This document shows positions 1-64,000 of a DNA stretch of 64,000 bases, piece by piece. Numbering within the stretch: position 1 is the stretch's first letter; every line of letters begins with the position of its first letter. The stretch is from the NCBI RefSeq assembly GCF_030253575.1, contig NC_080559.1, positions 34,653,501 through 34,717,500 on the forward strand. Direction: 5' to 3'. The notes beneath the pieces are model-generated. The model ran no database searches and was not told the origin of the DNA. It saw only the letters and a program-made list of their open reading frames with translations. This DNA is from Rhododendron vialii (taxonomy: Eukaryota > Streptophyta > Magnoliopsida > Ericales > Ericaceae). The position numbers and the translations under genes were made by a program.

Positions 1-349
1 AACAGGTCCTAAAAAGAAGCAAGTAGCAGTGCACGTGGCTCATAAATCTAATGAAGTTTACAAAAGTTAAGTTCCAAACAAAAGCAATTGAGCTGTTAAT
101 TAAGCAGCAAGAGCTCCAGAGACGTCTCGTTTAATTCTACTATATGTTAGGGGCAAGGATTTTCTGTGATCCCAAATCAGGATGGTACCGTAGTGTCGTA
201 AAAGTGACTTGCTCCATTTGAATTAATCCAAAAAATGTTGATAGTGACCAAAAAAAAAAAAAATTTTGAACTCGCAATCTTATGAGATATAAAACTCCTA
301 AATTTCATAAATTGACAACTAGGCCAAACAATCCCTTGGGGTTAATGAT

Positions 350-605
350 GAGTGCAATTTTGTTCATCCTCTTTAAAAGAGGGTGGACATTATCTTCATT
401 CTTATTGGTTAAAATGGTGTAGGCCCCATACGTGCAAGAACATTACCCTCATTTTTTATTGGTTGAAATAGGGTAGGTCCCACCCGTGCAATACATTTTT
501 TTGGCAAACATGACATCACTCTGTGGTGAGATTCATATCATTTCAACTAATAGAAAGGAAGGCAATGTTCACCTTTTTAAGTGAAGAATAAACAAAATTC
601 AACTC
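350..605. mobile_element. Mutator-like MITE, 256 bp
   Basis: The ends form a terminal inverted repeat: the left end GAGTGCAATTTTGTTCATC matches the reverse complement of the right end, GAGTTGAATTTTGTTTATTC, and similarity continues for about 40 bp. It is flanked by GGTTAATGAT (340-349) and GGTTAGTGAT (606-615), a 9-10 bp target duplication with one mismatch, which is the size known for Mutator-like elements. The interior holds a degenerate duplication of about 65 bp built on an ATTGGTT core. It has no coding capacity. Confidence 0.65.
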
Positions 606-1297
606 GGTTAGTGATAGGTAGGGTTCAGATTAATAAGACTAGAATTTCAATTACCGACAAGATATCTTTCACAAATTATAGGAACTACAGTAATTCTGTT
701 CTTTGCGAGACAAGTTTTGATTATCACCTCCCTCGACATCTTGTACTACGAAGACCACTTTCGACCCCATCAATGTGTCCAAAGGACTCGGATAAGAGAA
801 AAAAAATAATATATGTGTCCAAAGGATCAAACTTCCAAATTGCCAGCATGCCAAGGAATTTAACGGTGGTGCTCGAGATGTTTATTGAGTCAATCACGAT
901 AGTTTGAAAATATTGTGGACGGTTCTAATGTTAATGAAATTTTTTCAAGCTAAGAGTTAAACTTTTTCGGATATTTTTTTTATCAAAATTCAGATTCTTC
1001 AAAATATTTTCGAACGATCGTGATTGGTTATTACTGCCGTGAATAAGTTTCTCTGCCAAGCAAAGCTCCAATGCAACTACAAGCACTACCCGCTTTCACC
1101 TTCAGACAAAAAGAAAAACGAAGAAAACGGGAACCTTCTCCCTTCCCCATCACCCCTCCCCTGCCCTTTTCTCTTTTCTCTCTGCCCGCCCACCCCCCCC
1201 CCCCCCCCCCCCCCCTTCATAAATAAAATAGCTCTCCATCTACACATCTGAGAGAACCCAAAACTGGATAATCCTCGAATCTAACCAATACCCATCA
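606..1297 (+). promoter_or_regulatory. upstream region of the NFD4-like gene
   Basis: This AT-rich stretch has no supportable gene. A 23-base run of C lies at 1193-1215 inside a pyrimidine-rich patch. It is followed directly by a TATA-like ATAAATAAAA (about 1219-1228), some 70-80 bp before the start codon at 1298, so it probably contains the core promoter. Short ORFs here are low-complexity. Confidence 0.4.
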
Positions 1298-4200
1298 ATG
1301 GTGACTCTCAAAGGCGGGACCCGGCCGCCGTGGGTGGGCCTAGGAGCGTCGGTTTGGATCCAAATAGCATCCGGAAACGCCTTCAACTTCCCCCTCTACT
1401 CCCACTCGCTGAAATCCGTTCTGGGTTTCAGTCAGCAGCAGCTCACCATGCTGGGAGTCGCCAACGATATCGGGGAAAACGTCGGGATCCTTCCGGGCAT
1501 TGCCTGCAATAAGTTCCCGCCGTGGGTCGTGCTTCTGATCGGTGCTGTTTTTTCTTTCTTCGGCTATGGAGTTTTGTGGCTCGCCGTTAGCCGTACTGTT
1601 GAGTCCTTGCCTTATTGGCTGGTAAGAGCATCTCCAACCATTACTCTTTTTAATTGAATCTGAATCAGAATCAGATAAAAAATTCACTCTAGCCCTTGAC
1701 TAGAACTCATATCAGATTGGGGTTGTACTCAATTTTTAATCAAATCAATGAAGGCTCAAACTTTTTCAAATTCGTACCAGATTGAGTTTTAACCAAATTC
1801 CGTTCCTTTTACCTCTTCGGGTTTTTTTTTTTTTATTTAAATTTTGTTCTTATTCAAATTTTTTATGCTATTTGTTATGTTTACGCCAAACTTTTATAGA
1901 TTATTGATTGTTCTCGACGAAATGAATTGAAAAATATTACTTTTACCCATATATTTTTTAAAATATCCAAGATAAAGCCAAAAAAAACCCCGACTTTTTT
2001 ACTCGAACTTTTGAAGCTTGTTTTGCTCTTCACAATTTATGATTATGTCATTAATAAAGTTTTTATCCAAATCCGTGTTTAGATTTGAATTTGTCCATGA
2101 ATTAATGAAGCTTCCACTCAAATTTGAGTACAAGGGCCGGAGATGCTCCAACTCCAAGTTGAGAGCATAAGATATGAATAGTGTTGTTAATGTTACTGGC
2201 CTGGAATTGCAACTTTTTGCGAACCCGTTTGGTGGGTTCGTGGGTATTTTGGTAATCATTGTAATTTTTCGCATACGTTTGGATTTCTCGTGTTTTATCT
2301 ATTTGATAGGTAACTGTAAAAATTCATTAATTTTTTTGGCCTATAATTGCAATTTCTTGCAAATACATATTTTGGTTTTCCGGTCATTGTAGGAATCATT
2401 AGTAATTTTTGGAGAATCATTACAAAAATCATTAGTAATTTTTGTAGTTCATTGTCCTTCTCTCTATGATGAAGAGGAATCCTTATGAGGCAACAATATT
2501 CAATAAATGAACGTAATGCACTGAATCATGGCATTTACCAATTTGATTATCCCAATGCATGCCTGACCAATAACGAGCTCAGAGCATTCTACCATGTGGA
2601 TTTGACGAACCTGGATCCCCTGTCTGACCCGCCTGTCACACCCCTCTCGGCCGTTGATCTCGCAAATCAATGGCTGAGATGGGCCGAGCACTTTTTTCTC
2701 AAAACGACGTTGTTTTGAAGCAAAACATGCTCAGCCCATCTCAGCCGTTGATTTGCGAGATCAACGGCCGAGAGGGGTGGGGCAGGCGGGTCGGATAGGT
2801 GGGAGTCGGACAGGGGATCTAGGTCGGGATTTGACAATCAGCATGACTCATCAATTAAGGATGATTGAGTTTCAAATCAACGACATACATTCGTGCCAAT
2901 TCAGATTTCTTTGAAACACATTGATAAGAAGGTTCACAACAATTGACAAGGCCTATTTTTCATCCCCTGTACTTTGAGCTCTCATCTTCGATTGACAAGG
3001 CCTATCTTTAATTTGATGGCAGTTATGGCTTGCGCTTTGTGTTGCCGCCAATAGCAATGCTTGGCTTGGAACAGCTATACTTGTGACAAACATGAGAAAC
3101 TTCCCTCTCAGTCGAGGCACTGTCGCTGGCATTCTCAAAGGCTATGGGGGTTTGAGTGCTGCAGTTTATACTGAAATTTTCGGCATCTTGCTTCACAATT
3201 CCTCTTCCAAGCTCTTGTTGTTTCTCAGTCTTGGGATCCCAATTCTATGTATTCTCATGATGTTTGCTGTTAGACCATGTACTCCCGCTTCTGGGGAAGA
3301 CACTGCGGAGCACTGTCATTTTCTCTTCATCCAAGCTGCCAGTGTCGTACTCGGCCTGTACCTTCTCACAACCACAGTGTTGTATCATTTTGTTTCGTTA
3401 AGTGCTTTCGTGTCCTACGCATTTCTTGTTCTAATGGTGCTACTTCTCATGGCTCCACTTGCTATTCCATTAAAGATGACATTATATCCCTCGAATCGAA
3501 GTAAGTTGGGAACACTTGGTCAATCAGTAGAGTCCATGGACAAAATGGAACCGTTGCTCACTCAATCTATATCAGCCACAAATCTTGCAAGTTTTTATGA
3601 GAGTGACAGTGTTTCAGATGTGGATATGCTTCTAGCTGAGGGAGAGGGGGCAGTGAAGAAGAAGAGAAGGCCGAAAAGGGGGGAGGATTTCAAGTTCCTT
3701 GAAGCTTTAATAAAGGCGGATTTCTGGCTTCTGTTCTTGGTTTACTTTGCTGGTGTTGGTTCAGGGGTTACTGTTTTAAACAACTTGGCTCAGATAGGAA
3801 TAGCTCAAGGTGCTCATGATACGACGACCCTATTATCTCTATTCAGCTTCTGTAATTTCGTGGGGCGTCTCGGCGGGGGTACAGTTTCTGAACATTTTGT
3901 CAGGTGACGTGACAAATTTACATATTTGTTAATTTTCTGCATAATTAATTCGAGGAGTTTACTGAGGCGTGATTTATGTCTTCTTCCGTTTGTTGAACTT
4001 TTGTAGAAAACCAAATTTCGGAAGGGGAAGTTAATTTTGATGGTTAGGATGTGTTGCAAGTTACATATTCAACACATTACCCATCAAGATATTGCTTATA
4101 TTAGGACTGTGTTTGATCGTGGATTTACGGAAGGATTTTTTGAGAGCAAAGAAATGATGGGGAAACCACAATTAAATTTAGCTCTTTCGTTTCATTGTCA

Positions 4201-5002
4201 TCTTATCCTTTTATTTTCATCTTTTCCTTTACTTCCGTTAGTTCCTCCACAAATCCTTGGTCGGATTTCAGAAGTGTTCCTGATTGGGAGTTCTAGAAAA
4301 TTTGGCATCACTGACTCAAATGGACAATGAGCTTGTGATTTGAATCTCTACAGAGACCATAATTGACTAGGACACAACACTTGGTTTGGTTTATTTGGAG
4401 CTCTATTAGTTTACTAGTACCTGTTTGTTTGTTTTGCTTAATCCTTTTCAGCGTCATGTACTTACTAACCATCCTGAGGACAATTTGCTGTAATTTGTCA
4501 TAACATCCAGCTTTATTCCTTATTTCCAATTTGCAGGTCAAGAACCATCCCAAGGACAATTTGGATGACATTCACTCAAATAATAATGATCCTAACATAC
4601 CTCCTCTTTGCTTCTGCACTTGACGGTACACTCTATATAGCAATTGGGGTACTTGGAATCTGCTACGGCGTTCAGTTCTCTATTATGGTCCCAACTGCCT
4701 CTGAGCTTTTTGGGTTGAAGAATTTCGGAATATTTTTCAACTTCATTTCACTGGGGAACCCACTTGGTGCTCTCCTCTTCTCTGGTCTCCTTGCTGGTTT
4801 CGTATATGACAATGAAGCAGAAAAGCAGCACAGTACTTCGTGCTTGGGTCCAAATTGCTTTAGACTTACATTTCTGGTTTTGTCTGGCGTTTGTGCTATA
4901 GGCACAGTACTTAGCGTAGTCTTGACTAAGAGAATTAAGCCTGTTTACGATATGCTCTATTCCGGGGGATCCTTCAAGTTGCCTCAAAGTTCAAGTCATT
5001 GA
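1298..5002 (+). CDS. NFD4/nodulin-like major facilitator family protein
   Basis: Three exons join in frame: 1298-1621, 3023-3903 and 4537-5002 (556 aa). All introns are GT-AG. The product is a polytopic membrane protein with about 12 hydrophobic segments. The N-terminal half (roughly residues 10-230) matches the plant nodulin-like family, with WVGLGASVWIQIASGNAFNF near the start and NMRNFPLSRGTVAGILKGY after the first junction. A hydrophilic loop follows, with acidic stretches and a KKKRRPKR patch. The C-terminal half resembles NUCLEAR FUSION DEFECTIVE 4 (FWLLFLVYFAGVGSG, then GICYGVQFSIMVPTASELFG). Substrates of this family are mostly unknown; solute transport is inferred from the MFS fold. 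Length is normal for the family. Intron 1 (1.4 kb) contains two MITEs, and one begins only three bases inside the donor site. The gene converges on the H+-ATPase gene. Confidence 0.93.
1625..2149. mobile_element. MITE with AGAGCATCTCC ends, in intron 1
   Basis: The left end AGAGCATCTCCAACC is answered at the right by the reverse complement GGAGCATCTCCGGCC, and the interior is AT-rich with no ORF. This terminal motif is common in plant MITEs. I see no clear target duplication. The element starts three bases after the splice-donor GT of exon 1, so it supplies most of the donor's downstream context. Confidence 0.5.
2606..2830. mobile_element. fold-back MITE in intron 1 of the NFD4-like gene
   Basis: Two arms of about 95 bp are inverted copies of each other. 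Each includes CCCTCTCGGCCGTTGATCTC and CTGAGATGGGC, with a short loop around 2695-2730. RNA from either strand could fold into a long hairpin. There is no coding capacity and the ends are approximate. Confidence 0.6.
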
Positions 5003-6193
5003 GAGAGGAGAATTGACATGTCGAGTTGAAGGGTTTTGGGAGAGCAAGGTGATGGAGTGCAGTTTTGTGTTTGCTTCATGAGCCTTGGTAAAGTACTTGT
5101 TTCTTGGACTTAGCGTGGTTAATCGTGTGTAAAACCACCACATAAACGTCGGATCATTGCACATGTATTTATAATTTGTGCTTATGATCCTTATTATTTT
5201 GTGCATACCGATGCTCTGGACTATCAATGAAGGAAGTATGATAATGTGCACATAAATTGATTTGGGTCTCTAGGCCTGTCCTCTCTGATGCCATTTGGCT
5301 TTGATTTGGGGGTATGGTTCTACAACAAAACGTCCCTGTAGCTCCTCGGTTCTTGGAGGTTAGGGGGGCCACTGTTTCAGTGGTATTCTGAGAGTAGCCA
5401 CTTTGTGCATATATTGCCAAAGGTTAGGTCTGTCTCCAATCATCCCCCGCCCATACCCCCAATGATTGGAGACTAGATGGGTTATGTTATGTTGTTGTTG
5501 GTGTTGTTGCTTATGATCCTTATTATAATGCTAAAGCTTGGAGTTTGGGTAACTTTTTGTATCTCGGGTTTGAGCTATCTAGCACCTTTTGTTCCTAGGT
5601 TGTATGGAACATTGTCGAAATCTAATCTTAACTTTTCTGTTTATCTGATACTTCATCTTTGAGCGGGACGCGGTTAATTTATGATGATCTTGTGCAAAAA
5701 TCGTGTATTTTACCCAGAAATCAAGTGTATGGTGTGATTTCCAATTTTGGTGTTTGATGGGCCACAGCTATAATGAATTTAATCCGCATGATTTGATGTT
5801 TGAAATCCGTGAGAATGTTACGTGTATAGATCCGGGCAAAGATGGGTTCGGAATCATTTGATGCACGTGGACCCCTCATTATTTCGTGGGGCTAACACGC
5901 ACCAAATGGTTCCGAACCCGTGTCCTGGTGTATGAACAGACTTTCCGTTTGCTCTAAGATTTGTACTCCTAGTAAAAGAGGAAGAAGATGATCGGATAAA
6001 CACAGGATTATGATAGCAAAAATTAGAACAATGCATATCTAAAGAAGCATCAGCTTTATTTTATTGCATTCCATCTGTTAACCTCTCTTTGAGCAATCTT
6101 ATGTGAAAAATCCCTCTCTGCTATTTACTTGCACTTCTGATACAGTCTTTCCCCTATCCAGCTATCGGCTTTGCTCAATCCCCATCCTTGGTC
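5003..6193. other. convergent intergenic region with two small palindromes
   Basis: This holds the 3' flanks of the two converging genes. A perfect 12-bp inverted repeat (GTCTCCAATCAT and its complement, 5432-5473) surrounds an 18-base C-rich loop. A second, imperfect inverted repeat spans 5844-5929 (GGGTTCGGAA against TTCCGAACCC). I see no gene here. Confidence 0.4.
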
Positions 6194-9100
6194 TTAAACT
6201 GTGTAGTGCTGTTGAATAGTTTCAATGTCCAATCCCTTCAGCTTCACCACTGATTCAACATGGCCCTTGAGTGTGTGGAGCTCCCTTAACCTACAAAACC
6301 ATAGTAGAAGACCATATTCAGAAACAACATTCGCCCGAATTTGTAAAAAGATAGTAACTGTTCTTGTGACTGAAATAGACGAGTATGTACCTGGCAACTT
6401 CAGCACGTCTTTTCGCTTGCTCGGCTATCTCAGACAACTCGCGATAGCCGCTCTTATCGTTGAAGAGGTCTTGTGAATCTGAGCACTGGAGCCCGTGAAG
6501 TGTACGTTGAGCTAGGGCCCACTGTGCTTCCCTCTCACCTCTACCGTAATCCTTCTTAGTTGTGAAAGCAGTCTAGATCATTTTTAAGGGGGTGTGGTGG
6601 GGAAATGGTTAGTTACAAAATCAAAATGAAAAGTTTTTCCTAGTTGTACTTTAGGGATATGTGCTTTTATAAAGCTTTTGTGTCAATTACCTTGTTCTGG
6701 ATCATATTATCCCAGGCCTTTCCGCTCAAAGCATACCGAATGATGAACTTAAGGACATCGAGAGGGAAGTAGGTAACGACGCTGAAGATCCAAATGACTC
6801 CGGCCCATCCCCATCCGATGCCTTCGATGCGAGCGAATTCCCATCTTGCATACACAGCAATGACAGTAGCAACCTGCAATTAGCAATAACTAATTTGTAA
6901 GTGATCAAATACACTTTAAAGACTTTCCCAAAAAAAAAAAAATGCACTTTAAAGAAAAATCAGGACTCAGGAGAAAAAATCAAATAGAAATTGAACAAAA
7001 GCTCTGAAAAGACTTACCAACTGAGCTGCAATGAAGGCACTGACAAGCAAGAGACCGGGGCGTTCAACAAAGGACCAACTTCGCGACCTGGTCACGAAGA
7101 TGAGTGCTTGACTCACAATACTCACTTGAAGATACAGAGCTGCAGTGAGCTCATCGGTGTGACCCCTAATTGATCTCACTCCGAAAGTATTCTGCAAATG
7201 ATGTAATAATTAGTGATACTATTTCAAATTCTTGGATTTTGTCGGGGTTTAGTATCGAAAAACTTACTGAAAAGAAGTCAGTGTCAGCTGCAAGCCAGAA
7301 AAAGACGACAGTCATGAGAGCAAGGTAGGTTCCAAGGACAACACCGGTGGCAAAAATTTCCTTGAGCTTCCATGAATCTGGCACCGGAGACGGCTTCACC
7401 CTATCCTTTGAGATGGTCATGATGGTTCCATCGTTTAAGATGGCGATGATGAGGACCATGAAAGGCGAGAAATCAAACTTCCATATAAGTGCTATGAACA
7501 TGAATCCCATCACGATACGGATGGTGATTGAAACTGCATAGATGGTGTAGTTCTTCATTCTTTGGAAGATGGCCCGGCTTGTCAACACGGCGCTCACAAT
7601 CACGCTGAGTCCTGGCTCGGTCAAAACAATATCAGAAGCGCTCCTGGCTGCATCGGTTGCATCTGCCACGGCTATACCGATGTCTGCCTTCTTGAGTGCT
7701 GGGGCATCGTTCACACCATCTCCTGTCATTCCACAAATGTGCTTCCTCTCTTGCAGCTTCTTCACAATCTCGTACTTGTGCTCTGCACAGCCCCAAGATG
7801 ATGATGTTCAATCAAACACCTTAGTACATATCTTACGGAATGTTTGGTTCATATTTCTTAGTTTAGTCAAATCAAGAATAAGCAAAAGCGTATAGCTAAC
7901 CAATTGCTTATTTACTTATATTCTTTAGGCAGTTGCCAAACGAACAAATGAGCAAGTGAACCAAAGAGGTCCCTAGTTTGTACCAACATAATTCGTGTAC
8001 AAGTTCAAAGTTCGGCCATGGGTTAAAAAATTTCGGTCACGGGTTCAAAGTTTGCGGCCAGAGGTTTAAAGTTTGCGGCCAACGTTTTTAAGTTTGAGGG
8101 TTCAAAGTTCGGCCACACTAAGATAGTTTTCGGCCACAGATTTTGTTTTGGTGTAAATTCTGTTTGTTAATCGATTTTGTGTTGTTTGATTTAATCCAAC
8201 TTACCAGGGAAGACTCCGGCGAACCCATCAGCCTTCTCGATGAGCTCGTCAATGGGTATCGAAGAGATTGACTCGTCCTTGCACTGGCCAAGAAGTGAAG
8301 ATGATGGATACATATTGGTGCCCATTCCTAGCCTACGCCCAGTTTCTTTACCAATGGCAAGTTGGTCACCAGTGATCATCTTTACATTGACACCAAGGTC
8401 AAGGGCCCTACGGATTGTCTCTGCACTGTCATGCCTAGGGGGATCAAAGAGTGGCAACAGACCCACAAACTCCCATGCCTCACCGGCGCTTTCCTTGGTC
8501 TTCTCTGGGACAGTCTATCGACACATCACAGGCAATCAGATTCAACTTAGTGGAGAAAATCGCAAAGTGCAAAATCATCTCATTTGTTTTATGACACGTC
8601 AAGGAAATTAACCTGTTTGGCGACACCAAGTGATCGAAGGCCGCGTTCGGCAAAGTTGTCGATGATCTCATGGACCTTTTTCGCGACAGCTCCATTAAGT
8701 CCACAGAGTTCAATGATCTAGTGGAATGGGATTTAGTTAGATATGTTCTTGGTGATAGAAACCTTCGTGAATAAGATGGGGCAAGTGGGTAAATTTTTTT
8801 ACTTGTTCTGGAGCACCCTTGCTGCTTCTGTGCCAATTGCCATCAGTGTCAAAGTAGGTGTTTGCTGTGCGCTTATCCACTGGATTGAAGGGCAGGAAAT
8901 GAACCTCTGTGATTCCGGCTCTAGCCTAAAATCCTCAGCAGAAAATAGCTCAGAAAACCTCATTCAATCTCTCTGAAACTTGGTAGAAACAGACTAAAAA
9001 TGGGTATTGCTAACGAGAGCCTAAAGACGTTGGAAAACAACCTTTTGCTATTAGTTCTATTTGAAATGCTCACTTTTTACCAAAATATGTGCGACTATAC

Positions 9101-11524
9101 TTCTGTGTCCGGCATCTGTGCACAGGCAATCGGTAAAAATATTTAAGAAAAAGGATAGATGAACTGGTTAATACCTCTTTGGGGTCACCCAACATGCCAA
9201 CAATGCAGGCATCAATGGCATCTTGGTTTTCAACCCTTGAAGCCCTAGCAGCATGCAAGAGAACCATATCCTTGTCCATGTCTTTTGGGAACACCTACAA
9301 TCATGAGTACTCATTTCAGCCCAAAACCCACAAAGCTTGACAAAGCGAGTGTCGCTTGCAATGTAGATAATGGTAAAAAAACGAATCCGAAAGCATCAAA
9401 ATGGAGCTTATTTGGTCTGTTTTTGCACAAGAGCAAGAACTGCGGCAAATGTAATTTGCATTCAGAATTGAACAAAAATGCTAAAAGTTGGCCTTATGAG
9501 CTATATAACAAGCACTTCCATCGAAAAGGTGTACTATTGTTGCTAAATCACCAACCTCGATCAAGTTCTTATCGACAGTGAGCTTGTTGAGAGTGAGGGT
9601 TCCGGTTTTGTCACTGCAGAGGACATCCATTCCGGCCATCTCCTCAATGGCAGTCATTCTCTTGGTGATAGCACCTTGTTGTGACAGCCGGTGAGATCCA
9701 ATGGCCATTGTCACAGACAAAACAGTTGGCATGGCAATTGGGATTCCTCCAATGAGAAGCACCAACAGATTATCAATTCCTTCTCTGTATTTCCTGTGCT
9801 GGATTGGGTACATCACTACCACCTCAATCAGCATTCCCGCGGCAATGGAGCAGATGCAGAAGTTTCCAATGGCAGTCAACACCTAATCAAAAAATAAAAA
9901 AATTCAAAATCGTTCTATTCTGTGATAAGGTTATTGGAATGGCAAACTGCTTAGTGCCAAGAAATTTCTACTAAAAATGAATCAAAGAAAGAAAGATGGT
10001 TAAAACTAGGAAGGTGGGCAGCTCAGTTCTGACTTAATGTACCTATTACCCAAATGAAGAATATTACCTGCTGGAAATGACCCACTTGGTTGGTGCTGTC
10101 AACAAGGTGAGCAGCCTTGCCAAAGAAGGTGTGGACACCAGTGGCAATGACGATAGCCTCAAGCTCACCTTGCTTGCAGGTGGAACCAGAGAAAACTTCT
10201 TGTCCAGGGTGCTTTGTCACAGGAAGGGACTCGCCGGTGAGGGCAGATTGATCAATTTTTAAAGGATCTCCTTCCAGAAGGCGAGCATCAGCTGGGATGA
10301 TATCTCCCAGCTTGACGCTAATCACATCTCCTGGAACCAAGATGGCTGCTTCCTGCTCACTCCACTTTCCGTCTCTCAACACCTTCAGGAAAAAATCTTA
10401 GCATGAGCTTAGTCGCAATACAAAAACAAATTTTCACTCAATGCTACTTTTTTGTCTGTCCTGATGTAATGACAACCACACGATATGATTAGAACCTCCT
10501 GTTGAAAAGTGAAGAATGTACCTTGGTTTTGGGAGCAAGACCTGCCATAAGGGCAGCAGCTGCATTGCCTGCATTGTTTTCTTCAATAAAACTGATGGTT
10601 GAGTTGATGATAAGGAGCACAATGATACCGACAAAGTCTTGCCAATCCGGAGGCTTCCCCTGCATAATTCAACATTTCATTATAGAGAAAGAGAGACAAA
10701 TAATTACAAACATAAATGTATATATACATTTACACATGTGGAGAGAGAGAAAGAGAGAGATGGTGTTACCCCTCCATTTGCAAGGGCAATAGCCATAATG
10801 GCAGCACACTCCATCACCCATGATAGGGGATTCCACATAAAACCCAAAAACTTGAGAAACTTGCTTTCCTGTTGGGAATTTGTATCCAACAAATTAGTTC
10901 AAGAATCTTAACTTGAGAAGATGTAATTAGAAACAACTCAAACAAGGAATTCAAAGAAAAAGATAGAAGAAAAAAGAAAATATGCCTTCTTCTCCTCAAG
11001 CTTGTTGGGGCCAAAGATATGGAGCCTCTTTTCTCCTTCTTCTGAGGACAAACCTTCCCTCGTGCATTTTAGCTGCTCGAAGACTTCCTCGATTGGTATA
11101 TTTTCCTGCACACACGTGACACAACAAGGAAATTACATTTCATCAACTCGTTTCAACCTAGTATATTTGCTCACATGCAAACCTTAAACTATTGTCTGAA
11201 GTAGGAATGAAATTGAGATTGTAATGGATCTGGACTGGGATGGCTTTCCAAAGAATATTATGTTTCATATTATCTTTCGAAGGTTGAAAAATATCCCATA
11301 AGAAAGGAAAATGATCGAGACACAGATCCGTATACAGATTGTTTTCTGAGATGTACGATGTGTGGAACCACATGCATATTGCAAGGTCCATGTGCATCAA
11401 ACAGCTCCGAACACATGTGTTTCTCGATACCTGTGTCCATAGCATCACTAAAAAAGTTTAGGCGGGTGCTTACGAGATCAACTGTCTCATTTTTTATCTC
11501 TTCCAAAGAGAGATCTGAGGCCAT
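6194..11524 (-). CDS. plasma-membrane proton-pumping ATPase (P3A type)
   Basis: Fifteen exons on the minus strand join in frame to 952 aa: 11524-11474, 11105-10986, 10868-10770, 10659-10522, 10382-10068, 9882-9556, 9294-9175, 8925-8803, 8717-8613, 8514-8205, 7782-7268, 7191-7018, 6873-6691, 6572-6391, 6290-6194. The enzyme pumps H+ out across the plasma membrane using ATP. Visible signatures are the actuator loop LTGES, the phosphorylation motif DKTGT with Asp332, KGAPEQ in the nucleotide-binding domain, [16 protein letters not shown], and about ten membrane segments. The C-terminal autoinhibitory region is complete and ends YTV, so Thr951 is the penultimate residue whose phosphorylation recruits 14-3-3 proteins in this family. 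Start [17 protein letters not shown] matches family N-termini. Length is typical. Intron 2 has a GC donor (AAG then GCATAT); the other introns are GT-AG. The leader at 11525-11680 is GA-rich, as read on this strand. Confidence 0.97.
7998..8145. repeat. degenerate minisatellite in an H+-ATPase intron
   Basis: About six imperfect tandem units built on GTTCAAAGTT followed by CGGCCA sit in intron 10. The unit length is roughly 22-26 bp. There is no coding potential. Confidence 0.5.
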
Positions 11525-11599
11525 GATGGATCAAGAATCCAAGGAAGAAAGAAAGAAAGAGAGCACTATCTCCCTCAATCTCTCTCCCCTTTATTTCAG

Positions 11600-11700
11600 C
11601 TGTTCCCCTCTCTCTCTCTCTATCTCTTCCAATTCTCTCTCTCTCCTGAGGCCTCCCCAATAAACATCAAGGGCCGAGCTTTTTAAATGGAGACAGGGGT
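11600..11700 (-). promoter_or_regulatory. probable core promoter and leader of the H+-ATPase gene
   Basis: Read on the minus strand, CCATTTAAAAAGCTC (near 11680-11690) is the best TATA-like motif. It lies about 160 bp before the start codon and is followed by a long GA-rich leader. The call rests on position and composition only. Confidence 0.3.
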
Positions 11701-12144
11701 GGTATTTAGAGACCCCCCCTACCCCCTAATTATAAGCCTAATTATAACTAAAATAACGACCAATGACGTGTCGGTTCTGCCTTTAGTTGTGGCCTGTTTG
11801 GCCTTGAGGCTCTCCAGTAACCTCGGCCTCCCTATAATTAGGAAAAATATTTGGTGTTTCTTGAGCATTGTTCAATAAATTACAAAATGACTTCTCCCGT
11901 GCGCACCGATTCATGTGGGCATTATTGTAGAGATTATGAGGTTGACACAATGTGTGATGGAGAAAACTTTTGAAACGATGCCTAGTGGTACTGAATAACC
12001 TTATCTACGTTGGGTATTTACCTTCTTCTTCTTTTTTTAAGAAAAGTTAACAATCACTATTAACTTAATCAGAAGGAAAATGGATATAAATTGTGTCCAG
12101 GAGCAACTATCAATTTTTTTTTTTTATAGATTATGTAAACGAGT
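11701..12144. other. intergenic, no gene seen
   Basis: AT-rich DNA upstream of the H+-ATPase gene. I see no coding region or clear repeat of its own. Confidence 0.4.
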
Positions 12145-12895
12145 GCGAATGTTACTGATGAAACGGTATTTCCTATGCTTCGATGAAGTGTAGATGCTCT
12201 ATGAACTCTTTGGAACACTTAAACAATGAAAAAATACCTACGAAGTAGGGATTTTATCACCAAATGAAATTTAAAACATGTTTTAGCCTTCGTGGCTTTG
12301 ATGGTTTTTGTAGTCGTCTTCTTTGTACCCACTTTTCACAAACGAAACTTAAATAAGTAGCACCTAGGGAAGTAAATTAGATACTTATAATTCATTAGTA
12401 GGAGGCGACCCTTATGCTAGAGAAAAGAAAAACATAAGTACACGCTTTAGGTCATATATCCATGTCCGCTCACAAAGCGCAAAGAGTAATTGACAAACGG
12501 AATAGAAAATCTACTTGATGCGTTATGGTGACATTGGAGGTCGTAGTTATAATGTGGTGGCGGTAGATTGAAATACATTCTCAATCTTTTTCCGTATTCT
12601 CATTGGAAACATTCTTAATTTTATGTTGCATTGGTGGTAATAGATTCCAAAATTTGGCTTTGAAAATATTTAAGCCCAAAGTTGGGCGAATGTCATTGAT
12701 AAAACGGTTTCTCCTACGCTTCGATGAAGTGTAGATGCTCTATGAACTCTTTGGAATACTTAGACAATGAAAAAATACCTACGAAATAGGGATTTTATCA
12801 CCGAATGAAATTTAGAACATGTTTTAACCTTAGTGGCTTTGACGATTTTTGTAGTCGTCTTCATTGTACCCACTTTTCACAAAAGAAACTTAAAT
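12145..12895. repeat. pair of 210-bp direct repeats
   Basis: Positions 12145-12354 and 12686-12895 are direct copies, about 90 percent alike by eye, with a period of 541 bp. Both contain GATGAAGTGTAGATGCTCTA and TGTAGTCGTCTTC. The 331 bp between them show no ORF. They may be a partial tandem duplication or the two ends of a small element. Confidence 0.65.
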
Positions 12896-12910
12896 TTTTT
12901 TTATGGTTGG

Positions 12911-13613
12911 ATTCCACCATCTTTTAGTGCTTTAAAAATTATATTTATTGATATATAATGGGTCTTGATCCGATTTAAAATGAGAGATATATGAGCATTT
13001 TACCGAAATGAATTATTTTTTGACCCACTAAGGGTAAAATGGTCACATCTCTTAAAATACAAATGATATATTATCCAAACTACTTGGGTTAGAAAATAGA
13101 TTTAACAACCTTTTTAACGGCTGAAACCACGCACAAATCGGAGTTCGAGAGTATCCGGAGCAACTCTACAAAGTTTGGCTCATCTTGAAGCTTTAATGCG
13201 CCCCAGGCGCAATCTTGTGCGCCCCAGGCGCACTTATATGCTCCCAGGCGCATACTCCACATTGCAAAACAAGTCAACGTTTGTGGGGTAGGCGCAATCT
13301 TGTGCGCCCCAGGCGCATACTCCACATTACAAAACAAGTCAAGGTTTGTGGGGTTGATACGAACACACTCGAAATTCGATTTGTATGTGGTTTGATCCGT
13401 TAAAAAGCTTGTTAAATCTACTTTCTAACCGAAACGGTTCTTATTAAAAATAATCTGTACATCAAAATACATAATTATTTTACCCTCAACAGGTCGAAAA
13501 ACAAATCTTTTGATAAGACACTTGTATCCCTCACATTTTAAATCAGATCAAATCGGATCAAGACCAATTACATAATGATAAATAAAATTTCGGAGTACTA
13601 AAAGATGATGGAG
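12911..13613. mobile_element. fold-back element with a GCGCC minisatellite core
   Basis: Arms of about 250-280 bp are inverted copies. CCACCATCTTTTAGT at the left meets ACTAAAAGATGATGG at the right, then GGTCTTGATCCGATTT, then TAGATTTAACAA with TTTTTAACGG nearer the centre. The centre (about 13195-13350) is a tandem array of GCGCCCCAGGCGCA-like units linked by CTCCACATT and CAAAACAAGTCAA. It is non-autonomous and I see no clear target duplication. A 14-base TTGTAGTCGTCTTC motif occurs inverted outside both ends, so the true element may be larger. Confidence 0.65.
13198..13350. repeat. GC-rich minisatellite inside the fold-back element
   Basis: Repeated GCGCCCCAGGCGCA-like motifs alternate with a roughly 50-bp spacer carrying CCACATTGCAAAACAAGTCAA (one base varies between copies). 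It is much more GC-rich than its surroundings. Confidence 0.6.
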
Positions 13614-14270
13614 ACAAAGGATGAAAATAATAATGTTTGATTTACGAAACTTAGTCCAAAGGAGACCGATTCAAAGATCATCGAACCAGACAAAAGCTTA
13701 AAACGGAAGACGACTACAAGATTAGAAGCAAATTAGATATTTTAGAGATACACACAAAGTCAAACACACAATTGTGAACACGTCACAAGGTCTTGCAGAG
13801 TCAGAAATTTTACTTAGTGGGGTTAAAAAAATAGATCATATACAAGTTATTTTTTTTAAATTGGCAATCCCCAGAAATAACTAAATTCTTTGGTTAATTA
13901 TAATGTACATCTAAACACAAACGTAATTTTACTTTTCATTTGATCTAGAAGACTTGTTATAGTCTGACAATGATGCATCACAGCTTCAGTCGTAATTATA
14001 ATTGTGTTTCGAGTTGTCTGATTGATGTGGAGTCAACGTGCATCGTGTAAAACTCACACATAACGGACAACTTCCTTCGTAGTTCTACCGGAACATATGG
14101 AAACTATGCTTATTCAACTTCTTTAGTTTTGCTTATGTACAATCATGAAATAGGAGAGGTAGTGAAAACACAGAAAACAAAACTAAGTTTAGAAGTATGT
14201 ATAAGCTCTTTATATGTTACAAACTGACATGTGCAACATTGATCGTCACCATGTACCTAAGTTTCAACAA
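13614..14270. other. 3' flank of the VPE gene, no gene seen
   Basis: AT-rich DNA downstream of the vacuolar processing enzyme stop codon. It contains the 3' untranslated region and nothing else I can support. Confidence 0.35.
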
Positions 14271-17200
14271 TCAAGCACTATACCCTCTAAATGAAGGATG
14301 CCACTGGCCGGAGTCATGTCCTCCACATGCAACCACACAAGCTTCCTCCATAGCGGCCTCCGACACCCCATTGTTGCATATGTTTGCAAATGCTCGCATG
14401 TGTTTCATGCCATACTGGGTTAATGACCCACAATGCTTCTCAAATAATCGAACCTGTGTTTGGTAGCATTATAGTGATTAGTCCTTTGTATAACTAGTGA
14501 GCTACGATATCGATTTCAAATTTGGTCAAAGAAATGAGGAAGAGGGGAAAATTACCATTGATTTGAGGCAAATCCAATCATCAACAAGGGCCAAACCAGG
14601 TTTTCTCAAGGAATTGAGGGTAGAAGGTCCCTTTTTGGGTCCAAACAGAAGCACTCCGATCATGTCTACGCTACCATCTAAGTGATTACGGTGCATCACT
14701 GTTTCTGTGATCTCCTTGAGAAGAGTTCTCTTATTTTCTGATCCCTCTTCAGATCTTTCGTACTGCAATATATAGCAACAGATTTAGATAGCAAGACTGG
14801 AATAAACAGCTTCCGGTTATAAAACAAACAAATTTAAAATACGCCGGGAACTTTAAGCATTGCTTACAGTTAGTTTGGCTTTTCAACTTTCCAAATAACA
14901 TTGAACATAATTTGGAATGTCTACAGAAAATATCATAGAAAAGACACTGCTCACCCTTTGCCACAGGAAAAGAAGATCTGCGTCCCTTTGGTTAACAACA
15001 TCCATGGGTGTACCAAAGTAAATTTCGTTTACCGGAAAGTTCTTAGTGGCAGGATCGAAACCTTGATACAGATAAACCCTTTCACCTTTGATGCTCTTAT
15101 TCCCATATTCCATCACATGGGATCCGGCGTTATATGTGTTGTAATTTGAAGTCCTCTCCTTCACCTGCACAAGTAATGCACAATCGCATGCTGGTAAACA
15201 AGGTTATAGCTACTTATTGAGTTATTAAATTTAGACTTGATGTTCTGCCAGTATGGCCTTCAAGTCCCACATTTTACATAGTTTGTGGAAAGTGGAACAT
15301 TCACTTTCTGTCTCAAAAGCACAATGCCATGCTTTGCACAAACCTCAGCCATATTACGCTTCTTTGTTTCCATTGGGCAATTGAATCATGCCGTGCCTTA
15401 ATGACAAGATAAACAAGGCTCTTTGATTCAAAATTTTTGGTCTTACCTTGGTGTACTGATGTGCTAATGTTTCTTTCTTTAGATTGTGGGTCTCACTACA
15501 GAAAGAAAACAGCACAAGTGTAAAAATCTGTTACTGCAGAGAACGGCGACAAAGAAAACAACGAAAAAGCAATAAACATGTAATTTTCCCCTGTAGATCG
15601 ATTTAGTCTACAACAGTTTCAGCTACAGAAACTAACGCTAACTTATCAGCGTGGGACTTTTCGGGTTGGGATTTTTGACATAATGGGCTTTTCAGATGAA
15701 TGAATATACGAAGTACTTTTATTTAAGTAAATTTTAGGGGGAAAAAAACGAAAGAAGAAACAAGTGAACTTGAGGATGCTTTCCAAAGCACAAATGAAAA
15801 CCCTATGTGCATTTGCAATTACGGAGAACAAACAACTATTTAGTACCCATTGAAAGACAAAGGTGTAATGAGATATCTAGGGAGGATTCAACTTGATTTC
15901 CAATTCCCAGAATAATGGCAAAATTTGACCTTCACCTTGCAGCTGTCTACTCTTGAGAGGGTTATTATTTTCAGAGTTTGGAACAATGCCTAAAAACTTA
16001 ATGTCATCATGACAAATCATACCATGCACAATATATGCGCCCATAAATGCAATGGCAAGTGCTTCCGAGGATGAAAAACACAAATATACTTCTTTTAGTT
16101 TCCAATTTGCAGTCTTGGACTCTCAACTAAACTATTTTCCCCAGATTCTTTTTGACTGACTCCGTGTTGCATTTGGTGACATGTCATATATATTTCTGCT
16201 TTGCAAATGGCCCCCCAAATACAAACTCCATCTGTCTTTTTCAAATTAAGGTAACCTTCAATTCCATGCCAGGGCTTGAAATTTTGGGTTCCATGCAAAA
16301 CATATACTGTAATCTCAATGTCTAAAGTCTAAACCAGCTTACAGTGTTAAGTTTAATTCCTAAACTGACCTCAGTTTTCCTCTAAAAAGTTGCATCAACG
16401 CATACCTGTCTTCCATCCAAGACACGCTATACAGATCCCCTAAACAAGTTATGTATTCCGGAGGAGGAGCAGGTTCCATCCCGGGACAATATGTTCCCCA
16501 GCTACTCTCCTCTGCATTTGATGCTGTTGTGACGTAAATGTTGAGATCTGTTGGCATCAAGCCTTCAAAAACACTACCACTTTCACATGCTTCAATATAC
16601 AACACCTACACACTCGTCATTCCAGTCATGGTAAATATAAAAACAACTATGCTATTCCACATGATGAACTCCAAAGAAACGGAAAACCTCAACAACATAC
16701 CATTTCTTTGTAGCTTCCAGATGCGTGTTTCTTTTTCAAAACCTCTATGAAATCTTTTGCATACAGAAAAGGCATGTTTGGCATCCCTACAAACAAACAG
16801 GAAATCATTGCAAGCAAGAAATTTCTCTATAGCCAAAGCATATTTAATCCCTAAATTGCTATATTATATGGCTGTAAGCGGTTATTTTCATTTCCGTTCC
16901 TATTACTGGCAAAAACCTTTATATTACCACAAATGGTATCGATGATCATGACACAAGAATGAAGGTCACTGTTGTTGATGCCTAATGCACTTTAGTCTCA
17001 TTTTATTTGTACTGCATTTCAACCTGTTAGACCTGGGGTTGTAATTGAGACAACTAATTCATCACTTTGACTGCTCAACATTTTCTTCTTGTTGTAGTCA
17101 AGATGCTCCGTATTTCACTTCACACCAAAGACATGCAAGGTTATGCAATGAAACAATACAACTATAAAACTCACCAAGCACGCCAGGGCCACCATGATCA

Positions 17201-18859
17201 GAGTAGTACAAGAAAATCCTATCATTGGGTTTGCTATCCACAACCTTCCCACTTCCACCTTTCACAGCTTTTTTATCCCCCAGAAGCACTGCGTACAAAT
17301 TCTCCACAGTGACATGCTCGCCAGTGTAATCCTGTCACCATAGCCCGAATACCCCAGTCAGTACATAAATCAGACCAACAAGGGAAACGCAAATAAAAAG
17401 CAACATTAATGTCAATGTAGCAAAACATTAGTTTTCCACTTGCAACACGCCCTTCTCGTCAGATTAAGCAACATGCGTCTTTCATTACAAACAATGAAAC
17501 CATCAGTAGTACATAACTGGAAGTTTGATTCTAATTTGGATATGCATTCAAATATTTAAATCAAATCACAGTTCAAGGGCAAGCTTGATTGACGGGATTT
17601 GAAACGAAAGTTGATTACAACCCAATAGCATATTTCTAGCCTTTGTATTCAAAACAGATGGCATCTGTGGTGTACCGCAGAATCTACCCAGACCTATTGG
17701 GTACGAAGTAGATTTTTCTGTACACTTTTTCGGCATTGTAAAACATTTCTCAGGATTACATATACATGTGGGTTGAAAAACCAATCTTATTAACATCCTA
17801 GAAACATGGACATACAACTCATTCCAAACTTGGTACTGTCAATGCCCTCAGTAATAGTCCAATGGAATTATTACCCATTATATCCCACCATTGAAAACAT
17901 GACCCAAGATCAAAAGTCCTAATCATTCGCTCAGCTAGATAGGCCATAGGAAAGAGAGGTTATTTCTTAAGCATTAATACTACTAGCTTCCAAAGGCAAG
18001 TAAAAATATATATGCGGAATGCATGCAATGCAGATTCTACCGAAGCATGACGAGTCGTCAGATACAATGTTATCAATAATTAACCATATAAACCAGTGAC
18101 AAATTTCCACTTCTTTTTTTTTTTTTTTTATCTGCAATTTTTCAATTACGACAATGCCGGGTTTCGAGGTACTTAATTGAGGATTGAATAGAAATTGTAC
18201 TACCTCTTGCATGTGTTCTCTAGATTATAATTGAAATTAATTTTCGCAACTAGAAGAGGAACTTATACGTACCTTGGGCACACCAGCATACACATCTTGG
18301 CCTTGTGGATGATTAATTAGAATTCCCTGCCTCGGATTGAGTTCACTCTTTGCAATATCATCATACATGAACACAACTATGTTCTCGTCTTTCAAACCCC
18401 CTCTCTTCAGTATTTGGTACGCATGACATACATCCGCCTGTTTTTTTTTTTAAATCGGCAAAGAAAATTTGATTATTTTCAAATCATTAATAGGAAAAGA
18501 AATGCATCGAGAGAGCTTCGAATAGTACATCCGCCTGTTAATTCATAATAATCCTGTATATATGCACCACCATAATTACTTGGCACTGGTAAATACCCGA
18601 ACCAAAAAAAGAACAAAAATAAAAAACTAATCTTTTGTTCATGGTAATTCACCTGATGCCTGTAGTTCCCATATCCCAACGAACCCGCGACGAGAACCGC
18701 CCATCGGGTGCCGTTTCCTTCGGGTCCATCTTCCTCCCCTGGCATCCGGATCACCTGATCCAACCGGTTCAATCGCCCGGCTTCCAAAGGCAGTAGTAGT
18801 ACCCCTAGTAGGAGAAGCAATGCCACGGTCGAGGCAATTTCATAGCGTTTAGCCTCCAT
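14271..18859 (-). CDS. vacuolar processing enzyme (legumain, peptidase C13)
   Basis: Nine minus-strand exons join in frame to 487 aa: 18859-18653, 18437-18273, 17331-17175, 16786-16701, 16605-16406, 15495-15447, 15164-14955, 14762-14556, 14453-14271; all introns are GT-AG. The enzyme is an asparagine-specific cysteine endopeptidase of the vacuole that matures storage and vacuolar proteins and gives caspase-1-like activity in plant cell death. A signal peptide covers about residues 1-27 (hydrophobic [14 protein letters not shown]). The catalytic His is His170 in SDHGGPG and the catalytic Cys is Cys212 in EACESGS. The C-terminal prodomain that covers the active site and is removed on activation is present. 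Length is typical. One oddity is Leu61 in [13 protein letters not shown], where relatives I recall have Ser or Asn. A GA-rich leader (18943-18967) lies upstream. Confidence 0.96.
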
Positions 18860-19855
18860 TCACAGAAACAGTAGTACCGAGTCTACCGACCCAGAAAGGG
18901 GATCAAAGAAAGAATAGTAAAGAGAGAGATGGAGGCAGCTGCTTGGAGAGGGAGAGAGAGAGAGAGAGTATGTAAAGTTGTAAACATGACCCATAGATAA
19001 ACGTAATCTGCATGTGTGAGGTGCCTGCCATGCAGAACGTGGTAACGACACCTGTGAGAGTCATGATCAGGAAAAACAAAAGACACCTGTGAGAGCCCTT
19101 ATTCATATAATCTTACAAAATATGACGTGCTCTGTGTTCTCAATTTTCACACTGTGCTCATGTTTCGATCCTCACTCTGATGGATATGATAGTAATTTAA
19201 AATGTGTTTCAAAGACATTTTTCACTCTTGCGCTCACGAACCCTGCATGCAAATTATGTGACTGGCCCCCAAGATATTGTAAATTAAGCAGGTGGATGCT
19301 CTTTGTTTGGCTAATTTGACTTTTGTGCGGCTCGTGAAACGGCAGTGCGCCTGTGCATGCCTTTGTCTTTTTTTCATTGAAACGGTCCAATATCTGACAT
19401 TTTTCTCGTGGACGGTTGTCACCCAATTCGTCAAACACTACCACCTTTTACGGTAACCGTGGTAGGGCCAATAAACGAGTAACGCTGCTTGAGTTCGAGC
19501 TCGTGTCTGTTCATTAAAAATTGGTCCGAAATCGTTTTGTTACATAAACAAGGGAGACACTAAACTTGAATATTTTTTAAAAGTTCATTAAGTTTTCAAA
19601 TTAAGCGCCTTTAACAAGCTAGTACTGTGCAAGTGCAACTTATATTGTATAAAAAATTTAAATTATTCAAGATTAATTCGTATTTGGCTCGATTAAAACT
19701 TATTCAAGATCGGCTTGTCTCATAAACAAGTTGAATATATGTTTTGGAACTCATTACATTTTAAAACCAAGCTTCAACTCGTCTTGTGAATTTTCTAGTC
19801 CAAGCGTGAATGACCTACCTTTGACGAACCAAGGAGAGAGTTATTAAGCTCCAAC
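18860..19855. promoter_or_regulatory. upstream region of the VPE gene
   Basis: Contains the 5' leader with a GA microsatellite (about 18943-18967) and AT-rich DNA. I could not single out a TATA box. Short ORFs across the microsatellite are low-complexity. Confidence 0.35.
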
Positions 19856-20304
19856 TAGGGCTGCAAACGATCCAAGCCGCTCGCGAGCCGCTCGAAGCTC
19901 GGCTCGATAACGGCTCGGCTCGGCTCAATTCAAGACACAAACGAACGAGCTCGAGCTAAAATGTTTGGCTCGTTTATGAAACGAGCCAAGCTCGAGCTAG
20001 TCGAAACTCGGCTCGAATTGGCTCTCGAGTCCAACTATATTTTATATATATATATATATTTGTTTCATAAACGAGCTGAGCGAGCCGAACTCGAGCTCTG
20101 TAAGTAATCATAAACGAGCCGAGCGAGCCGAGCTCGAGCTCTGTAAGTAATATATATATTTGTTTCATAAACGAGCCGAGCGAGCCAAGCTCGAGCTCTG
20201 TAAATACATCTCGAGCCGAGCTCGAGCTCGAGTCCTGCAGCTCGTCACGAGCTCGAGCCGAGCTCGAACACTCTAAAACTCGGCTCGGCTCGTTTGCAGC
20301 CCTA
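19856..20304. mobile_element. hAT-like non-autonomous element with 8-bp target duplication
   Basis: The ends are TAGGGCTGCAAACGA and its exact inverted copy. The element is flanked by GCTCCAAC at 19848-19855 and again at 20305-20312, a perfect 8-bp target duplication diagnostic of hAT transposons. The interior is dominated by GAGCCGAGC and CTCGAGCT motifs. It includes about three direct units carrying CATAAACGAGC, CTCGAGCTCTGTAA and TATATATTTGTTT. The 147-aa minus-strand ORF over it is repeat translation, not a gene. Confidence 0.85.
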
Positions 20305-20542
20305 GCTCCAACCATAAAACAATGTACTAGAGATAGAATCCCTTTACAAGAAACAAATTTACAGCACCATATCCGAGAAGAGATAAACTTATTCAAGTTA
20401 TTTACAGCAGCAACCAATCGCGATTATCCAAAACTGTTCTGCACGGTCCGAACCTCAGTTTTTTTTAAAAACAAATTGAACCGTCCAAAACATTTCGAAC
20501 CGGTAAAATTTACCTCTGTAAACTCATTTTCACAGAAATCTC

Positions 20543-20838
20543 CGTGGTAGAAACTTTATGTCCATCTCAAAACCAATTGGCAATGAGTTGAGAGGTCCCA
20601 GATGTTATTAAGTGATCACCCATTCCACTCCCAAGCAATGTGAGATTCATTTCCTTAACATCCCCTCACGTGCAGCCGCCGCGTTTTGAGGTCTGTCACG
20701 TGTGGTCACTTTTTGGATCCTATCATCGTGCAGCCTTTTCGCTGTTCTGTCATCGCGGGGTGTGAAATAACATTTGGGACCTCTCCATTCATTGCCAATT
20801 GACTTTGAGATGGGTATAAAGTTTCCACGTCCGTAAAA
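20543..20838. mobile_element. fold-back MITE
   Basis: The left arm (GTGGTAGAAACTTTATG onward, with CAATTGGCAATGA and GAGAGGTCCCA) is repeated inverted at the right. Arms are about 75 bp and the centre about 150 bp. The central part contains CCTTAACATCCCCTCACGTG, a string I associate with repeated plant elements. There is no ORF of note. Confidence 0.6.
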
Positions 20839-20844
20839 AGATAT

Positions 20845-22174
20845 GCTCATCCAAAAAAAACCTATCATTGATGTTCTATATGCGAATACTGTTATTGATG
20901 CATTTATGGCCGTAGCTTGATTGAAGTGGGTTGAAATCTTGTAATGGGCCCCGAATCACGCACCTTTCCTAATCAAATAAAGGAATTGTTCTGATGTAAA
21001 TGGCTTCCCACAGAAGGAAAATTTCCATATCTATAGCATTTAAAGCAGTAGAATCAATACCCAGATTTTGTTCAGATTTTCTTGTTGCAATTTACCCATT
21101 GAGTACCCCTACTTTGACTGTAATACCCTTCTAAAGCCTACGTTTCCCAATTATTCTTTGTCTTTTCAACACAAGGGCATAGGATGAAACCCAGCATATC
21201 CAAGAGGATCATTTTGAAAGAACTTTTCAAAGCAGCATTCTGATCATTCGTAGGCCACCACCACCAAACTTCTACGGTCAAACTAAATCGTTACCATTGA
21301 TCTGAACCCTTGGTCACTAGAATCCCTGATCAAGTACTTGGATATTTATTCCTGTGCTCCAGATCTCTTTTACGGGTGCTTGGTTCCCAGTTGTGATTAA
21401 GTCCCTGTTTGGAAATCCAGAAAACCTTCTTCCTTTCCATTTTTCTCTCAACAGAAGGAAATCCTGAGAACCAGCATCTTTTGCAATTCGTTTTCTCTTC
21501 AATGACCCTTTTTTTTTTGTGCAAAATGTTTCATTTTATTGATTCTTTTCCATTTGGATGCTACACTTAGGGTGCCACTTTAAATATATAGTCTTATTCA
21601 ATTTTCGTATTCGAGAAGTACTTGAAAACTACAAAAATCACCAGAAGAGGAGGAAAAAATCACTCATAGGACAAGATTAAGACAAAAAAAAAAAAAAGAA
21701 GACTTTTTAAACATTTGAATTCCCAAACGGGGTCTAAAGAGTTTAGGCTTATTGAAGAGACACACTATACAGGAGTATATTTTATGAAAGTCTAACACTT
21801 TCCAAATATGCACATGCCTCTTGCCATATAGTAAGGAGCAGAGAAAAAGGTCCTAGGATGAGTTTTGAAGGTCCATTGTTCGTGAAAACATGATGCACAT
21901 GCGACTATACCATATTGGAAAGAGATCTCTATTGGGAATTAAGCAAAAAGATAGATAAACAAGAGGGAGTTGTTGGGTTGGAGCAATCATTACCAACGTG
22001 AACAGCTTTACTTAACTCCAGTCATTCAATCTATTTCTCCATTTCCTCTCTCTCTCTTTCTCTTCACTGAATAATTGACCCCCTGTTTCGATACTCAAAA
22101 CTCCAACTTTTGCATTTTGATTTCTGGTTTTTGTGTATACTGCCGTCTGGGTTTTGGAAATTGCTCTTCCCAAG
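20845..22174. promoter_or_regulatory. intergenic and upstream region of the response regulator
   Basis: No gene is supported. A CT-rich leader (about 22045-22065) precedes the start codon at 22175. The rest is AT-rich. Confidence 0.35.
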
Positions 22175-25100
22175 ATGACTGTGGAGGAAATTAGAGCGAG
22201 ATTAGGGTCTGAAAACGATAGATTTCCGGTGGGTATGCGTGTTCTTGCCGTTGATGATGACCCAACTTGTTTGAAGCTATTGGATACCATGCTGCAAAAA
22301 TGCCAGTACCAGGGTTTGATTCTCCTCTCTTGTGTTTGATTAAGGCTTGTTCAACTCTTAACCTAATTGGGTTTCTTGTGGAAAATTGATCCAAGTTCTG
22401 TTGATTTGTTGCATTGTTTGTTTACTGTCCCGTCTTTAACAGCCCTTTGGATTGAGGGATTTGATAAAAAGAAAAAAGAAAAGAAAAGAAAGGGTTAGTT
22501 TCTTGCAGAATCACTCATTTGGATTGAGTAATTTGACGAGTAATGGAGAGAACTGTACAAATGTGATACTGTATTTGTTAATTGGCTCCTTCCCCTTTCT
22601 CACCAAATCTCACCCAATGGCTCCCCTTTTTTATCACACCCTGTCTCAAAATCCAAGGAGCTGTAATGTGTATGTTGATTTGAGTCACACGGTGGCAATT
22701 TCTTGTGAATGAACTTTTGTTTTCTATTTCATACATATTCTGAAGTAGTTGGGGTTTTGAATGGCCGTCGGTATCCGATTATTTTTGTCTTAATTCCATA
22801 GTTCTATATTTGGATTTGTGTACTCACTCTTCAAATGTGAGTTAACTCAAGTATGTTTTTTCACTTTTTTGGGTTGTTTGGAGGATTTTGGAGAGAGTGA
22901 CAAAAGGGTTGTGATTTACTTCGGTGGCTACATTTTCTCAATTCTTCAGGTTTAATCAGTCGTATATTATTAGCTTTTAATTTGAGGGATTGGAGATTAT
23001 GACAATTCTGAACTAGATTTTTGTTGATTCAGAATATTTTTGTTAATATCAAAGCACAGCAAGAAATAGGTGTTTTCAGTCATAACCCTAAGAACCCCTT
23101 TGGATGGAGGGATTTTATAAGAAATGAAAGGGTTACGGTTTCTGGTCAAATCTCATTTGGATAGAGTATTTTGACAAGAAATGGAGAGAAAAGAACGAAA
23201 AAGGATTTTTTAATTGGCTCTTCCCCTTTCTCACAATGGTGAGATTAGGTGAGAAAGTGCTCCCCTTTCTTATCTCGCCCTTTCTCACCATCCCAAGGGG
23301 CTGTAATTTTCTGCGCTTTTCTTTTCATGCATAATTCAATTTGAAATCCCATTTCACAGGTCCTGTTATCTCCAATGTTCTAAATGGCGCTTGGCGCTAG
23401 TAGGGCGGAGACCCACCTCCAAGCGCCAAGCCGCCTAGGCAGCGCCAAGCAATTCGGCCTTTTTTTTTTTTTAAAACAAATCATTATCCAATCAAACTAT
23501 ATTCTATGTATCCATAATACAAGTTCAAAGTTCTACATAACCATAATGCAAAGTTTAATGTACAAACGCAAATGAAATTAAGTGGTAGCAACTAGCAAAT
23601 AAGTTGAATAAGACAATAAGTAGAAATAAACGAGATCGGAGATCCCTAATGCCAAGTTCAAAGTTCATCTCCTTCCTTTAACTCTTCTCCTCCATACCCT
23701 TCCAAAACTTAATCTCCATTAGTTTAATACTATACATTTTAGGCCTCCAAAGACGCCGCCGATGCCGCCAAGGCCGCCAAGACCGCCTAGGCGGCCGCCA
23801 AACCTCCTTGGGTGCCAAATCAAACGCCAAGGGGTATTGGTGTGGCGGCAGGGCACCTCCAAGCGCCTAGGCGGCCTCGGCGGCCGCCATTTAGAACACT
23901 GGTTATCTCTATCAAACGTCAAAAATACTCTCTATTCTATTCAACTGCTAGGGTACACTACATGAGTTAATGGTGCTCTATCATCTCCCTTTGTTCCCAT
24001 TCTTGTTCTGTATGACTTTTGGGTTTTAGTAGCAGTGCGTTTTTTTATTGCTAATCCTGTCTCGGTCATCATGCGTTGAGGTTCTAGATCTCTTGGTTGC
24101 CGCAAGTAACTTCTTTCATTATGCTTCTGGGTTTTTCTCGTAACCAATCAACCATAACCGTTACTTCGAAAATGGTTTTGTGGTCTTTGCAGTTACAACG
24201 ACCACCCATGCTAAAACGGCGTTAAAGATGTTGCGGGAAAACAGGAACAGATTTGATCTTGTTATAAGTGATGTGGAAATGCCAGATATTGATGGTTTCA
24301 AGCTCTTGGAGCTTGTTGGTCTCGAAATGGACCTTCCTGTCATCAGTAAGTAGGAATCCCTTACATCATGTCTCATTTTGCACATGGTATGTGTTTCATT
24401 TTCATTGGAAATCATCGATTTCTTTGTCATGTTGATATTCAAGCTATCCAACGCCCTACTTCATGTGCGACCTATTTTTAACGTGGAGGTGTAAACATCC
24501 ACATATAAAGGGTGCAAAATACAAGTGGAGAGCTAATGGAGGTGGAGCCGCTGAGGGACCTAAATTCAAGAACCTTGATAAACCAAAGTTCTGAGAAAAA
24601 AGATGTTAGATCACCGCTTGTCTCAAAAGCTTAAGATGTTAGGAACTCGACCCATCAATGCATCAGGCTATCCAACAAGTAATGCATATGACTAATTAGA
24701 AATAGTCTCCCAAATTAATTTGTTTAGATTGAATTGTTTACTCTTTGTTTGATGTCTCAGTGTCGTCGTGTCACGGTGATACCTCTTTTGTGATGAAGGG
24801 AATTACACATGGTGCTTGTGACTATTTGGTGAAACCCGTTCGAATTGAGGAGCTCAAGAACATCTGGCAACATGTAGTAAGGAGGAAGAAGTTGGAGTCC
24901 AAGTCCTCCTGCCTAGACAAGGATCGCCAAGAAAATGGAGGGGGTGGAAAAGGGCATGCACCTACTGATAATGCGAATGGAAAGCTCAACAGAAAGAGAA
25001 AGGACGAGGAAGAAGATGAAGATGAAGAAAATGAGGACCCGACAACCCAGAAGAAGCCTAGGGTTATTTGGTCCGTGGAGCTTCATGGGAAGTTTGTTGC

Positions 25101-27597
25101 AGCAGTTAAGCAATTGGGTATTGAAAGTGCGTCCTTTGGAACAATGATTGTGGTAGTATTGTTATGCTTCTTTTGTTGTGACTGATATCAGCCTTTATCT
25201 CCCCTTTCTGATGCAGAAGCTGTCCCTAAAAGGATCCTCGACATGATGAAGGTCGAAGGAATTACCAGGGAAAATGTGGCGAGCCATCTCCAGGCAAGCA
25301 CAAACCTTTTCTTTTCCCTCCCTTCTGGTGTTCCTTGAACATGTTTTCTCTTCAAAGTAAAAAGTTCAAATTCGATTTTTTTTTTTTTTAAAGGAAAAAA
25401 TTCAGGAATTCTTTCACCTAACGAGTGGCGAGTAACTCACAATCTAGAATAGACTGGGTAAATTTGGTGAATGTTGGTAGCCAATCGCCAGTATGCAAAC
25501 CACTTAGCAGAGATTTATGAAACAATTTGTAAAAACAGGAAAACCTACACTTGTCAGTGTAGATATACATGTATGTTCCGAAGCTATTTTTTTCTGTAAT
25601 TATGTATTCAAAATGTCAAGAATGAACCTAGTTACCCTTCTTGAGAAACCATAGATTATGGTTATGGTTTTGCTCGACGTTTTGGTTAGTTGCGTAAGTT
25701 TTTAGTTATACTCTTGTTGGTTTTTATAATGATGCCAATATGCTTATTTTCTTGGGTTGTGCTACAGAAATATAGGCTTTTGCTTCGAAGGATCAAATCC
25801 ATGGAAGATCAGAGAGTAAACATGGTTCCTGAACTAGGGGGAAAAGATTTTTCCTCAACGCCGATAAATTCATGCCATGGACTTGGTGATTTTCTAACAT
25901 TTTCTGGAAATGGGAGGTTTTCAAACTCCGGCCTATCAGGATATCAAACTGGTGAAATACTTGGTAACCTGAATAACCCTCCTGGGATTAGCCTCCATAA
26001 CCTTTCTTCTTCTGCACTACTCCCACAGAATCATGCCCAGAACTTGAGTGATTCCAATTCTAACCTTGGGATGCCCTATTCAGTTATTTCCCCAGCAAAT
26101 TACAAGGACAGGTTTTTTCAAAGGAATCCAACACTATTGAAGATTGACCAATTCCAACAAACTAAGTGCGTTTCTGGCATTCCAGAGTTCAATTCTGCTT
26201 GCATTCCAACAACTTTTGCGGATAATATAGTTCCAGTTAGTGGCTTAAGCAACTCTCTAGCTTGTGGCTCAAGGAACCCTTTGTTTCTACAGGGAATTCC
26301 GAAACAAACACAAAGTGGGGGACTATTTGGTAATCAGTCCAATTTGAAAGTGACCTCTTTGAATACAGAACCTTTGAATGCTGGAATCAGTGGTTCTAAT
26401 TTTCTGGATAACAGCAGATTCAGTCACAACTGGCGGAACACCATTCAGCTATCAAAATTTTCACCTAATCCTTTGTCATTGAGTGAACAATTGAATGTTG
26501 ATGTGCCTCCTAATAGCTGGAGAAATGGTAATTGTTCAACTGGCTTTCAGATTCAAAGAAACCCAGTTGATTTTTCTTCTACAAACACAATTTCAGCTCC
26601 CATGCAGGATTCAAGAGGAGAGATTCAGCGTCGAACAGGCTTGGTTGGTGATTTCGCTCATGGTACAAATTTAGCTACAGACCTGAGGTGGGGAGAACAT
26701 CAACAGGATCATACCCAACACCCGAATGAAATTATGGTTCCTCCCAATGCTGTTATGGGTCCATTAGGCCAGGTTTTGGATCAAAACTATGGAGTATGCA
26801 ATAGAAAGAGTGATGCGTCCTTGGTCAGCCATAGCAGCTTTTCAGATCTCCTGCCGCTTAGAGATATTCAGAAATCTGCCATGGACTCGCAAATGAGGTC
26901 AAGTGAAGACTATCATTTGGAGCAAACAAAGTCACCGGGAAGCTTAGGTCATGATGGTTACGACGACTCTTTGGATTATCTAATGGATGCAATTAACAAG
27001 CCGGTATGATTATATTTCTAGCGTTTACCGTGTGGGTTTTGGATTGTATTACTCATGTTAAGATTCAATTAGCCATGCAACATCAGACTCTGATTTGGTG
27101 GTAAAACTTAAGCTAATTAAATACTTGTGGACAGAGGTTCGTACACAGTAGACCACCGAGATGCAACTCGGGCAAGTCGTATACCTTCTGCCCAAGTTAC
27201 ATGCTTACCATAATAAAGTCAATCTTCATTCCGAAAGGGTCTCCTTTTTCGAGATGAACTAGGGGGTGCAAAAATCCCCTATAGGATGAATACTTTAAGG
27301 GCCATCTGAAAGATATTTGCAAACTTACTTTCTTTGGTTATCCATGATCAGAGTAGTTCTTTGGCTCTAGCTTTCTCTTTCTCCGATTCTAATTTAAGCT
27401 ATGTGATGTTTGTTTTTTCTTCTGGAAAGAGCTGTTATCTCCTGCAATGTTATTTTCTGGATAGGAAAATCCGCCGTCTCTTACATATTGTATTTCCTTT
27501 ACAGGGACAAGATCTAAGTGAGAAAGTGGATGGAGAATTTGAATACGATGCTTTCTTGGAGAATAGGGAGAGCCGCAGCAGTCAAGTCTACCCATGA
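22175..27597 (+). CDS. type-B cytokinin response regulator, ARR10/ARR12-like
   Basis: Six exons join in frame to 687 aa: 22175-22313, 24193-24345, 24761-25126, 25217-25293, 25768-27003, 27505-27597. The product is a nuclear transcription factor that receives phosphate in the cytokinin phosphorelay. The receiver domain (about residues 20-130) has the acidic cluster Asp27-29, the phospho-acceptor Asp73 in VISDVEMPD, and Lys122 in YLVKPVR. An acidic basic-rich linker with [14 protein letters not shown] follows. The Myb-like GARP DNA-binding domain (about 195-255) reads [12 protein letters not shown] to [16 protein letters not shown]. The long Gln/Asn/Ser-rich C-terminus is the usual activation region. 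The N-terminus MTVEE favours the ARR10/12 branch; an in-frame upstream ATG (22133) would add 14 residues but lacks family support. Intron 4 has a GC donor (CAG then GCAAGC). Intron 1 carries a hAT element. Confidence 0.96.
23373..23901. mobile_element. hAT-like MITE in intron 1 of the response regulator
   Basis: The ends are CAATGTTCTAAATGGCG and, inverted, CAGTGTTCTAAATGGCG. GTTATCTC flanks both sides (23365-23372 and 23902-23909), an exact 8-bp duplication typical of hAT. Sub-terminal regions are rich in GCCGCC and GGCGCTTGG motifs; the middle is AT-rich. Non-autonomous. Confidence 0.85.
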
Positions 27598-28091
27598 GGA
27601 GCTTCGTCATCATCTAGTTGCTTCCCAGAGAAATTATTTGCTTCTGCATTATTTTTCCCCTTTCTGTTTTTACCCTTCAATTAATCCCTTGAACCAAAGT
27701 GTTATTTCACATTTGCAATTGCTAATGCCATGCTTGCTTTTTTATCTTAGTTCTCTCATTTTCTCTTGGATCCTGTATTCCTGTTGATACAACAATGATT
27801 ATACACATCCTGCAATCGCATAAAGTACTGTCCCCAAACTTGAATAAATGGGGAATAATAGACTGACATGATTTGCAAGTGATACAGCTGACAATAGAGA
27901 TCTATGGATATAAGGCCATTTGAGGCCACATAGGAGTTACACAACAGAGACAGATGAGTGCGCTTGCGCACAAAGATCATGAATGTGCTATAACAGGATA
28001 ACAAACATGGAGCAAATTTGCTTCCTTCTAATTCATCCAGACAAGTACTCCTATATAACAGAACCAGAACCAACAATATCGAGTGTCAAAC
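27598..28091. other. convergent intergenic region
   Basis: Contains the 3' ends of the response regulator and the DUF1068 gene, which face each other. No further gene is seen. Confidence 0.35.
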
Positions 28092-31000
28092 TTATTCCCC
28101 TTCCCAACCCAGTTGACGGGCTCTTCGCTCCCACAAGGATGTTACCTTCTTTTCCTTGAGCCACAAGGCCTCAGACCGCTCTCTGGCCTGCTCACATGTC
28201 TCCGTGGCAGTGTTGCATTTTTCAGCCTCTTTCTGGTACTGAGAAGCTATCCTTCTGGCTTCTGCAAACGTAATGTTGATATGGTGGTTATGTTCTTTGC
28301 TAACAGTCTCCCTCAGCTTCATCTCCTCCGACAAAAGGTCCACAAACTGCTTTCCCATCTCCTCTTTGAGGTCCGGATCATCTCCTCCACAGTCTGTTTC
28401 CGATCAAAAACATCATTTACTTTTCAGTGATCGTGATTTCAAAAATGTGGAAGAAAGAAGTTATCTTAATGATTCAATATACAATGAAACAATGTATCGC
28501 GCAAAGAAAAAGATCCAATAGAAAAAGACAGAAAATCCACCATCTGCTATGCCAGAGCTCATAGAAAGCGCGACATGCCAAACGACATCATAAGTGGTGG
28601 AACAAGCATCTGTTGGCTGAGGAAAGCAAATAATGTAAATAAACTCCCACACCAAATTTTTATCCACCAGCAGAGATGATTTTCCAAATTTCTACTGTTT
28701 TCTCTTGATCTCAAATGAGATTTCAAAAGGTTCGATACTATGTTTATTATACAGTACACCTTCTCTGTATGTAATTCTTTATTCACCGCCACTACTAAGT
28801 TAAGGCCACACGTGAGATAAGCGTACGGCCATTGTGCCCTTTTAACAGTTGCTATTCACCTGAAAAAACCACAGGCTCATTCTTTGGACCTCTGATTTTT
28901 CAGTTTCAAAAACTAAAGCTACAACCCTATACAGTTGGAATTATCCCTCTCTCAGCAGATGACCAAAACTTTCAGCCAGTTTCTACTTTGAACATGCTAA
29001 ACCAAATCACCAAGAAGTAAAATGGATCATAATTCATAACACAATTACAAAACATAAATAAATTCCAATGACCAGTTACGTAACAGCAATTTTAAGCTGT
29101 CATCGCACTAACATGATCCTTTTTTTTAATCGGCAAAACACTCACTCACAAGATCCTGCTTGCTTATTCTAATACCTTTCAAGGGAAGACAACATGAAAA
29201 TCTTCTGCAGAAACATGCACAACCCTCCAAATACAACTCCTATGCATGAGAATTATGAAGTTTCATCTGTGCTCATGATATCAAAGAAAGGAGTGTAATC
29301 GGTATTTCTCCACAAGAATGTCATAAGGACGGAAGAACAAGAACAAGGCAATGCACTTTTTGCTTTCTTAGTATAAACCTCATAAAACATCAAAAATGGA
29401 AATACAAAACGTGATGTTAACAAATCACAGAAATAACAAGTGAAGTAAGAATTGATAAGTTTGGGGGGACGAACTCTAACCTGTAACAGAAAGATTGGCC
29501 AAGCCTGCAAAAGAAGAAATCATACGTCAATAACACTGCAAATAAACCAAATAGAATGTAAGACTAAGGATTAACGAACTCCCTAGTAGACTTCATTTTA
29601 ACTTTCAGACAGAAAGTAAACTAGAAAGCACAAGGAAACTAATAACACAGGATGCTATATTTAAATTGAAGGTGATCGCAAACAAGTTCCCCTGAGACCT
29701 AATGGAATAAGATCGCATGCTACTGACTTACCGAGTAGAAAAAGAATGTTCTATAACAAATAACACCAACAAAATAGAACTAATGACTCTCAATTTCCAC
29801 TCTGTCAAACTTCTAGAAGGAGATGGGCCATTGACAGGTCAAATTGAAGGTAAAGAAACAACCCTTCACCACTACTGTGGGACACAAACACACACACCCC
29901 TGAAACCTGGGGATGCACACCCGCAAATCTGGAAAGGCAGCAAGTGTTGAAGTTCATGTCATACTCATTTCAGTCATACGACTAGTAAAATTATTACATC
30001 TACAATCTCAAAGCAAATTTATGGAAACATCTCAGTCACAGCAAGCATAAAAGAAACTTTGATGTATTGCACCACTTGCATAAAGGATAAAGAGGACATC
30101 TTCTAACTAGCATATAAAATATTTTAAGGATTGTTAACCAGACACATAGTGAAAGCCACACTAATTCTACCTGAAATTCCCGTCACTGCATGAACTAATC
30201 AAGTACTCTCCTAACCAAAAAGAAAAACAAAGCTCATTTCTCTCTCGTGATGAACAAGAATCTTAAATAAAAACCAACCTTTGTGAAAACCGCAACTTGT
30301 TCAATTCAAAAGAAGGCCTTTTGGTTGGACAAATTTATATCAGCACTCCATTTATCAACTATTTTAAATTTCAGAGCTTGTAAACTCACAAACGAGCCAA
30401 TTCAAGATTTTTGTGGCCAATAAACTAAACCAGTGTATTAAAAAAGATTACCAAATCTTGACTTCCATGAAAAGTACAAAATGGTTTCCTTTATCCCATT
30501 CCCAGTTGACTGGACTCAACACATTTTGGGGAGAACCAGCTAGCTCTAGGTTCGAGTGGCATTTCTCCCCAAACCACAACTCATCCGCTGAGATGATCAA
30601 ACAGTTCAGACCTCCACTTAGTTTCACCAAAGCTTCATCCTGGTCATGGGTAGAGATTATTATAGTTCTACAGGTGGAAGAAACTGTGGTTTCCGCTTTG
30701 GGAAAAGAAATGGTTTAAAGTGAAATAAGAAATAAAGCATTTGATCGTTTTATTGATAAAATCAAACTGGATACAATTAATACCCAAAGGTGTAACTGGG
30801 AACGGAATTTTTCAAACAAATTCAATCGGCAAAACTTATGAGATCAGATCGGAGAGCAAAGCAGATCACGCAGTAAAATCCCCCAAATAAATAGCAAAAA
30901 CGAGATAGCAAAAATGGTCCGAAACCCAGAACGACGAAAACCACGAATTTTCTTCTAATTAACATGTGAAAACAAAAAGATCGAAATTAAAGAAGAGATT

Positions 31001-31319
31001 CGAATTGGGTTTAGCTTAAGAGACCTAAGAATCGAAAAATGTGAAATGGGTACCCTTCAATTTGAGTCTTCACGACAAAAACCCGAAGAAAAACATGAAT
31101 CAACGACAATGAAAAGATGTTGGTACCAGGAGCAATCTTGATGAGGGAGAGAGGAGGAGGGCAATCACAAACGCAAGGGCTGCAAACACTAGAAGCGCCT
31201 GTATGTTTTAAGCCTTTCTTGAACTTCCAATAAAGAGCAGGACCAGAGACGCACAGAGCCGATACCACTGCGAAAACTACCAAACAACACCTCAAACAAG
31301 CCCCCGATCGCCTTGACAT
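28092..31319 (-). CDS. DUF1068 family single-pass membrane protein
   Basis: Three minus-strand exons join in frame to 172 aa: 31319-31127, 29505-29482 and 28393-28092. The middle exon is only 24 bp and encodes LANLSVT with split codons on both sides. The protein begins MSRRSGACLRCCLVVFAVVS, giving one membrane segment at about residues 10-32. A Cys/Pro-rich stretch (CSPCVCDCPPPLSLIKIAPG) follows, then a hydrophilic, probably coiled-coil region (FVDLLSEEMKL to EKKVTSLWERRARQLGWEGE). It matches a small plant family of unknown function and I do not assign a role. The ATG follows a (GA)n microsatellite; an upstream in-frame ATG at 31382 would read through that repeat as Arg-Glu repeats and is less likely. 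Introns are GT-AG. Confidence 0.9.
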
Positions 31320-32950
31320 CTCTCTCTCTCTCTCTCTCTCTCTCTGGAGTGCGAGATCTAGTGCATTGTGTGATGCGTTCACAGGTTTTACGTCTATGGA
31401 GGAAGTCAGTGGGTTGATGGGTTCACATTTATGAGCTGTGAATCAGAAATTTTTTTACCGGGCAAAGCAGGTACAAAGTTTGGTACTGTAGTAAAGTTTA
31501 CTAAAGTAGAACAGAATTGGCAGTAGTAGGGCTGTCACTTTTTTGGCAGGGAGTCGTCGATAAGTTCCGGAGCTCAATCTCAATCGTTCAAAAGTGTTGC
31601 GGAGTTCAATCTCAATCGTTCAAAAATGTTTCGGACGATTCGGATCAAAAACAATCTATTACAACTAATAGATTAACTATGTGAATAAGTTATTCTCTTT
31701 TTTTGCAACGATGTTCTAGCCAGCTTGAACGTCTTTCTATTAATTAGTACCGAACAAATATCCAGTGACCATAAGTTTAAAATATTTAACTTTTGTAAGA
31801 TTCAAACCCGTAATCTTGCCACTTAATTGTTTTTATGTCCACTTGGCTTAACCCCCGAAGCTATGGTTGCCACTATTTACGAGTTGTTTGAGAGCAATTA
31901 ATTTTAAACTTTTAGATCTTGAATAGCAAATTCCTACAAAATTTTCAGAGTATACTAATCAATATTTATAAATAAATAAAAATATTTGAATAATAATGAA
32001 ATTGAGCTTTGTGTCTCAATCAATTGAGGTCGGCTTATTTGTAATAATGCGCAAATGTGATTTTGCAAAAAGTTTAGGTGCATGTAAATTTTTATTGAGA
32101 ATTCAAGAAGTTTCTTCACGAAATAATTTTTAGATTTTGCATTCTTGGCACCCGACATATGCTTAACTATTTGTGGTGCTGCCCAGTATACCATTCTAAT
32201 TGGATTAGGAATAAATAAACTTATCTTTTCCCTTTGTTTAAGAGAATTTTCTCACAAGAATGATCATATTTTAAGTGTATGATGTCTATTTATCGACAAT
32301 ATGGAGTGGAGTGGAGTGTTAATTTTTATATTGATAATGTCTCAATAGAGATATTTTATTTTACTAACTAAAAAAATCATCACAAAGTGAATACTTTTCA
32401 AACTTATATATTTTGTTATTATACGTGTGTATAATGTTTGAAAGATTAGAATAATTAATAATTGAGCCAGTGTCGACATGGTGAAAATGTAGTCAAATGA
32501 TAGCGATAGCAATGCAACTCGTGCATGTCTGTTACCTCCATTTTATTTATTTCAACCTGTAAACTATGACTATCAATGCAAATGATCATTATTTTATTGT
32601 ATTATTTTAATCATAATTAATCAATAATTTTCCAGAAACTTTAATGTTCCTTTACAAAGTACGATTAGGCACAGTTACGGGCACATGCACTACTTTGGTG
32701 TAGGCTTTAGTTACAGGCAGAAAAATTTGAAACAACAAATTGTTGCAATCCCATGAAAAGCATTCTTTAGCTCCACCGCGAACAACAGAAGCAAAGCAAA
32801 TGGACCAGAGGACCCTCTAGAGGAGGGGTGAACTACAGAGGTGTAGACGTCTCGGATCGCACACTACACCTTTGTAGTGCACCCCTGCACTACAAAGTCC
32901 TCCGTTCCAAAATTTACGCATATTGGCTTGAAGTTAACTGACGAGATCGT
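31320..32950. other. DUF1068 promoter side and intergenic DNA
   Basis: A (TC)n/(GA)n microsatellite at about 31321-31346 sits directly before the start codon of the DUF1068 gene. The rest is AT-rich. A small imperfect palindrome around 32838-32905 (GTGTAG and CTACACC motifs) is the only other structure noticed. Confidence 0.35.
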
Positions 32951-35235
32951 TTATCGTTCTTGTTTAATATCCCTATAGTACTCATCTATCCATTTCTGAA
33001 TTATCTCCACTTCTTGTCTCCTCTGCTGAACCAGCCACTCCGGATCTTCTTTCGTTGCTGACCGGAAATCCACATGGTGAGCCCCTAAATGGTGAAAATT
33101 TAACGAAGGATCAGAATAGGCTAAACGCAGTCAGTAAATCTTTCGACAGATGCGAAATGGGGAGGCCTAAACTGATGAACAGATGACTAGCTCGCTCACC
33201 TTTTTCAGTCACGAGCGCTGTAATCGTAGCTGATATGTTTTTCAGCACACTGGATAAAGAATTGATCGGACACTTTTGTCAATTACAAGTGCAATGATAG
33301 TAAACATGTGATCGAAATTCAAGCATTTAAATTGCGTTGAACTGACCCGCCTCTGCTCCAAGGGTCTTGCATTCCATTGGAAAAAATGATGTTGCCGCCT
33401 GATCTCTTTAGCACTTGCTCGATTCTCTGCGTTCATAGGAAACATTGAGAAAAGAGATGACGATTTGGATAAAAACCTAGTACAAAATGGACTTTTGTTT
33501 AGTTCCATCTTTGAAGCAACCACAAGGAGCAGGATAAGACATTTGTGAAGGAGATGGAAAAGAAGAAAGATAAAAGGAAATCCTTTTAACTCACATGGCC
33601 ACCGTATTCAGTAGTGATCCAATGTGGGCAAGGCGTAACACCATATTTCGTCCAGCAATTCTCTGCAAACTCCTTGTAATCGTAGGAAGACGGAGGAAAC
33701 ATGCTTTCATTGGAACAAATCATTGGCATTACCATCTCCGTACATGCCTGGAAAAACAAGTACCCAAAATATGTTCTTGTTTTTCCACATTTTTTGGACA
33801 CAGCAACATGAAATTCTGAAGGAAATTTTCGTACAACATGCATGCTATGAAAGAAGGAACACCGTTGAAAACTTGTGTACAATCGCAGGTTGTTTACCAT
33901 GGACTGGCTCCATCGTTACGATGCCATGATGTCTTAATTGGCATTCAAAGCCTTGTATCAGTAGTCATTTGAAAACTGGTTTGACGATTCCAAACGTCAC
34001 ATTACATAGCCCATTTTCAGTAATCTACTTAAACAGAAACAATTTGTGGTGTTGTATTCTGAGTTAACTATTTACCTGCCAGCCCCAACCATGGAGGCCA
34101 TGAGCATCAGTCCCATTTTCCACATTGAAGCATTTTTCTGACCGGGAATAGTTATAATACAAGCTTGCAGCTGCAAAAGCTTTGCTAAGCTTGGTAGCTC
34201 CTGGTGAGATTCCATCGATAATCTTGCACATCTTCATTCAAAATAGAAAAGTTCTCATTTGAAGATACTGAAACTAAATTTGGAATATTTTTGGTTGATG
34301 CAATGAACTTGCAATAGACGTACCTCATGCACAGGATAAGCAGGTAATGGCATCATGAAATTGGCTTCTGTTGGGTAATTCACCATAGCCGTGTAAACAA
34401 ACGCTTCCCATAACCAGTTTCGAACTGAGTACATGGACTGAAGGTTCCTGAAACTCGGAGAAATTATCCACGTAAATCTAAGAGATTGAACAAAGGACTA
34501 AATTAATAATCGAACAAGGAATACTACTTGTGACCGCATTTGACTTTTCATCAACTGCCATTACTACACGTTAGTCATTTCAGCTCAGAATTCCGCCGGA
34601 GAGTCATTTTCCTTCCCTCAAACATGTGATCTAAGTAAAAGCTATGAATCTCTAAAGCTCATTATGTTGGGGAACATGCTTTTAACCTAATCACAATAGA
34701 ATAAGCACAAGAACTTTATTTGGTAGATAAAGATATAAGAAACCATTTCTTTCCCAATGGAACCAAGAGCTCCAAACTGATAAAGAATGATTCAATGTCT
34801 TACGTATCTACAAACAAACTCGTTTGACCCACCATTTGCAACTCAAAGCTTTTGGTTCTAGTTCAAGATTCACACATCTTTTTCCACTTGAGGCCTTCTG
34901 AGTTTGAACTGTGACTCTTGTTGAGTTGAATTACTAAAAGCCTATTACATGGGACGGTTAAGAATTAAGTAAGAGGAGAAAACTCCACATGGTGGGTGCA
35001 TAGACATGGAATTACATTAAAATTCCGTGAAGATAGCTATCCATTTCTTCCCTACTCTTTTTCGATTTCGATTTTTATCACTGAACTCACTTGCAAGTTC
35101 TGAAATTTTTGCTGAGTTCAGCCAACCCTTCTTTTTGAGCTGAAAGAGCTTCCAGTTCTTGCCAGCTCCCCTTGATCACCTCATAGCAATTCAAGCTCGC
35201 ATCCTGCACATGTGCATTAATTATCACCACTAGTG

Positions 35236-35267
<32 letters not shown>

Positions 35268-36487
35268 TTTCCAACACTGACCTTGTAATCCTTGGTTACA
35301 CCATCATAGAAGCTGGACCATGGGGTTATATCATCAAACTGCAATATCGGGGCTGAAGATGCTAAAGCTCCAATTGCCATATGAGGATATTTCAGTCTAA
35401 ACCAAGCAGCCAGCACTGTTTGAGAGAGAGAGAGAGAGAGTATTATTGTGAACAATGATAAAGAAGTAACAAAGAATGGCATTAATTGCTGTCCAAAGGC
35501 TGTGTGACATATTATTGGAAATAAATGCTCCCAGTACAAGAAAAATCCATGTCAACAATGGAAAGCATAAAAAAATGTGGAGAATCCAAATTTTCACAAA
35601 ACCTCAAGGACAATCTCAAAGATCAACCAAATGTCAGACCAAATCATCTCATAAATACCAAAAACTGAGTGTGTACGAAGGGACTGTTTCTCAACTTACT
35701 TCCTCCATAAGACCCACCAAAGACAACCACAGGGGATGCCTCAGAAGAGTGGTTCTTCTTCAAACTCCTAATCAAAACTGCGAAGTCTGCCAATGCTTGC
35801 TGTGAATTCAAGTATCCCAGTGTCTCTGCAGATTTATAGGAATCCTTCCCAAATGGCATCGATTCTCCATAAAACCTATGCTGTAAGTAAATATCACACA
35901 CACAAACAAAGACTAAGAGATTATGGAACTTGGGTTCAATTCTTTAATTTTCCATGACTACCCAGATAACAAAGCAACAAATATCTTCAAAACCCATCAA
36001 AGTTAGAGCAAATTATATTGGGAAAAAAAGCAACAAAAAAGGTGAGTGTGCTTATTTTAAGAGAAACCCAGATGGTGATTTTTTACTTAACAGAACACGG
36101 TCATACTTCAATGAAGACAAGAAGAGCATTGAATTTGGGGGCAATGTCAAGCATAAATCCAGTGTTGGCCGCAAACCACTCAATATTGCCTTCATTGCCT
36201 GTGTAGACAAAGATTGGCCCCCCTTGGCGCCAGTAGTGGTTGTTGACGAGGTACTTTTGGTAGAAGATTTTGGAGCTCTGGGGTTGGAAAGTGAAATGGT
36301 CTAGGAGCTGAGGAAAGTAATGGGTCTTGAATGGAATCTCTGGCTTTTTTGAGGGCTTGTCTTGTTTCCGCAGAGAAGATTGATACGTTGTTAACCTGGG
36401 AAAGAACGTTGGGGTTGATTGTGTTCTTGGTATTGTTAAAGATATGGTGAGGAGAATTAGGAAGAGGAAGGGCGAAGATGAAGCCAT
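32951..36487 (-). CDS. lysosomal Pro-X carboxypeptidase-like serine protease (S28)
   Basis: Ten minus-strand exons join in frame to 501 aa: 36487-36107, 35880-35700, 35415-35282, 35203-35091, 34447-34324, 34231-34076, 33747-33595, 33426-33347, 33249-33200, 33084-32951; all introns are GT-AG. The family removes C-terminal residues next to proline, usually in the vacuole or apoplast. A signal peptide (residues 1-24, SSSPFLFLILLTISLTIPRT) starts the protein. The catalytic triad is visible as Ser184 in FGGSYGG, Asp435 in NGMQDPWS and His460 or His461 in KGAHHVDF. QGGPIFVYTGNEG marks the conserved N-terminal hydrolase core. The Asn in YYNYS is a possible glycosylation site. Length is typical and the C-terminus is complete. 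GA microsatellites sit in introns near 35235 and 35420. Confidence 0.96.
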
Positions 36488-37603
36488 GCTCTCTCCTTCT
36501 CTCTCTTCTCCCTCTCTGTTACTTTTTACTGTGAGAATGATTCAGAATAATTGGAATACGAGTACGTTGTTTTGTACTCCCACCATCTCTTTTACGTTGG
36601 CTTTTTGTGGAGTTTGTGCTAAATTAAAGTTCTTTAGCGTGGATGAGGGTGAATCCGTGAGCTTTTTGCCATCAGACTGGAGCATGGGCCAACTGGCCTC
36701 TTGTCTTCATCTACCTACAGGAAGTGCCAAATGTGGTTAGTTCATGGATTATCAATACACGAATGATTTGAATTTAACGTGCCAGATTTTGAACGAAACG
36801 GTTCGAATAAGGTTCACGACGAGGCCCACTGAAAGGGCATAACAAGTTACCCTTGTATAGCTAGTTATATAATTCAGTCGGACTAATTGCGAAGTTATAG
36901 CTAGTTATTGTACGAGTAATCATCATCCTAATAAACTCTACCGTCAAAACATTTTGAATGATATTTGTAAGCCCATAGGCCCAGAAACGGCCAATTATAT
37001 CTTGCACTACGCAAGCAGAGAACGCAATTGAAGGAACAAAGTCCAATTATTTAGCTACAAAGAAGTCACTCAGTTCCAAGAGTTTACAGTAATGTAAGTG
37101 ACTACTTTTATTTTTTGTGAAGGGACAGAAACTGGGCCACGACCACGAGCATTGTGCTTTTAGCTCTGATAACTTGACGCCAAATAGGTACAGTACAAAC
37201 AAACAGAAGGCTCGAAGGATGGGATTCTCCCCAACTGCTACCCTACTTTTCTCAGTTTTTGAGTCCAATAATTCAGTGGTTTGTAGAAAGGAAAGGTCTA
37301 GGAACATAGATTTAAAAGTTAGAAACACAAATTTGGATACAAATTATGTCTGAAATCGTTCGATTCATGTGTGTATTTGTGCATTAAATATTTTCCGATA
37401 TCGTTGTATTCGAGTAAATATACCCTAGGACTTATGGGTTGGTCTAGATGGAGAACCCCAGATAAGATGGGATCCCAATTGCCGTATTGGGCCTATCTGA
37501 AGAGGCTGAGCCCAATCCCACATCATATGCTGTAGCCTGTAGCACAAAACTGTTCGAATTCGGGGTCAAGTTCATTTTCGAGTTCAATTATTTTATGAGC
37601 AAA
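36488..37603. promoter_or_regulatory. upstream region of the S28 gene and intergenic DNA
   Basis: A CT-rich stretch just upstream (36490-36520) is the probable leader on the minus strand. No other gene is seen. Confidence 0.35.
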
Positions 37604-38319
37604 TAGGGTTGCTCGCGGTCCGGTTCGGTTCGGATTTTTAAGAATTCGAGGACCAAACCGCTAGTCACGATTTTTACAAAATGAAATTCATGTCCGGACC
37701 AAAAGTCCTACGGTCCGGTTCCAATCCGATCCGTGACTCACGGATCGGTTACAGTTTTGTCCACGGATTTTCCCCACAATAAAAGGGAAAAATGTTACAT
37801 TCAGAATTAACTTTAACACCACTGGAAAGTACTTGTTACATAAACTACCAAAGGCTTATTTCAAAAATCAAATTCAAAAGAATCTAAAACACTAGTATGA
37901 TTGTATCATTATAGTACATTCCATAACATAAAAGAAACGAACTACTGAAACTCAACTAAGGTTACTCGTAATTTTTACGAAAAAACTACGATTTACTTAT
38001 TATATTTAATGTATATCTACACTATATCCCATTATTAAGATAAAATACTAAAATTGGTGGAAAAAAGTGTTAACATTACTAACAATTTATTATATAAATA
38101 CACACATATATATTATTTATATATAAAATAAATATCTCATGGTCCGATTCGGTTAATCCACAGTTTCGTAATGAAAATCCGTGAACCGAACCGCGAGTCA
38201 CGGTTTTCTAAATTTTCAATCCATGTCCGGACCATTAATCCACGGACAAAATTCAAAAGGTACGGATCGATTCGGTCCGGACCAATTTCACGGTTCATTG
38301 GATTTTTTGAGCAGCCCTA
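37604..38319. mobile_element. hAT-like element, AT-rich core with GGTCCGG motifs
   Basis: The left end TAGGGTTGCTC is inverted at the right as GAGCAGCCCTA, and AGCAAA flanks both sides (37598-37603, 38320-38325). Sub-terminal regions repeat CGGTCCGGTTCGG-like motifs in both orientations and the core is AT-rich. The 6-bp duplication is shorter than the usual 8 for hAT, so the family is likely but not certain. Confidence 0.65.
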
Positions 38320-38568
38320 AGCAAAATACTTGATGCTCATCAATATGTATTTGTAACCATCCGACCTTATTATGCTCACTTGCGTCAAAATTATTCCAGA
38401 CTCATCCGTATACATAGAAATAGAAAAATATGCACACCACTACCTTACTTTATTGAGTTTATCAAAGCCGATTTCATAATTTCTCCAACCACAAGGTCTA
38501 TGACTGACAAACGATGTATTGCCTCTGAATACAAAATAGATTTAAAATTGTGAATCTAAATACAATTA

Positions 38569-38940
38569 GGGGCCGTTCGACTAAATAAAGTCAAATGGTT
38601 TATTTTTTTGTCTTTATTCAAAAAAAATTCACATTTATTAGTTTTTCACCAATTTTTTGGGAATTATTGTTTCGTTATGACGAAAGAAATTTAAAAAGTA
38701 AACAAAAACGATCGAAACCAAATTTTTTTTAACAAAGACAAAAATAAGCTAATAAACCAATTTTTTCGTCTTTATTAAAAAAAATTAGATTTCGATCCTA
38801 ATTTTTTACTTTTTAGATTCCTCTTATCATAAAAAAATAATAATCTCCAAAAAAATTGATAAAAAACTAAAAAATACAAATAAAAAAATTAAATAAAAAT
38901 AAAAAAATAAGTCAAATATCTTATTTAACCGAACACCTCC
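38569..38940. mobile_element. Tourist-like (PIF/Harbinger) MITE
   Basis: The left end GGGGCCGTTCGACTAAATAA matches the inverted right end GGAGGTGTTCGGTTAAATAA. A TTA duplication lies at 38566-38568 and 38941-38943. The TTA duplication and GGxxxTGTTCGG ends fit PIF/Harbinger MITEs. The body is very AT-rich and self-complementary. Confidence 0.7.
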
Positions 38941-38943
38941 TTA

Positions 38944-39896
38944 GTATATTCAAAATTGTGAAATAAAGATGGTGCTCGTACACCCATTGGTAACTTCCTA
39001 TAGACTTGGTGTTGATCCATTCCCACCGCATGAAAGGCCCTCATTTCTCCACGTTAAAATTGCACCTATCAAGCTTGACAGACCCTAGGCCCGTTACCTT
39101 ATCAAGAAAAACAAAAACCCGCAGAAAAGAGAGCTGCTTTCCCCCACCCCCCACGACCCCACCACTCCTTTTCCGTTTTACCCCCAAAACTTTTCTTTCC
39201 AATTTTTATTCTTCTTTTTTTCTTTCCTTTTTTTTTTCTATTACCCCCTCCCGTTCTTTCCTTCCAACTGTTTTTTTTTTCCTTTTTTTTATATATATGT
39301 ATATATATATTAAAAAATATAGTTTAAAAAATAAATGTTTCAATTTTCAATCCGTTTGAACCGGTACAAAAATGTTATTTTTCCAAACATTTCATCATAA
39401 ATGGTCTTAGTAAATTTTTTAATACACTTATTTTTTTAACTATTTTTTAATATATAAACGGTGTAAAAAATAAGTGTTTCAATTTTCAATCCATATTACT
39501 AATCAAACTATTATTTCTTACATTTAAAAAATTTGTTCTTTCTTTCTTACACAATAGGTTCAAGTCTAATTCTAGATTTTGTAAAGTAATTAAGAGAGAA
39601 AAAAAAGTGTTTCAATTGATCATATTTATCCGACTATTTTTTTTCTCCTTTTTTTCTCCTTTATAGATTAAAAAATATAGTTACAAAAATAAGTGTTCCA
39701 ATTTTCAATCCGTTTGAACCGGTTCAAAGTTGTTATTTTTCTGATCATTTCATCTTAAATGGTCGTAATAAATTTTTTGTTTCAAAGCCTTTCAATGGAC
39801 ATCCTTAGAGAGTCTTGGAACTAAATAATAACTCTTAAGGTGTTTTGTTGAAAGGCCTTAAAAAGATATGAGTAATTAAATAAAGAAATAAATTAA
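38944..39896. repeat. AT-rich dispersed repeat, copy 1
   Basis: This has pyrimidine-rich tracts followed by CCGTTTGAACCGGT, ATTTCATCTTAAATGGTC and CTTTCAATGGACA. The same ordered motifs recur at 49700-50240 (direct) and 50760-51330 (inverted), so it is a dispersed repeat family. No gene. Confidence 0.5.
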
Positions 39897-40228
39897 AATA
39901 ATATGATCAGAATAAAAAAAATCTTCACACCCATTCAAACGCATTAAAAATTGAAGCACTTAATTTTTTAACTATATTTTTTAATATATATAAACGGTCT
40001 AAAAAAATTAAGTGCTTAAATTTTCACTCCGTTTGAATCGGTGCAAAGATCTTGTCAATATAATTAGAATAACAAGATCTTTGCACCGATTCAAACGGAG
40101 TGAAAATTTGAGCACTTAATTTTTTTTAGACCATTTATATATTAAAAAATATGGTTAAAAAATTAAGTACTTCAATTTTTAATGCGTTTGAACGGGTGTG
40201 AAGATCTTTTTATTTTGATCATATTATT
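39897..40228. repeat. near-perfect 332-bp hairpin upstream of the lipocalin gene
   Basis: Two arms of about 158 bp (39897-40055 and 40072-40228) are inverted copies with few mismatches around a 16-base AT loop. Shared motifs include AATAATATGATCA at the ends and GCAAAGATCTTGT at the apex, with CCGTTTGAATCGGTGCAAAG between. It belongs to the same AT-rich repeat family as its left neighbour and ends about 300 bp before the lipocalin start codon. Confidence 0.8.
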
Positions 40229-40463
40229 GTAAAGAGACATAATCAAATTTTGTCTTAGCTGCTCCATAGGATTGCAAATTGATGGTGAGAATTTTTTATA
40301 ACCCAAACGTTGCCGTTTAGGGGCTACTGTGCGCAGCAAAGCCCTGAGCCAATTAAAATGACAGAGGGAGGTAATTAAAAAGGCTAAGGGAGGGTAAAAG
40401 CGGGAAAAGGGTGTGGGACCGGGAGGGGTGTGGTGTCAGGGGGTGGGAAAAGCTCTCCCTCTC

Positions 40464-40480
40464 CCTATATATATATATAC
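40464..40480 (+). promoter_or_regulatory. TATA box of the lipocalin gene
   Basis: A run of alternating TA (CTATATATATATATAC) lies about 60 bp before the start codon at 40535, after CT-rich sequence. Position fits a plant core promoter. Confidence 0.55.
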
Positions 40481-40534
40481 ACATCCATACATGTCTCGAA
40501 ATCCCAAATAATCTTCCTCCGCTCTTTTCCAAAA

Positions 40535-42355
40535 ATGGCCAAGAAAGAGATGGAAGTGGTGAAGGGTGTAGACCTAGAGAGGTACATGGGTCGGTGGTAC
40601 GAAATAGCCTCTTTCCCATCAAGTTTTCAACCCAAGAATGGGATCAACACAAGGGCTACGTACACCTTGAAGGAAGATGGGTCTACTGTGAATGTGTTGA
40701 ATGAGACTTGGAGTGATGGGAAGAGAGTGTCTATTGAAGGGACTGCTTATAAGGCTGACCCTAAGAGTGAGGAGGCCAAGCTTAAGGTCAAATTCTATGT
40801 TCCACCTTTCCTTCCCATCATACCTGTTGTTGGAGATTACTGGATTCTGTATCTTGATTCTGATTATCGGTATGCTTTGATTGGCCAGCCCTCCCGGAAA
40901 TATCTTTGGGTATGTTTCTATGTCTTGTTGGAGTACTTTGTTACCTTTGATAATAAAATACTTGCTATGTATGTGATTCTTTAGATTTGTTAATAGAATA
41001 CATACGGCATACTCCTATTTAAATTGCACAATTTATGGGCGTTGTATCATCTGTCCTGAAGGTTGGCTTGCTGGTCTTGACTTGAGACTTAGGGTTTGCT
41101 CACTCTTCAGGTTCCCTCACCTTCGCACAAGCGTGTGAATATACTGATGTGGGCGTGGGAGGGGCGGTAGGAATTAGGGGATTAGTGTGAAGTGTGCGCA
41201 AGCTGGCCCAAACACCCTGCATCACCGAAACAAGAAAGATATCATTAGTCCTGAATTCTATATTCCGCAATGTCAGTGTCCTTATGGCCATATGATCCGC
41301 ATGATCGTACATCGAAATTTGTGTATTTTGAGATTCTCACACATTTTTGTTGGATTTATTTTAGCTGGTTGGGTTAAAAATTGCATCGGATTACATAAAC
41401 CTTGTGATCTCATCTTAGGTGCTTTTAGGTATCTGTGTATGGAGGGATTACGGTTGTCCTTGCTCTTCAAACAATTGAAATCACAGAAATATGCCGAAAA
41501 TGCAATGTTTGGAAATGTGGTATTGCCGTATTGGGTTTGTTTGGTAGGATTACTCATCCTAGGAAATTATATTCGAGAAATCTATGAGACTATGACAAAT
41601 TAATCGGGGCCTTATTTCAAGTACTGGGCAGTGAAAGGAAAATAAAGTAAAGATGTGGTATTCGTGGGGATATTTTCTCTTGTTTAAATTTCTGATTTCG
41701 TTCATAGTTTTGGTTACGAGACTGTTGAGCTATCCCTGTTTGTCCATAGGTACTTATTGTCTAGTAATGCTACACAACATGAATTGTGCAAAAAATTCTT
41801 ACTGGCTGAATGAGTGAATGGTTGGTCAGAGTTTGGTTGCAAAACGAAACCATTAAGATACCTGGTAATCCATTTTCAAGTTATTGTTGGAGTGAAGTTA
41901 GGTATGTTTGGGTAGTGTTTGGTTGTTGGAATGACTTCTCGCAAACGAATGAGATGGTTGTTTCTTGACCCTCCCCATGGAATTACATCAACGAACCAAA
42001 TGCCGGATGTAGTATCTTCAGGGAGTGAACATTCTATTTCCTGCCTTCATTCTAGTGAACCAAACATTGCATTGGCACTTTTATTAGTAGCTTTGTCTGT
42101 TTTTGTTACCCAAAATTTGGTTTGAGACTTGCTTACTAAAAATCTTGGGGTGGTGCTATTTTCTTCTAGATACTATGCAGACAGAACCATCTTGATGAAG
42201 AGATCTACAATCAGCTTGTGGAGAAGGCCAAAGAAGAGGGTTATGATGTGAGCAAGCTTCACAAGACAACACACACCGAACTCCCACCAGAGGGAGATGA
42301 AGGCCCCAAGGACTCAAAGGGCATTTGGTGGATTAAATCCCTACTAGGGAAATAG
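40535..42355 (+). CDS. TIL: temperature-induced lipocalin (TIL)
   Basis: Two exons (40535-40909 and 42170-42355) join in frame to 186 aa. Temperature-induced lipocalins are small beta-barrel proteins that associate with the plasma membrane and chloroplast. They protect membranes from lipid peroxidation under heat, cold and oxidative stress. The lipocalin signature GRWYEIASFPS (residues 19-29, with Trp21) is present. So are RATYTLKEDG, VKFYVPPFLPIIPVVGDYW, the second-exon helix DEEIYNQLVEKAKEEGYDVSK and the terminal WWIKSLLGK, all as in Arabidopsis TIL. There is no signal peptide, as expected. The start is MAKKEMEVVKG; an upstream in-frame ATG at 40430 lies before the TATA box and is not used. 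The intron is 1.26 kb, GT-AG, with no gene in it. Confidence 0.96.
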
Positions 42356-42910
42356 GCAGTGGCACAACCCAACCCAACCCAACCCTTGGCGTTTGAAGTC
42401 TTTATAATGAAGTATGGAAATAAAGGGCCTAAAACCCTAGTTGCAAAATCTTGGTTGAGAGTAGTATCATGAGTATCTAAGTTTTGAACAGTTTGTGTGT
42501 GAATGTGCATGGTTTTAGTTTCCTTTGTTGTGAAGTTTCTGGGATGTTTCCTTGTGTTGGGTAAAATGGATGTTTCAGATATTTGGGTACCAAGAATGTC
42601 TTCCATTGGACGTTACCTTTGTGACCCTTTTGTCCTGTTGGCTTGTTGTCTATGTGTTGCCCATTGTTTTCTTGTAGCCTGATTGAAATGGGCTCCCATT
42701 ACCTGATGTAACTGGTACATTTTCTTGCAACTAGTCAAGGCTTATCCATACTTTTTCTTTCAAACGGATGTGATTTCTTGGCTGCCGACACCCTTGTAGT
42801 TTGTTCTAGTGGAATAGCTATTGAGTGGATGGAGACAACACATTCATGTGGTAGTCGGTATTTTTTCGGAACCTGCTGCAGGTACAGCAATGGCTGTACA
42901 GCAGCCGAGT
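42356..42910. other. 3' flank of the lipocalin gene
   Basis: 3' untranslated region and flanking DNA. No other feature is seen. Confidence 0.35.
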
Positions 42911-42911
42911 A

Positions 42912-43219
42912 CAGATAGATTTTGTGCCCGTTTTGGATCCCGCAAAGATAATTGGAGCCGCTCATTTTGTTTAAAATGTTTCATTTAGGGTCCCTGTAAA
43001 AATCATCTCAATCCGATATCAGAAAGGGTGTTTATGCATCATCCAACTTTACTTCAGAATTTTGCCTAAATTTTGAAGCAAAGTTGGATGATTCATAAAT
43101 ACATTTTCCGATATCGGATTGAGATGATTTTTCATAGGGACCCTAATCGAAATGTTTTGAACAAAATGAGCGGCTCCGATCATTTTTCCGGGACCCGAAA
43201 CGGGCACAAACAAAATCTG
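42912..43219. mobile_element. fold-back MITE with possible TA duplication
   Basis: Arms of about 140 bp are inverted copies. Matching motifs are TTTTGTGCCCG, GGAGCCGCTCATTTTGTT, AGGGTCCCT, AATCATCTCAATCCGATATC and CATCCAACTTT. A TA dinucleotide lies at both borders (42910-42911 and 43220-43221), which would fit a Tc1/Mariner-type duplication, but TA is too short to prove it. Confidence 0.65.
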
Positions 43220-43657
43220 TATCTTTACTTATTTTTTCACCTCTAGTGACCTCGTTCGGAATCCACTATGGCATAATTTGAAAAGTTGTGAGTTTTTGTG
43301 TAAATCATTTCATGAAAAAAAAAATCAATTTTTCTCCATTATGTAGTCACATTGATCTTTAAGAAATATATGTTACTGTACATAATTATTATGACTCTAA
43401 CGTCGGGCCTTGTTGTGCCCTCAATTTGAGCCTCGTCCCGAATCATTCACTGATTAAATCTAGATGCGAACAACCTTATAAAAATCAAGGTGAACGGTAT
43501 GAGTAGCTTACAGATCGAATCAACTTGATATGTATTTTTGTGCAATTGAATTTAAAGTTAATTTACCGAAGAAAAATGTTTTTTGTTTACTAGGTCGACG
43601 ATATCCGATTGACTTATTTCTAATAGGTTGTGATTGATAAGCCTTGATTAGTGTAAA

Positions 43658-44945
43658 TTGTTAGGCTTATCTCACACCGTTTTGTCACACTTGCATGCAT
43701 AATCGTCCCTTTTTGCTTGATATTGCGCGCAAGGTGTGTTTTTGTTGAGCGACAGGTAAATGGAGTAAATATGGGTGATTTCCAAGGCTTCTAAGAATTC
43801 CCGGAGGAGTTCGGATGTGCTTGATGTATTTGAGGAGCCGGAGGGGTCATACCGAGTCCTTAACGAAGTATCCGAAGCAATGGAGGAAGACTCGGAGCAA
43901 CCGAAGACCGACGACAGCAGCACAATCCAGTGGCCACCGAGATCAATCCCCCCTTGTCCAGGGATCGATCCCCTAACTCAGCAGAACAATCCAGTGGCAC
44001 TAGGGATCGATCCCCCCCTGACCAGGGATCGATCCCTCACTCCTGCGCGGGCATTTTAAGGGCATTTTTGTAAATCTTTTGTAAATGGGGTATATATACC
44101 AGCCTTAGTCTGAATGTAGGGCATCTTTATCTTCTGCACTTTCTCTCTCTACCTCCATTAATGGAGCTCCCACCTCTCTCTTCATTTATGCTTTGAGCAA
44201 GGTTTTTAGGTACGATCCATTTACTTTCGAAGTATTTCACCTTCATTAAAGTTGTAAGGAATCTCATCCTCGAAGAGGATCTTGTGTTTGTTTCGAATTT
44301 ACTCAATGTTTGGTATTTTCCTTAAGTTTACTCTTGCTCATTTTGTTGCCCCTTTCAATATGAGTGAGTAGTGTAGTAAGGTTAGGTTGTGGGATGGTTA
44401 ACATCCCGTAACCAAGGATGTGACTTGTTCTTCTCTTGTAAAATCTCATTTTCTAGCTTAAACATGGCTTAAGACTAATTTTATGTATCAAAACTTAGAG
44501 GTGTTAATCTCTTTGATCAAATGTAGGCAAGGGCTAAGTTATTTGCTACATTTGATGCTTGGAGCTATGTTCCTCTTTGTGTTTGTCAAAATGAACCAAA
44601 AGAGCCCCAGTCATGTTTATCACCTTTGTTAAGAAGAGAAGAATTGAGTTTATCCTTACGTTATGGGTGTTAATTATCCATAAACCTAATCTTTAGTTTA
44701 ATCTCCAGTAAAAAGGCCGTAGTTAAGTTAAGTAGCTAGTTAACTAAATCCTTCAGTTGGCCGACTCGACGCCGAAGTTTGGTTGGCAGTCCAAACGCTA
44801 AAATCTCTACGCAAGCTAATCTCCGAAACAAATTATGGATGCGTTCCCTGTGGATTCGATCCCGTACTTCCGGGAATTATTATGCTTTCAACCGACCTAG
44901 CCCTACGCTTGAGGCATTCTTATTCTAATACACATTATGGTTGCA
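43658..44945 (+). mobile_element. LTR-retrotransposon remnant, LTR-like only
   Basis: The stretch resembles a single plant Ty3/gypsy-type LTR. A TGTTAGG-type start is followed much further on by TGGATTCGATCCCGTACTTC and CCGACCTAGCCCTACGCTTG near the end, strings I associate with LTR ends of this class. There is no accompanying gag or pol region, so it looks like a solo LTR or a decayed fragment. Borders and family are tentative. A 94-aa ORF inside it is not regarded as a gene. Confidence 0.4.
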
Positions 44946-45613
44946 AGCAGTGGTCCATCCCTAAACGATGAACAATTCAAATTATGTTTTCGAGCTCGGG
45001 ACAAGAACCGAATCAGGGCCCTGGGTCCCAAAGTCATCAGGTTTTTCTAAATTTTTCGCTCGAAGATAAGTGGGGTCCACGGTGGCCTGGACTTCATGGC
45101 GCGTACAGAGAAGCCATTCCTTGTCAATCAGGCTGGAAGGGAGCCATAACTGACAGAGAGGAACCATAACTGACAGATGGAGGGCAAATCCAGTTTTTCA
45201 AAAGAGATGATGGGAGCAGCTTATAGATAGCTGGACAGTGATTTCATAGCAAATGCATGCATAATAACATTGTGAATTTGTGATTACTCATTTTACGACT
45301 TCAAATCTGTACGGGTAGTAGTAGTAGATAGATGAATTGTAACAGAAGAAAGTAAACCATAACTCCCATGAAAGGTGAAAACACCGGTGCTAGGATAAGA
45401 AAACCATATCCAATTTAAGTCTCAAACTCTCACTTTCATTCGTCAATCTAAAAACCAAGTTACAGGATTAAAAATCCGATTCTGTTGCAATAACAAATCA
45501 ATAAATGGTATCAACAAGCAACAATCAGACCATTTCGTTATCCTAGTAAGTTCACAACATAACAAGGAGATGCCACCATGGGATAGCCCCCACGCTTCGG
45601 ATGCTCACAATAC
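44946..45613. other. 3' flank of the YKT61 gene
   Basis: Intergenic DNA and the 3' untranslated region of the YKT61-like gene. No other feature is supported. Confidence 0.35.
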
Positions 45614-48600
45614 TCACAATATTGTACAACATTGATTGGTTTTCTTTGCCTGTTTGTAGAACATCTGTTTACACAAAACCAGCAGCAGGAAATCCATAAG
45701 AAACAATGTGCATATTCCTGGGTGGACATTCCTAGCAGATAGATACATCTAGTACGAAATCTATGACCTAAATGCCAAGCAAACACTAGTTCCTCACTCG
45801 TTATTAATCATGCAGATATTCACATAGCTATAGCCTAGGCCCTAGACTATTGTGGAATTCTATACCCGGGGTTTTCCAATTTGGACCTTTGCATTTCACT
45901 GGCTTGTTCAAATAAACAGTAAAGACACTATATAAGTTCCACACACAATTTGAAATTGAATATTCTTGTGAAAACAGAAGCAATGATGAGATAGTGAACA
46001 AATGCACGCAGTATGTGTAAAGATATGGAAATAACCTGTGAAGCTGCACTCAGATCTGAACTCTTCTCAACTAAACTATCCAGCCTCTCCCCACGTGCAA
46101 GGACACTATCGATGGTCTTATGCTGTACCCAAGGAAGATCCACGAGTCAATTTAAGGAGCAAAAGGGGCAAAGAACATCGGACTGGGTCAGTACAAGTGC
46201 AGAATATGAACATTAGTATGCAACAAAGCTAAGCATCTGTATAATACACAACAAAACGCTGAATGCATCTGAAGCTAAAAATAATTGATGCTCAGCTATA
46301 TCTACAAAATTTGGTTCCCAAAACATGTCCATGAAGTATGCCATGAGTATAAAGATCAAAAGAGTCTCCCATTTTATTAAATAGACAGAGATCAAGAAGT
46401 ATGTTATGCAAATTTGCTGAACCTGTATAATATCATTACAATCTGGTGTGTCGAAAATAGTATGTGACAAATAAAACTGCAAGTTTGCCAATAAAAAGGA
46501 GCACATCAACAAGACAACAACAAAGTGAGCATGCACAACACCACAACCCATTAGATCTTAAGCATTTGCATTTGCGACATCATCAACAACTATTAATTGA
46601 TCAAATGAAAATAATAATAATAATAATAATAATAATAAGGCATCAGCTGCTATCAAACTATCCAATTGACACTGCAAAAACAAAGTTATCAGCATGCAAC
46701 ATTAAAATCAGAAAGAGCAAACAGCAAAAGGACCATGATTGTGTGAAGATCCTTAAGCAACCGCAATTTAACTTGCCACTCACAAGAATAATTTTTGTTT
46801 CATCCAGTTCCCTCTGAATTTTCAACAACTTGTCAGCTTCAGCAGGATCCTGAGGAATTGGAAGGCAAATAAGAAAAAATTGCTTCAGTTCATCATCAGC
46901 ATAAGGACCACAAAAGCAACTGAAAATGTCTTGCGCTGAAAAAAAGAATAAGAGAGAAATATGCTGTCCCAACTTAAAGCAAAGTTAGTAGACACCTGAA
47001 ATTTGGCAAGAGCTTCATTCAAATAGGGCCACGGTTGAGTATTATCCACTTTCACCGCTCTCCATGAATCACCAAAATTCTTTTGGTACTCATCTAGGAC
47101 CTGAAAAAGAGCAATATACATGGACAAATTTCTCAATAATGTATGCAAGCTATACTTCAAGAAACTTATTTCTGGAATTGAAAGGTGAAAACGGATAAGT
47201 AACATCTAATAACTCTGGCTGGAGGTACTCAAGGAATTCAAATTTCTAAATGAGCTGGGCAACAGTTCTAAATGAGCACTCATGAAGGAAGGGTTCAAAA
47301 TTGCCAAACGGGATTATCAACGTTTCACAGGAAACATCATCAAATGCTTCGATGTGCTTTTGCATTCGTTGCACCTAAGGAGGGTTTGGCCTGTGACTAG
47401 TTAGTACCTCCCAACCAAAATAGATTCCAAACCAAAATAGAATCATGCAAAGCAAAAGATTAGTTTAAGTGTCTATTTCTTTTCCACTCTACATTGTCTA
47501 CAATCTATACTTAAGAGATGATGGTCCAAGTTATTTCTGGTCAGTAAAAAAATGCAAACATACAAGAACTAAGCATCTGCAAAAAATCAAATGTGGTCCC
47601 GAGAAAGCATATGAACTCATAAAATGTGATATTACCTGGTTAAGCAGAGAAAATGAACTTCGAACTGGGTAGTGATCGTCCATGAAACCCACTGCACAAA
47701 GGCCATTCCTATAGTACGAATGTACTTTGTATTCTGCGAAACCAGCAAACAAAAGACAACTAAGCCAATACAAAAAATTATCTTGACACAAATGTATGCC
47801 AAAATGTAGAAACACGTTTCTACAGATGGAACAAAACTCTGAGCATCAGCTTCACTAATCTGCTTTTGAAAGACAGATATACCTCATTGAAGTCGTAGGA
47901 GGTTCACCACTTCACTACCCTAGTTTATCCACACAAAACAGAACCAGCATAATGCCGTTTCTGATGTGGGAGGTGAATTTAATGTGGTAATTCATTTCGG
48001 TGTTATATTAAGAATGTGGCTGTGAGGAAGTTTTCCTCCTTTATCACAGACTTGGAGTTGGTGGACCTCTCTCTTAATAAGCGCTGATATATGTTCATGA
48101 TCTCTAATGACTGGAAAGATCTTTTATCGGGCGTCGTTCAGTTAGCTCTCTGAGGATCATTTCTGATCATGCCCATTTTGCCTGGCAATGGTGACATGAG
48201 ACAGGGGCGCAATAAGTTAAGATTTGAAAATAGATGGGTTACAATGTCAAGGGATTAAAGAGAGATTTGAGAAGTAATCAAACAGCCCTCCAGTTGAAAG
48301 CACGCCAAGCTTAAAGTTGAAGCTACTCAAGAAAGGACATGAGGCAATGGATAACGGAGGAATGTGAAATATTGGAGGTTCGGAAAGCAAATGTGGGTCT
48401 ATGGGATGATGCTCTATAGTGCTGAATTTTGAGTATTCAGAGCCTCATTCTTAACAAAACTACTGCTAAGATTTGGATCAAGCTTCAAAATCCACACCCC
48501 AATCCAAACTTCCCCCCAAACCCAACCCTATTACAAAACCACAAGTTCTTCCAAATTTTTCGCCAGAACCAAAGAAACCCAATTATGAAAAACCAAATGA

Positions 48601-49154
48601 GAAATGTGGCCCCATCAAAAAGTTATCCCACATTGGTGGGAAATGGGAAATGAGGGCCAAATATGAACAAACGCGAGGAGCTACGGTGCAACTCGAGGTT
48701 AACCTTTCGAAGCCATGTGGTTAGGGTAGGTAGGTTAAGGGTTAAGTAGATCAGCTAGAGCGGGTCGTTAAAATTTTCACCAGAACTAACGAAACCCAAT
48801 TATGAAAAACAAAATGAGAAATGCTATGTGCACCAAGCACAGTACATGGGTGAAAACGATATTTATCTCATCAAAACATAAATTAATTCACGTAAAACAA
48901 AATAAGCGATCATTTGAAACGCCAAAAGAAGTGGCGATAAGGAGATAAGAAATGGGACCTTCGTGTTGAACGGATTGGCGCTGGTTGGGAGGGGTACGTT
49001 TCCCTACGGTCCGGCCCACGAAGACGATGAATTCTCTGACGCTGGACCTCTGGAAGTAGCCGAAATGGCTCACGTCCGAAGCGTTTGCGAGGATCACCGG
49101 ATCGGATGATCCATCCGGGTTGCATTTCAGCACCAACAACGCCGTGATCTTCAT
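45614..49154 (-). CDS. YKT61: YKT6-type longin R-SNARE
   Basis: Six minus-strand exons join in frame to 200 aa: 49154-48959, 47733-47636, 47100-46996, 46849-46784, 46122-46036, 45664-45614; all introns are GT-AG. YKT6 proteins are membrane-anchored R-SNAREs acting in ER-Golgi, endosomal and vacuolar fusion. The longin domain (about 1-125) begins MKITALLVLKCNPDG and contains VSHFGYFQRSSVREFIVFVGR and CAVGFMDDHYPVRSSFSLLN. The SNARE motif (about 138-195) contains LLKIQRELDETKIIL and the central-layer Arg in SVLARGERLDSLVEKSSDLS. The end, QCCTIL, gives a CaaX box at Cys197 for prenylation with Cys196 for palmitoylation, the usual substitute for a membrane segment. Length is typical. Intron 1 (1.2 kb) contains a LINE scrap and a (AAT)n tract lies in intron 4. 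Confidence 0.96.
46608..46639. repeat. (AAT)n microsatellite
   Basis: About ten tandem AAT units in intron 4 of the YKT61-like gene. Confidence 0.8.
47950..48420 (+). mobile_element. LINE (L1-type) endonuclease-domain fragment
   Basis: Forward-strand translation in pieces gives KFSSFITDLELVDL, then SNDWKDLLSGVVQLAL, then a degenerate version of the usual SDHAPI motif. This is the order seen at the end of the apurinic endonuclease domain of plant L1 LINEs. Several stops and frame changes show it is dead. It lies in intron 1 of the YKT61-like gene, antisense to it. Confidence 0.6.
48553..48830. repeat. direct repeat of about 55 bp flanking a short insert
   Basis: CCAGAACCAAAGAAACCCAA (near 48565) with TATGAAAAACCAAATGAGAA after it recurs near 48780 with few changes. 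About 155 bp separate the copies, including ATCCCACATTGGTGGGAAAT. It may be a small insertion with duplicated flanks. No function is assigned. Confidence 0.4.
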
Positions 49155-49540
49155 CCAGTCTATCTAGATTGACAAAAACGGAAATGGGTTTGACCAGAAT
49201 TGGTTTCGATTGATCTTTGATTGCTTTCAGTGATGATGAAAATGGCCAATGTGGGGTTGAAGACGACGGAGCGGTGATGGTTGGGATTCTATATTGGGTT
49301 GCTAGATAAAAAATAATAATAATAAATTACCCGATAAGGCAAATTATCAGTACAGATGCACTTTAAAGTGAATCGGTACATTGCGTTGCCCTTTCAGAGT
49401 AATTTCTGGATAGATTTTCTTTGCCCTTAAAATTTCCTTTCTATATTATGTGGAGGGGACATGTTTTACACCGTTAAGCATGCCAGGTGTCAAAATTAGA
49501 TTGGCAGCTCAGCTGCTAAACAATTTTTTTGCACGTCCTG
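49155..49540. promoter_or_regulatory. upstream region of the YKT61-like gene
   Basis: Probable promoter and leader on the minus strand; no distinct motif could be singled out. No other gene. Confidence 0.3.
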
Positions 49541-49673
49541 TCCTAAAATACTTTGTATTTTGGTCTGTTCCATAATAAGTGTTCGTTTTATAAAGTTAAT
49601 GGATAAAAGTTGATACATTTTTCATTTTGCCCTTAAAAATAAATTTCTTTTTGAAAAGTTAAGTAAATAAAAG

Positions 49674-51193
49674 TATAATGATAATGTCTTTATAGAGAAG
49701 AAAGCTGCTACTCCCCCTGACACACCCCCCTCCCCGGCCCCACCTCCCTTTCCCGAAATTACCCCCCCTCTCTCTCTCTCTCTCTCTCTCTTCCTTTTCT
49801 TCCTTTCTTTTTTTCTTTCCTTCCTTCTTTCCAGTTTCTTCTTTCTTTCTTTTTTTTTCCTTTTCTTTCCAGTTTAATTTTTTTTTCATTTTTTTTCTTT
49901 CTAGTTTGAATTTTTTTTTCTTTAATAATAAATTGAGTCTAATTCTAGGCTTTGTAAAGTAATTGAGAAAAAAAAAGTGTTTCAATTGATCATGTTTATA
50001 CGACTGTTTTTTTTTTCTTTTTTTGTCCTTTATAGATTAAAAAATATAGTTATGAAAATAAGTGTTTCAATTTTCAATCCATTTGAATCAGTGCAAAGAT
50101 GTTATTTTTCTGATCATTTCATCCTAAATGGTCGTAATAAATTTTTGGCTCCAAGGCCTTTCAATGAACACCCTAACCCTAAGAGAGTCCTAAAACTAAA
50201 TAATGATTCTTGGGTGCTCGTTAAAAGACCGTAAAGCAAAAAATTCATTAAGATTACAATTAGTGTTCGGAAACTAATTACGAAATGTATTTTGCAAACG
50301 ACATACTAATCCAAAATACAAATGTTATATTTAGGATTACTTTTTTTTAACTATAGTACAATTTAATAAATTTGTTAACCATTATTTAGCATAAATCCTC
50401 TTAACTGATTCAGTAGTATGTTGCTTCAAATCACGTCTCTACTCCATAGGATTGCAAATGGCTGGTTTCTATTTTTTTTATAACTAAAACGGAAACGTTT
50501 TAGGGGCTTCATAAGGGCTACTGTGCCAATGAGGGGCAGAGCCCCCGGGTCCCCCTACTTTTTAATTTAATTTTTTATTTACTTATACCTCATTTATTTA
50601 ATTTCTATAAATACACCCTTTGTATATTTAAAAATATAATTAAAGAATTAAGTGCTTTAATTTTCAATTCAGTTAAATCAGAGTAAGAATCGTTTTTTTT
50701 ATTATTTTATTTTAAATGGTCATAATGAATTTTTTGGTTTAAAGCATTTCAACAAATACCCTAAGACTCATTATTTAGTTTCAAAACTCTCTTATGGTGT
50801 CCATTGAAAGGCCTTGGAGTCAAAAATTTATTAGGACCATTTAGGATGAAATGATCAGAAAAATAACAACTTTGCACCGGTTCAAACGGATTGAAAATTG
50901 AAACACTTATTTTAGTAACTATATTTTTTAATCTATAAAGGACAAAAAAATACCGTAAAAATAAAACAGTCGGATAAACATGATCAATTGAAACACTTTT
51001 TTTTCTCTCAATTACTTTACAAAGCCTAGAATTAGACTTGAACCTATTATTAAAGAAAAAAAAATTCAAACTGAAAAGAAAGAAAAGGAAATAAAATGAA
51101 AAAAAAAACGAAATTGAAAAAAAAATGAAAAAAAAAACGAAACTGAAAAGAAAAGAAAAAGAAGAAGAAGAAACAAACAGTAAAAAAAGAAAG

Positions 51194-51251
<58 letters not shown>

Positions 51252-51390
51252 GGGGCATAATGGGAAAAGGGAGGTGGGGCCGGGGGGGTGTGTCAGGGGG
51301 GGAATTAGCAATTTACCATAGAGAATACGTAAAGAAAGTGATGGTAAAAATTGATGTGACAAGTATAATAATAATGTTTTCTTTATAAAT
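49674..51390. repeat. large inverted repeat of the AT-rich dispersed family
   Basis: A left arm (about 49674-50240) and a right arm (about 50760-51390) are inverted copies separated by about 520 bp. Both contain CCCTGACACACCCCC, a CT or GA microsatellite, TCTAATTCTAGGCTTTGTAA, GTTTCAATTGATCATGTTTA, ATTTCATCCTAAATGGTC and AAGGCCTTTCAAT. The same family appears once at 38944-39896. The 165-aa minus-strand ORF and similar ones here are microsatellite translations. Confidence 0.65.
51199..51249. repeat. (AG)n microsatellite
   Basis: About 25 perfect AG units, counterpart of the shorter CT tract at 49770-49790 in the opposite arm of the inverted repeat. Confidence 0.85.
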
Positions 51391-51399
51391 TAGAGTTAC

Positions 51400-52805
51400 G
51401 AAACGGAATACTTAAAAGAGGAGGGAAGGAGTAGTAGGTTTTTGTGTTTTTTTTTTTTTGGCATTTTGAGCTAATTTTAAAAAATAGTTAAAATGTCTTA
51501 ATACACATGTACGATTCTGAAATTTTGATTATAAGATGGTATATATGCTTTTTTGGGGGGAAACTGAAATTATGTGACCGGCAGTATGACTGAAAAATTC
51601 TAGTATAACCACAAACATTTTACCGCTCCAAAGTGAGTCTCACACACATTCATTAGAGATTTAGGGCGACGTAAGAATGTGAGTTGAGTGTAATTTTTTT
51701 TTTATCAACCATGTAAAAGTGTTTGCATAAGTTTTTTTTTTTTTTTTGAACAAAAACGTAAGTGTTTGTTGTTGTAATAAAATTTATTAGTCTTTTCCAT
51801 AATGCATTCCCGTTAAACTAATGATCTAGTAATATTTGGCAAAAATAACTTAACTATTGTTATTCTCTTCACATACATCAACTAAAATACATTTTAACTA
51901 AAACTTCACTATTGTCATTAGCTATAGTTCATTTAATTTAGCCGAAACGCACCCTCATTCTCACAAGCCCACAGGATGAGAGAATTTAGTTATGCGTCAA
52001 AGAGAGCCTACAAAAATAAAAAAATAAAACTCATTTGTTTAGCTTTATATACTCTATCTAAATTTGTTTGTTCAATTTTTCTGAATCCAACTTTTTTAGG
52101 AAATATATTAGTTGCACCTAGTAATATTCAATTTTTCTACATTTACCCTAAAAAAATTTAAAAAGCCAACGTAGACAAACAAATTACTCCTACTGAAGGA
52201 CTAAATATAGTTCAGGTCAAATAAAAAGATGTTTACTGGCATTAAATTAATATGCCTTTTCATAGTGTTCATAACTTCATTCCCATTATAAGGATAGCTG
52301 AAAAATTCCAAATCAAAATTATTTTGGCTTTTTTTAAAATTGACATGTAAGATATTCAAAAATTAAAAGATAAAGAGTAAAATGAAAAGTAGAACTGACT
52401 GCGATAGCACTGTTGCTCTCTCTTGTATTATCTGATATGCAAGATTTTTACTGGTTGCAATTTAAGTTTTTTTCCATGCCATAGGAACATCAAACTTGTC
52501 CAATTATTCCGATAATAAAAACCTTCGTCTTATTATGGAGTTTGCATGCTTCTCAAAAGATAAAACAAATTAGTAATAATGAAGTTTCCATTATAACTTT
52601 GGAGAAGTATTGATTAAACAATTAAAAGAACCTCGTTTTGTGGGAAAAAAATATTAGTAATATCAATTATAGCCGTAAAACCACCTAAATAAAAATGTTT
52701 TATTTCTTTTCTTCTTCTTTTTTATAAAAACCATTTGAAGAAGTAAACCCAAGGGTAACCGTGATTTTCCCCAAAACTTCATTTCCCAGCAACCAAACAC
52801 CAATC
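51400..52805. other. AT-rich intergenic DNA, no gene seen
   Basis: I find no coding region, RNA gene or well-defined repeat in this stretch. Confidence 0.4.
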
Positions 52806-52879
52806 ACAGATTTCCCGAGAAAATGCGTCGGGAACAGCTTACACAGATTTCCCGAGAAAATGCGTCGGGAACAGCTTAC
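52806..52879. repeat. tandem duplication of a 37-bp unit
   Basis: Two exact copies of a unit beginning ACAGATTTCCCGAGAAAATG end at the left flank of the next hAT element. Confidence 0.85.
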
Positions 52880-52886
52880 ACTGCAT

Positions 52887-53576
52887 CAAAGTTGTCAATT
52901 CTGTACTGGCCAGTTTACCATTTTTACTACTGGAATGGTACGTACCGGTACCGATCTGTATTCAGTACCGTTTCGGATTTGCCACAATTTTTTTTATTTA
53001 TATTCAATATATGTTACCTGATTGCAAAGTTTGAAGTATAAACATAAATAAAATTTAAGCAAGACTTCCAAACAATAAACCAACAGATTTCATTCATTGA
53101 ACTACTCATCTATTGACTAATATTCATATGCAAACCAAGTTCTCAAAACAGCTGGTTCAAAAATAAAAAAAGGTCCTCAACACAGTTGATATATTACTCC
53201 TATACTCACTGGATCATTTCTCTCCTTCACATCTTACTCCTATACTCCCTGCCTCACTCTGTCGTTTCTCAGGTTAGCCACACAAGCACTGAAGCACTCA
53301 CGTGAAAAAAAACAGTGTAAATTTGTACCCTGCCTCACTGTGTCGTTTCTCAGGTTAGCCACACAAGCACTGAAGCACTCACGTGAAAAAAAAGAGTGTA
53401 AATTTGTACCGCCGGAACGCCGAAAAATGTCCGAAACACACCGGTATTGTCCGATACATCCGGTATTTGCCGGAACAGTCCGGTATTTCAAGCGGTACGA
53501 ATCGCTAGTCTTTGCGTTCCGTTTAAGCTCCGGTACAGTACATGTCGGCCAGTACGGAACGGATTTCACAACTTTG
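52887..53576. mobile_element. hAT-like element with 8-bp target duplication
   Basis: The left end CAAAGTTGTCAATTCTGTAC matches the inverted right end CAAAGTTGTGAAATCCGTTC. CACTGCAT flanks both sides exactly (52879-52886 and 53577-53584), as for hAT transposons. Sub-terminal regions carry GGTACCG and CCGGTA motifs. Inside, an 81-bp unit is tandemly duplicated (about 53250-53411). No transposase. Confidence 0.85.
53250..53411. repeat. 81-bp tandem duplication inside the hAT element
   Basis: Two copies of a unit containing TCGTTTCTCAGGTTAGCCAC and CACTGAAGCACTCACGTG lie head to tail with only a few differences. Confidence 0.8.
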
Positions 53577-53783
53577 CACTGCATACATCTTCCAATAATC
53601 TTCAACTAGGCCAGCCCTTCAACTGTTAAACGTAAAACCTTTTTTCTCATTTTTCTAATGGGAAAACTCAAAAAATCTGGCCAAGATTGCTACTCCATGC
53701 TACACAAATCAAAATCAAATTAACAAGAACCTCCCCAGAAAAAAGGAAAATCTTCGAAAGAGAGAGATATGAAGAGAGACGAC

Positions 53784-54172
53784 AAGGCTCAGATTCGCCT
53801 TTTCTCAGTCAAATGAGGCCCTCCACCATGGCTGCAACAACAGGAGCCATGAAAGACTCACTGAGTTACCCCGCCAAAACAAGAGTAGTCCTCAAGTTCC
53901 TGATTTTGTTCGAAAATATCATCACAGCCTCATTCAAATTGGCACAGAGAGAGAGAGAGCGCGCTTTTCACAGCCACTTCAATATATATATATATGTACG
54001 AGTGTATGTATGCAGAAGGGCTGTTGAATCTTGTATATATGATAATCATCGGCTCCAAGAAGATCGATCTGGAAAGAAAGAGATCATCTTGTACAGAGAG
54101 GGCAACCACCCTTAGAAACTTCCCCATCCCTTTGATCGAGCCTCATACTTAAACTAATGAGATTTTTAGCCC
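53784..54172 (-). ncRNA. structured RNA gene family, unit alpha-1
   Basis: I do not recognise a known RNA. Read on the minus strand, block I has AAGGGTGGTTG (54113-54103) and its partner CAACAGCCCTT (54026-54016), which can form an 11-bp stem with one mismatch; GAGCCGATGATT lies between. Block II (53931-53784) starts GAGGCTGTGATGA and ends CTGAGCCTT. TGATGA (53924-53919) matches a box C, CTGA (53792-53789) matches a box D, and GAGGCT can pair with AGCCTT. CTGTTGTTGCAGCCATGG in block II is shared with the other units. Reading frames are not shared between units, which argues against a protein. The start is placed about 25-30 bp after a TATA box. The snoRNA-like reading is inference. Confidence 0.5.
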
Positions 54173-54192
54173 TAAACGCTTCCTCACGTCCA

Positions 54193-54200
54193 TATTTATA
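54193..54200 (-). promoter_or_regulatory. TATA box of unit alpha-1
   Basis: TATAAATA on the minus strand. TAGGGC, a variant of the telo-box-like motif of sister units, follows about 25 bp downstream. Confidence 0.5.
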
Positions 54201-55164
54201 TTGGCCCGCGCCGAAAGCCAGGCGGGTGTTTCAGTCATTCTGCCAATGACAGCCATTTTCAGAGAGGTCCAAGGAAATTCTATTCACAGCCCCACTTTTC
54301 CTCGATAAGGCTGCGTTCTTGTAAACTTATGTCAATGCTGACCAACGGGCTTGTAGCCCAACGGTAACTTCTGGTCCAGAGAAATTCTAGGGAAAATGAC
54401 GGCCCAGGACTTCACACCCCATCTTTTCCTCAGTAAACATGCAATGGCTAACAAATTCTGAAGACCCATTTCAGAGAATTGATATCACTTTGTTATAGCA
54501 GTGCATCTTTTTCTGAGAGAAAATTCTTAGCACGGCAGGAAGTAGGGGTCGTGAGTTCGATCCCAAATCTCCACCACAAGGCACACTTATTTTTTTAAGT
54601 ACTTATTATCCGCTTTACAAAATTGGTCATTCTCACAATACATCACCTTTAGGCTCCGTTTGTTTCGACGACAAATATTTTACGATGTAAATTGTAAAAT
54701 GATTTTGGAATAAATAATTTTTGTGTAAAATATTTTTCATTGTTTGGTACACAAATAAATTTACCACAAGTGACCAACAAAATAATGAAAGGCACCTTAA
54801 CTGAATCAACAATTGAAGGTCCGTTTTTTTTTTAAATACACACCGAGCAGTGAGTACCGTGAAAGTAATGAAAGTAGGAGTAGTTCTAAACTTAATAACC
54901 ACAAAACAAGACCCAGCATAATACTTTCTAACCAATAAATCAACAAACGAATGAAGTGAAAAAAACAAAAACCAAAAAAAAAAAACAGCAAAAAACAAAT
55001 ACTAAGCTTTAGAATCATCAAAATACCCCCAAAAAATGCCCCAATTAAGACTTGTTTCTATCTAAAATCACAAAAATCAGATCAATAAATATGTGAACTG
55101 TAAATGCATGTAGGGGTGTATGTGGGTGTAATATATGCGTAGAAATTGAAGGGGATAAAGGGTA

Positions 55165-55801
55165 AAGGCTCAGATCTGTGTATGATCGGACGAGAATCCG
55201 ACTCTGCCATGGCTGCAACAACAGTTGTCCATAAGAGCCTCCTACAGACCCTCTGTGTGCCCCATAAGAGCCTCCTACAGACCCTCTGTGTGCCCCGCCA
55301 AGCAACGGGTTAGATCGTTGTCTCTAAATTTCTGCTCCGAAACTGATCCTCACAGCCTTATACATATCGCGGCAAAGACCGAAAGGGATCGGCCTCGAGA
55401 TCAATGCCTCATGCTTTGGGGGTTGCTTCTTCTTCTTCTTAGGTCTCGGTTCAAAAATCTAAAAATCTCGCAAGCGTTGTCAACTCCTTCGGGGCAATCC
55501 ATACGAAACTTTGTCCAATTGCCCAAAAAGGAAGTAATTTAGAACGGAGGGAGTAGTAGTTTTTGGTGAACACTGAATAATAACTCTATTTCCTCTGCTT
55601 TTGGATACCTTTGGGGGTAATCAATGAAATTTTCCCTGGCTGTTTTACTAGCAAGTAAAAACACACACACAGACAAGGGCTGTTGATTTTGGGAAGAAAA
55701 TCATCGGCTATGATGATCAGGTATCATCTCGTTGCTGAGAGGGGGCAACCACCCTTAGAAACACTCATTCCCCCTTTTGAAGCCTCATTCTTGAGCAGAA
55801 C
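55165..55801 (-). ncRNA. structured RNA gene family, unit beta-2
   Basis: Same layout as alpha-1 with a longer middle. Block I has TCTAAGGGTGGTTGCCC near its start and CAACAGCCCTT at its end; ATCATC and GATGAT form a small inner hairpin. Block II (55359-55165) begins AAGGCTGTGAGGAT and ends CTGAGCCTT, so AAGGCT pairs perfectly with AGCCTT. The box C-like motif is degenerate (TGAGGA). TCGGA and TCCGA near 55185-55200 form a hairpin. A 33-bp unit within block II is tandemly duplicated here only. Confidence 0.5.
55229..55294. repeat. 33-bp tandem duplication within unit beta-2
   Basis: Two exact copies of a unit beginning CCATAAGAGCCTCCTACAGA. The sister unit beta-4 has one copy, so the duplication is recent. 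Confidence 0.85.
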
Positions 55802-55824
55802 CCTACATCCCTTCTCACCGTCAA

Positions 55825-55832
55825 TATTTATA
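55825..55832 (-). promoter_or_regulatory. TATA box of unit beta-2
   Basis: TATAAATA on the minus strand, with TAGGGTT (telo-box-like) about 25 bp downstream. Confidence 0.5.
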
Positions 55833-55974
55833 TTGGAATTTTATGGGAAGGATCCCCCAAACCATGAACTAAAAAAATAGGACCTGCTTAGCATTATCCT
55901 TTTATATTGCTCATGGTTCAAGAGACCCAAAGCGAACAGTCCAAAAGAGGGAAGAAGATATGAAGAGAGAAGAC

Positions 55975-56357
55975 AAGGCTCAGATTCGCCTTTTTCTCAG
56001 ACAAATGAGGCCCTCTGCCATGGCTGCAACAACAGGAGCCATGAGACTCACTGAGATACCCTGCCACAACAGCAAGACGTCTCAAGTGCCTGAATTTGTT
56101 CGAAAACATCATCACAGCCTCATTCAAATTGTTCCATAGAGAGAGAGAGAGAGGGAGAGAAGGGCTTTCACAGCCACTTCAATATATATGTATGTGCATG
56201 CATGGCTATTGGGAAGGGCTGTTGACTCTGATTGAAAATAATCATCGGCTCCAACACAATCGATCTGGGAAGAAAGAGATCGTCTTGTACAGAGAGGGCA
56301 ACCACCCTTAGAAACTTCCCATCTCTCTGATCGAGCCTCATACTTAAACTAATGAGT
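55975..56357 (-). ncRNA. structured RNA gene family, unit alpha-3 (promoter disturbed)
   Basis: Very close to alpha-1. Block I has TTCTAAGGGTGGTTGCCC and CAACAGCCCTT. Block II (56121-55975) has GAGGCTGTGATGATG, CTGTTGTTGCAGCCATGG and CTGAGCCTT. Similarity to alpha-1 stops near 56357. The CCTCACGTCCATAT promoter string of alpha-1 reappears only near 56540, so about 170 bp have been inserted and no TATAAATA remains. This copy may be silent. Confidence 0.45.
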
Positions 56358-56584
56358 GTTTCCACTAAAGTAAGACTCCGTTCCGCTAATATTCTTATTT
56401 TTTAAGTAATTATTTTCCCTTTACGAGACAGGTCATTCTCTCCAAAACATCACCTTTAGCATGAAAGCAAAAAAATATAACCACAACGCACCCTTATATT
56501 GGCCTGGGTGAAAGGGCGTTCGTTAGCGGAAACGCACCCTCACGTCCATATAGACGGATGATAAAAGCAGGAAGAGCATCATCA

Positions 56585-56660
56585 TTGTCCCAAGGGTTAG
56601 TCTAGTTGGTTGCTCCCCCACACAATTGCCTGTGTTCGATTCTTGGGTTTAGGTCGCAAG
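56585..56660 (+). mobile_element. SINE head, tRNA-derived
   Basis: TTAGTCTAGTTGGTTG resembles a tRNA A box and TGTGTTCGATTC a B box about 40 bp later, the spacing of a tRNA-derived SINE promoter. The tail cannot be traced because a MITE follows. Confidence 0.45.
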
Positions 56661-56665
56661 AAAGA

Positions 56666-56843
56666 AGACCCGTTCGTTTTGGGATTTTGGATTTGAATTT
56701 GTAGGTAATGAGTGTAGAGATAAATGTAATGATTAGAAATATAGGTAATGATTGGAGATAGGTAGAGAGAAAAATGAGAATAATGATTGAAGAGAAATAG
56801 AATAATGATTAGAATCCAAAACCCTTAACCGAACAGGGTCCAA
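56666..56843. mobile_element. short MITE with GACCCGTTCG ends
   Basis: The left GACCCGTTCGTTTTGGGATT matches the inverted right GGACCCTGTTCGGTT followed by GGGTTTTGGATT. The interior repeats GTAATGATT. A related copy is at 58236-58461. Confidence 0.55.
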
Positions 56844-57399
56844 ATTTCCGGTGAATCCCCTAGTCTGGGAAGGAATTGGTCAAGGGGCGTGACATGATGC
56901 TTTTGCTAAACTGGCGGACACATTACTCCAAAATATGCTCACTCTTCCTGGCAAAAATAAGTGACCAGTATTTCTCTCCAAAAAAAAAAAAAAACAGATA
57001 GTAAGAGGCACTTATTTCAATCAACAATCGAAAGTCCTTTTTAACCCATGCACAACCAAGTACCATGAAAGTAATGAAATCATGAGATCACTCTAATTCC
57101 TTCCATTGCTGATTGCTCTAATCACCACAAATACTTTCTTACCATTGAATCAACAAACGAATGAAGTGCAAAAGACAAAAACAAAAAACAGCAAAAAAAA
57201 AAAAAACAAAATACGAAGCTTTGGCCGAATCATCAAAATCCCCCCCCGCCCCCCCAAAAAAAAAAAAAAAATACCCCAATTAAAATTTGCTTCCATCTAA
57301 AACCACAGCAATCAGATCAAGAAATATGTAAATGGTAAATGCATGCACATATGTATGTGTATAATATATATGCGTAGACTTTGAAGGGGCTAAAGAGTA

Positions 57400-58031
57400 A
57401 AGGCTCAGACCTGCGTATGATCGGACGAGAATCCGACTCCGCCATGGCTGCAACAACAGTTGCCCATATAAACCTCCTACAGACCCTCTGTGTGCCCCGC
57501 CAATACACGGGTCGGATCCTCCTCACTGCATCATAACTGCTCCGAAACTGATCCTCACAGCCTTATAGGTATCGCGGCAAAACCCGAAAGGGATTGGCCT
57601 CGCGATCAATGCCTCTGCTTGATTTTAGCCGAACTTAGCCTTAATCTTAGGGTCTGCTGCTTCTTCTTCATCTTAGGTCTCTGTTTCAAAACCCTCAATC
57701 AACTCCTTCGCGGCAGCCATACGGAACTTTGTCCGGTTGCCCGAAAAGGAAGTAGTAATAAATTGGAACGGAGGGAGTAGTAGTACTAGTAGTTTCTGGT
57801 GAAAACTGAATAATCACTCTGTTCAACCTCAGGGGGTAATCAGTGAAATTTTCCCAAGCTGTTTTACCAGCAAGAAGAACACACACACACACGCGGAGAG
57901 AGAGAGAGAGAGAGAGAGATACATACAAGGGCTGTTGATTTTGGTAAGAAATCATCGGCTCTGATGATCTTCAGAGGGGGCAACCACCCTTGGAAAGACC
58001 CATCCCTCTTTTGGAGCCTCATTCGCAGAAC
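57400..58031 (-). ncRNA. structured RNA gene family, unit beta-4
   Basis: Sister of beta-2. Block I has AAGGGTGGTTG (57991-57981) and CAACAGCCCTT (57937-57927), with ATCATC and GATGAT forming an inner hairpin around AGAGCC. Block II (57564-57400) begins AAGGCTGTGAGGAT and ends CTGAGCCTT, with a perfect 6-bp terminal pairing, and has the TCGGA/TCCGA hairpin. A GA microsatellite (57897-57920) follows block I. No long ORF is shared with the other units. Confidence 0.5.
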
Positions 58032-58054
58032 CCTAGACCATTTACCATTGCCAG

Positions 58055-58062
58055 TATTTATA
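58055..58062 (-). promoter_or_regulatory. TATA box of unit beta-4
   Basis: TATAAATA on the minus strand with TAGGGTT about 20-25 bp downstream. Confidence 0.5.
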
Positions 58063-58235
58063 TTGCCGCTGGTTTGTTTTCTTCCTTCTTCACCACAACT
58101 TTAGATGTTCTATTCTAATTCATTTTTAAAAAAATTCCCTCTAGATTTTTTAAAATTTCGTATTTTCAACATTTCTCTCATTATCTCTCCATTTATTATC
58201 CTTACTATTTTTTTAAAAACTTTTCAAATATCAAA

Positions 58236-58461
58236 CCAAACACAATATTAAAGTTTTGGATTTTGGATTCTGAATTCTAATAATTATTTTAGGATTTTAG
58301 ATTTTGGATTCTAATCAATATCCTATTTTTCTTCAATCATTACTCTTATTTTTCTCTCTATATCTTTTCAATCATTACCCTATTTCCAATTATTACTTTA
58401 TTACTCTCTACAATCATTACCTATAAATCCAAATTCAAAATACCAAAATGAATGGAGTCTT
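58236..58461. mobile_element. short MITE, second copy
   Basis: The interior repeats the AATCATTAC and GGATTCTAAT motifs of the MITE at 56666-56843. The ends read CCAAACACAAT and ATGAATGGAGTC. The inverted terminal match is weak. Confidence 0.4.
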
Positions 58462-58469
58462 AGTGCTGG

Positions 58470-59415
58470 AGTATTTTTTTACCTTCTTTTCCCTGACCAT
58501 AAATGTTACTCTACCATCTCAATTTGTTTGTCCTATTATTTGACTTTTTAATGTTTCAAATTATTTGGCCAATTTGAAGTCGACTCATTTAAGTTCTATT
58601 AATGCCCTTTCTCTTTTTAAAGAAAAATACACATTAGAGAACGTGCACCTTGTGTAATGCTATAAAAATGGAGGGTATATTGTGGAAAATAAACTTTTCA
58701 AGAGTAATCATTTTTTTCGGTCGAATGAAAACTCCAAGAGTAATCATTTGTGCCTCCTAAAAAGATTGAAATCCTCAAAATAGACAAGCAAATTGAAACG
58801 AAAGGAGTAAATTAAATTTATCCGCTTTGGGTAGGAGTATGTTATATTGAGTTCTACCACAATTAGTGTAATTTTGTTACCTCGCTCAAAATTGGATGAA
58901 CATTACTACTGTAGCCAGTTCTATTGTCGCCACTTCAGTGAAAAACACTTGTCCTGGTTTAGAACCAAAACTATATGTCTGAATTAGCCGTCTGTCCATG
59001 TCCATTATTGATGATCTTGTAGTAGGAATAACGATAAAATAATTAGTGCAAAATGAAGGGAACTGATCATCGAGACTCAATAGAAATACTACTCAAAGAA
59101 AATAAAGCTCACCCTTTTTCTTTTTCTTTTTATTTTTTTAAGAAAATGTAAACAAATTGCTCTCCGCCTTTTTACACCGATATTGTGATCGTAATCACAT
59201 TTCATATATCACTAATGTCATTCTTACAGTCAGTTGGCTAGATCTTCTGCACCTCGTTGGAAGGTTTGGAGTTTGAAACCCTCCGATTATGTTATTTTTT
59301 ACTAGTTTAATGGATCTATTAATTAGGTTGAGCTTCATAGTGATTATGAACTTATTTTTTACTTAATTCTGATACTTATGAGATAATGACCAGTCTCGTA
59401 AAACAAAATATAATA
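58470..59415. other. AT-rich DNA with one possible SINE scrap
   Basis: No gene. Around 59230-59285, GTTGGCTAGATC and GGAGTTTGAAACC weakly resemble tRNA A and B boxes. Confidence 0.25.
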
Positions 59416-59417
59416 AA

Positions 59418-59555
59418 TTTAAAAAATAATAAATTTAACAGAACGAGGACTAACTCACAAATTATATTAATAACAAAAAATAAGTATTTAAAAAATAATA
59501 AATTTAGCAGAACGAGGACTAACTCACAAATTATATTAATTGTAGAGAATAATTA
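59418..59555. repeat. 69-bp tandem duplication
   Basis: Two head-to-tail units contain AATAATAAATTTA followed by GAACGAGGACTAACTCACAA, with a period of 69 bp. Confidence 0.75.
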
Positions 59556-59886
59556 CCACCTTTTTGTTTTTGTTTTTGTTTTTTTTAATACTTTTTGTTC
59601 TCCGACCTAGTATTTGGTTCCCCATGTAGAAAAATAGTACTAGTAATACAGGACCAATTGGTTTTGTCGGTGCAAATGCCATTTCTTTACCATGGTTTTT
59701 CACCCAATTCTCTGTCCCCTCTTTTCCACCCATTTCTTTACCATCACGTTGCAAGTTTCGAAGTTTTCACTCCCAGTGAAAGCATATCCATTACTGCACA
59801 CAAAAGCAAGAAGCGTCATAAAGGATCTAGCTCCTATCCAGTACAATACTAGTTTGGACTATCCAGATCCGGATAGTTTAAATTTA

Positions 59887-61889
59887 AGGGTTTTGTTAAT
59901 ATGTGCCCCTGAAGGCGGGCACATATTAAGGCACATGTTACGACTCTATAAATGAAGCCAACTAATCCCACTAGTATAGAAAATAGTGACAGTAATTGTA
60001 ATATTGGGCAAAGTAAGAAACTTGTTCGATGGACAAAAATACCCTTTACTTTCTACTGCCTTCAGTTTTTTCCCTCTATTGTTTTTTTTGGTAAATGTTT
60101 TTTTCCCTCTAAATTCATTAGACAACAATAACCCCAACACCTGTGCGTGGGAACAATTGTTTTTTTTTTTTAAATTTTCCCCTTCTTATCTCTAGATACA
60201 AAAGATCCATTCAATTCCTTTGCTGGATGAAAACTTATTTTTCATAATTTTTTTTATTAAAACTTATATTTTGTAATTTTTGTTCAGATTTTCATCATTA
60301 TTGTTGAATTAAATCATTGTTCTCAATGTTTGGACCGAAGTTGAAATTTTTCATATGGGACAATATTGTAGGCAAAAAAAAAAAACCAATTATTTGGTAT
60401 TTTTGTGTCTTTTTTAGTGAACCTTTTTTGTTTTTTGTCATAATTTTTTACTTTTCAGACTTATCTCGAGACAAATGATTGATCTAAAAAATAAAACATG
60501 AATTCAGCAAAAATTCAAAAAGAATGGCAAGAATACCCAAAATAAGTGTGAACTCACCATGAGAATAGGCTTGTCGATAAAGTGGAGGATCATTGAAGGG
60601 ACTCAAATATGCCAAATAAAAAGGAGATCCATTCTCAAAGAAACTCTTTTCGAAAAAAATCTCCAAAGAAGGAAATTAGGTTAAGGAGTTATTAGAATTT
60701 GGTAGTGAAAAATAAAACGGCAAAGTGTTAAGAAATTGCTATCTTTACTCACTCATCATAGAATTAATGAATTAAGTACGATATTTATGTATTCATCCAA
60801 TAAAAAAAATCAAGCACAATAAAATAGCTTCTCATTGCAAGTCTGCAATTGCCCATGAGAGTTGAAACGGTTAGGAGTAAAGTTGAAAGGGCAAAGAATT
60901 ACAGAGGGAAAAAACATTTACCAAAAAAAGTGGGAAAAAAAATAAAGGGAGGGCAGTAGAAAGTCAATGGTATTTTTGCCTCATCGGAAAAAAAAAAAAC
61001 AAGTTTCTCGCTTTGCCTAATACTACAATTACTACACTATTTCCTACACTAGTGGGGTTAGTTGGCTTCATTTATAAAGTCCTAATAAGTGCCTTAACAT
61101 GTGCCTTAAGAGCATCCATAGTAGTGAAATAAGCAAAACAAAAAATTGTTAAATCTAGTAATATTGGATTAAAAAAGTGTTTACATTGAAATAATCAAAC
61201 TTAGTAACCTCTTAATAACTCATCAAAATTTGCTTTTTAATAATCAAAACTAACAATATTTTATTAATAACCAAATTTTATCTTTTAATCAAAAACACCA
61301 ACATTACACAAAAACATTTTATCTCTCTCTCTCAACAATGTTTGCAAGAAATAATTTTAAAAAATTGTAACTTTTAAATATTTTTTTCTATTTTTTTTTA
61401 AAACAATTTTTTCAAAATTTTTAAAAGCTATAAGTAAATAAAGTGTGTTTTTCAAAAAAATATTTTTGAAATTTCAAAACTCTTTTATAGAAAACAGTTT
61501 TTTTACACAAAAACTGTATTTAAAGTTTTTAAAATTTCAAAATTATTTATATAAATACAATTCTTTCAAAATTTCTAAAAATTGTATTTATCATTTTTAA
61601 GTAAACAAAGTGTGTTTTTTGAAAAACTGTTTTTTGTTTCGAAAAACTTTTTTTTTGAACTATTTATAACATAAACTGTTTTTTCAAAAAATATGCGTAA
61701 AATAAAGAAAAACAATTTGGAGATCTCATTGGTTTTGATTATAAAAAAAAAATAACTAATATAAAATTTGATATTGTTAACTTTAGCTACTTCTAAATAA
61801 ATAATCAAAATTTGATGTGACATATTTTAATTATTCACATTTGCTTATTCCACTGCTGATGCTCAAAAGACACATATTAACAAAATCCT
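59887..61889. mobile_element. 2-kb inverted-repeat element with a nested MITE
   Basis: The ends are GGGTTTTGTTAATATGTG and, inverted, GGATTTTGTTAATATGTG. Inside them are arms of about 210 bp (left about 59928-60118, right about 60890-61105) sharing AAGGCACATGTTA, ATAAATGAAGCCAACTAA and TTTCTACTGCC. The middle (60120-60850) has no transposase-like ORF. Another element is inserted near the right end. The superfamily is undecided. Confidence 0.6.
61105..61864. mobile_element. nested MITE with AGAGCATC ends
   Basis: The left AGAGCATCCATAGTAGTG and the inverted right GAGCATCAGCAGTGGAATAA match, both followed by AATAAGCAAA. The interior is extremely AT-rich. It interrupts the right end of the surrounding 2-kb element, so it is younger. 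Confidence 0.6.
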
Positions 61890-62202
61890 AAATTTAATAC
61901 AATACAAGTAGTTCAGATTTTTTCATACATTTTAACCAGTAAAAGAGTAAAACTACATCAAAATTATTAATTGCAGCAAATGAACGATCTCGTTAAAGGC
62001 TGTTTTCTCCGATCCAAAACATGGACCGGACCGATCCGGATCCGGATCTGCATCATAAACATCTCACCGGAACCCAGTTCCTTTCATCTCATCCAAATGA
62101 ACTTTACCAAATTTAAAGAATTTAACCCATTTCGATGGGTACCACAAATAACCTCGAATAATATACTAGTAGAATAATATGAATTGTAGAGAAAGAAAGG
62201 AT

Positions 62203-62752
62203 TAGGCTCAGATCTGTGTACCATCAGACGAGGATCCGACTCTGCCATGGCTGCAATCACAGTTGCCTACGAGGGAAGAAAAAGAAAACCCCTTTTCATC
62301 TCTCGAATACCCTCTGTGATGCCCCGCCAGGTAAACGGGTCGGATCCACAACGTCCGAATCATCTGCTCGGGAAAGCTATCGTCACGGCCTATTAGAGAT
62401 GGGATGTTTCCGGTGAAGTGAAGTATTCGTCAGAAACCTCAGGAGCACTGAATAATTTCTCCGATAACTGGGAAGATTGGAGATGCTCTTAGTTTTGATT
62501 ATTCCATTGCGGATACTCTTAGACCCTGTTCTGCTGGTAGTACTTGTTCTGGAAATGGAGACTGAAAAAACTACGAGTACACCAATGGTGTAAACACACA
62601 CACACACGCACACAGAGGGGAGGGCTGTTGAGTTGTGGGGGAGAAATCATGGGCTCAGATGATGGGGATCATCTTGTATGTTTACAGAGAGGGACAACCA
62701 CCCAAAGAAATCCCAATTTCTCTCTGTTTGGAGCCTCATTCTCGAGCATATA
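62203..62752 (-). ncRNA. structured RNA gene family, unit beta-5 (isolated)
   Basis: A more diverged beta copy. Block I has GGGTGGTTG and CAACAGCCC. Block II (62392-62203) begins TAGGCCGTGACGATA and ends CTGAGCCTA. The outer pair of the terminal helix is T-A here and A-T in beta-2 and beta-4, a compensatory change, although one inner pair is lost. The conserved centre reads GGCAACTGTGATTGCAGCC. TAGGGTT follows the TATA box as in the sisters. Confidence 0.5.
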
Positions 62753-62776
62753 ACCCTAGTTACTTTCCCAAACCCA

Positions 62777-62784
62777 TTTTTATA
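62777..62784 (-). promoter_or_regulatory. TATA box of unit beta-5
   Basis: TATAAAAA on the minus strand, with TAGGGTT about 25 bp downstream. Confidence 0.5.
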
Positions 62785-62844
62785 GTGCCCCCGTAATTTT
62801 TCTTCGGTTTCACCGCCACTCCCTTGTTCGCATCTTGTTGGCGG

Positions 62845-63093
62845 GGCAACCAGAATCCGGTTCAGAAATTTTCTTAAAAAGTAAATAGTTTATTTTATAT
62901 TTTTAAATTTAAAAATAAAGTAAATAAAAAATAATTTTTTAATTTTTTTGCATCGTATAAAAGATCTCGATGAGATCTTTCAAATAAGATCCATATTGTA
63001 TATTTTTAAATTTCAATAAGTCCATAATTTTTAAGCTTAAAATTACTTTTTTAAAAAATAAGGACTTATTTTTAGTTTCGGAACAGAGCCTAA
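62845..63093 (-). mobile_element. AT-rich MITE, minus orientation
   Basis: Read on the minus strand it starts AGGCTCTGTTCCGAAACT and ends with TTTCTGAACCGGATTC. The body AATATGGATCTTATTTGAAA and GAGATCTTTTATACG is shared with the copy at 63751-64000 in the other orientation. Confidence 0.5.
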
Positions 63094-63321
63094 TACTCAA
63101 GTTTAATCCGTGTCGTTAGTTAAAAATTTGTTCAAGATCGGCTTGTTAAAGTTTCAATCAAGGTTGTACAAACTATTACTCTTTTTGTTCAGCTTATCAC
63201 TGCTTATGTAGAATAAAAAATTCAAACTATTTGAGATTGATTTGTGTTTGGCTTGATAAAACTCATTTGAGCTCATCCCATCTCATAAGCAAGCTAGTTC
63301 GCACATATTTTTGAAACTCAT

Positions 63322-63460
63322 TTACTCCGCTTGGTTCCCATTTTTTAGAGTAACTTTTTACTCTCGACACAGTTTCCAATAAATCTCTCTTTATCTCTCT
63401 CCACTCATTACCGCTCATTATATCCAAAATAACTTTTTAAAATATAAACCAAACAAAGTG
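63322..63460. mobile_element. possible small Tourist-like MITE
   Basis: CTCCGCTTGGTTCCC at the left and AACCAAACAAAGTG at the right are imperfect inverted ends around about 110 AT-rich bases. A weak call. Confidence 0.3.
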
Positions 63461-63750
63461 ATTAAGGGAAATGATACGCCCACCGCCTATCATCCACCGA
63501 ACAACCCACCGCATCACCCATTGCACGACACTCGGCGGTGGGCCCCACCATTTAAAAAAAAAAACCCAGAAATAAGTCCACACCCAATTGAGAGAGAGAG
63601 GAGGAGGACGGCCATAAACACTGCCGACGACCTTCACGACCGCCATCCCCCAAACCTCCGTTCCAAGTACGCCGATAATCCCTGATATCCTTCCTCATCA
63701 CCCCCTTCTCTCTCTTCCCCCATTTCACACCCTCTCCTCTTCTCTCTCTA

Positions 63751-64000
63751 GAAAAGACTCTAATGCTCTATTCCGTAACTCAAAATAAATATTTATTTTT
63801 TAAGAAGGTAATTTTAAGTTTAAAAATAATATATTTACGCAAATAATTTTTCTATTAATATGGATCTTATTTAATAGATTCCATCAAGATCTTTTATACG
63901 GTGCAAAAAAAATTAACAAAATATTTTTCATTTACATTATTTTTAAGTTTGAAAATGTGAAATAAGCTGCTTATTTTTTACGAAGGTTTCTGGAACGGGA
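63751..64000 (+). mobile_element. AT-rich MITE, plus orientation, reaching the window edge
   Basis: Begins near GCTCTATTCCGTAACTC and ends TTTCTGGAACGGGA at the last bases of the window. It is the opposite-orientation copy of the element at 62845-63093, so the two can pair as a long inverted repeat. Confidence 0.5.

Follow-up and report, generated by a model that had tools for sequence, protein, structure and literature searches.

Five minus-strand units in the 64-kb window (the whole stretch of DNA that was analysed), here called u1–u5, are read, with a probability of about 0.6, as genes for large box C/D-type RNAs. Such RNAs would be unusually large relatives of the small nucleolar RNAs, which assist in ribosome production. 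Each unit comprises a conserved 5′ domain (block I), a variable spacer and a second conserved domain (block II), and a kink-turn of the box C/D type, AGGC-N-GUGANGA...CUGA-GCCU, closes block II in all five units. The evidence for this reading comes from the conservation of the two blocks, from the positions that are invariant within the kink-turn, from a hairpin predicted in common between the boxes, and from promoter motifs upstream of most of the units.

The units lie where the original prediction had placed them (53784–54172, 55165–55801, 55975–56357, 57400–58031 and 62203–62752), as both nhmmer and blastn bear out. Models built from the five recovered block I in every unit of the 64-kb window at E-values of 1.1e-33 to 4.5e-28 and block II at 1.3e-29 or better, a 33-nt internal repeat splitting the u2 match to block II in two; these nhmmer E-values are low by construction, because the units themselves built the models. 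Between-lineage blastn matches, which are independent of the models, gave for example 5e-19 for u2/u5 and 2e-08 for u1/u4. No further copies were found by nhmmer in the 64 kb, the sole extra match being one to block II with an E-value of 0.23. Evolutionarily, the units count as three lineages, not as five independent witnesses. One segmental tandem duplication of ~2.2 kb gave rise to the pairs u1/u3 and u2/u4, and u5 stands alone. The homology of this duplication extends past the unit ends into the flanks, with 84% identity in the part holding u1/u3 (53765–54161 versus 55956–56356) and 70% in the part holding u2/u4 (54920–55835 versus 57130–58065). Between lineages, identity amounts to 65–76% in block I and 59.5–74% in block II. 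The positions of the blocks and of the upstream motifs are given in Table 1.

Table 1. Conserved blocks and promoter motifs of the five units, in coordinates of the 64-kb window.
Feature	Position	Strand	Detail
u1 TATA box (TATAAATA)	54193..54200	-	54 nt upstream of ATGAGGCT
u1 telo-box-like GTTTAGGG	54170..54177	-	23-24 nt past TATA start
u1 block I (5′ domain)	54015..54146	-	132 nt
u1 variable spacer	53936..54014	-	79 nt
u1 block II, box C/D domain	53785..53930	-	stem AGGC, box C GUGAUGA, box D CUGA, stem GCCU
u2 TATA box	55825..55832	-	
u2 TAGGGTT	55799..55805	-	
u2 block I	55674..55788	-	115 nt
u2 block II, box C/D domain	55165..55359	-	box C GUGAGGA, box D CUGA, 5-bp stem
u3 block I	56213..56341	-	129 nt
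u3 block II, box C/D domain	55976..56120	-	box C GUGAUGA
u4 TATA box	58055..58062	-	
u4 TAGGGTT	58029..58035	-	
u4 block I	57926..58022	-	97 nt
u4 block II, box C/D domain	57400..57564	-	box C GUGAGGA
u5 TATA box (TATAAAAA)	62777..62784	-	
u5 TAGGGTT	62752..62758	-	
u5 block I	62619..62739	-	121 nt
u5 block II, box C/D domain	62203..62392	-	box C GUGACGA, 5-bp stem UAGGC/GCCUA

Within the recent pairs the blocks have diverged by ~11% and the spacers by more, 26% in u1/u3 (29 of 273 block I and II sites differ, versus 21 of 82 spacer sites; Fisher P 0.0017) and 17% in u2/u4 (28 of 257 versus 48 of 285; Fisher P 0.048). Adding the 3′ flank lowers the P values to 9e-9 and 0.002, respectively, the u1/u3 flank (43% divergent) being perhaps non-homologous in part, and divergence upstream of block I is 28% and 41% in the two pairs. 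Minus-strand reading frames are interrupted by one-base indels and stops; the frame that opens with ATGAGG, for instance, spans 20, 7, 57, 52 and 30 codons in u1–u5 and is shifted by one-base indels, in keeping with the earlier claim that frames are not kept. Because the blocks diverge less than the spacers while the frames are broken, the pattern fits selection at the RNA level and not at the protein level, and this preference, already voiced in the original prediction, is strengthened by the common fold of block II described below. We conclude that the units are likely structured RNA genes. Short strings are retained across the copies in general, as had been proposed, although u5 deviates with TTGGGTGGTTG, CAACAGCCCTC and CTGTGATTGCAGCCATGG; the CTGAGCC that had been said to end block II is present in all five units.

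Structurally, the kink-turn is what suggests a class for these RNAs. Box D (CUGA) adjoins a terminal stem of 4–5 bp that it shares with box C in every unit, the letters permit the tandem G-A and the G-C pairs of a kink-turn in all five, and the pair at the outer end of the closing stem reads G-U in u1 and u3, A-U in u2 and u4, and U-A in u5 (the last taken from the scan match described below, at a place where the alignment has a gap). All 16 kink-turn positions are invariant in the five units, compared with 74 of the 152 full columns of block II (hypergeometric P 4e-6), and the two variable interior positions are the extruded nucleotide (T, T, T, T and C in u1–u5) and the position facing the U of box D (T, G, T, G and C). 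This pattern of invariance is what a C/D kink-turn predicts. Both strands of the 64 kb were also scanned for a stem of at least 4 bp followed by N and RUGANGA and, 90–260 nt on, by CUGA and the stem, a pattern fixed after the motif had first been noticed by eye in these units; there were six matches, one per unit at the aligned place and one elsewhere, against a mean of 0.3 and a maximum of 2 in 40 runs of order-1 Markov controls. The match elsewhere (31941–32124, minus strand) has GTGAAGA as box C and a 4-bp A/T stem, and likely arose by chance.

The units could instead be structured RNA genes of another kind, whose resemblance to C/D RNAs is a coincidence kept by shared ancestry. We judge this unlikely, though several features lean toward it: box C is an exact RUGAUGA in u1 and u3 and departs from it at one position in u2 and u4 (GUGAGGA) and in u5 (GUGACGA), making it non-canonical in three of the five units; no C′/D′ pair was recognised by eye in the units; the lineages number three only; and one of the six scan matches falls outside the units. 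Coincidence would, however, have to explain why exactly the kink-turn positions are invariant, and it sits poorly with the low yield of the Markov controls.

Between box C and box D lie 132–180 nt occupied by a long hairpin, and all five units are predicted to form the same one, in which GGC...GCC encloses a helix joining two strongly conserved segments (191 of 218 cells paired in the hairpin consensus). The u2 hairpin contains a 33-nt tandem duplication (~55228–55292, minus strand), and u2 may therefore fold differently. For block II, the consensus energy reaches a z of −3.7 on the minus strand, with 0 of 200 column shuffles as good, and −2.1 on the plus strand, with 3 of 200; folded singly, the sequences have z values of −1.6 to −3.3 (minus strand) and −0.6 to −3.9 (plus strand), and for u5 the plus strand gives the better fold. 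For block I, the consensus z is −2.7 on the minus and −3.0 on the plus strand (2 of 200 shuffles on each), and single sequences on the minus strand range from −0.9 to +0.9, no better than shuffles. Since the consensus values are similar on both strands and the single sequences resemble shuffles, both a fold and a strand for block I are unsupported. The original prediction of a structured RNA is thus supported for block II through its common fold, but not for block I, which carries no strand-specific structural signal. Formation of the stem proposed within block I (AAGGGTGGTTG/CAACAGCCCTT) is feasible, yet the inner pairs show no variation and the outer ones are missing in u5, which makes the stem neutral as evidence. 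A covariance check on the aligned units, suggested earlier as a means of support, returned two-sided changes in 4 of 44 consensus pairs, and covariation is therefore modest, indeed thin. A spliced spacer was also considered and set aside, inspection revealing no conserved GT at the end of block I.

Upstream, a TATA box and TAGGGTT had been expected to come first. The TATA box is found in four of the five units, 40–54 nt ahead of ATGAGGCT, and TAGGGTT in u2, u4 and u5, but u1 carries GTTTAGGG in its place and u3 has neither motif, the 120 nt upstream lacking a TATA box and the 60 nt upstream a telo motif. The u3 promoter has apparently been lost, and u3 may be silent. A telo-box-like 7-mer accompanies four of the five units, where 0.04 per 60 nt would be expected by chance, and the full 8-mer occurs within 60 nt in u1 only. 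The heptamer starts 24, 27, 27 and 26 nt after the start of the TATA box in u1, u2, u4 and u5, respectively, which keeps it close to the expected start site; block I follows at a variable distance of 13–30 nt. The promoter reported for clusters of plant snoRNAs and for ribosomal-protein genes combines a telo-box and Site II with a TATA box (PMC4660826, PMC3022908). Site II occurs within 500 nt upstream of u1 only (1/5), so the match to this published type is partial.

Rfam searches covered the window at the gathering score, the region at E-values up to 10, and u1, u4 and u5 individually, with u2 and u3 included only within the window and region. They gave chance-level matches in the units and no credible family, and likewise no credible match of the units to an Rfam snoRNA model, be it in the window, the region, or u1, u4 and u5 taken singly. 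The earlier failure to place the family in a known plant class thus persists as far as Rfam is concerned, but the block II kink-turn now suggests box C/D RNAs. RNase MRP and U3, both considered as candidates, are not supported, neither having a credible Rfam match in the units. Two exact unit patterns occur in 0 viral contigs, and a 22-nt match in a goat-gut Clostridia contig, where similarity extends over ~31 nt only, was judged to be due to chance. The family may be unpublished, in that it has no Rfam match and six of its conserved strings occur in none of the papers searched.

Among known RNAs, the units are most like the atypical C/D RNAs (U3, snR4/snR45/U13), in which a conserved segment is followed by a C/D domain with a hairpin. 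U3 consists of a 5′ domain, a hinge and a 3′ C/D domain ending just past box D, a layout that the units share, but the units lack an Rfam U3 match and no upstream sequence element, which a plant U3 gene is expected to carry, was noticed by eye. With canonical plant box C/D snoRNAs the units have in common the closing stem, box C, box D, and the telo-box-like motif and TATA box upstream. They differ from canonical guides in their 132–180 nt from box C to box D with a long hairpin and no recognised C′/D′, in their extra conserved 5′ domain and apparently one transcription unit per RNA, and in having Site II in one of five units and a sequence preceding box D that differs between lineages (u1/u3 versus u2/u4/u5). 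The snR4 and snR45 RNAs are described as atypical members of the C/D class, in which box C is preceded by a conserved segment and a guide-like hairpin lies deeper in the molecule (PMC5464676); the units share both features with this group, including plant and vertebrate U13, and are distinguished from it by a 5′ domain of 97–132 nt and a linker of 79–358 nt before box C. GUT15/CR20 resembles the units as a conserved plant non-coding RNA (PMC10226578), but GUT15 is reported to give rise to a tRNA-like molecule, whereas ARAGORN finds 0 tRNA genes in the window, a search that a degenerate tRNA-like segment could escape.

The family may also be a known conserved plant non-coding RNA that is missing from Rfam, above all HID1, a serious alternative but one that we consider improbable. 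HID1 is nuclear and has a length of 236 nt (PMC4563214) and four predicted stem-loops (PMC4394487); two of its domains are described as snoRNA-like, and moss is said to carry a sequence homologue (PMC10226578). Compared by description only, it resembles the units as a conserved structured plant RNA with snoRNA-like domains, but its 236 nt fall short of blocks I and II alone (270–318 nt) and of the ~360–620 nt reached with the spacer, and a box C/D reading does not predict action at the PIF3 promoter, where HID1 is described as working. Should the units turn out to be HID1 or some other RNA already published, that RNA could be explained through protein binding at the kink-turn.

Functionally, if the units do encode large box C/D-type RNAs, each unit with an intact promoter would be a stand-alone RNA polymerase II gene. 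Its transcript would start around the telo-like motif, 24–27 nt past the start of the TATA box, cross the conserved 5′ domain and then the fast-evolving linker, and end just beyond the CTGA-GCCT closing stem (CTGAGCCT). The block II kink-turn should bind 15.5K/SNU13, NOP56, NOP58 and fibrillarin, and these proteins would protect the ends of the RNA and carry it to the nucleolus or Cajal bodies, while the conserved segments of block I and the hairpin may contact pre-rRNA as a putative target. Directly before box D, no pairing run of at least 11 nt was found with 18S, 5.8S or U6. The RNA is probably not a methylation guide, because of the length and long hairpin of the C-to-D interval and the difference between lineages in the sequence preceding box D; by analogy, an orphan acting like U3 or the snR4/snR45 type would be more likely. 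In yeast, all but 4 of the 46 C/D RNAs guide methylation (PMC12848939), and given this rarity of non-guides such a plant family would be informative. The plant repertoire would then gain a large orphan box C/D-type RNA family, of which three diverged paralogous lineages, lying side by side, would reveal which parts are under selection.

One candidate contact for such an RNA is helix 34 of 18S rRNA, where the units might act in the manner of snR4 or as a chaperone, a partnership that we regard as doubtful. The segments GGGGCAUCACAGA (u5) and CUGUUGUUGC (u1–u4) can pair with the abutting 18S stretches UCUGUGAUGCCC and GCAAUAACAG, which lie on the 3′ strand of helix 34. For block II, strict scoring ranks this site first among 18S positions, and 2 of 479 shuffled targets reach the strict score when aligned columns and two balanced arms are required; but 27 of 479 do so when the arms are summed, as do 14 of 136 under strict scoring without aligned columns. 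Lenient scoring puts the best position elsewhere, with 147 of 412, 249 of 412 and 22 of 123 shuffles reaching the score, none of which is significant. The whole-unit family peak at the site (211.5) lies below the control mean (219.6, 134 controls), and the site is among the six best positions listed for u3 and u5 only. Moreover, in each unit one arm pairs with the other, and the target stretch is itself partly self-complementary, so the arms are not independent evidence; on account of their mutual pairing, we treat the helix 34 pairing as a lead only. Of the 18S stretch used, 21 nt match the V8f primer (PMC12483254).

In yeast, the guide for acetylation of C1280 in helix 34 is snR4 (PMC5464676, PMC12848939). 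It pairs around that cytidine, whereas the pairing of the units is only putative and its best strict site lies on the strand opposite to that of the acetylated cytidine. Two-arm searches of 18S, with arms at most 2 nt apart, do not peak at the target cytidines of helices 34 and 45, and the same pairing searches gave no significant 18S site for block I. The complementarity looks striking by itself, but given the controls and the mutual pairing of the arms it is a weak lead whose significance and, under lenient scoring, also rank depend on the method. It would be a long shot, then, that the units are composite plant C/D RNAs with their own TATA/telo promoters and a 3′ C/D anchor, whose 5′ domain and hairpin engage pre-18S helix 34, either as an snR4 counterpart or as a new pre-40S folding chaperone. 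Rfam would have missed such a composite lineage because conservation is confined to short blocks, with a linker whose length varies more than fourfold.

A short conserved peptide such as MAESDSRPII(H/R)RSEP, read from a CCATGG start in a frame that is open through the 17-codon extract in u2, u4 and u5, is very improbable given the stops in u1 and u3, the amino-acid changes in u5 and the one-base indels in block I. Hardly more credible is a non-autonomous transposon family in which AGGCTC...GAGCCT would be the short terminal inverted repeats. Complementarity of the ends spans ~6 nt, but inspection found no target-site duplication at them, the homology belongs to a tandem segmental duplication that extends into the flanks, and the search of the 64 kb gave no other copies.

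Repeats of other kinds lie around the units. Between u4 and u5, the segment 59918–61105 has 71-nt inverted repeats (89% complementary) with nested inverted arms and resembles a non-autonomous transposon of ~1.2 kb. Inverted copies flank u4 (56665–56821 and 58302–58461, 83% identity over ~160 nt) and occur just past u5 (62857–63089 and 63765–63998, 79% identity over ~235 nt), and beside u1 an 81-nt unit is repeated twice in tandem with 98% identity (53247–53408). Elsewhere in the window, coding fragments at 3017–5002 (plus strand), 7169–7807 and 9484–9882 (minus strand), 35090–36541 (minus strand) and 40388–40984 (plus strand) correspond to a Nodulin-like/NFD4 transporter, a P-type ATPase, an S28 carboxypeptidase and a lipocalin; seven of the nine coding fragments scanned matched a Pfam family, the P-type ATPase match being weak and mostly under the curated cut-off. 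The sole Rfam match at the gathering level in the window is an H/ACA snoRNA, snoR100, at 5225–5332 on the plus strand (86 bits).
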